Assembly: GCA_002172535.2 (NCBI GenBank)
Contig: NHFF02000005.1
Coordinates: 131,571 to 171,854 of the forward strand
Length of the DNA stretch: 40,284 bases
DNA from: Gammaproteobacteria bacterium TMED104
GTDB lineage: Bacteria > Pseudomonadota > Gammaproteobacteria > Magnimaribacterales > D2472
Direction: 5' to 3'
Below the pieces are notes generated by a model, which was not told the DNA's origin, did not search any database, and saw only the letters and a program-made list of their open reading frames with translations. The position numbers were made by a program, and so were the translations under genes. This document shows, piece after piece, positions 1-40,284 of the stretch. The first letter of the stretch is position 1. Every line of letters starts with the position of its first letter.

Positions 1-258
1 AATAAAAAATGTTTTGGTGGCATTCGAGAAATCAGTTATTGCTCCGATTATGGGAGCAGTAAAAAGCAAAATAAGATTTGAAATTGTGAGGCCATAACCT
101 AAGTATGCTGTAGCTGTTAAGTTATCAATTCCTTGCGTCCAATATTCTTTAAAAAAAATTGGGAAAAAGGCAGCAAGAACAGTAGTAGCAAATGCAGAAT
201 TTCCAGCGTCATATGCAATCCATGACTTTGCTGGAATTGAAAGCTTAGACCCTTTCAT
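1..258 (-). CDS. MFS transporter, UMF1 family (partial, N-terminus only)
   Basis: Only the first 86 codons are in the window; the gene runs off the left edge. The start ATG is at 258, and the reading frame stays open to base 1. The N-terminal sequence has the pattern of UMF1/Atg22-like major facilitator proteins: a W-x-A-Y-D-x-x-N-S-A-F-A motif (residues 13-24), then a hydrophobic helix that includes AAFFPIFFKEYW (29-40), then a second helix that starts near residue 53. It should be an inner-membrane permease; its substrate cannot be told from this fragment. It overlaps the end of the upstream hydrolase gene by 14 bp, so the two are probably cotranscribed. No signal peptide beyond the first transmembrane helix is seen. 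Family assignment rests on motif recognition alone. Confidence 0.7.
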   Translation of the reverse strand, partial: MKGSKLSIPAKSWIAYDAGNSAFATTVLAAFFPIFFKEYWTQGIDNLTATAYLGYGLTISNLILLFTAPIIGAITDFSNATKTFFI

Positions 259-1270
259 AAAACGCAATCCCTTCACTGATATTTCTTGAAACCAAACCTC
301 TCTCAATTAAACAATTAAGATGGGCTATTGATTCACCAGTGGCCATCAGGAAGTTACCATCATCAATTTCTCGTTTGAATAAAACAGGAAATACATCAAC
401 AGAACGTTTTGGAGTGGTAAGAAATTCTTCAAGTTTATTCAAAGACTCTTCGTGATGATTAATGATGGTCTTTAATCTTTTATGAGCTCCAAGAAAAGGT
501 CTGCCGTGAGCAGGAAGCACTAAGGCATCTTCAGGCACTAAATCAATCAATCTTTTACAAGACTCCAACCAGTCGTCTAATGGATTGGCGTTAGGTTCAG
601 TTGGAAAGACGCCCACATGAGAAGTTATTTTTGGTAACAACTGATCGCCAGATATGAGTAAATTTTTAGCTTTAGAGAACAGACAAATATGCTCCATTGT
701 ATGGCCTCTTCCCTCGATACATTCCCATTCATCTCCAGCAATAGAAATCATATCGCCGTGTTTTATTCGATTATAAGCATCAGGGAGTTTATGGATAATG
801 GAACCAAAGAAGCCAAACCTCTCAATATAATTTTTTATTTGTTTTTCAGATAAGCCAGCTTGAGTATAAAAATCAATTGCTTCATGCGGCACATATTCAC
901 CGGTATCTGCAGCAAGAAGTCTACACTGCAGATAATCGGTTCTACTCATACACAAAGGTACATTAAATTTTTTAACAAACCATCCTGCAAGACCAATATG
1001 ATCAGGATGCATATGCGTCACGATAAGTTTTTTTATATCTATTTTTTCTTTGCTTATTAAATCCGTCCAAGCAGTCTTTACGTCATCTAAAAACATTCCG
1101 GTATCCACAAGCGTTGCCTGATCCTTTGAACCTATTAACCATAGATTGATGTGATTTAATGACATGGGAAGAGGCATTCTTACCCAATGGAGTTCATCAT
1201 TAATTGAATAGATAGTTCCATTCTTTGGAACGGTATCAATAGGAAACTCTAATCTTGTATCTGGATTCAT
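245..1270 (-). CDS. Metallo-beta-lactamase-fold hydrolase
   Basis: This 341-residue cytoplasmic protein carries the metallo-beta-lactamase signature THMHPDH at residues 85-91. The other metal ligands are also visible: H190 in GRGHT, D209 in SGDQ and H255 in PAHG, so a dinuclear zinc site appears complete. After about residue 262 there is a helical C-terminal extension, as in LACTB2/glyoxalase-II-like hydrolases. The family hydrolyses thioesters, lactones or phosphodiesters; the substrate here is unknown. An acyl-thioester is plausible beside acyl-CoA genes, but that is inference. The ATG at 1270 is the first one in frame, and no strong ribosome-binding site is seen. The stop overlaps the start of the MFS gene by 14 bp. 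The gene is separated from the large acyl-CoA operon by 113 bp. Confidence 0.85.
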   Translation of the reverse strand: MNPDTRLEFPIDTVPKNGTIYSINDELHWVRMPLPMSLNHINLWLIGSKDQATLVDTGMFLDDVKTAWTDLISKEKIDIKKLIVTHMHPDHIGLAGWFVKKFNVPLCMSRTDYLQCRLLAADTGEYVPHEAIDFYTQAGLSEKQIKNYIERFGFFGSIIHKLPDAYNRIKHGDMISIAGDEWECIEGRGHTMEHICLFSKAKNLLISGDQLLPKITSHVGVFPTEPNANPLDDWLESCKRLIDLVPEDALVLPAHGRPFLGAHKRLKTIINHHEESLNKLEEFLTTPKRSVDVFPVLFKREIDDGNFLMATGESIAHLNCLIERGLVSRNISEGIAFYERV

Positions 1271-1289
1271 TGTTTTCTATGATTAACTT

Positions 1290-1391
1290 ATGGGAGAGGA
1301 TAGAAAAACTATTATTAATCTTAGTGGGTTCATGATTGGTATTGGTGCTTTAGTGTTACTGCTGGGTATTTTAGCAGGTTTAATTACCTAA
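1290..1391 (+). CDS. Possible small single-span membrane protein (33 aa)
   Basis: The 113 bp gap between two minus-strand genes holds a plus-strand reading frame of 33 codons. It starts with ATG, has an in-frame stop just upstream, and ends in TAA 8 bp inside the tail of the neighbouring NTF2-like gene. The product has a charged start (MGEDRK), then about 20 hydrophobic residues rich in G, L, I and A, which would make one transmembrane helix. Codon choice looks like that of real genes nearby. No good ribosome-binding site is visible, and there is no homology evidence. It may be chance; conservation in related genomes would decide. Confidence 0.35.
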   Translation: MGEDRKTIINLSGFMIGIGALVLLLGILAGLIT

Positions 1392-2001
1392 CTTTAATAT
1401 TTGGTGCTTTTGCGTCACCCCTTAGAGATTTTAAAAATTCGTTAGCCTTAACGGGTGCCTGCACATCACTGTAACGATCGTAATTTTCCTGCCAAAATTC
1501 TTTCCATGTCGGAAATAGATCATGAAAATAGCCCTCATAAGGCTCCTGATTAGGCCATCGCATTTTGTTCTTTCCAAGTGGAGGTTTGTTTAAATCTGTT
1601 GCATACCAGTACATAGGCAATCGTTTTTTAAATAGCCATTCGCCGGAGACTCTTGAATACACATCCCAGTAAAGCATTTGCATGATCACCCATTCATCAT
1701 CTGTTTCGTGCTCATTTTTTGAATAAACCAATCCAATTGCATTATCAGAATCTAAAAACTCAATAATATGATTACCTATGTGATGGGATGTACCTTTAAA
1801 TTGATCTCTAAAGGTTTTATCAGCCCAAGCCTTTAATGCTTGTCTGCCTTGATCTGATTTACCCACTTTAACGTCAGGAACAAAGAGGTTTACATGCATA
1901 TCCAGTGCACGCATATCTAAAGAGACTGCATATTTTGAGGCTAGTTGTCGAATCTGATCCAACGACTCTAATCGATCAATTCTTTCTTCTAAATTGCTCA
2001 T
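1384..2001 (-). CDS. NTF2-like / SnoaL-like domain protein
   Basis: About 205 residues with the layout of an NTF2-like cone fold: an N-terminal coiled helix (SNLEERIDRLESLDQIRQLA), an active-cavity region starting at SKYAVSLDMRALD, then beta strands rich in aromatic residues. SnoaL-like proteins act as cyclases, isomerases, dehydratases or hydrolases on polyketide, steroid or other bulky substrates, and many remain uncharacterised. I chose the ATG at 2001 because it overlaps the upstream hinT stop as ATGA; the longer frame would need a TTG start. It is the last gene of the minus-strand acyl-CoA operon. A second protein with the same N-terminal helix pattern lies at 16379-16858. The function is unknown, but a role in processing a bulky acyl substrate fits the context. 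Confidence 0.7.
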   Translation of the reverse strand: MSNLEERIDRLESLDQIRQLASKYAVSLDMRALDMHVNLFVPDVKVGKSDQGRQALKAWADKTFRDQFKGTSHHIGNHIIEFLDSDNAIGLVYSKNEHETDDEWVIMQMLYWDVYSRVSGEWLFKKRLPMYWYATDLNKPPLGKNKMRWPNQEPYEGYFHDLFPTWKEFWQENYDRYSDVQAPVKANEFLKSLRGDAKAPNIKVR

Positions 2002-2336
2002 CCTGGAGGCCAACTAAAAACTCTTCCACTCAAGATATGTAAATGGAGATGAAATACACTTTGACCAGCTTTGGCACCATTGTTTACCACGACACGATAT
2101 GCATCCTCAATGTCTAATTGACGTGCAATTTCACCGGTAACCCACATCAAATGACCCAAGATATCTTTCTGGGAAGAGTCTGCATCAGAAAGCTTGGGAA
2201 TATGAGTTTTTGGAATAACCAGAATGTGGGTGGGGGCTTGAGGGTTTATATCCTCAAAGGCTAGTGCAATCTCATCTTCATAGATAATTTCTGCAGGGAC
2301 TTCTCTATTAATTATTTTGAGAAAAAGATCATCCAT
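1998..2336 (-). CDS. hinT: HIT-family purine nucleoside phosphoramidase (HinT-like)
   Basis: This 112-residue protein is a standard-length HinT. The histidine triad reads HLHLH at residues 96-100, preceded by GQSVF. The N-terminal DDLFLKIINREVPAEIIYEDE and the C-terminal WPPG are typical of the bacterial HinT subgroup. HinT hydrolyses AMP-lysine and other aminoacyl or lipidyl adenylates in the cytoplasm. It starts 2 bp after the upstream small membrane gene and overlaps the next start as ATGA, so it is cotranscribed with the acyl-CoA genes. Clearing of adenylate side products from the operon's acyl-CoA synthetase is a possible reason, but that is inference. The family call is secure. Confidence 0.92.
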   Translation of the reverse strand: MDDLFLKIINREVPAEIIYEDEIALAFEDINPQAPTHILVIPKTHIPKLSDADSSQKDILGHLMWVTGEIARQLDIEDAYRVVVNNGAKAGQSVFHLHLHILSGRVFSWPPG

Positions 2337-2338
2337 TT

Positions 2339-2527
2339 CTAAAAGAGAATTCTAAAAAGACGCCAAGCAACAAAAATCACTATGACCGTCAAACCAAGAG
2401 ATAGAGTCACCACAAGGAAATCTTTAACAAGATTTAAAAAAGTATTATTTTTGTTTGCTTTAAGTAGCTGAGTTACTAAGAATAAAATGGCTACCAAGGT
2501 AAGTGTTGCAATAATTAATGTGATCAT
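2339..2527 (-). CDS. Small two-span membrane protein, unknown function
   Basis: This 62-residue protein has two hydrophobic stretches (about residues 2-23 and 37-60) with a basic, Asn-rich connector (KANKNN). That predicts a small inner-membrane hairpin. It begins with an ATGA overlap with the upstream DedA gene and ends 2 bp before hinT, a spacing that strongly supports a real translated gene. I do not recognise a family. Its tight coupling to the DedA-like gene suggests that the two proteins act in the same membrane process, possibly lipid handling, but this rests on position only. Confidence 0.6.
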   Translation of the reverse strand: MITLIIATLTLVAILFLVTQLLKANKNNTFLNLVKDFLVVTLSLGLTVIVIFVAWRLFRILF

Positions 2528-3030
2528 TCAAAAATACTTCCAACTGATATTACCAACAATATTAGAGCGATACCCCAGGCTAAGCAAGCTATTACATCAG
2601 CTCTGTAAAATTTAATTGAACTAAGGTCTGTGATGCCCAATAAAAAAGGTGTTAAAGGTCTTATTGCCGGGATAAATCTACCTAAAATGACAGTATATGG
2701 ACCAAATCTATCCAAAAAATTTTCCACTCTATTAATGGCTTTTTGTCGTTTCTGAAAAAACTTTGAGCTAATTAGATTGGGACCAATAGTTTTACCCAGA
2801 AAAAATCCAACTAGATCACCTAGGTGGGCTCCAACTACTGCCACTGAGGCAATGAGATAGATAGACAAAATATCTGTGTTGTATAAGTAAATACATATAG
2901 AAAACAAGATGGCACTGGGTATAAAAGCCCCGGTTATAATCATTGATTCACCAAATGCAAATGCAAAAACCAAAAGCCATGCATATTCAGGATTTAAGCT
3001 TAGGTATTCCTGGATTTTTTCAAGTGACAT
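2524..3030 (-). CDS. DedA / SNARE-associated (VTT) family membrane protein
   Basis: A 168-residue multi-pass membrane protein. The DedA hallmarks are an N-terminal re-entrant region with FGESM and GAFIPSAILF, the G-D-x-x-G-F-x-x-G-K segment near residue 70, and the conserved arginine motif GRFIPAIRPLTPFLLG after residue 115. DedA proteins are linked to membrane homeostasis and to flipping of lipid carriers such as undecaprenyl phosphate or phosphatidylethanolamine. The exact substrate here is unknown. It is somewhat shorter than E. coli DedA proteins (about 200-220 residues). It lies 2 bp after the crotonase gene and overlaps the following small membrane gene. Confidence 0.85.
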   Translation of the reverse strand: MSLEKIQEYLSLNPEYAWLLVFAFAFGESMIITGAFIPSAILFSICIYLYNTDILSIYLIASVAVVGAHLGDLVGFFLGKTIGPNLISSKFFQKRQKAINRVENFLDRFGPYTVILGRFIPAIRPLTPFLLGITDLSSIKFYRADVIACLAWGIALILLVISVGSIFE

Positions 3031-3032
3031 TA

Positions 3033-3767
3033 TTATTTATTAAAAAAGGCTTGGACAGCTTTTAGGTTTTCGTCAGAACCATAAAGTTTTTTCATGGCTG
3101 CATCTTCAAGATCTCTACTTAATTGAATTGAAGGTTGCATAAACTTTTTCAGAATTTTTTTTGTTTCTACCAAAGATGATGTTGGTTTCATTGATAGCTC
3201 ATTTGCTTTTTCTATGGCCTTTTTTAGAGGATCCTTGCAGATATTGGTTACTAGACCAAGATCGTTGTATTGTTTTGCATTTATCCATGTTGAAGTAGTT
3301 AGCACATCAAAGCTCTTCTGATAGCCCAGTTGGTCAAACAACAAGTAAGAGCTTCCAAGCTCAGGTACTAATCCTAATTCAGCAAATGGATACTTCAATT
3401 TAAAATCTTCATCGATATAAACATAATCAAAATGAAGTAATATTGTTGCTCCTCCACCGACTGCCCTGCCTGATGCAGCAGCAATAAGTGGTTTTGAAAA
3501 ATTTATTAAAGCATCGATGCAATTATTAAATGGGTGCTCATAGTCAGAACCCCCCTCTCCAACCATGCTCTCTAGATCTACTCCAGATGAAAAGTTACCA
3601 CCTTCACCTGTAACTATTACAGATTTAATTGACGCGTCTTGCTCAGCATCATTTAAGCCATCAGCAAAAAGTTGCCATAGTTCTGCATCAAAAGCATTAA
3701 TTTTTTCCGGACGATTAAGCTTAAGTATACGAACTGCATTTGCAGATTCTATTAGTAATTTACTCAT
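3033..3767 (-). CDS. Crotonase-fold protein, likely enoyl-CoA delta-isomerase
   Basis: The 244-residue crotonase fold shows oxyanion-hole segments at GGNFSSGVDL (56-65) and GRAVGGGATI (100-109). The hydratase glutamate pair is not present in the usual places. The segment PFAELGLVPELGSS (127-140) instead resembles the PF-x-x-L-G-x-x-PE-x-x-SS signature of ECI2-type delta3,delta2-enoyl-CoA isomerases, where the Glu of the PE pair (E136 here) is the catalytic base. I therefore favour double-bond isomerisation over hydration, as needed for unsaturated acyl-CoA breakdown. The ATG overlaps the stop of the upstream hydratase by 4 bp (ATGA). A general enoyl-CoA hydratase/isomerase label would be the safe alternative. 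Confidence 0.8.
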   Translation of the reverse strand: MSKLLIESANAVRILKLNRPEKINAFDAELWQLFADGLNDAEQDASIKSVIVTGEGGNFSSGVDLESMVGEGGSDYEHPFNNCIDALINFSKPLIAAASGRAVGGGATILLHFDYVYIDEDFKLKYPFAELGLVPELGSSYLLFDQLGYQKSFDVLTTSTWINAKQYNDLGLVTNICKDPLKKAIEKANELSMKPTSSLVETKKILKKFMQPSIQLSRDLEDAAMKKLYGSDENLKAVQAFFNK

Positions 3768-4561
3768 TTACCTTTAAATTTAGGCTTTCTCTTCTCAGCA
3801 AATGCAGTCAATCCTTCAATTGTATCTTCACTCATAAATACAGGCTCACCAATTTCAAGTTCCTTCGCTAAAGCCTCAGATTCATGCAGACTTCCATCAA
3901 ACTCCCTGAGAGATTGGGTAATGGCTTTAATGGATAAAGGTGCATTTTCTGAAACTGTCACAGCAATTTCTTTTGCTTTGTCTAATGCTTTACCATCCTC
4001 AACTATGTGGCCAATCAAACCAAATCTCAGTGCTTCATCAGCATTCACTCTTCTTCCTGTTAGAAGCATTTCAGCAGCAAGAGTATAGGGGATTTGTCTT
4101 CTTAGCCTAATTGTTGATCCACCTAAAGGAAAAAGCCCCCTAAGTGGCTCAGTTAAACCAAAAGTAGATGACTGTCCAGCTACTCTGATATCTGTTCCTT
4201 GAAGAATCTCAGTGCCGCCTGCAAGAGCAAAACCTTCAACTGCAGCGATGATAGGTTTGTTGGGACGATTATGTCTCAGCAGAGCTTGCCAATGGAGGTC
4301 TGGAATCTCCTTGAGTTTTTCCATCATTGCAGAGTCTTCATTTCCATCCTTCATTGCTGACAAGTCAGCTCCAGAACAAAAAGTACCCCCAGCACCTGTT
4401 AGGATTGCGCAACGCAAATTATCATCGTCATCAAGCTGTCTCCAAGCTTCATAAACTGTTACTAACATGCCAGGACTTAGGGCATTTCTTTTTTCAGGAC
4501 GATTTAGGGTGATGATTAGAACATGTCCATCCTGCTCAACTATTGCATGATTTTTATCCAT
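3764..4561 (-). CDS. Enoyl-CoA hydratase
   Basis: A 265-residue crotonase-family enzyme with the expected parts. The first oxyanion segment is GAGGTFCSGADLSAM (56-70), the second is GFALAGGTEI (110-119), and both catalytic glutamates appear present: E138 in LTEPLRGLFPLGG and E164 in LAAEMLLTG. This predicts hydration of a trans-2-enoyl-CoA to a 3-hydroxyacyl-CoA in the cytoplasm. The C-terminus (AFAEKRKPKFKGK) is the usual CoA-contacting basic tail. It starts 2 bp after the thiolase-like gene and overlaps the isomerase-like crotonase. Together with the synthetase and dehydrogenases nearby it forms a beta-oxidation-like module. Confidence 0.88.
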   Translation of the reverse strand: MDKNHAIVEQDGHVLIITLNRPEKRNALSPGMLVTVYEAWRQLDDDDNLRCAILTGAGGTFCSGADLSAMKDGNEDSAMMEKLKEIPDLHWQALLRHNRPNKPIIAAVEGFALAGGTEILQGTDIRVAGQSSTFGLTEPLRGLFPLGGSTIRLRRQIPYTLAAEMLLTGRRVNADEALRFGLIGHIVEDGKALDKAKEIAVTVSENAPLSIKAITQSLREFDGSLHESEALAKELEIGEPVFMSEDTIEGLTAFAEKRKPKFKGK

Positions 4562-4563
4562 AT

Positions 4564-5709
4564 TTATTTCTTATTACTTACTATCCACATTGCAAAAAAT
4601 TGGGCTGCGCCTCCATAAGCATGACCCATAGCAACATTGGCGCCATCCACTTGATGGTCACCAGCTTGATTTGTGACCTGAAGACAAGCTTCACCAAATC
4701 GAATCATACCAGAAGCCCCAATGGGATTGGATGAAAGAACTCCTCCGGACATATTAAAGGGAATCTCTCCCTCAATTTCAGTAGCGCCTCTTTCAGTTAA
4801 TTTCCAGCCCTCACCTAAATCACAAAAATGTAAATTTTCAAGCCACATAGGCTCATACCATGAGAATGGTACATATATTTCAGCGCAATCTATTTCCTTA
4901 AATGGATTTGTAATACCTGCTTGATCATATATATCTTTTGCACAATCTTGACCGCCCTGAGGATTAACCTCATCTCTTCCAGCTGACAAAGTTCCCTCTG
5001 AACGAACAGCCATGCCTTTTATCCAAGCAGCATTTCTGCTATAAGCCAATTTTTTATTTGAGATTATCATTGCACATGCACCGTCTGAGGATGGACAACT
5101 TTCTAGATATCTAAGGGGATCCCAAAGCATAGGGGTTTCTGCAACCATGTTTTCATCAATACCAGGAATTTGTAAATGAGCTAAAGGATTTTTTAAAGCA
5201 TTTAATCGATCCTTAACAGCAACTTTCCAGCCAATATTTTCAGGAGCATCATATCTTCTAATATACTCTCTCATGTAAGGAGCGAAATATCCCCCTGCTC
5301 CGGCATTAATATGGGGTGAATATGGATACTTAGGTGATAAAGCCCAAGTAGCATTTGATTCTGACTGTTTTTCATAAGTTATTGTTAGTACAGTATCAAA
5401 GTTACCTGAACAAACATGAGAAGCTGCAATAACCGCAGTGCTTCCTCCAACGCTACCTGCTGTATGAACTCTTAACAAAGGCTTCCCATTTGCTCCAATT
5501 GCGTCAACAAGTGAGAGCTCTGGCATCATGACCCCCTCAAACATATCGGGTGCCTTCCCTAAAATGACTGCATCAATTGCATCCCAGTCTACATCAGCAG
5601 CAAGCATGGCTTTATCTATTGCCTTTCTAACGAGACCGCCCATAGAAACATCTCGCCTTTTTGCTTCATACTTTGTTTGTCCAACTCCTATTACTGCAGC
5701 TTCAATCAT
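4564..5709 (-). CDS. Thiolase-fold protein without catalytic Cys, Ltp3-like (SCP2-thiolase family)
   Basis: 381 residues with a thiolase fold of the lipid-transfer-protein/SCP2 branch. The position of the nucleophilic Cys is occupied by VHTAGSVGGST (81-91), which has no Cys. The thiolase HP-x-G-x-x-G motif reads NPIGASG (328-334), and the C-terminal Cys-Gly-Gly motif reads GHAYGG (362-367). Proteins of this type in actinobacteria (Ltp2 to Ltp4) act with DUF35 partners, and Ltp2 is a retro-aldolase on steroid side-chain CoA esters rather than a thiolase. Carbon-carbon cleavage or chaperoning of a bulky acyl-CoA is therefore likely. It overlaps the next thiolase-like gene by 8 bp; the two may form a complex. 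Plain 'acetyl-CoA acetyltransferase' annotation would probably be misleading. Confidence 0.8.
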   Translation of the reverse strand: MIEAAVIGVGQTKYEAKRRDVSMGGLVRKAIDKAMLAADVDWDAIDAVILGKAPDMFEGVMMPELSLVDAIGANGKPLLRVHTAGSVGGSTAVIAASHVCSGNFDTVLTITYEKQSESNATWALSPKYPYSPHINAGAGGYFAPYMREYIRRYDAPENIGWKVAVKDRLNALKNPLAHLQIPGIDENMVAETPMLWDPLRYLESCPSSDGACAMIISNKKLAYSRNAAWIKGMAVRSEGTLSAGRDEVNPQGGQDCAKDIYDQAGITNPFKEIDCAEIYVPFSWYEPMWLENLHFCDLGEGWKLTERGATEIEGEIPFNMSGGVLSSNPIGASGMIRFGEACLQVTNQAGDHQVDGANVAMGHAYGGAAQFFAMWIVSNKK

Positions 5710-6760
5710 TAATTTTCTCTAAATGAACTAACATGTTCTGTTGAAGGCATGGGCCGGAGGACGCATGAGCAAGGCCACTATGAAAGTCGTTATTTTTTAA
5801 CAATTCAAATGATTTACCAATGGAGTCTAATCCAGCCGCCATCATGACATTACCAGCCAATGGACCACCAGAAAGGTTAATATCTACATTACCAAGATCA
5901 AGTAGACCTCTTATGAACGGAATTTCGTAAGTAAACTGAGTATGCAATTCAACGAAGTCAGGCTTAAAGCTTTTGAGATTTATTTTTTTTCCAAGGCCAA
6001 TAATACTTTCAGATGTCGAGAGATCTCTAGCTCCAAAATTTGATGACTCGATAGAATGATGAACACTAGATATCTTTATTTTTTGTAGTCCAAGTTTTGT
6101 AGCTGCTTCTTCGGTACCAATAATCATTGCAGATGCTCCATCAGAAATTGGAGCACAATCAAAAGCTGATAAAGGAGAAGAAAGATAATCAGCTGAGAGG
6201 TAGTCATCTTCACTAGGCATAGCTGTAACTAATGCATTAGAGTTATTTTTTGCATTAGAAATAGATTGAGTTAACGCCTCATACATATCTTTCTTAGTAA
6301 GGACTCCTTTATTCATAAGTAATTGTGCTTGCAGTGCTGCCAATGAAGTTTTATCAGGCCACAAAGGAGACATGTAATATGGATCAGTTTGAAGAGTGCT
6401 TACAAAAGGAAGATCACCGGGTGATGATTTTCCAAAACCATAAATTAATGCTGTTTCGGCATCTCCCATTTGAATCTTTAAAATAGATTCATACAAAGCC
6501 CATGCTGCATCCATTTCAACATGTGATTCTTTTATCGGTGGATTAGTTTGAATAGCTGACAAACCCTCAACAAATGCAAAGGCAGCTCCCTGTAAATAGT
6601 CGCAACTTCCAGAACAAGTAAAACCTATATCATTTTGTGTAAATCCTGTTTGCTTAAAAACCTGATGAACAACGGGCATAATAAGCTCAACTTCATTGGC
6701 TGCTTTTGCATCAGCAACAATGGGATTTTGGGCATAAGCTAGTATGTATATATCTTTCAT
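5702..6760 (-). CDS. Thiolase-fold protein without catalytic Cys, Ltp4-like
   Basis: A 352-residue protein of the thiolase superfamily, shorter than true thiolases (about 390). The nucleophile loop reads HVEMDAAWALYES (80-92) with no Cys. The DGASAMIIG block and the C-terminal GGPLAGNVMMAAG (298-310) and AHASSGPCLQQN (331-342) segments confirm the fold. Its size and position beside the 381-residue paralogue and the DUF35 genes parallel ltp4 (Rv3522) next to ltp3 (Rv3523) in the mycobacterial cholesterol regulon, as far as I recall those genes. It may be the non-catalytic or complementary subunit of a heteromeric acyl-CoA lyase. It is translationally coupled to both neighbours (8 bp and 4 bp overlaps). 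Confidence 0.75.
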   Translation of the reverse strand: MKDIYILAYAQNPIVADAKAANEVELIMPVVHQVFKQTGFTQNDIGFTCSGSCDYLQGAAFAFVEGLSAIQTNPPIKESHVEMDAAWALYESILKIQMGDAETALIYGFGKSSPGDLPFVSTLQTDPYYMSPLWPDKTSLAALQAQLLMNKGVLTKKDMYEALTQSISNAKNNSNALVTAMPSEDDYLSADYLSSPLSAFDCAPISDGASAMIIGTEEAATKLGLQKIKISSVHHSIESSNFGARDLSTSESIIGLGKKINLKSFKPDFVELHTQFTYEIPFIRGLLDLGNVDINLSGGPLAGNVMMAAGLDSIGKSFELLKNNDFHSGLAHASSGPCLQQNMLVHLEKIND

Positions 6761-7248
6761 TCTTTAAATTTAAATACTGAAGGATCAACATCAGCTTCAC
6801 CTGTTGGTTTAAACCATTTGATATTTTCTAGGGTAGTGCCCCACTCAGATCTATCCTTCCAAACAGCTTGTACTCGCATCCCAATCCTAATATCTGCTAA
6901 ATCAATTTCTTGGATTAAATGTAAAAAAGAAATATCAGCACCATCTAAACGAATCATTGCAGAAACATAAGGCGGAACTATTGGATTACCAGGAATAGGA
7001 ATATGAACAATGGTAAATGATTCTACTGCTCCAGTATCCGGTAATTCCAGTTCCTCTTCTGTAGCTACACCACATCTTGGACAGCTTCCTCGAGGTGGAA
7101 CGTATACAGCACTGCATTTTGGACATTTTTGAGCAACCAGTTTTCCTTCTGCAACTTTATTTAAAAATCTAGTTGTTGCATTACCAGCCGTATATTGATA
7201 ACTAAGTGATATATTAGAAACAAAAAAATCTTTTTTTTCTTCAGTCAT
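6757..7248 (-). CDS. DUF35 OB-fold protein with zinc ribbon (acyl-CoA-associated)
   Basis: A 163-residue protein. The N-terminal helical segment is followed by a rubredoxin-like zinc ribbon with C42-x2-C45 and C56-x2-C59, then an OB-fold domain (about 68-150) that contains the VPPYVSAMIRLDGA segment typical of the family. DUF35 proteins bind acyl-CoA and assemble with SCP2-type thiolases or hydratases; ChsH2 with Ltp2 in steroid side-chain degradation is the best-known case. The gene overlaps the downstream Ltp4-like gene by 4 bp and the upstream DUF35 gene by 8 bp, which fits a stable complex. It probably has no catalytic activity of its own. Confidence 0.88.
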   Translation of the reverse strand: MTEEKKDFFVSNISLSYQYTAGNATTRFLNKVAEGKLVAQKCPKCSAVYVPPRGSCPRCGVATEEELELPDTGAVESFTIVHIPIPGNPIVPPYVSAMIRLDGADISFLHLIQEIDLADIRIGMRVQAVWKDRSEWGTTLENIKWFKPTGEADVDPSVFKFKE

Positions 7249-7696
7249 CGATTATCTCAAAGTATTTAATGTCTCTGATGGTTTGAGTTTTTTCTTCATT
7301 CCAAACCACTTTTACTCTCTTGCCAATTTCTAGTTCATTTTCATTGCAATTAGCTATCATATGAAGCATAGCTGAATCAGTACCTTCCATGGAGATCAAA
7401 GCAAAAGCAAAAGATTCTTGGATAAGATGATGAGCTCTAGGTTTTTTAATCCATGTATATGACTGAACTACACCTTCATTTTTGACTTCAACAAATTCGC
7501 TTAAATGCTCTGAATCTTTTGGATCAAATTCAGCTGCTGGCACAAAAACCTCACCCTTGGAGTTTTTAGTACCAACCAAAACCTCATTAGATAATTCATC
7601 AAAAAATTTTCCAATTACAGGTCCTGGAGAGCGTTCATAAGGATATTCAAGCTTAAATGAAGCTCGCAATAATTCTTTATCTGATGATTTAGTCAT
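7241..7696 (-). CDS. DUF35-like OB-fold protein lacking the zinc ribbon
   Basis: About 151 residues. The same overall plan as the following gene is recognisable: an N-terminal helix with PYERSPGPVIGKFFDEL, a short beta segment EVLVGTKNSKGEVFVPAAEFDP where the zinc ribbon would lie, and an OB-fold with SFAFALISMEGTDSAMLH. The four zinc cysteines are absent. I set the start at the ATG at 7696, which overlaps the synthetase stop by 8 bp; a longer frame would need TTG. The pair of small DUF35 proteins may correspond to the two halves of a single about 300-residue mycobacterial protein (Rv3521). Its role is probably structural or acyl-CoA binding. Confidence 0.75.
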   Translation of the reverse strand: MTKSSDKELLRASFKLEYPYERSPGPVIGKFFDELSNEVLVGTKNSKGEVFVPAAEFDPKDSEHLSEFVEVKNEGVVQSYTWIKKPRAHHLIQESFAFALISMEGTDSAMLHMIANCNENELEIGKRVKVVWNEEKTQTIRDIKYFEIIDD

Positions 7697-9344
7697 TCTC
7701 AATAATCATGTTATTAGCATTCTTATCTATTAAAACATGTTTCATAACTTTACCTGAAGCATTTCTTGGCAATGGTGGATCAATAATTTCCCATGTTGAT
7801 GGTACTTTAAATTTTGCAAGATTATCTTCAAGATACTTCTCAAGCTCTGAGGTATTAACATCTGCCTTGATTCTGATGAACGCTTTAACTTGCTGACCTA
7901 AATCCTCATCAGGGATTCCAATAACTGCTGATTCAATAACCTTTGGGTGCGCATCCAGCAAGAGTTCGATTTCTTGTGGGTAAACATTTTCAGCCCCCCT
8001 TAAAATAAGATCAGTTCTCCTTGAAGAAATAAAGAAAAGACCATTCTTTCTATAGGCAAAGTCACCTGTCTTTAATGTTCTATCTTCAGTTAATGATTCA
8101 GCTGTGGCAGTTGGATTTTCGTAATATCCAAGCATAACAGATGGACTTTTTACATAAATTTCACCCTCAACATCATCATCAAGAATTAATTCTCCATTAT
8201 CATCCCTAAGCTCAACGTGAATGGTAGGCATTGGTTGGCCTGGTGAAGTTGGATTTGAATCTAATTTATCACCCCAGTTAATAATAGTTATTGCGCCTGA
8301 TTCAGTCAGTCCGTATCCGTATCCAAAATTATACTTTACGTTTGGAAAGACTATTTTTGATTTATTAATTAATTCTTCAGGAATGGGTGCTCCTCCACCC
8401 CCAACCACCAATAAACTCTCAAGTTTAGTTTTTTCTTTTTCAGCAACATTTAACACTCGTCTCAAAGCGGTCGGCACTGCTCCACCCCAAGAGGTAATGT
8501 TTGAATTTTTAATGATTTCTACAACCCTAACAGCATCAAATTTTCCGTCATATAGATAAGATGATGTTCCAGCAAAAAGAGCTGTGACAGCTCCAGCTGA
8601 TAGTCCAGAAACATGAAATAAAGGTGAGGTAATTAAACTTTTAGGTTTATTGGCTGACCAATCTGTTCCAAGTTTTGAGCTTCTTGCTGCAACAGAGGCT
8701 CCTTGCAAAAGTTGCAACATGGTATTTGAAATCATTGAACGATGAGATGTCATGACACCTTTTGGCGTACCTGTGGTACCGCTGGTATACAAAAGACAAG
8801 CACAATCGTCTTCATTAGCTTCATGAAAGTTATGATCAATATTTGGGTAATCAGTTAGAACCAGCTCCTCAAATATAGTTTGCGAATGATCATGAGATGA
8901 AAGTCTTGAGATTCTTTTTTCATCACCAACCAATAATTTAGGGGAGGCAGCATCTAGTGCCTTGATAGCTTCTTTACCATTCCACCAACCATTTAAACCA
9001 CAGGCTATAGCACCAATTGAGACAGTTGCCCAAAAAAAGATAATCCATTCAGGAGAATTAGCAGCATAGATGGCAACTCTGTCACCAGGACCGACGTTAT
9101 ATTTTGATCTTAATAAGTGAATGGCCTTTCCTACTAGTTCATAATGCTCTTTAAAAGAAATCTTTTTACCTTGATACTCTAAGTAAATAGACTCAGCATG
9201 GTGTTGTGATTGTGAAATGAATGCAGCTAAATTTCTTGGTCGATTAATAAAAACTGGAAGGGATTGACCTAATACATCTTCGTTACCAATTTTAAAGAAG
9301 TCATTCTCGTTAATTATGTTGTTGATTTCTTGATCTGTATGCAT
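7689..9344 (-). CDS. Acyl-CoA synthetase (AMP-binding, FadD-like)
   Basis: A 551-residue adenylate-forming enzyme of standard length. The motifs are in order: the phosphate loop LLYTSGTTGTPKGV (184-197), the adenine-binding YGYGLTES (342-349), the TGD aspartate (D428), the hinge region SRRTD (441-445) and the C-terminal catalytic lysine in NASGK (K532). It activates a carboxylic acid to its acyl-CoA thioester using ATP in the cytoplasm. The chain or ring type of its substrate cannot be read from sequence. It is the first gene of the minus-strand operon, so it supplies the CoA ester for the crotonases and thiolase-fold proteins downstream. The ATG at 9344 leaves only 40 bp to the divergent dehydrogenase. 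Confidence 0.9.
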   Translation of the reverse strand: MHTDQEINNIINENDFFKIGNEDVLGQSLPVFINRPRNLAAFISQSQHHAESIYLEYQGKKISFKEHYELVGKAIHLLRSKYNVGPGDRVAIYAANSPEWIIFFWATVSIGAIACGLNGWWNGKEAIKALDAASPKLLVGDEKRISRLSSHDHSQTIFEELVLTDYPNIDHNFHEANEDDCACLLYTSGTTGTPKGVMTSHRSMISNTMLQLLQGASVAARSSKLGTDWSANKPKSLITSPLFHVSGLSAGAVTALFAGTSSYLYDGKFDAVRVVEIIKNSNITSWGGAVPTALRRVLNVAEKEKTKLESLLVVGGGGAPIPEELINKSKIVFPNVKYNFGYGYGLTESGAITIINWGDKLDSNPTSPGQPMPTIHVELRDDNGELILDDDVEGEIYVKSPSVMLGYYENPTATAESLTEDRTLKTGDFAYRKNGLFFISSRRTDLILRGAENVYPQEIELLLDAHPKVIESAVIGIPDEDLGQQVKAFIRIKADVNTSELEKYLEDNLAKFKVPSTWEIIDPPLPRNASGKVMKHVLIDKNANNMIIEND

Positions 9345-9384
9345 ATGGAAATGTTATTATAGTCAATGTTTAAGGGGAGTCATT

Positions 9385-10140
9385 ATGAAAGATCATTTAG
9401 TTGCATTGGTCACGGGCGGAGCATCCGGTATTGGTCTAGCAACAGTTGAAAGATTTACATCTGAGGGTTACAAAGTTGCTGTATTTGATGCAAATGAATC
9501 AGCTAAAGAAGTCATAAAAAATAGCCTTAAGTCAGAAGATAATGATGTTTTTATTTATGAGGTAGATGTCACTAATCATGATTCAATACTTGATGGATTT
9601 AAAAGATTAGCAAAAGACAATCTTACTCCATCAGTTTTACTAAATTCAGCTGGCATAAGTCCTCCTCTCAATCCACTGCATAAGTATGAAATTGATGATT
9701 GGAATAAGTGTGTAAGCATTAATCTTAATGGTACTTTTATGGTGACAAGAGAATTCATTAATTCATACATTGAAAATAAACATTCTAAGGGCTCAATAAT
9801 AAATATTTCATCGATTATGGGATCAAGAGCTAGTGCCGCTCAAGCCGTTTACAGTGCCACAAAACATGGTGTTGTTGGATTGGCCAAATCAGTTGCACAA
9901 GACTATGCTCATTTAAATCTCAGAGCTAATGCCATTGGTCCAGGCGTTATAGAGACTCCCATGACAAACGATGTACTGGTCGATGAAAATGTTAAAAATC
10001 ATCTGCTTACGCGCATACCTTTAAAACGTGTTGCTCAGGCCTCAGAGGTTGCAAGCTTAGTATATTTTTTAGCCACAGATGAATCCTCATACATAACAGG
10101 AACCTATATCCCTATCGATGGTGGATACCTCAGCTCCTAA
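9385..10140 (+). CDS. Short-chain dehydrogenase/reductase (SDR)
   Basis: A 251-residue classical SDR. The nucleotide-binding motif TGGASGIG is at 10-17, the structural NSAG is at 87-90, the catalytic serine lies in NISS (140-143), and YSATK gives Y156 and K160. The acidic residue after beta-2 (VFDA, D35) points to NAD(H) over NADP(H). It probably oxidises a hydroxyacyl-CoA or a ring hydroxyl in the adjacent pathway. A clear ribosome-binding site, AGGGGAG, ends 5 bases before the ATG. It is divergent from the synthetase and overlaps the next SDR gene by 23 bp. Confidence 0.9.
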   Translation: MKDHLVALVTGGASGIGLATVERFTSEGYKVAVFDANESAKEVIKNSLKSEDNDVFIYEVDVTNHDSILDGFKRLAKDNLTPSVLLNSAGISPPLNPLHKYEIDDWNKCVSINLNGTFMVTREFINSYIENKHSKGSIINISSIMGSRASAAQAVYSATKHGVVGLAKSVAQDYAHLNLRANAIGPGVIETPMTNDVLVDENVKNHLLTRIPLKRVAQASEVASLVYFLATDESSYITGTYIPIDGGYLSS

Positions 10141-10936
10141 TTCCGTCTCACTAATTACTGGTGCTGCGAGTGGGATTGGCAGGCATCTTGCAATTCATGC
10201 ATCGAATCTTGGACACAATGTAGTTCTAATCGATCTTGATGCAAATGGATTGGATGAAACAAAAAAATTATGTTCCAAAGCAGAAACATTTAGTATTGAT
10301 GTTGGTAATTACGAGCAAATAGTCGAAGTTAAAGAATCTTTAGATGAGAAAAATATTAATGTTAATTATCTATTTAATAATGCTGGTATTTTTATTGAAG
10401 GAAGATCGTGGAAAACCAGTTATGAAATGTGGAATAAAATTATATCTACTAATCTATTAGGCATAACGAATGTACTTAATGTTTTTCTAGATCAAATGCT
10501 TAAAACTGACACCAAAGGTCACATTGTTAATACTGCATCAATGGCTGGAGTAATTGTTGGTGGTTTTTTAGCTCCATACACTGCAACAAAACATGCGGTA
10601 GTCGGTCTTTCAAGGAGTCTCCATGAAGAACTCAAAGAAACAAATGCAAACATCAGTGTTTCTGTTTTATGTCCTGGAGTTGTCCAAAGTCAAATAATTG
10701 AAAATGAAAGGCCTTTACTTGGAATAAATCAGGATTATTTGGACGAAGATGAAAATGCCAAACTCATGAAAACTATGTTAGCTGAAGGCGTTAAGAATGG
10801 TCTTGAGCCTAGTTTGGTTGCAGATCGTGTTTTTGCAGCGATTGATAAAGAAGAGTTTTGGATTTTTACACATCAAGAATTTGCTGACACTTACAAGCAG
10901 TATTCTCAGGAAATCTTAGATTCAATGAACTCTTAA
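10118..10936 (+). CDS. Short-chain dehydrogenase/reductase (SDR)
   Basis: A 272-residue SDR with TGAASGIG at 14-21, NNAG at 87-90, the catalytic serine near 141 (NTAS) and YTATK (Y154, K158). The acidic D39/D41 region after beta-2 suggests NAD(H). It has a longer C-terminal part than the first SDR, as in the subgroup that acts on hydroxysteroids and other bulky alcohols, but specificity cannot be fixed. The ATG at 10118 lies inside the end of the upstream SDR, so translation is probably coupled. Its stop abuts the stop of the convergent phytase gene with no gap, and no terminator hairpin is visible there. Confidence 0.87.
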   Translation: MVDTSAPNSVSLITGAASGIGRHLAIHASNLGHNVVLIDLDANGLDETKKLCSKAETFSIDVGNYEQIVEVKESLDEKNINVNYLFNNAGIFIEGRSWKTSYEMWNKIISTNLLGITNVLNVFLDQMLKTDTKGHIVNTASMAGVIVGGFLAPYTATKHAVVGLSRSLHEELKETNANISVSVLCPGVVQSQIIENERPLLGINQDYLDEDENAKLMKTMLAEGVKNGLEPSLVADRVFAAIDKEEFWIFTHQEFADTYKQYSQEILDSMNS

Positions 10937-12046
10937 TTAAAACTCAATCTGATCTAAAACATCCTTAAAGGAAATATATTTAAAGTTTTGATTGAAGAGC
11001 CTTCCTTTTTGATCGGTATTGAATCCGTCCTGGGCAACCATCATTCCCTTAGGATATCCTGGTAATGGTATTGCGGTCACATCAATACCATCGGTATCTC
11101 TCACTTCATCAATGCCTTTTGCACCAAGAATCATGAATGTTCCTATATATGCATATGGAGCTTCTCTGTTGTAAAGATTAAAACTTGAGTTTCCTTGAGA
11201 AGACACCACTAGAAATCCACTTTTATTTGAAGTCTTATAAATGGAAATACCTTCAGGATCACCAACTAGGTTACCACTTCGAGAATCAACATCTTTGAGA
11301 TATTTAAAGCCATCAATAGAAAAAGCTTTAAGTATGCCTTTGTCGCCTTCACGAGATATAAAAATAGTTTCATTTTCGTCATCATAAAAACAACCTTCGG
11401 CTTCATTACCCTGTACAAGATCACCCGCTTCAAATTGAGTAATATCAATTTCATCAGTTATTATTAATTTTTCAAGGTTCCATTTTTGTACTTTTTTACC
11501 CTCTTCCTCAGTAATGACTGCACTCACACCATCTATTGTAAGACCCATGCATACACCATAAACATTCATACCTGTTTTTATTTGGTGATAGGTGGTTGAT
11601 TTAGAAAATGCATTATTTGGGTTTTTTTTGAAATATTGATAAAGATTATTTTGATCAAATATCCAATAATCAATTGTGCTCATTGATCTATTTGAAGCGA
11701 CAATATGAAGTTGATTATTGTGATACCGTAGATCAATATTATTTATTCTTCCTAGCGCAGAATAACTGAGTTGGTTGCCCCTCAAATCATATACATAAAT
11801 ACCAGATTTCTTATCAGTTCCAAAGATAAGAGATTTTTTTGGATCAGTACTATTGATCCATATAGCGGGATCATCAGCTGCATCATTTTTCGAAATAACT
11901 GGAGGCGTTTCTTGTTTTGGGAAAACAATTATCGGAGAATCAGAATAAGCAAGTGCAGAAAAGAAAATAGCCAGTAAAATACTGGCTATTTTAAGAATAG
12001 ATTGATTAATTGTTGTAAGTAAAACCAACTGCAAATGTCGTACCAT
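10937..12046 (-). CDS. Secreted beta-propeller phytase (3-phytase family)
   Basis: A beta-propeller (BPP) phytase. The calcium- and phosphate-binding signatures are recognisable: DAADDPAIW (residues 55-63 from the chosen start), GTDKKSGIYVYDLRG, NVYGVCMGL, AEGCFYDDENETIFISRE, DPEGISIY and DTDGIDVT. These enzymes release phosphate from calcium-phytate outside the cytoplasm. A signal peptide is evident (hydrophobic SILLAIFFSALA, cleavage near ALAYS-D). The start is uncertain: I chose ATG at 12046, which overlaps the receptor gene's end by 41 bp; TTG at 12028 would give a shorter n-region. BPP genes are often found beside TonB-receptor genes in aquatic bacteria, as here, so uptake of a phytate product or complex by that receptor is likely. 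Confidence 0.85.
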   Translation of the reverse strand: MVRHLQLVLLTTINQSILKIASILLAIFFSALAYSDSPIIVFPKQETPPVISKNDAADDPAIWINSTDPKKSLIFGTDKKSGIYVYDLRGNQLSYSALGRINNIDLRYHNNQLHIVASNRSMSTIDYWIFDQNNLYQYFKKNPNNAFSKSTTYHQIKTGMNVYGVCMGLTIDGVSAVITEEEGKKVQKWNLEKLIITDEIDITQFEAGDLVQGNEAEGCFYDDENETIFISREGDKGILKAFSIDGFKYLKDVDSRSGNLVGDPEGISIYKTSNKSGFLVVSSQGNSSFNLYNREAPYAYIGTFMILGAKGIDEVRDTDGIDVTAIPLPGYPKGMMVAQDGFNTDQKGRLFNQNFKYISFKDVLDQIEF

Positions 12047-14537
12047 ATTCATCATATTGTGAAAGACGATCATTATAACCCCAGTAATAATATTCGGGTC
12101 TGTCTTCCATATTAATAATTTCGAACTTAAGTCTAAAATTATCATTAACTGCATAGGTTGCTTTTAAATCCCATTGTTTATGGGCTGCAACGAATCGTGA
12201 ATTTTCTAAAGAAACAGTATCAATATCATCTTCCTCATCTGCAAGCCAATCCAAATAATCACTCCTAGAATTCATTGAAAGTCTTATATCAAACCTTCCT
12301 TTATCGTAACCAATAGAGAGATTTTCTTGACGGTCAGATAATTTTCTAAAAGGCGTTGTAAATGTTTGGTTATCTTCAAAGACGAACGTGCTATCACCGT
12401 CAGTGAAAGTTAAATTCATGGCAACAAATAGCCCATCGAAGGGAGCTGGTAAGAACTCAAAATCTTGCTGAAAATTGATTTCGTAACCTGTTATCAGCGA
12501 GCTATCAGCATTTACCCAAGTCTCAACACCATCATTAAAAGAAATACCATTAATAGTTGCTGAGGATTGAATAGTTTTGTAAATAGCGTTATCAATATCT
12601 TTCATAAAGGCTCCAATACTTACAAAAGATAAATTATCGCCATAATATTCCCAAGAAAGATCAAAATTGTTTGACTCATAAGGGTCTAAATTTGGGTTAC
12701 CATACTTTCCAGAAATATCATCACCATTGATTTCTAGCTCAAGAACAGGGGCAGTTGCGTTAAATGATGGTCTTGATAATGATCTAGATAATGCGGTTCG
12801 AAAAATTACTTTGTCATTTACAAAGTGTTTATAGTTCAAACTTGGTGCTATGAAAGTATGATCACTTGATGCATCTGTTGCATTACCGTCCTGATCAAAC
12901 GCATTTGAATCCATGCTCATGTTTTCAACTCTTACTCCATAAGCAAGAACACCGTCTTCAAACTCGGTGGTAATCATGCCATAGATGGCAAAAATATCTT
13001 CTTGAGTTTTATAATCCTCTAAGTAAGTTTCAGTTCCATCGAGTGACAACGATGATGTTTGATTCTGAAGAGCATAAACAAGGCTTGGGTCAGCTTGTTG
13101 ACTGAACTTCTGACCTGCAAATGGCCATATTAATGTTTGTGGATTAAAGTCGGCCATTGTTCTATCGTCTTCATAGAAAGCTTTATTTTTATCAACATCC
13201 ACTTCTCTTGATCTATATTTGAGACCATATTTAACTCTGGATTGATAGCCTCCAATAACAGCATCTTTTGAAAAATCAAGCTTGAATGCTACTTCAGAAT
13301 CCTCAATAACAGAATCCTCAACTTCGAGCTCTTTAAAGCTAAGGTTTGAAGGCGAGTAAAGTTGAGGGTAAAACGATATAAGTGCTGGTTTTCTAGGATT
13401 ATTAAGATTGACAAGTCCAACTGCTCCATTAGCAGGTGGCGATGTTAAATCAATACATTCATTTTCACCAACCTCAATATCACACCTGAAAGTAACATCA
13501 GCATTATCTGAGTCATCTTCTTCAGCGAATGAATAACTTAGTTGAAACTCAGTGTCCCAACCATTAAAAATTGTCTCGCCTCCAAAATTCAAGGCTGAAA
13601 TTGTTCTTGTTTCTTCACGAACTCTTGTTTCAGCATCATGCCTAACTCTATCAGTAAGCATTTGATCAATAGTAGTTGTACCAACAGCCCCTAACTTACC
13701 GTACTCATCCTTCCAGCGTAATTCATCATCAGTATACTCATTATGAAAAGCACTAAGATAAATAGTGGTAACCTCATCAATTAAAAAATTAGCATCATAG
13801 GTAAGTCCTAATCTCTCTCGAGTAAGATCATAGTATCTCATTTCCCAGTCATCATTCATTTCTTTCAGGCCATTGCTATTGGTTTCCCAGCCATAACCTG
13901 TTTCATTGTTAAAAGATACAATGTGTTTACTTGAATAAGTAAAACCAAGTACGTGTGCAAATGTATCAGTTACTTTATCTCCATAGGTAAGTGCAAACCT
14001 AGGATTATCTTCTGTTTTGGCTTGTTCGTTATACTGAGTATCTAATTTAATTTTTATTAACCTTTTATCAAGGTCTGTTGGTCTTTTAGTTTTGAAGTCT
14101 ATACGTCCTCCAATTGAATCAGCATCTTGATCTGGAGTTAAACTTTTAGAAACCTCAATGGAATCCAATAATTCAGTTGGTAAACCATCTAGTAGCACAC
14201 TCCGATTACCTTCAGGAGCTGGCATCAATGCACCATTAATAGCAATACTATTTAAATCTGAACTTAAGCCTCTAATAGAAACATATCTGCCCTCTCCTTG
14301 ATCATTTTCAACTGAAATACCTGAAAGCCTTCTAATGGCCTCTGCAGCTGTTGTATCAGGAAAATCTCCAAGTGCATCTGAGTCAACAATTGAAACTATT
14401 TTATCTGACTCTCTTTGTTTATCGACAGCTGATATAAGACTTGCTTTAGTTCCTATAACTACAACCTCTTCGATGGACTGTTCATCTTGAGAAAAGAGAG
14501 ATAGAGGCAATAAAAGTAAAAAAATAAAAAGGTGCAT
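12006..14537 (-). CDS. TonB-dependent outer-membrane receptor, phytase-linked
   Basis: An 843-residue TonB-dependent receptor. It has a short signal peptide (cleavage near residue 17), a TonB-box-like EEVVV (23-27), and a plug domain with RLSGISVENDQGEGRYVSIRGL-type sequence (about 69-150). The long beta-barrel ends in alternating aromatic strands (FAVGFTYNN). Barrel loops are rich in Asp and Glu. Such receptors use the proton motive force through TonB to import scarce ligands. Its operon partner is a phytase, so inositol phosphates or a phosphate-bearing chelate are candidate ligands. A ribosome-binding site AGGAG lies 5 bases before the ATG. A TetR-type regulator is divergent, with operator-like repeats between. 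Confidence 0.9.
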   Translation of the reverse strand: MHLFIFLLLLPLSLFSQDEQSIEEVVVIGTKASLISAVDKQRESDKIVSIVDSDALGDFPDTTAAEAIRRLSGISVENDQGEGRYVSIRGLSSDLNSIAINGALMPAPEGNRSVLLDGLPTELLDSIEVSKSLTPDQDADSIGGRIDFKTKRPTDLDKRLIKIKLDTQYNEQAKTEDNPRFALTYGDKVTDTFAHVLGFTYSSKHIVSFNNETGYGWETNSNGLKEMNDDWEMRYYDLTRERLGLTYDANFLIDEVTTIYLSAFHNEYTDDELRWKDEYGKLGAVGTTTIDQMLTDRVRHDAETRVREETRTISALNFGGETIFNGWDTEFQLSYSFAEEDDSDNADVTFRCDIEVGENECIDLTSPPANGAVGLVNLNNPRKPALISFYPQLYSPSNLSFKELEVEDSVIEDSEVAFKLDFSKDAVIGGYQSRVKYGLKYRSREVDVDKNKAFYEDDRTMADFNPQTLIWPFAGQKFSQQADPSLVYALQNQTSSLSLDGTETYLEDYKTQEDIFAIYGMITTEFEDGVLAYGVRVENMSMDSNAFDQDGNATDASSDHTFIAPSLNYKHFVNDKVIFRTALSRSLSRPSFNATAPVLELEINGDDISGKYGNPNLDPYESNNFDLSWEYYGDNLSFVSIGAFMKDIDNAIYKTIQSSATINGISFNDGVETWVNADSSLITGYEINFQQDFEFLPAPFDGLFVAMNLTFTDGDSTFVFEDNQTFTTPFRKLSDRQENLSIGYDKGRFDIRLSMNSRSDYLDWLADEEDDIDTVSLENSRFVAAHKQWDLKATYAVNDNFRLKFEIINMEDRPEYYYWGYNDRLSQYDEYGTTFAVGFTYNN

Positions 14538-14568
14538 GAAAACTCCTAGAAAATTATGAATTTAATTT

Positions 14569-14597
14569 AATTCTCAAATGTGTCAGAAGCATGTCAA
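14569..14597 (-). promoter_or_regulatory. Possible promoter of the TonB receptor-phytase operon
   Basis: On the minus strand a perfect TTGACA (14597-14592) is followed after 17 bases by AGAATT (14574-14569), a weak -10 match. A start site about 20-25 bases before the receptor ATG would result. The -35 lies inside the palindrome described in the next entry, which suits repression by the divergent TetR-like protein. Confidence 0.3.
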
Positions 14598-14608
14598 TAT
14601 TCCGACAT
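14580..14608. promoter_or_regulatory. Operator-like or Pho-box-like repeats between the receptor and the TetR gene
   Basis: Three TGTCA-like units follow one another at exact 11-bp steps on the plus strand: GTGTCAG (14580-14586), ATGTCAA (14591-14597) and CCGACAT (14602-14608). This is the spacing of the enterobacterial Pho box (CTGTCAT repeats every 11 bp), reading toward the TetR gene. The last two units also form an inverted repeat, ATGTC-N8-GACAT, which could be a TetR operator. The sequence supports both readings and cannot separate them. Confidence 0.4.
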
Positions 14609-14680
14609 AAATAAAAATTATTAATGCATTGATTTATTTGTAAATTTGAATTAATTTCAACATTTGTCGATAATTAAACT

Positions 14681-15265
14681 GTGTCAATCATTTATAAACA
14701 GCAAAGAAGCCTAAACAGGGTTAATAAAATTCTAGACACTGCTCATGATGTTTTGATGGATGGAGAAATTAATGATCTTTCAATCGCTAATTTAACTAAG
14801 GTAGCTGACCTCAAGAGGACATCTACATATAAATTTTTTCCTCATCCAGACGACATAAAAACTGCTCTTATTGAGAGATATATCAATGAGCTCAAAGCAA
14901 AACTAGAAAACTTTAATGTAAGCTCTTCAGAGCATCACCAAACGCTTAAAGAGCTTATTAACGAAATATATTTGTATTTTAAAGAAAATACATCGGCTCA
15001 AAAAATTATATTAGCAAACACGGTTAACCCCCCTGTTGACACTACTGAGCTGCAAGCCCTTTCCAATCTGTTAGTCAATAAAATAGAAGCTGCTGATAAA
15101 CTTCCAAACATGTTTAACAAAGAGGGAGTTTTTTTAGTAATTACCCAGATCATTATTTCTGTGTTGTCCCTCAACCTAAAGGAAAACAACGAACTAAATG
15201 AAATTGGAACAAATGAGGCATTGAGAGCCTCTTATGCGTACCTGCTTAGTTGTACAACAAAGTAA
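14681..15265 (+). CDS. TetR-family-like transcriptional regulator
   Basis: 194 residues. The N-terminal 65 residues fit the TetR DNA-binding domain: a first helix KILDTAHDVLMDG, then a helix-turn-helix at about 34-53 (SIANLTKVADLKRTSTYKFF), then a helix entering the ligand domain. The remaining 125 residues are helical and ligand-specific, without a recognisable subfamily. The start is GTG at 14681, the first codon in frame, with no strong Shine-Dalgarno sequence. The gene is divergent from the TonB receptor-phytase operon, so local repression of that operon is the simplest guess. The arsenate-related genes lie 83 bp downstream and could also be targets. Confidence 0.75.
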   Translation: MSIIYKQQRSLNRVNKILDTAHDVLMDGEINDLSIANLTKVADLKRTSTYKFFPHPDDIKTALIERYINELKAKLENFNVSSSEHHQTLKELINEIYLYFKENTSAQKIILANTVNPPVDTTELQALSNLLVNKIEAADKLPNMFNKEGVFLVITQIIISVLSLNLKENNELNEIGTNEALRASYAYLLSCTTK

Positions 15266-15348
15266 TCATCGCATGCTAATATTTTTTAAAAACCTACAGA
15301 TTTTAAATTAGTAAGCTTTTTTTTGGAATTATCTTTAAAATCTAGTTA

Positions 15349-15723
15349 ATGAAAAAGATCCTATTTGTTTGTGTCGAAAATTCATGCAGAAGTCAAATTG
15401 CAGAGGCAATTACAAACACACTTTATTCAAAAAAATTTCAGGCATGGTCTGCTGGGTCTGCTCCGTCTAATCAAGTTAATCCAAAGGCTTTAAAATCGCT
15501 TGAAGAATTGGGAATAATTCATAATGGAAATCCTCAAGCAATTTCAGATTTTTTTGGATATAAATTTGATTACATTATTGGAATGGGGTGTGGAGATGCA
15601 TGCCCTATAGTCGATGGTGCTAAAAATTTAGAGTGGAATATTCCTGACCCAAAAGATCTTAAGATGAAAGATTTTAATGAGGTAAGAGATTTAATTCATG
15701 AACAGATAAGAGGGCTGGATTAG
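15349..15723 (+). CDS. arsC: Arsenate reductase, low-molecular-weight phosphatase family (ArsC-like)
   Basis: A 124-residue protein of the LMW protein tyrosine phosphatase fold. The P-loop is C8-V-E-N-S-C13-R-S, the general-acid aspartate lies in IPDP (D100), and GCGDACP (80-86) supplies further redox cysteines (C81, C85). This matches thiol-dependent arsenate reductases rather than plain tyrosine phosphatases. It would reduce arsenate to arsenite in the cytoplasm, using thioredoxin or another thiol as electron donor. The next gene, 4 bp downstream, encodes a channel suited to arsenite exit. Arsenate enters through phosphate transporters, which explains its place among phosphate genes. No ArsR-type regulator is seen. 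Confidence 0.82.
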   Translation: MKKILFVCVENSCRSQIAEAITNTLYSKKFQAWSAGSAPSNQVNPKALKSLEELGIIHNGNPQAISDFFGYKFDYIIGMGCGDACPIVDGAKNLEWNIPDPKDLKMKDFNEVRDLIHEQIRGLD

Positions 15724-15727
15724 TTAG

Positions 15728-16366
15728 ATGCAAAAGTATTTAGTTGAGTTTCTTGGAACAGGTGTTCTGTTTTGTGCAGTGGTGGGCTCAGGTATTATGG
15801 GTTTTAACTTGTCACCAGATAATGAGGGAGTGATCTTAATAGCAAATACTATAGCTACATCATTTGCGCTATATTTCTTGATATCTACTTTTCAAGAATA
15901 TGGTAATGCACATTTTAATCCAGCTGTTTCAATGGTTGCGTTTTTAAAAAAAGAAATAACAATTTCTGAATTGATTTCCTACGGAATTTTGCAATGTGCA
16001 GGGGCAATTCTTGGTGTTATTTTTGCAAACTACATGTTTGGATTAGAGTTAATTGATTTCGCTACCAATCAAAGAGGTGGTACAAATATTTATATTAGCG
16101 AAGTATTTGCCACCGTAGGTTTAGTGATGATTATTTATCTCTCTAAAAAAGAGAATGTTGCTATGTCAGTTGCTGCATTCATTGGCGGAGCTTACTGGTT
16201 TACCTCCTCAACGTCCTTTGCAAATCCAGCTGCATCCATATCAAGGGCTTTTTCAGATTCTTTTGCTGGAATAAGTCCTGACTATATACTTCCATTTGTA
16301 ATAGCGCAGTTATTTGGGGGGCTAATAGCGTTTTTAATCTTGAAGCTTTTTAAGGGTGATAACTGA
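15728..16366 (+). CDS. Aquaporin/glycerol-facilitator family channel, likely arsenite exit (AqpS-like)
   Basis: A 212-residue MIP-family protein with six hydrophobic helices and both pore motifs: HFNPAVS (NPA at 64-66) and FANPAAS (NPA at 166-168). The arginine usually found in the selectivity filter just after the second NPA is replaced by Ala, with Arg five residues on (R173). MIP proteins linked to arsC (for example AqpS in Sinorhizobium) let arsenite leave the cell by diffusion. The gene lies 4 bp after arsC, so the two form an operon. Transport of glycerol, water or another small solute remains possible. The stop is 12 bp from that of a convergent gene. Confidence 0.82.
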   Translation: MQKYLVEFLGTGVLFCAVVGSGIMGFNLSPDNEGVILIANTIATSFALYFLISTFQEYGNAHFNPAVSMVAFLKKEITISELISYGILQCAGAILGVIFANYMFGLELIDFATNQRGGTNIYISEVFATVGLVMIIYLSKKENVAMSVAAFIGGAYWFTSSTSFANPAASISRAFSDSFAGISPDYILPFVIAQLFGGLIAFLILKLFKGDN

Positions 16367-16378
16367 TTTAGCTATTTC

Positions 16379-16858
16379 TTATGGCTTGCCTGAAAAAATG
16401 ACTTTAATTAGCTGATCTTTAATTTCAGTTTGAAGAGTTGATTTAGGCTTGAATATTGTTTTTGAAATAACCCAATGGTTATTTTCATTAATGTATTCAT
16501 CCTCGTAAGTTCCATGCAGAGTAGTCATGGTATGGTCGTTTGTGTTTATTAGATTATAAGTAATTTGCCAGACCCCTTTTGCAATTCGATTATCAATTAA
16601 ATCAATTATTGGATTATGAGCATGATGTGATTCAACCATATGATCATAACAAGCTACATTTTCAAATAATTTTGCTAAATCCTCTCTGTTATTGAATAAA
16701 CCAACTTCGCCATAATCGATATGACATGAGCCCTCTTTAAACGTTAACATCATAGCTTGAACATCTTTTTCATCACATGCGTTCAAATATGTATGCTTTA
16801 AGTTTTCAATGCTATTGATTGCTTCGAGGTTTGCAATTCTTTTCTCTAGATCAGACAC
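16379..16858 (-). CDS. NTF2-like / SnoaL-like domain protein, in operon with the PiT gene
   Basis: 159 residues. It begins with a coiled helix (SDLEKRIANLEAINSIENLK) nearly matching the pattern of the protein at 1384-2001, followed by a SnoaL-like NTF2 fold with conserved aromatic and His positions (YDHMVESHHAH, 71-81). The gene overlaps the upstream PiT transporter gene by 8 bp, so the two are cotranslated. PiT genes usually have a PhoU-like partner (DUF47) in this position; an NTF2-like protein here is unusual. It may be an enzyme on an unrelated small molecule. The function is unknown. Confidence 0.65.
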   Translation of the reverse strand: MSDLEKRIANLEAINSIENLKHTYLNACDEKDVQAMMLTFKEGSCHIDYGEVGLFNNREDLAKLFENVACYDHMVESHHAHNPIIDLIDNRIAKGVWQITYNLINTNDHTMTTLHGTYEDEYINENNHWVISKTIFKPKSTLQTEIKDQLIKVIFSGKP

Positions 16859-18104
16859 CGAAGAGCACCCTCAAGATGACATAAAATAGAATCGTAAAAA
16901 TTGCTCCAATAGGGATTGTAATAAGCCAGGATATAAAAATATTAATAACGGATCTCCAGTCTATATCCTTAATGCTATTTGCGAGACCAACTCCAATTAC
17001 ACCTCCAATAAGAGTGTGCGTTGTTGATATAGGAAATCCTAGATAGGAAGCGAAGACCACTGTTGAGGCTGTAGCTATATTTGCACTAAATCCAAATGAA
17101 GGGGTGAGTTTTGTTATTTTCTCTCCAACAGTTTTTATCACTTTATGGCCGTACATAGCTAATCCGGTAACAATACCAACTCCACCTAATAGCAAAATCA
17201 GTGGTGAAACAGTAGCATTTGATTCGATTACGCCACCTGATGAAGCAATCGAGGCTATTGCAGCCAGTGGACCGATTGCGTTGGCAACATCATTAGATCC
17301 ATGAGCAAAAGCCATGGCACATGCAGCAACCACCATTAGTAGTGAAAAGGCTGTCTCAACACCAGCTTTACTCCCAAAATCAGAGGATCTTGATCTCAAG
17401 TATAAGAAGCTAATAACACCGATAAGCAAACTCAAAATGAGCGAATACTGGATGATCTGAGTATCCTCCCAAACAAGCCCAATATGAACTAAGCCTTTTC
17501 TAAACGTAACCTGCAAAATAACGAAAACAACCAATATCACATATATAGGTATTAAATTAACTGAAGCTTTTGATCTGTTATTACTATCTATGATTAATAT
17601 TTTTACTGATTTAAATATCAAGAATGCAAATAAAGCAGAAATTAATGGTGAAGTAATCCAGCTTGTGGCAATTTCAAATATCTTATCCCAAGAAACTGCA
17701 CCAGATCCTTTTGTAATTAAGACAAAACCAACGATGGCCCCAACTATTGAATGGGTTGTAGATACAGGCCAACCATTTCTACTTGCTAGCATGAGCCAGC
17801 TGCCAGTAGCTAAAAGAGTAGCCATCATCCCAACAATAAATATATTTACATCATCTTGATATAACAATGGATCTACAATGCCCTTCCTGATTGTTGAAGT
17901 AACCTCACCTCCGGCAAGAAAAGCACCAAGAAATTCGAATATTGCAGCGATGATTACGGCTTGTTTTAGAGTCAGAGCCTTGCTGCCAACCGATGTACCC
18001 ATTGCATTAGCAACATCATTGGCTCCAATTCCCCACGCTGCAAAAAAACCCAATGCACAGGCTATAACTAAGATGATGAATGGAGAAAAAAATAGTGTTT
18101 CCAT
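16851..18104 (-). CDS. pit: PiT-family low-affinity inorganic phosphate transporter
   Basis: A 417-residue inner-membrane protein. Both inverted-repeat signatures of the PiT family are clear: GANDVANAMGT (27-37) and GSNDVANAIGP (269-279), each later followed by a P-V/I-S-T-T-H segment (PVSTTHS at 113-119 and PISTTHT near 360). About ten to twelve transmembrane segments are present, with a loop near 172-182. It takes up phosphate as a metal-phosphate complex with protons or sodium; arsenate is a known by-substrate. The gene is divergent from ppk2, with a Pho-box-like site 24-41 bases before its ATG. The family call is firm. Confidence 0.93.
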   Translation of the reverse strand: METLFFSPFIILVIACALGFFAAWGIGANDVANAMGTSVGSKALTLKQAVIIAAIFEFLGAFLAGGEVTSTIRKGIVDPLLYQDDVNIFIVGMMATLLATGSWLMLASRNGWPVSTTHSIVGAIVGFVLITKGSGAVSWDKIFEIATSWITSPLISALFAFLIFKSVKILIIDSNNRSKASVNLIPIYVILVVFVILQVTFRKGLVHIGLVWEDTQIIQYSLILSLLIGVISFLYLRSRSSDFGSKAGVETAFSLLMVVAACAMAFAHGSNDVANAIGPLAAIASIASSGGVIESNATVSPLILLLGGVGIVTGLAMYGHKVIKTVGEKITKLTPSFGFSANIATASTVVFASYLGFPISTTHTLIGGVIGVGLANSIKDIDWRSVINIFISWLITIPIGAIFTILFYVILRVLFGV

Positions 18105-18127
18105 GCTTGTTATCTTAATTAACTAAA

Positions 18128-18145
18128 GTGACAATTCAGTGAAAT
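18128..18145 (-). promoter_or_regulatory. Candidate Pho box upstream of the PiT gene
   Basis: Read on the minus strand, ATTTCAC-TGAA-TTGTCAC gives two 7-bp units spaced 11 bp apart, matching the PhoB consensus CTGTCAT-N4-CTGTCAT at 4 and 5 of 7 positions. It ends 24 bases before the PiT start codon, and AT-rich TTAATTAA sequence follows where a -10 would lie. The match is imperfect; it is listed because phoB-phoR lie in the same window. Confidence 0.35.
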
Positions 18146-18180
18146 AATTATGGGTTAAAGTGTAGCTAAAAATTAGGTTA

Positions 18181-18186
18181 TATAAT
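18181..18186 (+). promoter_or_regulatory. -10 element of ppk2, suggesting a leaderless transcript
   Basis: A perfect TATAAT lies only 6 bases before the ppk2 ATG (18193). The usual 6-8 base spacing places the transcript start at or next to the A of the ATG. No Shine-Dalgarno sequence is present. No good -35 is seen at 16-18 bases. Confidence 0.45.
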
Positions 18187-18192
18187 ACAAAA

Positions 18193-19029
18193 ATGCTTCT
18201 AAATCTTGACCAAAGAGAATATGCAAAACTAAATGATAAAGCCTATGCGCTAGAGAAAAGACGTTTGCAAATTGAGCTCCTTAAACTTCAAGAAGATGTC
18301 ATTAGAAATAAACGAAAAATATGTATTGTCTTTGAGGGAAGAGATACAGCGGGAAAGAGCTCGACCATTAAGTTTTTCGCACAGCATCTTATTCCAAAAA
18401 ATTTTAATTATGTCCAACTAGGTATTCCTACTAAATGGGAATCAAATAATTGGTTCAAGAGATGGGAGAAAACGATTCCAAAAGAAGGTGAAATTAATTT
18501 CCTTGATCGAAGCTGGTACACACGAGCTATAACTGAACCTGTAATGGGTTATTGCACCGAAGATCAATACAGAACGTTTATGAATGAAGTAACTAGTTGG
18601 GAAGCAAGTCTTATTGATTCAGGTGTTGAAATTATTAAATTTTATTTTTCTCTCTCACAAGATCAACAAAAAAGAAGGATGAAAGCCAGAAGAGAATCTG
18701 AACTTAAATATTGGAAGCTCTCCCCTAATGATGAAAGAATTGTCACAAAGTGGGATGCTTTCACGCTTTACAAGGAGCAAATGTTTGATAAGACCGCAGT
18801 TAATTTTTCACCTTGGGTAGTAATCAATGCAAATAATAAAATGATAGCAAGACTTAGCGCATTAAGATTTCTACTTAATCAAGCAAGTTATGAAAATAAA
18901 AAACTATTAAAGCCTCTCGCGTGGAGCAAAAATATTAGCAATTACAAAGTTTCTTTGGAGGGCGTTGAGTTTGATAATCTTAATTATGATCAGTATATGA
19001 TTCTAACTAAATATACTGATGATATTTAA
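18193..19029 (+). CDS. ppk2: Polyphosphate kinase 2 (PPK2)
   Basis: A 278-residue single-domain PPK2. The Walker A motif is GRDTAGKSS (49-57, usually GRDAAGKGG), Walker B is FLDRSWYTRA (103-112), and the lid module is the Arg-rich segment RRMKARRESELKYWKLSPND (166-185). PPK2 transfers phosphate between polyphosphate and nucleoside mono- or diphosphates, mostly toward ATP or GTP formation. Serines in place of Gly at the end of Walker A are a minor deviation. The gene is followed 3 bp later by a Ppx-type phosphatase and is divergent from a PiT transporter, so phosphate storage and use are linked. No classical ppk1 is seen in the window. Start and length fit class I enzymes. Confidence 0.9.
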   Translation: MLLNLDQREYAKLNDKAYALEKRRLQIELLKLQEDVIRNKRKICIVFEGRDTAGKSSTIKFFAQHLIPKNFNYVQLGIPTKWESNNWFKRWEKTIPKEGEINFLDRSWYTRAITEPVMGYCTEDQYRTFMNEVTSWEASLIDSGVEIIKFYFSLSQDQQKRRMKARRESELKYWKLSPNDERIVTKWDAFTLYKEQMFDKTAVNFSPWVVINANNKMIARLSALRFLLNQASYENKKLLKPLAWSKNISNYKVSLEGVEFDNLNYDQYMILTKYTDDI

Positions 19030-19032
19030 AAT

Positions 19033-19890
19033 ATGAAAATAGCTGCTATAGACATTGGAACTAATGCTATTAAATCAAAAATATTTGATACCTCATCAAA
19101 TTTAATCTCATTTAATGAATCTATTAGAACGCCAACAAGATTGGGTACGGATGTTTTTGTGGATGGCCTGCTATCAAAAGCAAGTATTGAAAAGCTAGTA
19201 ACCTCACTAAAAAAGTATCAAGACTACTTTAATAGAAATGATATAGAGTTTTATGAAATCGTGGCAACTTCAGCATTTAGGGATACAAAAAATTCAGAAG
19301 ATGCTAGAAGATTAGTCGAAAATGAAATTGAACACCCGATTAGGGTAATTTCTGGGCTTGAGGAAGCATCGTTAATGGCACTAAATCCTAAAATTAAAAA
19401 TAATGATCCTAAACTTTATGCTGACTTAGGTGGCGGTAGTCTTGAATTTTTTTATTATCTTGATGGCAAAAAGAAAATTAAATCTTTTCAACTTGGTGCC
19501 GTAAGAAATATGCTAAGAAAAGACAAGCCAGATGAGTGGAAAAAACTAAATGCCTGGTTAAATAAATTACCATCCTTTAATACAGTAGTTGGAATTGGGG
19601 GTAACATAAGATCGTTTTTAAAAATACATAACCAAGATAAAATTTCAAAAGAGGAATTTATCAAACTTAAAGACAAGTTAAATAAACTGACTTTTAGTGA
19701 GAAGATCTCAAAGCATGATCTTTCTGAAGACAGAGCTGATGTAATTGATTACGCAATGAGCATTTATGAGTTTGTACTAAACAGACTAGATGTAAAAAAT
19801 ATAAGATCTACAAAATGGGGCGTATCAGACTCAATTGCTGTAAAACTCTATCACGAGCTTTACAGCAATCAATTCAAAATTAAAAACTAA
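19033..19890 (+). CDS. ppx: Exopolyphosphatase / Ppx-GppA family phosphatase (short form)
   Basis: A 285-residue member of the ASKHA superfamily with DIGTNAIK (7-14), ATSAFRD (78-84), GLEEAS (108-113) and the second phosphate loop DLGGGSLEFF (131-140). Only the two actin-like domains are present; the C-terminal HD-like domains of E. coli Ppx (about 500 residues) are absent, as in many short Ppx proteins. It would release terminal phosphate from polyphosphate or hydrolyse pppGpp. Coupling to ppk2, 3 bp upstream, favours polyphosphate. Its stop overlaps the convergent 783-residue secreted-protein gene by 4 bp. The ppx/gppA choice is made from context. Confidence 0.8.
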   Translation: MKIAAIDIGTNAIKSKIFDTSSNLISFNESIRTPTRLGTDVFVDGLLSKASIEKLVTSLKKYQDYFNRNDIEFYEIVATSAFRDTKNSEDARRLVENEIEHPIRVISGLEEASLMALNPKIKNNDPKLYADLGGGSLEFFYYLDGKKKIKSFQLGAVRNMLRKDKPDEWKKLNAWLNKLPSFNTVVGIGGNIRSFLKIHNQDKISKEEFIKLKDKLNKLTFSEKISKHDLSEDRADVIDYAMSIYEFVLNRLDVKNIRSTKWGVSDSIAVKLYHELYSNQFKIKN

Positions 19891-22238
19891 TCACCGGTTA
19901 GTTCGCCATGTATGACAGATGCCTTAGCAGGTTTAGCTGGTTCTGCGCCAATATAGTTTGCACCTCCATTTGTTGGTCCTACATTTGTTGGAGCATCAGT
20001 TGGCAGACCTGCTGCTGAACCTAGGGTTAAAGTACCAACACTCGCAGCATCAACTGCAAGAAATACTGCTCCCTGTGCTGGAGCTACAAGGTATTTTGTT
20101 CCCGTTGAATCTCTACCGGTGTAAACAACTCCAGTGGATTCATTTTTTGGAATCTGAAATAAATCAATCCAAGGCCAATAACCGCCACCCTCTTTTCTGC
20201 AATCCTCAACAAAGACACCTGTTGTTGTGTTGACACATCTTCCTGGTAATCCCCATAAAGATTGACCACCACCGAAATCAAGACTGATTTCTTTTCCTGC
20301 ATATTCAGCATAGGTTGCCGCTGCATCAGGAACATTAAAATAAAGTTGCAGTGGTTGATCAAAAGGAATTCTATTACCTGAGGAGTCTTTTAAAAATCTC
20401 AATGTGTTCCAACGCTCATGACCAGTTTGCCATTGATAGTATTCAGTTACAGTTCCGTTATAAGCATTCTCCATACAGTAATCGTAATTATTATCATTAT
20501 CACAGGAGAGGCTTGATAATGTTGTAACTAAAGCTCCGCTATAAGCTCCCCAATTATATTGAGTTTCATTAATCTTTCCTCTGAGAGCATCTGAAACTGT
20601 TCCATAATCTGCATTGCCTCCATCTCCAGCTGAGTAAGAATAGTTGGTAGAGTCTAGCGTATATGTAATGACATTATTGGTAGCTACGCCATAAACGTTT
20701 TCATTTGCCAATGGTCCAGCATTTACATTAGATGGATCGGCATTTGCGGCTGCTTTTAAAGCTTCAATTTCTGTATATCTTGGACAATTTTCTACACAAT
20801 AAAGAGTTGTTGGGTAATCTGCTAGCGCAACATCTGATTCACTTTCAAGTGGAACAGCAGCCACAGTTGGCGTTGCAATTATTTCTTTAGGAATATTTAT
20901 TGCACCAAAACCTGGAGCCCAACCCCAAAAACCATAAAAATCATTAGCTCCGGTTAACTGGGCAGCAGTAATATTAACTGGATTTTCCAGTGCAGTATCT
21001 GCACAACCCTGCTCCCCACATTGAAAACTGTGTGTGATTGTAAATCGTGTATTTGCACTATCATAATAAAGCTTATATTCAGCTCCATTAATGCCTAATG
21101 AATTTATATCAACCCATGCGTTAAACCTAAGACCATTAATACTATTCAAAGTAACTTTTTCAACGGTTCTCTTTATCAATTTACCATTGTAAATAGCTGC
21201 CGTGACAGTAGCTCCTGAATCATCATCTTTAGTAAATGCTTTGCCATTTGTTATCGAATTTGCTACCGATTCTTCAAAATGAATGCCCCAATAGTCAGCC
21301 CAACCAAATACAGTTTGGGAAGCGTCATTAACAAACTTTATTCCAAAGCCAGTATTTTCTAAATCAAATTGTTCCCCGGTTGTTGAATCATAGAGTTTAT
21401 AGCCAAAGACTTCTTTCTTTCCGGCTGACTCATCAGTTGAAAAGCAAAGCTCAGCTGCTCCTGATGGAGCTCCATTAACAGATTGGTTTTGCCTACAAAA
21501 AGCTGAAGCAGTATATGCGTAAGTATCTACATTTTGAGTTGGGTTTTGCTGGGAGAAATCAACATACTGTATAGCTCCGTTACCAGTTGCACCGGTACCA
21601 AAATTTAAGATAGCTCTATTTTCAATTTGCCCCATCTGTTGGTCTTGGTAGATATCTCTCCATTCAAGACCAGTGCCAGAGGATTGAAGATAACCTTCAA
21701 ATACATCAGTACCCAATTCAGTACCTGTATAATTTAAAACAAAATCTCCGTAAGGTGTTTCATCAGTAGCAGCTCCATTTACAGTTGTAAGGGTATAGAT
21801 CAATTGATCATTTTCACCTTCATCACCTTTAAACAATATCCAAGCTTTTACAATCATGGGAGCAGAAACAGATGCCTTTGAGACTGTAACAATTGCTTCT
21901 GTATAACTAATTGATGCTGATTTTGCATTTGCTGCCGCTCCTGCACTTGCAGATTGATTTTGCGGTCCTTGAGAAACATTACCTTCTGAACTACATTTTG
22001 CTTCGTCAACTAATGCAAGATAAGTTACTGCAGAAGTTGGTGTTGCTCCTGTTCCAACCATTAAATCAGGTCTCATAGCACCCATGAAACACATGATCAT
22101 ATCGGGAGTGCTTAATGCATTATTAACTTCATCCTCTAAGAAAAACTCAGCCTCATCAGTATTATAGGCACTTGTTGCAGGAACTTGAGCCATTACCGCA
22201 ATCGGTGCTAGTAATAATAGAATAAATAATTTTTTCAT
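19887..22238 (-). CDS. Large secreted protein of unknown function, candidate T2SS client
   Basis: 783 residues with a clear Sec signal peptide (MKKLFILLLLAPIAVMA, cleavage before Q). The mature part is rich in Asn, Gly, Ala, Thr, Ser and aromatics, low in Lys, and contains scattered Cys, including close pairs such as CGEQGC and CVENC. This suggests a folded, disulfide-bonded, exported protein. I recognise no catalytic motif or named domain. The start is at the TAATG junction with the upstream lipoprotein gene, preceded by a strong GGAGGG ribosome site (complement of 22245-22250), so the two are cotranslated. Downstream of gspC-M and with a signal peptide, it is a good candidate for type II secretion or surface display. 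It could equally be an outer-membrane or periplasmic binding protein. Nothing in the sequence proves a link to phosphate. Confidence 0.7.
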   Translation of the reverse strand: MKKLFILLLLAPIAVMAQVPATSAYNTDEAEFFLEDEVNNALSTPDMIMCFMGAMRPDLMVGTGATPTSAVTYLALVDEAKCSSEGNVSQGPQNQSASAGAAANAKSASISYTEAIVTVSKASVSAPMIVKAWILFKGDEGENDQLIYTLTTVNGAATDETPYGDFVLNYTGTELGTDVFEGYLQSSGTGLEWRDIYQDQQMGQIENRAILNFGTGATGNGAIQYVDFSQQNPTQNVDTYAYTASAFCRQNQSVNGAPSGAAELCFSTDESAGKKEVFGYKLYDSTTGEQFDLENTGFGIKFVNDASQTVFGWADYWGIHFEESVANSITNGKAFTKDDDSGATVTAAIYNGKLIKRTVEKVTLNSINGLRFNAWVDINSLGINGAEYKLYYDSANTRFTITHSFQCGEQGCADTALENPVNITAAQLTGANDFYGFWGWAPGFGAINIPKEIIATPTVAAVPLESESDVALADYPTTLYCVENCPRYTEIEALKAAANADPSNVNAGPLANENVYGVATNNVITYTLDSTNYSYSAGDGGNADYGTVSDALRGKINETQYNWGAYSGALVTTLSSLSCDNDNNYDYCMENAYNGTVTEYYQWQTGHERWNTLRFLKDSSGNRIPFDQPLQLYFNVPDAAATYAEYAGKEISLDFGGGQSLWGLPGRCVNTTTGVFVEDCRKEGGGYWPWIDLFQIPKNESTGVVYTGRDSTGTKYLVAPAQGAVFLAVDAASVGTLTLGSAAGLPTDAPTNVGPTNGGANYIGAEPAKPAKASVIHGELTGD

Positions 22239-23287
22239 TATGTTCCCTCCTGAGTTTCAACTAATTGAATATTTTCCGGTAATTTAATTCCCACAATATC
22301 GTCAGATGCATCATTAACAATTGTTACAACAAGGCTAACCGATGATGATAAAGATCCATCGGTAACACCTACAGTAACGTTGTATACATTATTACCTCCA
22401 CTGTCCGTTGGTGATTCAAAATCTGGAGCAGTTGTAAAACTTAATATTCCTGAGGTAGAAATACTAAAAAGTGCTGAGTCAGTTCCGGAAACAGAATAAG
22501 TTAAAGAGGATCCAGCATCAACATCAGATGCAGAAATCGAAATAGTAGCTCCAGAATTCTCTGTATAAGACTGAGCTGAACCTGTTGAAATAGAAGGTGC
22601 CTCATTCACGTTGACCACAGAAAATGTAAATGTCCCAGTAGTGGTTACAGTACCATCCGACACAGTTGCGTCAAAAGTATATGTATTATCAGAGCCAATA
22701 TCCCCTGGTGCCTCAAAATTTGGGGCTGTTGAAAATGAAACAACACCAGTTGATGAATCAATGATCAATAAAGCGTCATCCTTAGAGGAAGATGAGTCTA
22801 CAAGTGCATATGTAAGAGTCGTGTTTGAATCCTCATCACTTGCAGCAAGTGTAACTATAGCAGTTTGGTTTTCATCAACATCAGCGACAGTTTCTGTATC
22901 AAAGGTTGGGGCATCATTTATATCAAGAAGTCTTACGTAAACAGATTTTGATGCCATTGCGCCCTGTGTTGATGCAAGTAATGTAACTTCATAAACACCG
23001 TCTGCATTTGAGTCATCAGGTGATTCATAATTTTTTAATCCGCTAAGATTAAGCCTTGAGCCGATGAGACTAAATGCCGATGAGTCAGACCCACCACTAA
23101 TTGAATAATTTATATCGAAAGATTTATTTGAACTAGCAGGAACCTGCCAACTGCCTGACGTATTTTCATTCAAAGTAAATTCTTCGAAAGAGGTCCATGT
23201 TAGTTCTGTTGGTGTACCGCCGCCGCCGCCGCCACAACTTACTAACAGAAATAAGCCTGTAAAAATTGAAATTTTTATGTTCTTCAA
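22238..23287 (-). CDS. Lipoprotein with three cadherin-like repeats
   Basis: 349 residues. A lipobox, LLVSC (14-18), follows a short hydrophobic leader and precedes a poly-Gly spacer. Three cadherin-like domains of about 95-100 residues follow (about 30-125, 128-225 and 228-325), with calcium-site signatures DINDAP, VDENQTA, SDEDSNT, VNVNEAP and ASDVDAG, and the F-x-x-x-P-x-x-E/F-SP-x-D-x-x-x-x-NVY pattern. The protein ends soon after the third repeat with about 24 residues. It probably sits on the outer membrane and binds calcium. The start is TTG at 23287, with AGGGGAG just upstream; there is no ATG before the signal sequence. It is coupled to the 783-residue secreted protein, and they probably act together. 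Confidence 0.78.
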   Translation of the reverse strand: MKNIKISIFTGLFLLVSCGGGGGGTPTELTWTSFEEFTLNENTSGSWQVPASSNKSFDINYSISGGSDSSAFSLIGSRLNLSGLKNYESPDDSNADGVYEVTLLASTQGAMASKSVYVRLLDINDAPTFDTETVADVDENQTAIVTLAASDEDSNTTLTYALVDSSSSKDDALLIIDSSTGVVSFSTAPNFEAPGDIGSDNTYTFDATVSDGTVTTTGTFTFSVVNVNEAPSISTGSAQSYTENSGATISISASDVDAGSSLTYSVSGTDSALFSISTSGILSFTTAPDFESPTDSGGNNVYNVTVGVTDGSLSSSVSLVVTIVNDASDDIVGIKLPENIQLVETQEGT

Positions 23288-23315
23288 GATAACTCCCCTA
23301 AAATGACTTAATTTG

Positions 23316-23345
23316 ATATTAGCACTAGAACAATAATTTTGTAAA
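23316..23345 (-). promoter_or_regulatory. Predicted promoter of the cadherin-like lipoprotein gene
   Basis: Minus-strand TTTACA (23345-23340), an 18-base spacer and TAATAT (23321-23316) match the sigma-70 pattern. The start site would be about 23309, some 20 bases before the TTG start, with a ribosome site between. It suggests that this pair of genes can be transcribed separately from the T2SS operon upstream. Confidence 0.4.
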
Positions 23346-23384
23346 ATTCCAGGAAAACTTAGAATCCAAGAATTTTATATCATC

Positions 23385-23843
23385 TTAAAGATAACTAATC
23401 TTGATTTGATAGGTCTCATTATCCAACTCAATCTGAATATTCTGAACTTTAATAAAGCTTTCTTGGGAGAAAATATTAACCAGCCTTCCTAGGGTTTGCG
23501 GATCATCAATATTGAACTTTATAAGCTTTTGAGAATTTTCTTGATAAATTTGAAAGTTCAATAAGTTATATTTTTTTGAAATATTAATTAGCAAAGAGTT
23601 AATATTCTCTGAATTATTTACAAGCTGATTAAGACTGATCTTGCTTTCAATTAGATTAAATCTATCTTCAACGTAAACATAATCATTCTTTGCATTATTT
23701 AGAAGCTTTCTATTGTCTGATATATTTGATAACTGAGATATCGAAAGCATACCCAAAACTAGTAATGATGAAACCATCATAACTTGATGATATTTTTGTT
23801 GATTTTTAATGAAGGCTAAAGCTTTATTAATATAGTTAATCAT
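23385..23843 (-). CDS. gspM: Type II secretion protein GspM
   Basis: 152 residues with a cytoplasmic N-terminus, one transmembrane helix (about 21-38) and a periplasmic domain with a coiled helix followed by a ferredoxin-like fold. That is the GspM plan and normal length (about 160). GspM pairs with GspL in the inner-membrane platform. Sequence similarity is weak by eye; the assignment relies on topology and position after gspL, whose end it overlaps by 8 bp. It is the last gene of the operon. No GspN follows. Confidence 0.75.
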   Translation of the reverse strand: MINYINKALAFIKNQQKYHQVMMVSSLLVLGMLSISQLSNISDNRKLLNNAKNDYVYVEDRFNLIESKISLNQLVNNSENINSLLINISKKYNLLNFQIYQENSQKLIKFNIDDPQTLGRLVNIFSQESFIKVQNIQIELDNETYQIKISYL

Positions 23844-24990
23844 TTAAATAAACCTTAATTGAACCATTAAATTGATTTTGAACTTGCGCAAAATTTTCTT
23901 CAGTTTGTAAACCTAAAGATTTCAGTAAATTTCTAATAATATTTAATTTCTGCGAACTAAGTCCATCCAGATATAAAATGGCAAATTTTGCATCAAGATT
24001 AACTTCAATCTTGTCTAGCTCATCTACTTGGAAAGTATCAAATAAACTCAAAACTCTATCATCAAAATAATTTTGATTGTTTGATATTTTTAATCCATTG
24101 ATGAGTTGGTCTATTTGTGCTTTGGGATTAATTAATCTTACGGATTGATTTCCCAGGCTTGAAAGCAGTAGCCTGGTTTGTTCAGAAAATGATTTATATC
24201 GAGATTCAATCGTAGTATTGATTGAAAAAGATATAAAAAAAGTAGTTAAAAGAAGAATAGCAAACTTTCTAAAGTCAGCCATGTTGATTAGATCAAGAGA
24301 TAATAATCGATTGAAATTAAATGGGGTTTTAAGAATATTAAATGAAGATGGATGATGAAAATGGAATTTATGAACTAGCGAAGATAAATCCAAATTATTT
24401 AATGAATGGTCTAAATCTTTCAAAAACTCTAGTTCTTCAGAAGATACATCGATAGCATCTAGTTTTTTTAATATTTGAGCGTTAGATTTTAAAAGTGCAT
24501 TAATTTTTTGTGCATGACCGCTGTACCCTCTGCCATCTTCAAGCCGTAAAGAATAATGCGATCCAAAATTTGCAATGACATTTTTATTCTCAAAAAATAT
24601 TAAGTAATCAGGCATGAATAAACATTTTCTTAAATTTGAAGTCTTGTTTTTGAGTTCATCTATCAGTTTTGATTCACCCCAAATTCCAATGTTGTCACTA
24701 AATGAAGAAAAAAAGCTTAATTCGGATGGGTTTTGAAGTAATTGATCATCATGAAGTGAAAAAAACTTTGCTTTTAATAATGCAGCTTTGTCAGATTTAT
24801 CATACCCATTAAGTGAACATGAATTGAGAAACTCGGCATTAAAAAAGATAACATTCTTACCAACAGACTTATCATTATTAATCTCACTAATATCAGACAC
24901 CGTGGTCTTGTGAATTGTATTATTGTCGACCATAAATGAGTTATGGATGGTCTCAAGACTAGAATCAGTAAATATGTATCTTATTTTCAT
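23836..24990 (-). CDS. gspL: Type II secretion protein GspL
   Basis: 384 residues: a cytoplasmic actin-like domain (1-235), a single transmembrane helix at about 241-257 (FAILLLTTFFISFSI) and a periplasmic domain with a coiled-coil and a ferredoxin-like fold to the C-terminus. GspL links the GspE ATPase to the platform. The sequence is divergent and AT-rich, so motif evidence is limited; topology, length and position between gspK and gspM support the call. It begins 3 bp after gspK and overlaps gspM. Confidence 0.75.
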   Translation of the reverse strand: MKIRYIFTDSSLETIHNSFMVDNNTIHKTTVSDISEINNDKSVGKNVIFFNAEFLNSCSLNGYDKSDKAALLKAKFFSLHDDQLLQNPSELSFFSSFSDNIGIWGESKLIDELKNKTSNLRKCLFMPDYLIFFENKNVIANFGSHYSLRLEDGRGYSGHAQKINALLKSNAQILKKLDAIDVSSEELEFLKDLDHSLNNLDLSSLVHKFHFHHPSSFNILKTPFNFNRLLSLDLINMADFRKFAILLLTTFFISFSINTTIESRYKSFSEQTRLLLSSLGNQSVRLINPKAQIDQLINGLKISNNQNYFDDRVLSLFDTFQVDELDKIEVNLDAKFAILYLDGLSSQKLNIIRNLLKSLGLQTEENFAQVQNQFNGSIKVYLND

Positions 24991-24993
24991 AAT

Positions 24994-25953
24994 TTATAAC
25001 CGATCAATAATCCTATAATTGAAATTATTTTCCTTTTTAATAAGGGTTTTAAAATTATACGAAAATCCTTGATAGCTTATTGTGCCATTAAAAAGAAAGA
25101 TATTTGAAGAGATATCTAATGCAATCGGTAGCTCTTTTTCTTGCAAATTGAATGCCTCTAAAAATTCTTTTATCGATGAGAAACCCTCAATAGGCGTTTC
25201 TTTGATCATCAAAGCAGCCTCATTCAAATTAGACTGACTTATAGCACTAGAAAGTAAATATTTATCACCATCTTGAAGACTGTTAATGTTCAAATAAAAA
25301 TTGGAGCTCATTGGAATAATGCATAATTTTTTCCATATATCACGATTTTTAATTCTGTTAATACTTGGTATTGCGAGCAATTCAGACTTATTAATAAAAA
25401 GTCTCTTGGAGGTGTATTCTCTAGGATAATGCAGTTGACTCGCATAAAAATAATTCTCTGCTCCGTTATTCCTGGGAACATCATCATCATCCATCCAATC
25501 AAGAATTTGATCAATAATTTGCTCAGTGTCCAAGTAATTTATCTCATAATTTAAGAGTAAATCCTCAAAGTATTTAATCGCTTTTAGGTTATCTTTTGAT
25601 TTTCCTGCTTTAAATGTAATTAAATGATTTACGTTAAAACAGTTTGCAAAATCGGTTAAAGAGCCCTGAAGTATGAAATCATCAAATTGAAATATGAGAT
25701 CCTCATTGAATATAGGATTTTGTTTATTAACGTTTGTATTTTTATTTAATTCTCGTTTAATAAAATTTAATAAAAACTTTTCGGACTCTATTCTTTTGGT
25801 ATGGGCAATCGCATCAAATGAAAGATAACCCTCTTTACGAATATCTAAAAAGAAAGCCTTACTCATTTCAGATGCGATTACAGACAGCATTAAAACTATA
25901 AGCATTGTAGATATGAGTACAAAGCCTTTTCTTTTTTTAAATAACATTGTCAT
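24994..25953 (-). CDS. gspK: Type II secretion minor pseudopilin GspK
   Basis: 319 residues. The prepilin leader KKRKG is followed by FVLISTMLIVLMLSVIASEM, and position +5 is Ser rather than the usual Glu, as expected for GspK, which lacks Glu5. The large globular domain includes an Asp-rich region (LDWMDDDDVPRNNGAENYFY, near 166-185) that resembles the calcium-binding and GspK-fold segment. GspK caps the pseudopilus tip with GspI and GspJ. The ATG at 25953 overlaps gspJ by 17 bp; a second ATG two codons later is possible. Confidence 0.88.
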   Translation of the reverse strand: MTMLFKKRKGFVLISTMLIVLMLSVIASEMSKAFFLDIRKEGYLSFDAIAHTKRIESEKFLLNFIKRELNKNTNVNKQNPIFNEDLIFQFDDFILQGSLTDFANCFNVNHLITFKAGKSKDNLKAIKYFEDLLLNYEINYLDTEQIIDQILDWMDDDDVPRNNGAENYFYASQLHYPREYTSKRLFINKSELLAIPSINRIKNRDIWKKLCIIPMSSNFYLNINSLQDGDKYLLSSAISQSNLNEAALMIKETPIEGFSSIKEFLEAFNLQEKELPIALDISSNIFLFNGTISYQGFSYNFKTLIKKENNFNYRIIDRL

Positions 25954-26536
25954 TATGGGTCGGTAAAATTATTTCAAATACCTCCTCTTGGCGTTGAGTA
26001 ATACTTATAGAAACAGCGTAAGGTAGTTTTCTTTTAGAAACCTCATCGTAAGGCCATACATTTAGCCAGCGCTGTTTATTATGCGCACTAATTCGAATAT
26101 CAGTAACCTCATTTAAAACAAGCACATCAAGATAATCATTAAAATCTGCAGGATTTATGCTTTTATATTCTCTTCGATAGAGCTGCTCATTTTCAATAAA
26201 ATACAAAACTCTAATATTTTTTAACTCTAAATCATCATTTAAAAAACTCTTAGTAATGAAGCTAAGCTGCTTTTCATCATCATTTAAAAAAAGGGTTTTA
26301 AATGAACTCATCCCATCAGCATTAAGCATGTCCATGTTTTGAATGAATCTAAAGTCATCCCGCAAAACCCCAAAAAAACTATTATATTTTTCTAGATAAT
26401 TTGAATTTTCCATATATAGATTTCTTTGAATAATTGAATTTTGCAAAATTGAAGTTGTAATAATAGTTATTAGTGATAGCAGAACTATCGAAATAAGTAG
26501 TTCAATTAAGGTAAATCCTTTTTGAAGTTTATCCAT
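25937..26536 (-). CDS. gspJ: Type II secretion minor pseudopilin GspJ
   Basis: 199 residues from the ATG at 26536, which overlaps gspI; a longer frame would need TTG. The type IV prepilin leader is MDKLQKG, followed by FTLIELLISIVLLSLITI with Glu at +5. The rest is a soluble pseudopilin head with DFRFIQNMDML and RREYKSINPADFND-type segments. GspJ joins GspI and GspK in the tip complex of the pseudopilus. Confidence 0.88.
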   Translation of the reverse strand: MDKLQKGFTLIELLISIVLLSLITIITTSILQNSIIQRNLYMENSNYLEKYNSFFGVLRDDFRFIQNMDMLNADGMSSFKTLFLNDDEKQLSFITKSFLNDDLELKNIRVLYFIENEQLYRREYKSINPADFNDYLDVLVLNEVTDIRISAHNKQRWLNVWPYDEVSKRKLPYAVSISITQRQEEVFEIILPTHNDNVI

Positions 26537-26882
26537 TTGCAACAATTGATTTATATTCTGAAATTACTTCATCATTCAGGTTAATTCGAATGGTAATTTG
26601 TTTTTCATTAGGTCCAGCGACACTCATCTCTTCAAACACTAGAAAAGTGTAGGAACCAAATTCATAGTTGAAAGATCTTGAGGAATTGATGCGAATGGGA
26701 TCAATGAAATTATATGAAGAGATTCGATTAATAATTATTTGTCTTGCAAATGACTTTTTTTTCATTAGCTCAAGATTGGAGTTATTGAAGGAAAGAGATT
26801 GAAATATTGCAAGCAGTGCAATACTTAATATTAAAATTGAAACACCTACCTCCAACAGACTGAAACCTTTACGAAGTTGCAT
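26529..26882 (-). CDS. gspI: Type II secretion minor pseudopilin GspI
   Basis: 117 residues, the usual GspI length. Leader MQLRKG, then FSLLEVGVSILILSIALLAIFQSL with Glu at +5, followed by a short head. It initiates the pseudopilus tip with GspJ and GspK. The ATG overlaps gspH by 14 bp, and its end overlaps gspJ by 8 bp. Confidence 0.88.
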   Translation of the reverse strand: MQLRKGFSLLEVGVSILILSIALLAIFQSLSFNNSNLELMKKKSFARQIIINRISSYNFIDPIRINSSRSFNYEFGSYTFLVFEEMSVAGPNEKQITIRINLNDEVISEYKSIVANG

Positions 26883-27348
26883 TTAATTCTCCAAATATGT
26901 CGTAATAAATTTTTTGATCTTGATCTAAAAATTCGATTTCAAGACCAGAGTTTCTTCCGCTAGGAAAAAAAATTATTAGAAATGATCTATCTTTATTCTC
27001 AAGAAATGTGTTGTTAAATGAATCAAAAGCATAATTCTTTAGAATAGTATTCAAGTCAAATTCTAGAATTCCATAATTTTTCCAAGAGCCATCATCATAG
27101 AAAACTAAACTATATTTATCATTATTTTTCTCAATTGCTATTGGCTTTCTAATAAGTTGGCTTTCTTGCTTTAAGGCATTGAAGAGTTCATTGATTTGAG
27201 TGGGCCCTCCTTCTTGGTATCCGCTCATAAAAGATGAATTGATAAATGGTATTAATGAAATTATTCCTATGATTAACAGGACCAATAACAGCTCTATTAA
27301 TGTAAAGCCTTTAGTTTGAGTTGATATCCCAGTTGCCAAAGTCTGCAT
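26869..27348 (-). CDS. gspH: Type II secretion minor pseudopilin GspH
   Basis: About 159 residues. The prepilin leader from the chosen ATG is MQTLATGISTQTKG, cleaved before FTLIELLLVLLIIGIISLIP, with Glu at +5. This leader is longer than usual because the start lies 38 bp inside the end of gspG; TTG at 27339 would give a shorter one, and TTG at 27357 a longer one. The head has a KNRDRSFLIIFFPSG-type GspH beta region near 115-140. GspH connects the pseudopilus shaft to the tip complex. Confidence 0.85.
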   Translation of the reverse strand: MQTLATGISTQTKGFTLIELLLVLLIIGIISLIPFINSSFMSGYQEGGPTQINELFNALKQESQLIRKPIAIEKNNDKYSLVFYDDGSWKNYGILEFDLNTILKNYAFDSFNNTFLENKDRSFLIIFFPSGRNSGLEIEFLDQDQKIYYDIFGELNATS

Positions 27349-27739
27349 CCTCGCCAACTCCTCCCTCTACACCGTCAGCACCTAGAGTGTAAATATCGTA
27401 TGAAATATTATTGATACCAGGTGATAGATATAAATAATCATTGCCCCAGGGGTCCATAGGAACATCACTAATATAGCCATCTATAGGATACAAGAAAGGT
27501 CTTTTAAGATCTGTTGGAGGTTTTTTTAAGGAAATAAGTCCTTGATCTGTTGTGGGATATTTAAGTTCATTAAATTTGTAAAGCTCAAGGGCTTTTTCTA
27601 TCTGTGAAATATCAGCTCTAATTTTTTCAAAATTAGCTCTTTGAAGGAATGGGGATACATTTATCGCTACAACGGTCGCTAGAATGCCCAGAATGACAAT
27701 AACTGCCATAAGTTCGATTAATGTAAAGCCTTTTTTCAT
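27311..27739 (-). CDS. gspG: Type II secretion major pseudopilin GspG
   Basis: 142 residues, the standard length. Leader MKKG, then FTLIELMAVIVILGILATVVA with Glu at +5. The head contains the conserved GspG sequence YPTTDQGL, PMDPWGNDYLY and a C-terminal calcium-loop region GADGVEGGVGEDADFGNWD. It polymerises into the pseudopilus that pushes exoproteins through the secretin. The start is one base into the overlap with gspF. High expression relative to the neighbours would be expected, but nothing in the sequence shows it. Confidence 0.95.
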   Translation of the reverse strand: MKKGFTLIELMAVIVILGILATVVAINVSPFLQRANFEKIRADISQIEKALELYKFNELKYPTTDQGLISLKKPPTDLKRPFLYPIDGYISDVPMDPWGNDYLYLSPGINNISYDIYTLGADGVEGGVGEDADFGNWDINSN

Positions 27740-28929
27740 TACGATAAAAAAGAATTATTCATTTGCATGATTGGCAAAAGTATTGCCAATATAATTAGTG
27801 TAATTATACCACCCATAATTATTAATATTAGCGGCTCAATAATGGATAGTAATGATGATCTGGAGTTATCAATTTCATCTTTAAAATAAAATGCCAATTT
27901 TTCAAACATTTCCAATAATGACCCAGACTGGAAGCCACTGGATAATAGTTGAATAAAGATTTCAGGAAATATTTTTGCTTGCTTGATTTTATATAAAAAA
28001 TCTTTGCCCTCGATAATATCATCTGTTGCGTCCTTAATAATTGTACTGATGTAAACGTTATTAATTAACTTATTTGCATGGTTTAAGGATTGATCAAGAT
28101 TGATACCAGATTTGAGCATTATAAACATGACTCGACTAAACTTTTCTAATTCACTAATTAGTAAAAACCTTCCTATAAATGGGATTTTTAGCAAAAGTTT
28201 ATGTATGTTTAATTCTCTTGAGGTTCCTGAGATATTTTTCCTATAGTAAAAGTAGGAACCCATAATAAGAAGAAAAATTACTCCAACAAATATAAAAATA
28301 TTATTTGAAATAAAGATCATTAAAGAAGTTAAGAAAGGAAGCTCAATATTTGATTTTATAAACTGCTGTGTCACCTGCGGTAAAACAAAAATAAGAAGAG
28401 CGATTACAACCAATACAGAAAAACCAATTACAAGGATTGGGTAAGCTAGAGCCGAAAAAATTTTCTGCTTTATTGAAATTTCATCTTCTAGGTAATCTGA
28501 TAGATTCTTAAAGGCTTCAACCAAGTTTCCTGAGATTTCTCCCGCGGCAACGAGTGAAATATAGGTCTGATCAAAGCTTTCTGGGTAATCAGATAAAATT
28601 AGATGCAACTGCCTACCTTGCTGTAACTCAGTACCAATATGATTAAATAAATCGCCAATTTTTGAGTTTGAATTTTTACCAATTGATTGTAAGGCTTTAT
28701 CAAGGGGTATACCTGAGCCTATCAGCGAAGAGATTTGTCTGGTTGCAATGGCAACATCTTTTCGAGCTATTTTTTTACCTTTAGCTCCTTTGGATGTTTC
28801 TCTGATATTTAAAAGTAATAAGTTTTTTGATTTTATTTCTTGCCTTGCTGCTCTTTCGTTATCGGAGCGCAAAATACCTCTTAAAGACTTACCCTCCTCA
28901 TTTTGAGCAACATATTGATAATTAGGCAT
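27739..28929 (-). CDS. gspF: Type II secretion inner-membrane platform protein GspF
   Basis: 396 residues with the GspF duplicated cytoplasmic helical domains and three transmembrane segments (near 160-190, 215-235 and 365-390). The N-terminus, PNYQYVAQNEEGKSLRG, and the conserved patterns RQISSLIGSGIPLDKAL, ALAYPILVIGFSVLVV and SGINLDQSL are typical. GspF is the polytopic core that couples the GspE ATPase to pseudopilus assembly. It overlaps gspE by 8 bp. Confidence 0.94.
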   Translation of the reverse strand: MPNYQYVAQNEEGKSLRGILRSDNERAARQEIKSKNLLLLNIRETSKGAKGKKIARKDVAIATRQISSLIGSGIPLDKALQSIGKNSNSKIGDLFNHIGTELQQGRQLHLILSDYPESFDQTYISLVAAGEISGNLVEAFKNLSDYLEDEISIKQKIFSALAYPILVIGFSVLVVIALLIFVLPQVTQQFIKSNIELPFLTSLMIFISNNIFIFVGVIFLLIMGSYFYYRKNISGTSRELNIHKLLLKIPFIGRFLLISELEKFSRVMFIMLKSGINLDQSLNHANKLINNVYISTIIKDATDDIIEGKDFLYKIKQAKIFPEIFIQLLSSGFQSGSLLEMFEKLAFYFKDEIDNSRSSLLSIIEPLILIIMGGIITLIILAILLPIMQMNNSFLS

Positions 28930-30412
28930 CTGATATATTCTGTAACCTTACTATTTCACCAATGCTTGTGATTCCATTTTCAAGATTTAATTTAATTGAT
29001 TCTTGGATGGATGGATTGTTTTGGAATGCATAGTCATTCATCATTTTTTCTGATGCGCCGTCATGAATCATTTGTTTAAGAGTTTCATCTACTTCTACTA
29101 ACTCAGCAATAGCAAGCCTTCCGGAGTATCCCGTAAAGGAGCATTCCTGACACCCACTTGGTTCGTAATATGAATTCTCAGAGCTTAAATTAAATCTAGT
29201 TAATAGATTTGTATTCTCTTCTGAGGGTTTCTTACAATGATTGCAAAGCCTGCGTACAAGTCTTTGGGCTAATACCACCCTAATACTAGAGGCCAATAGA
29301 TATGATTCCACGCCCATATCTCTGAGTCTTGCTATCGCTCCAATTGCGCTGTTGGTATGAATGGTAGATAAAACTAGATGTCCGGTTAAACTGGCTTGAA
29401 TTGCAATACTTGCAGTTTCGGAGTCCCGTATCTCACCAACCATGACAATGTCGGGATCTTGTCGCAGTATCGACCTTAGCCCGCTTGCAAACGTGTAGCC
29501 GGATCTTGTATTTACTTGAGTTTGTCCAACTCCTGCGAGTGTATATTCAACGGGATCTTCAACAGTCAGAATATTTTGTGAATTGTCATTAATTTCCCGC
29601 AAACCAGCATATAAAGTTGTGGTTTTGCCAGATCCTGTAGGTCCTGTTACCAGAATAATCCCTTCGTTAGATTTTAGTGCTTTTCGATAATTAGCGTTCA
29701 CGTAATCAGAGAATCCAAGATTATTTAAATCTATTTCAGCTGAATCTTTATCGAGCAATCTTAGTACCACTCTTTCACCATAGGATGATGGTAGTGTCGA
29801 AACCCTCACATCAATAGATTGAGGACCGAGCGAAAGAGATACCCTTCCATCCTGAGGTTTTCTCCTTTCAGCAATATCTAACTTAGACATTATTTTTAAT
29901 CGAGAAACAATTGGAGGTGATAACCTTGAATCTTGAGAAATGAGTTCTCGCATTACTCCATCTATTCTTAGTCTAACAATAAATGCGTCTTCATAGGGTT
30001 CAAAGTGAATATCTGATGCTTTTGCTTTAATGGCTTGACTTAGAATGCCATTAATTAGTTTTATAATAGGCGCATCATTATTCCCCTGAAGTAGATCTTC
30101 AGACGGTGTGATCGTTTTTGCATATGATTCAAGATCAAATGATTCAGAAAGCTCTTCTCCAATAGATTCCTGAAGTTTATCTTGTGAGTAAAGTTTAGTT
30201 AGACCCTTTTCAAACTCATTAGGGCTACATAGGTTAGTAACAAAATTCTTCCCTGGAAATGCTGAATAAAATTCCTGAATGGATAGTGAGCTAAGTTCGT
30301 TTTCAGAAAAAATATGAACCTCACCATTAATATCTACTCCCAAGATTCTTTGGGACTTTGAATATTCGTATGGAAATAATGGCTTATGTTCCTTAGTGAT
30401 TAACTGGTCCAT
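28922..30412 (-). CDS. gspE: Type II secretion ATPase GspE
   Basis: 496 residues. Walker A is GPTGSGKTT (257-265), the Asp box is ILTVEDPVEY (281-290), Walker B is IVMVGEIRD (322-330) and the His box is around GHLVLSTIHTN (344-354). A tetracysteine zinc module is complete: C390, C393, C421 and C424. The N-terminal domain that binds GspL is short. This hexameric cytoplasmic ATPase powers secretion. All catalytic elements look intact. The gene begins at the gspD stop with a one-base overlap. Confidence 0.96.
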   Translation of the reverse strand: MDQLITKEHKPLFPYEYSKSQRILGVDINGEVHIFSENELSSLSIQEFYSAFPGKNFVTNLCSPNEFEKGLTKLYSQDKLQESIGEELSESFDLESYAKTITPSEDLLQGNNDAPIIKLINGILSQAIKAKASDIHFEPYEDAFIVRLRIDGVMRELISQDSRLSPPIVSRLKIMSKLDIAERRKPQDGRVSLSLGPQSIDVRVSTLPSSYGERVVLRLLDKDSAEIDLNNLGFSDYVNANYRKALKSNEGIILVTGPTGSGKTTTLYAGLREINDNSQNILTVEDPVEYTLAGVGQTQVNTRSGYTFASGLRSILRQDPDIVMVGEIRDSETASIAIQASLTGHLVLSTIHTNSAIGAIARLRDMGVESYLLASSIRVVLAQRLVRRLCNHCKKPSEENTNLLTRFNLSSENSYYEPSGCQECSFTGYSGRLAIAELVEVDETLKQMIHDGASEKMMNDYAFQNNPSIQESIKLNLENGITSIGEIVRLQNISDA

Positions 30413-32253
30413 TAAGGTTTTATAGTTAAATCTATAATGTCAGATTTCGCGCCATCTAAGAGTCTTGCAGCTTCAATATAATTATATTTCTCATTTGAAA
30501 GTTCCATTACATCATTGCTATCAAAAAGAATGGTTGGTCTAATGAAGACTAACAGATTGCGCTTAACTCTTGATTGAGATGATGTTTTGAAGAGGTTGCC
30601 GACTACTGGGATAGCCCCTAAAAATGGAACCCTCGATTCAGAGCTTTGTATATCATCATCAATCAATCCACCAAGTACAATCACTTGGTTATTATCAACA
30701 AGTACGGTTGTTTCTATGGTTCTTTTGTTGGTTATAAGGTCAGCGGTCCCAGTTAATGGACCAACAACCCCAGAAACCTCTTGGTTGATATTTAAAATCA
30801 CACTATTACCCTCATTGATCTGAGGAACAATAGAAAGTTTAATGCCTACCTCTTGTCGTGAAGTTGTTCTAAATGGATTAGCATTATTTGCACCCAAACT
30901 TTCTCCAGTGGTAATTGGTATTTCTTGACCTATGACAAGATTAGCTTGTTCATTATCCATGGCAATGACCGATGGCGTCGACAATATGTTTGAATCTTGA
31001 TCATTTGCAATTGCGCTAATAATGGTTGCAAAACTATCACCATTTGAATCGATGCTTCCTACACCAGCAATCAGTCCCTGGGTATTAAGTAAAGATGATG
31101 CACCAATGTTTCTAAGAGTTACATCGTTACCCGACTCAGCAGCTGAGCCTGCCAGTGCTAACAAATCAGGTGAATTTGAATTTTGAAAACGAGTAATCCC
31201 TAATGGCACATCACCGTCCTCCCCGCCTGCAAATACAGTTTCGACTCCTAGTGATTTTGCAGCTGTCTCAGATAACTCTACTATGATTGCTTCGACAAGT
31301 ACTTGTGCTCTCCTGATATCTAACTTTGATATGAGATTACGTATGACATCTAGATTTGCTTGCTCGGTTGATACAATAATAGAGTTGGTTTTTTCGTGAA
31401 AAGTAACCACAGGCTTTTCAGATGATTCAGAGTTAGAAAAACGTGCTGAAACAGTATTTAATATTGTAGAAACTTCTTCGGCCTTAGCATATTTTAAATA
31501 AATTACCGCGACTGAACTGTCATTCAATGCATCTTTATCCAACGCCTCTAAGGTTTGAGTTATGTTATTAGTTACAAAATTATTTGCTGAAAGGATTACT
31601 GAATTAGAAGTCGGAAATGGTACGGCTATAAAATTATTAATGGTTGGATTTTCTTGAAGTTTTAAGCGCTCTAAAATCCTGACAGCCTCAATGGAAGATA
31701 AATTTTCAAGTTTAATGATTGAAATACCTGCAGAGTTATCCTTGTCTAATTGATCTATTAAAGTTTCAATTCTCTGAACATTTGATAATTTATCTACAAT
31801 TAAAATAGAATTCACTGAAGGAATACTAGATAGATATGACTGCCGGCCAGTTATGGGTTTTAGCATTGGTAAAATACCACCAGCAGAACGATTAACTAAA
31901 GGTATGATTTTTGTAGTAAAGTCACCATCATTAGATATATCAGTATCATCACGGGTGGCATCATTTTCTGGCACTATTCTTACAATATCACCGTCAGAAA
32001 TTGCTGAAAAACCACTAACCTGAATAGTTCTTAAATAGACCTCCCAAACTTGTTGAGATGTAAGAATAGTATCTGAAAAGATAGAAACTCTTCCCTTAAC
32101 CCTAGGATCAAGAATCAATGTCTTATTCGAAAAGCTAGCGACGTCTTGCGTAACTTTCTTTAAATCGACATCATCATAATTAAGTATGTATGTCTCTTGA
32201 GCGTCAATAAAAAAAGGAATAAGTAAGGTAAAAATAGTAAATTTTTTGATCAT
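30412..32253 (-). CDS. gspD: Type II secretion outer-membrane secretin GspD
   Basis: 613 residues with a signal peptide (MIKKFTIFTLLIPFFIDA, cleavage before Q). The N0 domain starts at YILNYDDVDLKKVTQDVASF, then come N1 to N3 repeats (for example IIKLENLSSIEAVRILERL), then the secretin domain with GQEIPITTG and VPFLGAIPVVGNLFK near 540-557. It lacks a lipobox, so it depends on a pilotin or self-inserts; no pilotin gene is seen. The C-terminal part after the secretin domain is about 50 residues and could be an S-domain-like tail. It forms the outer-membrane exit channel. Confidence 0.95.
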   Translation of the reverse strand: MIKKFTIFTLLIPFFIDAQETYILNYDDVDLKKVTQDVASFSNKTLILDPRVKGRVSIFSDTILTSQQVWEVYLRTIQVSGFSAISDGDIVRIVPENDATRDDTDISNDGDFTTKIIPLVNRSAGGILPMLKPITGRQSYLSSIPSVNSILIVDKLSNVQRIETLIDQLDKDNSAGISIIKLENLSSIEAVRILERLKLQENPTINNFIAVPFPTSNSVILSANNFVTNNITQTLEALDKDALNDSSVAVIYLKYAKAEEVSTILNTVSARFSNSESSEKPVVTFHEKTNSIIVSTEQANLDVIRNLISKLDIRRAQVLVEAIIVELSETAAKSLGVETVFAGGEDGDVPLGITRFQNSNSPDLLALAGSAAESGNDVTLRNIGASSLLNTQGLIAGVGSIDSNGDSFATIISAIANDQDSNILSTPSVIAMDNEQANLVIGQEIPITTGESLGANNANPFRTTSRQEVGIKLSIVPQINEGNSVILNINQEVSGVVGPLTGTADLITNKRTIETTVLVDNNQVIVLGGLIDDDIQSSESRVPFLGAIPVVGNLFKTSSQSRVKRNLLVFIRPTILFDSNDVMELSNEKYNYIEAARLLDGAKSDIIDLTIKP

Positions 32254-32648
32254 CTGCTTTCTATTTTTATATACCTCTTTTGTCCTGCCCTATCAAAGAC
32301 TATTTCATCTGTGCTTACTGAAATGAGCCTATAAGTATTATCAATTAGCTCACCTTGCTGCACAACATAATCAACATTATTTTTTCTTAGGACTACTGAG
32401 CTATTTTTTTTTCCAGCCCTGTATCCAACAATTGTATAGGAAAATTCATCATCCGATAATTGTGTGGCATTTTGATTAAGATTGTTTTGAGATAAGTCAT
32501 TTATTACCGTAGCAGACATGTTTAAAGGGGTAGATTTCTTAAATTTTGGAGCATTTATAATTAAATATAATTGGTAAAAAACCAAAACTGTAACCAGTAA
32601 AATTAAAAGATAAAAAACTATCTTCTTTAGTAAATTTAAAATTTCCAT
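32250..32648 (-). CDS. gspC: Type II secretion protein GspC (short, without PDZ domain)
   Basis: 132 residues: one transmembrane helix (about 9-31), a linker, then the homology region DEFSYTIVGYRAGKKNSSVVLRK-like sequence followed by VQQGELI and IVFDRAGQKRYI. The C-terminal PDZ domain of longer GspC proteins is missing. GspC links the inner-membrane platform to GspD through the homology region. The start ATG at 32648 comes 2 bases after the terminator of the preceding gene, with no Shine-Dalgarno sequence at a normal distance. It overlaps gspD by 4 bp. Confidence 0.85.
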   Translation of the reverse strand: MEILNLLKKIVFYLLILLVTVLVFYQLYLIINAPKFKKSTPLNMSATVINDLSQNNLNQNATQLSDDEFSYTIVGYRAGKKNSSVVLRKNNVDYVVQQGELIDNTYRLISVSTDEIVFDRAGQKRYIKIESR

Positions 32649-32650
32649 GA

Positions 32651-32677
32651 TAAAAAAATGGGCTCTCCTGAGCCCAT
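32651..32677 (-). terminator. Rho-independent terminator after the TonB receptor gene
   Basis: On the minus strand an 8-bp perfect stem ATGGGCTC/GAGCCCAT with the loop AGGA is followed directly by seven T. It lies 20 bases after the receptor stop and 2 bases before the gspC ATG. Any transcript that enters gspC from upstream must pass through it, so it may set the ratio between receptor and secretion genes. Confidence 0.85.
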
Positions 32678-32697
32678 ATTAGAATAAATGCACTATT

Positions 32698-35298
32698 TTA
32701 GAAATTATATTTTAACCCGATAGATATAGATGTCCCTAAATCATACTGATCATAGAAAATGTTATCTGCCATAGTTGCCTCGTAAGACTCATCAAGAATA
32801 TTTCTAATTTCGACTGAAAGTTTCAAAGTATTATCTTCAACATCAAATATCCTAGAATATACGAAGTCAAGTGTTGTAGGAACTTCCTCGATTATGTCTG
32901 GAAGAACATCAATACCTCTAGCCCTAACTCTATCATCCACATAATTCAAAATGAAAGTAGCCTGAGAGTTAGCAAGATAATCATTAAAACCTAGCTGAAA
33001 ATTGACGATATTATCTGCTTGACCTTGTAACCTAGGATCTCTTCCGTTCGCCAATAAGGATGAAGCAGAAACGGTTGCACCGACAAGGTTTACATATGTA
33101 TCGCCATCCCCTACTACAATTTCAGAATCTGTAAAAGTATAGTTAAATTTAACTAAAACTTCTTTACTAGATAGCCAAGCCGATTCAAAACCATCAAAAA
33201 CTCTTTCATATTCAAATTCAAAGCCATTTATTTCAGCGAGAGGAACGTTTTGATATGAAGTAATAACAAGATCTCCAATTTCAGAAACAGATTCTTCAAT
33301 GGGATTTTGAATCTCTTTATAAAAAGCACCAAGCGTAATAAATTGGTTCTGGCCAAAATAATATTCAGCTCGTAGATCAATATTATCTATCTCAGAATTT
33401 TGAAGGTATAAAGATCCTGCGATAACTCTATCAGTATCAACATCAACAAAAAGTGTTGGGGATAATTCTCTGAAAGTAGGTCTTGCAATCGTTTGAGAAA
33501 ATCCAAGCCTAACTTGAAGGTTTTCATAGTCTTCAGGAAGATATGTCAGAGTTAAACTGGGTAACGCATAGTCCTCATCAATAGTCTTATCAATGGTATT
33601 GTCTTTACCTGTAAATAGATCATACGTATTAATTTCTTGTGTTCCATCTTCACTTCTGATTCCTGCGGAAACTTTGAATTCATTAGATACTAGGGCCTCT
33701 AAAGAAGCATAATAAGCTGTTGTTTCAAGCTCTCCCTCATATCCTGCTGGAGATGAAGAACCTGTATTTTCAATTACATACAATCTATTTGGATCCAGAT
33801 TTTGATCTGCAAAAATATAATCAACTCTTTTGCTAAGAAGCTCATCTGGTAAAGGTCCTCCCGCGGCAAGAAATCTAAAGCTCCTTACCTCAGCCTCTCT
33901 GTCATTTACTTTATGATCAATACCAACTTTAAAAATTAAGTCGGTAGAATCAGTTTCAATGGGAATTGTAAGATCCAATCCAACGTTAAAAACATCGTCA
34001 TCAACGCTACTGAATTGGGTCTGATTCCTACCGGTATTAACGTCATAAAGGTAAATGCCATCATTATCACTATCTTCATAAAAAACAGATCTTTCATATG
34101 GTGCGTCTCTACTTGCTGATCCAAAAGAAACTCTTCCATCCAAAACCATATCGTTTTCAAATATTTTATCAAAGCTAAGTTGATTATTAATTAAGGTTCT
34201 ATCAAAGAATTCAATATAATCCTCTCGAATATTTGCTGCATCACTTGGATCAAAACCAGTAATTGATCTCGCTTCTTTAGTTCCTTTATGAATATACAGA
34301 GATGTCCATTTTGCTTCGGCTGTATCTGATTCAACTCCAAAAACACCCATGCCGTAAGTTGTGACATCATTTGAAGTAGAAATAAATGTTTTATCTTCAG
34401 CTTTAATAACTGAAGCTGTGCCATCACTATTTGCTTGAAGGTCACCGGTTTGCCTCAGACCATCCTGAGTTTGCCACGATGATCTTACTCCAGCGGTAAG
34501 AAGGAAACCAGAAGTTAATCCATTTCCTAGATCCCAATCAAGTTGATCACCGAAGGTCACGTTAAAAGAATTATCAACAGGCACATCACCGTCTTGGATG
34601 ACCCATAATTTTGAATTTTCAAATTCTCTAGCAATATTAGCAAGCTGATAGGGTTCGAAATTTGACCTATCAATTTTAGTGCCACCTGCAATGGCCCGAC
34701 CTACTGAGTCAGGATAGTCCCTCGTACCGTCGTCATAACCCCAATCATCATCACCACCACCGTCATAGAGAAGACCTCCTGTTAATGAAGTAACTGAGTT
34801 ATATCCAGACGAAAAAGAAACCGAGAGGATTCTCTCAAGAGGTACGGCTTTAGTTTCTATTGCAATCATGCCACCACCGAATTCTCCATTCATATCAGCT
34901 GAATATGTCTTTTGAACAATTGCTGACTCAATTGCTTCAGTAGGAAACAAATCGAGAGGAACAACTCTTTTAAGAGGTTCGGGGCTAGGCAATACGCCAC
35001 CATTTAATGTGGCAGCAGAGTAACGCTCACCTAAACCTCTCACATAAACATACTTGCCTCTTACCAAGCTAAGACCTGTAAGCCTGGTAAGTGCTACGGC
35101 AATGTTATCATCTCCAGTTCTCTCAATTTCAGAACTGTCAAGAACAACATTAATCTCAGTGGTATCCCTCTTTTCATCTGGAATGAAAGAACCGCTCACA
35201 ACTACTTCCTCAATCTCTTGTGCTGAGATTGAGGTAGTAAGTAGCAACAAGGGTAAGAGAGTTTTATAGCCAACCTTTTTACTTCTAAATGTATTCAT
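32698..35298 (-). CDS. TonB-dependent outer-membrane receptor, lipoprotein-linked
   Basis: An 866-residue receptor. Signal peptide 1-27 (cleavage at SISA-Q), TonB-box-like EEVVV (30-34), a plug domain with RLTGLSLVRGKYVYVRGLGERYS-type sequence and SPEPLKRVVPLDLFP, and a barrel that ends in the terminal Phe motif (GLKYNF). The sequence YSADMNGEFGGGMIAIETK is typical of the plug end in this group. It follows the duplicated lipoprotein gene by 26 bp, with AGGAG before the ATG, and ends in a strong terminator. By analogy with SusC/SusD-like or phosphate-starvation receptor pairs, the lipoprotein may be its surface partner. The ligand is unknown; a phosphorus compound is suggested by the PhoBR context. 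Confidence 0.9.
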   Translation of the reverse strand: MNTFRSKKVGYKTLLPLLLLTTSISAQEIEEVVVSGSFIPDEKRDTTEINVVLDSSEIERTGDDNIAVALTRLTGLSLVRGKYVYVRGLGERYSAATLNGGVLPSPEPLKRVVPLDLFPTEAIESAIVQKTYSADMNGEFGGGMIAIETKAVPLERILSVSFSSGYNSVTSLTGGLLYDGGGDDDWGYDDGTRDYPDSVGRAIAGGTKIDRSNFEPYQLANIAREFENSKLWVIQDGDVPVDNSFNVTFGDQLDWDLGNGLTSGFLLTAGVRSSWQTQDGLRQTGDLQANSDGTASVIKAEDKTFISTSNDVTTYGMGVFGVESDTAEAKWTSLYIHKGTKEARSITGFDPSDAANIREDYIEFFDRTLINNQLSFDKIFENDMVLDGRVSFGSASRDAPYERSVFYEDSDNDGIYLYDVNTGRNQTQFSSVDDDVFNVGLDLTIPIETDSTDLIFKVGIDHKVNDREAEVRSFRFLAAGGPLPDELLSKRVDYIFADQNLDPNRLYVIENTGSSSPAGYEGELETTAYYASLEALVSNEFKVSAGIRSEDGTQEINTYDLFTGKDNTIDKTIDEDYALPSLTLTYLPEDYENLQVRLGFSQTIARPTFRELSPTLFVDVDTDRVIAGSLYLQNSEIDNIDLRAEYYFGQNQFITLGAFYKEIQNPIEESVSEIGDLVITSYQNVPLAEINGFEFEYERVFDGFESAWLSSKEVLVKFNYTFTDSEIVVGDGDTYVNLVGATVSASSLLANGRDPRLQGQADNIVNFQLGFNDYLANSQATFILNYVDDRVRARGIDVLPDIIEEVPTTLDFVYSRIFDVEDNTLKLSVEIRNILDESYEATMADNIFYDQYDLGTSISIGLKYNF

Positions 35299-35324
35299 TG
35301 GTAACTCCTATTTTGTACCCTTAA

Positions 35325-38192
35325 TTAATTTAAGCTTCCAGCAACAGTCCATCCTTTATACCAAGTATCAGTAGAGTCTTTGACAGCACCTACATAATCA
35401 GTAGTTGTAAAGAATGTGTCAGCTGATTTATCAGTAACGGTCATTGCATTCTCAGCAGTACCATTAATCACCCCTGAAACTGTTGGGACATATGCACCTC
35501 CACCGGAATCAGCAGAGTAAAGGTTATTACTTCCTGCAGTTACCAAAGCTTCAGCCTGAGCAAGTGTTCCAGCTTCATCACCAAGTGCTGCAAGAGCTTT
35601 ACAATCAAAAGCTACGGAGTTGAATGTAACCTTTGGTGTTGTTGCAGCGTCCTGAAAAGTTTCAGCCTTTGTAGTCTCGATACAAGCTTTGCTGTTAGAT
35701 GCATCTATGACAATACCATTTGTATATATACCTGAAACACCTTCTTTAAGCTTGATAACGTCATCCTTACCGTTACTAATAAAGGTAAAGTTTGAAATAA
35801 TTGGTTGAGATCTTGGTTCTGTTAAATAGCCAACAGCAGCATCCGCGTTGGTATTGTCTGACTCAACTATGTGATCACCAGCATCGGATGATTGCTTAAC
35901 AATTACAAATTGTAACTTGCCTTGGTAACCCCAATCGATGTCAAGATTATCATCACCGGCTCCAGTACAGATTAAGTATTTGACATTAACCGTGCCGCCA
36001 AAGAATTCAACACAATCATCTTGATTATTATGAACCTGGACATACTCAACTGTCGTTCCTGAGCCAACTCCTCCAAATGTTATACCATTAAGTTCGTTGC
36101 CTGGAAAAATTTCATAACCAGCATACTGAACTCTTAAATATTTTAATGATCCACTTGAGTCATCAGCAACATTTCCACCCATTAGCGCATCAGATGAACC
36201 CTCAACTACTTTTTCACAAGCAGCTGTTCCACGAACATCATTAGAACATTTATTAATTGGTGCTTGGCCAAGTAAGACTAATCCACCCCAAAGACCTCTT
36301 GAAAATTGTGTGGCTTGGCCTGTCACATCATCTCTTCCGGTCATTATAATTGGAGCTGATTTGGTTCCATTAGCAATTAGCTGTGAACCTCGCATAACAA
36401 TAAGATAGTCCGACCCAGATTCACCAAAAACAGTAACTCCAGGCTCAATGGTTAAGGTAGCACTGGCCCCACCAGTTTTTGTTCCATCACCACCCATATC
36501 TTCTCCAACTTGCACTTTTCCTACGAGTTTGTAGAAGTTGCCTCTCGATAGGGTTACATCACTTGTTAAAGTTCCCTGAACACTGCAAACTTTTTTACCT
36601 TCTAATTGTTCAGATTCAAAAGTTCCAGCCGGACATTCTGGAGCAGTAAATAGACCTTTAGTCCATCCAGCTGCCCAGTTATTATCCTCATCAGATCCTG
36701 GAGCGAAAGCACCAATGTAATTTGTTTTAGCGAAGAAGCCATCGATTTGAGTTGCATCACTTGGACACAAGTTTGACGTTCCACTCGTATGAGAACCGAT
36801 TGCACAAACATTAGTTTGATTTGTAAATGCAGAAGCAATTCCTGACTCATTAGTTCCTAGAAACATCTGACCAACCAGTGTATTGGTTTGGTTGGTGACT
36901 AGATTAGTTGCTCTAGACTCTATAGAAGCTTGTAATTCTGCAACTGTAGCAGAATCATCACCGGCATTATAAACACCACCGGTTCCACAATCCATGAACA
37001 CTGAATGGTGAGCAATTTTGTCATAACCAGGCGCGTCTTGAAGCGTTTCTGCCTTAGTATGTTCAATACAACCCTTATCGCCAGAACTGACAACAATACC
37101 ATTCATATACATCCCAGATACACCTTCTTTATATTTAAGTGCTTCATCTCTACCGGTTGAAAGGAAAGTAAAGTTTGCTATTTTTGGTTGAGATCTTGGA
37201 GTTGTTAAATATCCAACTGCGGCATCAGCATTAGTGTTATCTGACTCTACAATGTGGTCACCGGCACCCCTAGATTGTTTAACGACAACGTACTGCATTT
37301 TACCTGTATAACCCCAATCTATATCAAGGTTGTCATCACCAGCACCGGTACACACTAAATGAGTTACATTGACTGTTCCTCCAAAAAATTCAACACAGTC
37401 ATCTTGATTGTTATGAACTTGAATATAATTAACAGTAGTCCCTGAGCCAACTCCTCCAAACGTAATTCCATTTAACTCATTACCGGGAAATATTTCGTAA
37501 CCGGCATACTCAACTCGAACAAACCTAAGTGTTCCAGAATTATCACCTGGTGTAGCACCACCCATAAGTGCATCTGTTGCACCTTCAACTAATTTTTCAC
37601 AATTTGCAGTTCCACGGACATCGTTTGCACATTTATTAATTGGAGCTTTTCCTAAGATCACTAGTCCACCCCAGAGTCCACTAGCAGTATCTGGATTTGA
37701 GAGAGTGCCATCCAATACAGACGAATGTGTAAAGACAATTGGTTTAGATGCAGTACCCTTGGCTTCAATTTTTGATCCTCTTTGAACTACAAGATAGTCA
37801 GCAGAAGTCTTAGATACAATTGTTACTCCAGCTGGGATGTTTAAGACACCAGCAGCTCCACCTGTTTTTGTTCCATCTCCACCCATGTCTGAACCAACAT
37901 TAACGGTTCCACTGAGTCTATAAATTACATCATCTGTAAGTGTTAAATCACCTGTGATTGTTCCTGAAATGGCACAAACAGTATTTCCACCGATACTGTC
38001 ATCAACATCTACGTTGCTTACATTAGGGCAAGTTCCAGTAAGAACAGACCCTCCAACAACCACTTGTTGATCAGCAGCAGTTGGTGCTGCAACTTGACCT
38101 AATTCACCCGGTGAACTTATTGAGGTACTTCCACCTCCGCCACAAGAAACTAAAATAAAAAGACTAAATAAAGAAAATAAACGCAAATACAT
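35325..38192 (-). CDS. Large surface lipoprotein with duplicated beta-helix-like domain (ElpS-like candidate)
   Basis: 955 residues from the ATG at 38192, chosen because GAGGAG lies just upstream and a lipobox, ILVSC (13-17), follows; an upstream ATG at 38222 would put the ribosome site inside the gene. After a Gly/Ser spacer come two homologous halves (about 55-510 and 520-955). Each carries GYEIFPGNELNGITFGG, HNNQDDCVEFFGG, GAGDDNLDIDWGY and GDHIVESDNTNADAAVGY, conserved Cys pairs, and a closing Y-x-GA...W...GW motif. A right-handed beta-helix is likely. Position beside phoBR, a TonB receptor and T2SS genes resembles the phosphate-starvation lipoprotein ElpS of Caulobacter; homology is not verified. 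Acidic clusters could bind metal or be catalytic. Confidence 0.7.
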   Translation of the reverse strand: MYLRLFSLFSLFILVSCGGGGSTSISSPGELGQVAAPTAADQQVVVGGSVLTGTCPNVSNVDVDDSIGGNTVCAISGTITGDLTLTDDVIYRLSGTVNVGSDMGGDGTKTGGAAGVLNIPAGVTIVSKTSADYLVVQRGSKIEAKGTASKPIVFTHSSVLDGTLSNPDTASGLWGGLVILGKAPINKCANDVRGTANCEKLVEGATDALMGGATPGDNSGTLRFVRVEYAGYEIFPGNELNGITFGGVGSGTTVNYIQVHNNQDDCVEFFGGTVNVTHLVCTGAGDDNLDIDWGYTGKMQYVVVKQSRGAGDHIVESDNTNADAAVGYLTTPRSQPKIANFTFLSTGRDEALKYKEGVSGMYMNGIVVSSGDKGCIEHTKAETLQDAPGYDKIAHHSVFMDCGTGGVYNAGDDSATVAELQASIESRATNLVTNQTNTLVGQMFLGTNESGIASAFTNQTNVCAIGSHTSGTSNLCPSDATQIDGFFAKTNYIGAFAPGSDEDNNWAAGWTKGLFTAPECPAGTFESEQLEGKKVCSVQGTLTSDVTLSRGNFYKLVGKVQVGEDMGGDGTKTGGASATLTIEPGVTVFGESGSDYLIVMRGSQLIANGTKSAPIIMTGRDDVTGQATQFSRGLWGGLVLLGQAPINKCSNDVRGTAACEKVVEGSSDALMGGNVADDSSGSLKYLRVQYAGYEIFPGNELNGITFGGVGSGTTVEYVQVHNNQDDCVEFFGGTVNVKYLICTGAGDDNLDIDWGYQGKLQFVIVKQSSDAGDHIVESDNTNADAAVGYLTEPRSQPIISNFTFISNGKDDVIKLKEGVSGIYTNGIVIDASNSKACIETTKAETFQDAATTPKVTFNSVAFDCKALAALGDEAGTLAQAEALVTAGSNNLYSADSGGGAYVPTVSGVINGTAENAMTVTDKSADTFFTTTDYVGAVKDSTDTWYKGWTVAGSLN
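35328..36635 (-). repeat. Second copy of the internal domain in the large lipoprotein gene
   Basis: This is the second protein-level repeat (residues 520-955), starting at CPAGTF. The offset to the first copy is 461 codons. The DNA of the two copies differs mainly at third codon positions, so the duplication is old and kept under protein-level selection. Confidence 0.8.
36663..38030 (-). repeat. First copy of the internal domain in the large lipoprotein gene
   Basis: First protein-level repeat (residues 55-510), starting at CPNVSN and ending in the Y-x-GA...W...GW motif. Four long peptide blocks are shared almost unchanged with the second copy. Confidence 0.8.
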
Positions 38193-38279
38193 TATGCACT
38201 CCTCATGAATATATACGTTCATTAGATTTGATTAAGTAAACTTTTTTGATGCAGCTATGTGAACAAAAGAAAAAAGTTT

Positions 38280-38286
38280 GTGACAG
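38280..38286 (-). promoter_or_regulatory. Possible PhoB half-site before the large lipoprotein gene
   Basis: The 105-bp gap between phoR and the lipoprotein gene contains CTGTCAC on the minus strand (complement of 38280-38286), a 6 of 7 match to the Pho-box unit, about 90 bases before the ATG. The 11-bp neighbours (TTTTTAC and TTTTTTC) match poorly, and GTTCACA lies 22 bp further on. No terminator is visible after phoR, so readthrough is also possible. Confidence 0.25.
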
Positions 38287-38297
38287 CTCTGTAAAAA

Positions 38298-40052
38298 CTA
38301 TTTGCTCTTAAGAGTGAACCAAAATCTTGATCCACCATTTTTTCTAGGCATTACACCGACCTCACCGCCTAGTTGATTTACAAGATGTTTGACAATTGCT
38401 AGTCCAAGACCGCTACCTTGTTTGGATTCTGCTCTAGCTTTTGCAGTTCTATAAAATCTATTGAAGACTAAGCTTGATTCCTCAGGAGTTAAACCTGATC
38501 CGGAATCGAGAATGGATACTCTATAGAAGTCGTCTTGCTTTCTGAGCTTGATATCTATTTTAGAATTTTTAGAGCTATACTTAATTGAATTTTCTAATAA
38601 GTTATTGAGAACTTGTTCTAAAGCTCCATGATCGGCTTTAACAATTGCTTCACCTGCATAGTCAAATACAAATTTAATATCTTTTTCTGCAGCCAAGCTA
38701 GTCATAGCTTCCATCACTCGATGAATTTTATTTTTTAGATCAACATCCTCTAAATTAAACTGCTTATCTCCGTATTCGATTCGAGACAAGTCGATCAAAT
38801 TTGAGACCATTTCCGTTAGTCTCTCAGAATTATGTAAGATTGCTTTTGTAAATTTATTTGCATCCTTTGGATGATCTAAAGCACCATCCAGCAAAGTTTC
38901 AGAGTTAGCTCTGATAACGCTTACTGGCGTTCTAAGCTCATGAGATAAATTTGCAACAAAATCTCTTCTCATCGAGTCCATATCCCTCAATTGAGTTTCA
39001 TCATGCAGCACTAAAATAAACTCTTTCGTGGCTTTTGCAGCATTCATCTGGGCAAGTATCCATTTATTACCAAGCTTGCTTTCAATCTCAAACTCCATTG
39101 CGTATTTACCCTTTTTTTTTGCCTGGTCAAACATAAGCTTAATCGGTTGAAGATTTAAATCATCAATACTTATGTTAAGAAGATCACTAACTTCGAGAAT
39201 ATTTAATGCTTCATCATTATTAAAGTTAACTATTCCAAGTTCATCGAAAACAACAATACCTTCTCCAAGATCATTCAGCACAGAACCAAATTGATTTCTT
39301 TGTTTAGCAAGTAGGGTCAGTTGATTTTTTAAATCAACAGATATTGAAGAAAGACTTCGAGCAACTGAGCCAATCTCATCAACTCGTTTTGTTGGCAGCG
39401 ATTTTATGGTCTTCTTTTTTAAGTCTCCTGATTCCAATCTAGTAACGGCACGCTCAAGTTCTAAAAAATTCTCACGCGTATAGTTTCCTGCAATGATGCC
39501 TGCCATTATAGAAGCAATTAAAGCCACTACTAAAATTAAAATAACTGATGTATTAAGGGATCTAAATGCTTGATCAAAATAGATATATGGAACGGCTAAC
39601 CTTATAACACCCTGTTGACCCGCAGATGGATCTAAGATTGCGAAGTAAAGCATTTCCTGTTGAACAGTATCGCTAAACCTCCTACTCCAGCCCATTCCAT
39701 TATTCTGAGCATCGATAACCTCAGGCCTGTTGGAATGATTGTCAATCAAATTCAGATCATCAACATCAATATTTGAATCACTTATAACAACACCAGATGA
39801 GTTAATTAATGTAACTCTAGATTGTGATGCCTCTGCAAAAACATCAATTTCATCTTTAAGTGAATTCAGGTCGGTGTATTGAGAGAGTGAGCCAAGAGAC
39901 GATTGAATGATTTGACCTTGTTTTTGAAGCTCAATCTGTATTTGATTCTGTAAACTAGCTCCTAAATCTCTTTCAGCAACTATAAAAGCAAACAGTAGAC
40001 CCATCGATAGGCAGGACATTACAATAATAAATATCCTTCCTCTTATGCTCAT
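38298..40052 (-). CDS. phoR: Phosphate-regulon-type sensor histidine kinase PhoR with large periplasmic domain
   Basis: 584 residues. Transmembrane helix 1 is at about 7-25, a periplasmic domain spans about 30-165 with a PAS/Cache-like strand (RVTLINSSGVVISDSN, 79-94), helix 2 is at about 168-189, then HAMP (about 190-245), PAS (about 250-355), HisKA with the phospho-acceptor H371 in SHELRTPVS, and a HATPase domain with N484/N487, DSGSG (516-520) and GSGLGL (547-552). All catalytic motifs are intact. E. coli PhoR (431 residues) has almost no periplasmic domain, so this architecture is more like that of Bacillus and other long PhoR proteins. It is 5 bp downstream of phoB. It would phosphorylate PhoB when phosphate is low; direct periplasmic sensing is possible. 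Confidence 0.85.
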   Translation of the reverse strand: MSIRGRIFIIVMSCLSMGLLFAFIVAERDLGASLQNQIQIELQKQGQIIQSSLGSLSQYTDLNSLKDEIDVFAEASQSRVTLINSSGVVISDSNIDVDDLNLIDNHSNRPEVIDAQNNGMGWSRRFSDTVQQEMLYFAILDPSAGQQGVIRLAVPYIYFDQAFRSLNTSVILILVVALIASIMAGIIAGNYTRENFLELERAVTRLESGDLKKKTIKSLPTKRVDEIGSVARSLSSISVDLKNQLTLLAKQRNQFGSVLNDLGEGIVVFDELGIVNFNNDEALNILEVSDLLNISIDDLNLQPIKLMFDQAKKKGKYAMEFEIESKLGNKWILAQMNAAKATKEFILVLHDETQLRDMDSMRRDFVANLSHELRTPVSVIRANSETLLDGALDHPKDANKFTKAILHNSERLTEMVSNLIDLSRIEYGDKQFNLEDVDLKNKIHRVMEAMTSLAAEKDIKFVFDYAGEAIVKADHGALEQVLNNLLENSIKYSSKNSKIDIKLRKQDDFYRVSILDSGSGLTPEESSLVFNRFYRTAKARAESKQGSGLGLAIVKHLVNQLGGEVGVMPRKNGGSRFWFTLKSK

Positions 40053-40057
40053 TGATA

Positions 40058-40284
40058 TTAATCTGGATTTCTAGAAAAACGATAGCCAACACCTCTTATG
40101 GTTTGAATATAGTCTCCCACAGGGCCTAATTTTTCTCGAAGCCTTTTGATATGCGTATCTACTGTTCTAGTAGTAACTTCAGAACTATAACCCCAAACAT
40201 CTCCAAGAAGCTGATCTCTGGTTTGGACTCTACCTCTCCTATCAAGCAGATGTTTAAGCAATCTGAATTCTAAAGCAGTTAAAA
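40058..40284 (-). CDS. phoB: Response regulator PhoB, C-terminal DNA-binding domain (partial)
   Basis: The gene enters from the right edge; only the last 75 codons are present, and the receiver domain is outside the window. The visible part is an OmpR/PhoB winged helix: LTALEFRLLKHLL, GRVQTRDQLLGDVWG, the recognition helix TRTVDTHIKRLREKL and the wing QTIRGVGYRFSR. Adjacency to phoR (5 bp) and the sequence of the recognition helix favour PhoB over other OmpR-type regulators. PhoB activates phosphate-starvation genes through Pho boxes; candidate sites are listed before the PiT gene, the large lipoprotein gene and the TetR gene. Confidence 0.85.
   Translation of the reverse strand, partial: LTALEFRLLKHLLDRRGRVQTRDQLLGDVWGYSSEVTTRTVDTHIKRLREKLGPVGDYIQTIRGVGYRFSRNPD

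What the first reader, a model, noticed from the sequence alone, without database searches (positions are those of the whole stretch)
32698..38192. Duplicated lipoprotein plus TonB receptor wedged between phoBR and a T2SS: a possible ElpS-type system
Seen: phoB-phoR, a large lipoprotein, a TonB receptor, then gspC-M, all on one strand. Known: in Caulobacter the phosphate-starvation lipoprotein ElpS is encoded next to a T2SS, is displayed at the surface and is released in a T2SS-dependent way. Inferred: this is an equivalent system in a gammaproteobacterium, with the lipoprotein acting as capture or hydrolysis partner of the receptor.
Basis: partly seen in the sequence, partly recalled or inferred. 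Interest (0 to 1): 0.7.

Follow-up and report, generated by a model that had tools for sequence, protein, structure and literature searches.

The report
Phosphate-starvation surface lipoprotein and secretion cassette
A small-genome marine bacterium, probably a SAR86, carries a relative of Caulobacter's phosphate-starvation surface lipoprotein ElpS, with its receptor and a secretion machine, as one exchangeable block inside its phosphate-scavenging genes; the kind is known, but its make-up and mobility here make its unknown role testable.

Summary
The 955-aa lipoprotein is two tandem ~430-aa repeats (54% identical). Each matches the Caulobacter vibrioides ElpS orthologue at 38-39% identity (best E 7e-89), with the same gene order (lipoprotein, TonB receptor, gsp genes). 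The receptor follows in 132 of 138 homologous loci examined. Xanthomonas has the locus too, so a gammaproteobacterial case is not new.

Further results:
- AlphaFold gives two confident beta-helices, not a phosphatase fold. No Pfam model covers the family.
- Pho-box repeats are enriched upstream of the lipoprotein orthologues (z 8.6) and of a phytase-receptor pair (z 10), not upstream of control genes.
- Window 10.9-40.3 kb is a phosphate island.
- Two same-genus genomes lack the cassette, with ppx and phoR adjacent, and also lack gspG and prepilin peptidase.
- The cassette has crossed between families.
- PstB occurs in only 4 of 61 relatives and PhoU in none of 10 tested, so how PhoR senses phosphate there is open.

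Surface display, release and ligand transfer are inferred from Caulobacter or untested. Verdict: a new member of a known kind; identity well supported, mechanism open.

The parts
35328..38192 (-). ElpS-type outer-membrane lipoprotein, 955 aa: signal peptide with lipobox LVSC, SPGE tether motif, two ~430-aa beta-helix repeats
32698..35298 (-). Partner TonB-dependent receptor, 866 aa, orthologue of the Caulobacter receptor behind elpS (39% over 846 aa)
23385..32648 (-). Type II secretion genes gspC, D, E, F, G, H, I, J, K, L, M; the prepilin peptidase is on another contig (G000:C35)
   Evidence: gspL, gspM and gspC rest on position and relatives more than on Pfam
38280..38297 (-). Pho-box-like direct repeat TTTTTACAGAGCTGTCAC, 87 nt before the lipoprotein start, directly behind the phoR stop
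   Evidence: weak on its own, enrichment shown over orthologues
38298..40052 (-). PhoR-like sensor kinase, 584 aa, with a large extracytoplasmic region
40105..40284 (-). C-terminal end of a PhoB-like response regulator (cut by the window end)
   Evidence: the full protein was not classified against a family model
19887..23287 (-). Two further genes in this copy of the insert: a 349-aa cadherin-type lipoprotein and a 783-aa protein with a signal peptide; absent from the sister genome G002
10937..14537 (-). Beta-propeller phytase (PF02333) with its own TonB receptor; Pho-box-like site TTGACATGCTTCTGACAC 42 nt before the receptor start
14681..19890 (.). Rest of the phosphate island: TetR-like regulator, ArsC-like LMWPc protein, MIP channel, SnoaL-like protein, Pit-type phosphate transporter, PPK2, Ppx/GppA

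Best explanation
This is an ElpS-type phosphate-starvation cassette in a SAR86-like gammaproteobacterium. Shown by computation: lipoprotein and receptor are orthologous to Caulobacter ElpS and its neighbour, in the same order in front of the T2SS genes, inside a phosphate gene island beside phoBR, and the block is present or absent among close relatives and exchanged between lineages. Strongly suggested: PhoB switches the lipoprotein on in phosphate limitation. Inferred from Caulobacter: the lipoprotein is lipidated (here at Cys17), shown on the cell surface by a T2SS-independent route, and can be cut off its tether by a protease that the T2SS exports. Inferred here: the two beta-helix domains, each with an invariant acidic ladder (D264 D265 E268 D286 D287 D290; D725 D726 E729 D747 D748 D751), bind a phosphorus-bearing ligand, perhaps through a divalent cation, and pass it to the partner receptor, while the T2SS exports hydrolases that free phosphate.
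For: ElpS homology and identical order. Near-invariant lipoprotein-receptor pairing, 132/138 loci. Association with T2SS: 49/57 v. 172/340 genomes, p 2e-7, and 26/28 v. 18/33 among relatives, p 0.001; related genomes are not independent. Phosphate island in all four families of the order. Pho-box enrichment upstream of the lipoprotein, z 8.6, and of the phytase receptor, z 10.1, with negative controls; Pho boxes between phoR and gspC in lipoprotein-less relatives. Caulobacter: elpS induced by phosphate starvation, surface exposed, released in a T2SS-dependent way (PMC2996285), T2SS in the PhoB regulon (PMC11208175). Fold and conserved acids. Empty site and mobility.
Against: No experiment in this organism. 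The window's own Pho box is weak. phoBR adjacency is not general. The lipoprotein-receptor pair can sit apart from the T2SS, or be missing while the T2SS stays. The Caulobacter study found no effect of deleting cc0171 on ElpS production and no measurable change in phosphate uptake. No ligand or complex is known.
Confidence: 0.65

Rival explanations
1. The lipoprotein does not feed the receptor. It is a releasable extracellular factor, cut free by a T2SS-exported protease, that binds or stimulates secreted phosphatases or phytase; receptor and lipoprotein are linked only because both belong to the phosphate response.
For: In Caulobacter, ElpS is released and its overproduction raises phosphatase activity in the medium (PMC2996285). 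T2SS association is significant.
Against: The receptor pairing (132/138) is tighter than the T2SS pairing (81/138), which fits the receptor as the main partner.
Confidence: 0.2
2. The pair takes up something other than phosphorus (for example a glycan or metal complex); phosphate control is a local habit of this order.
For: The fold is that of many glycan-active proteins. Most homologues outside the order are not beside phoBR.
Against: Phosphate induction of elpS in Caulobacter (PMC2996285); Pho-box enrichment; phosphate genes around the pair in four families.
Confidence: 0.12
3. The lipoprotein is a surface adhesin or shield made in phosphate stress, and the receptor linkage is incidental.
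For: Structural hits include Antigen 43 and phage tailspikes; repeat duplication is common in the family.
Against: Near-invariant pairing with one receptor clade and invariant acidic residues point to a specific ligand site.
Confidence: 0.05

Closest known systems
Caulobacter crescentus ElpS (cc0170) with TonB receptor cc0171 and gspC-N (PMC2996285)
   Same: Homologous lipoprotein and receptor, same gene order and strand, lipobox, SPGE tether motif, T2SS behind them, phosphate-starvation context
   Different: Here the lipoprotein has two beta-helix repeats instead of one, phoBR lies directly upstream, no gspN was found, and the block sits in a phosphate island and is exchanged between lineages
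Xanthomonas and Brevundimonas/Phenylobacterium ElpS-type loci
   Same: Lipoprotein, receptor, T2SS in that order
   Different: Single repeat; no phoR directly upstream in the named set
SusC/SusD nutrient-uptake pairs of Bacteroidota (from general knowledge)
   Same: A surface lipoprotein encoded beside a TonB-dependent transporter
   Different: SusD is an alpha-helical repeat protein; this lipoprotein is a predicted beta-helix with no SusD match. A possible analogue, not a member
Pseudomonas aeruginosa Hxc T2SS, induced by phosphate limitation (from general knowledge)
   Same: A T2SS tied to the phosphate response
   Different: Different locus make-up; here the cassette's T2SS is the only one detected (a single gspG)

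Membership tests
ElpS-type system | Sequence homology of the lipoprotein to ElpS | tested here: met
   39% over 449 aa, E 7e-89, to the C. vibrioides T5M6 orthologue; the CB15N sequence itself was not available
ElpS-type system | Lipoprotein signal (SPII lipobox) and no Asp at +2 | tested here: met
   LVSC-GGGG, Cys17
ElpS-type system | TonB receptor homologous to cc0171 directly downstream | tested here: met
   39% over 846 aa, same order
ElpS-type system | T2SS gene cluster adjacent | tested here: met
   gspC-M directly behind the receptor; prepilin peptidase elsewhere in the genome
ElpS-type system | Induction by phosphate starvation | tested here: inconclusive
   Pho-box enrichment over orthologues, z 8.6; the window's own site is weak; expression cannot be tested
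ElpS-type system | Surface exposure and T2SS-dependent release | not testable with these tools
   Known only for Caulobacter (PMC2996285)
ElpS-type system | Raises extracellular phosphatase activity | not testable with these tools
   No phosphatase domain or fold; an indirect effect is not excluded
SusC/SusD pair | SusD family sequence or fold | tested here: not met
   No SusD model matched; predicted parallel beta-helix
Canonical PhoBR-Pst-PhoU phosphate signalling | PstSCAB and PhoU present with PhoBR | tested here: not met
   PstB in 4 of 61 relatives and not in the window's genome (71% complete); PhoU in 0 of 10

The most novel reading that the evidence does not exclude
SAR86 runs a PhoBR regulon without Pst or PhoU whose outer-membrane arm is a horizontally exchanged ElpS-receptor-T2SS cassette. 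PhoR must then read a signal other than Pst-PhoU, for example a periplasmic ligand, and the double beta-helix lipoprotein with its receptor is a new kind of phosphorus-capture pair.
Probability: 0.3. Interest if true: 0.75.

Novelty: new member of a known kind. Interest (0 to 1): 0.55.

Why it matters
ElpS-type proteins occur in about one in seven sampled Pseudomonadota genomes (57 of 397 strong matches), yet have no Pfam model, no solved relative found by sequence and no known ligand. Finding them in what is probably one of the ocean's most abundant groups, as an exchangeable block inside the phosphate genes, gives natural with/without comparisons between close relatives. The lack of PstB in most of these genomes, and of PhoU in those tested, raises a clean question: what does PhoR sense in them?

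Tried and rejected
Domain look-ups (Pfam, NCBIfam, PHROGs, PDB sequences) gave nothing for the lipoprotein. A plain consensus count for Pho boxes with single-base shuffles was not significant for the window alone (p 0.26). The enrichment rests on orthologues and two matrices: the first was set after seeing the lipoprotein promoters, the second was written from remembered E. coli sites and gave the same result; the phytase-receptor promoters had not been inspected beforehand. I first read the 95% identity to G040, of another family, as a gift from that family; the trees show the reverse. Binning error was rejected: cassette and flanks lie on one 181-kb contig and the same order recurs in G002. 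Mutual exclusion of the lipoprotein and PstB (0/28 v. 4/33) is not significant (p 0.12). Searches failed on wrong coordinates. Structure prediction takes single chains only, so the lipoprotein-receptor complex was not modelled.

Full report
Observation. The ORF tool's 965-aa call includes ten extra upstream residues; relatives begin at MYLRL or its equivalent. The lipoprotein is an internal duplication, 54% identical over about 450 residues.

Identity. No Pfam, NCBIfam or PDB sequence convincingly matches the lipoprotein or 37 homologous stretches. A profile from close relatives finds 62 of 397 sampled Pseudomonadota genomes, of which 57 are strong. A named scan returned Caulobacter vibrioides T5M6, other Caulobacter, Brevundimonas, Phenylobacterium, Asticcacaulis and many Xanthomonas. 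Against the C. vibrioides protein the second repeat scores 39% identity over 449 aa (E 7e-89) and the first 38%; the receptor is 39% over 846 aa; gspC through gspJ follow. The Caulobacter protein has the LAGC lipobox and about the 50-kDa size reported for ElpS (PMC2996285). I did not have the CB15N sequence itself; species, synteny and lipobox support the orthology.

Pairing. The receptor lies directly behind the lipoprotein in 18/18 order-level relatives, 36/40 loci of the even sample and 78/80 named loci; T2SS genes follow in 12, 14 and 55. The four unpaired loci of the sample are distant members without a clear lipobox; three of them (L086, L087, L097) have a TBDR upstream instead. phoR directly upstream is frequent only in the window's order.

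Organism. The window's order comprises four families and 18 genera of 0.8-1.8 Mb genomes in the sample, the composition reported for SAR86 in GTDB (PMC11582366). I infer SAR86, with the window in its largest family. This is an inference, not a label.

Phosphate island. Window 10.9-40.3 kb holds a beta-propeller phytase with its own TonB receptor, a TetR-like gene, an ArsC-like reductase, an aquaporin-family channel, a Pit transporter, PPK2, Ppx, then the cassette and phoBR. Many of the same genes recur, reshuffled, around the homologues in all four families.

Regulation. A Pho-box matrix scores far above dinucleotide shuffles upstream of the lipoprotein (mean 8.3 v. 1.9 bits, z 8.6, 13 regions) and of the phytase receptor (12.2 v. 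2.1, z 10.1, 8 regions), weakly upstream of pit (z 2.7) and the channel (z 3.3), and not upstream of phoR, ppk2, ppx, acs, gspD, gspE, gspK, sdr1 or the partner receptor. The window's own lipoprotein site is weak and not significant alone. In relatives that have the T2SS but no lipoprotein, phoR is still followed by gspC, and in four of seven regions the gap holds strong boxes such as ATGTCACATAAATGTCAC. These four genomes are related, so they are not independent, and the boxes stand before a small ORF rather than directly before gspC.

Mobility. Same-genus genomes G001 and G006 carry the flanking genes at 86-100% protein identity (phytase pair 75-79%) but have ppx and phoR side by side with no cassette, and lack gspG and prepilin peptidase. 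In G005 the resident ppx-phoR junction is also empty, while its cassette copy lies elsewhere, flanked by a 50-residue end of phoR and a 76-residue end of ppx, as if it had carried its old borders along. G040, of another family, has a cassette whose lipoprotein is 95% identical to the window's although its pit, ppk2 and phoR are 53, 55 and 32%; trees of the lipoprotein, gspD and gspE put it with the window and G002 (support 1.0), next to other members of the window's family, while its phoR, pit and ppk2 fall elsewhere. G002's gspL and gspM drop to 64 and 55% after a 93% gspK, which looks like a recombination edge. Whether G001 and G006 lost the block or never had it is not settled.

Fold. AlphaFold with 29 sequences gives pLDDT 87 and pTM 0.83, with a disordered first 48 residues; the second repeat alone with 38 sequences gives 94 and 0.93. 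Both repeats are strand ladders whose Foldseek hits are right-handed parallel beta-helices: PL6 lyases, tailspikes, Antigen 43, AlgE4, Pel9A. The hits are weak (for the single repeat none below E 0.001, best TM-scores near 0.36-0.39), so the fold class is clear but there is no close structural relative. Invariant residues over the homologues include a ladder of acids (repeat 2: D725, D726, E729, D747, D748, D751). A cation or ligand site there is my inference.

Tether. In 104 of 138 homologues an SPG motif follows the lipidated cysteine, in 103 of them 7-10 residues behind it, in an otherwise low-complexity tether. ElpS is cut before Asn38 (PMC2996285), which in the T5M6 sequence falls just behind this motif; numbering differs by a few residues, so the placing is approximate.

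Function. The best reading is a PhoB-driven, surface-anchored double beta-helix that serves its partner receptor, with a T2SS that exports phosphate-freeing enzymes and perhaps the protease that cuts the tether. Homology, order, island, fold class and mobility are shown computationally; PhoB control is strongly suggested; display, release and transfer are borrowed from Caulobacter or inferred.

Side question. PstB was found in 4 of 61 relatives and PhoU in none of 10 tested, including single-contig genomes; PMC11582366 also notes that Pst is uncommon in SAR86. PhoR then lacks its usual inputs. This, more than the ElpS homology, may surprise a specialist.

Noticed in passing
window 10937-19890: Phosphate island beside the finding: phytase plus TonB receptor, ArsC-like reductase and MIP channel (a possible arsenate detoxification pair), Pit, PPK2, Ppx.
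   Followed up: partly
G001-G060: PhoBR without Pst or PhoU: PstB in 4 of 61 order-level relatives, PhoU in none of 10 tested. In G041 and G059 the pstB gene lies a few kb upstream of the T2SS, near where the lipoprotein-receptor pair sits in others.
   Followed up: partly
L200:9488-9574(-), L202:9767-9853(+), L203:8701-8787(-), L210:9487-9573(+): A conserved 28-aa ORF (MIKSIWNKFHSFMKSGRLNKVIKISGIK-like) behind strong Pho boxes between phoR and gspC, only in genomes without the lipoprotein-receptor pair: a candidate PhoB-controlled small protein.
   Followed up: partly
L023:227-454 and 15556-15705; L197:16056-16068: In G005 the cassette copy is flanked by fragments of ppx and phoR while the intact ppx-phoR junction elsewhere is empty: a trace of relocation.
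   Followed up: partly
window 19887-23287: A 783-aa protein with a signal peptide and a 349-aa cadherin-type lipoprotein lie between gspM and ppx in this genome but not in sister G002; the 783-aa protein has only partial, weak matches to long ORFs in 12 relatives. Possible T2SS cargo.
   Followed up: partly
lipoprotein residues 26-29 (window about 38106-38117): SPG(E) tether motif 7-10 residues behind the lipidated Cys in 103 of 138 homologues, close to the reported ElpS cleavage site: a candidate surface-display or processing signal.
   Followed up: partly
G000:C35:38289-38606, G005:C1:493915-494235, G040:C1:736772-737086: Prepilin peptidase (PF01478) is present in all 8 tested genomes with the T2SS and absent from the two without it; in G005 and G040 it lies next to the cassette.
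   Followed up: yes
L086, L087, L092, L097: Distant family members without a clear lipobox, three of them behind rather than in front of a TonB receptor: possibly a secreted, non-lipidated branch.
   Followed up: no
window 245-10936: Fatty-acid or CoA catabolism genes (enoyl-CoA hydratases, thiolase, AMP-binding ligase, two short-chain dehydrogenases) adjoin the phosphate island.
   Followed up: no
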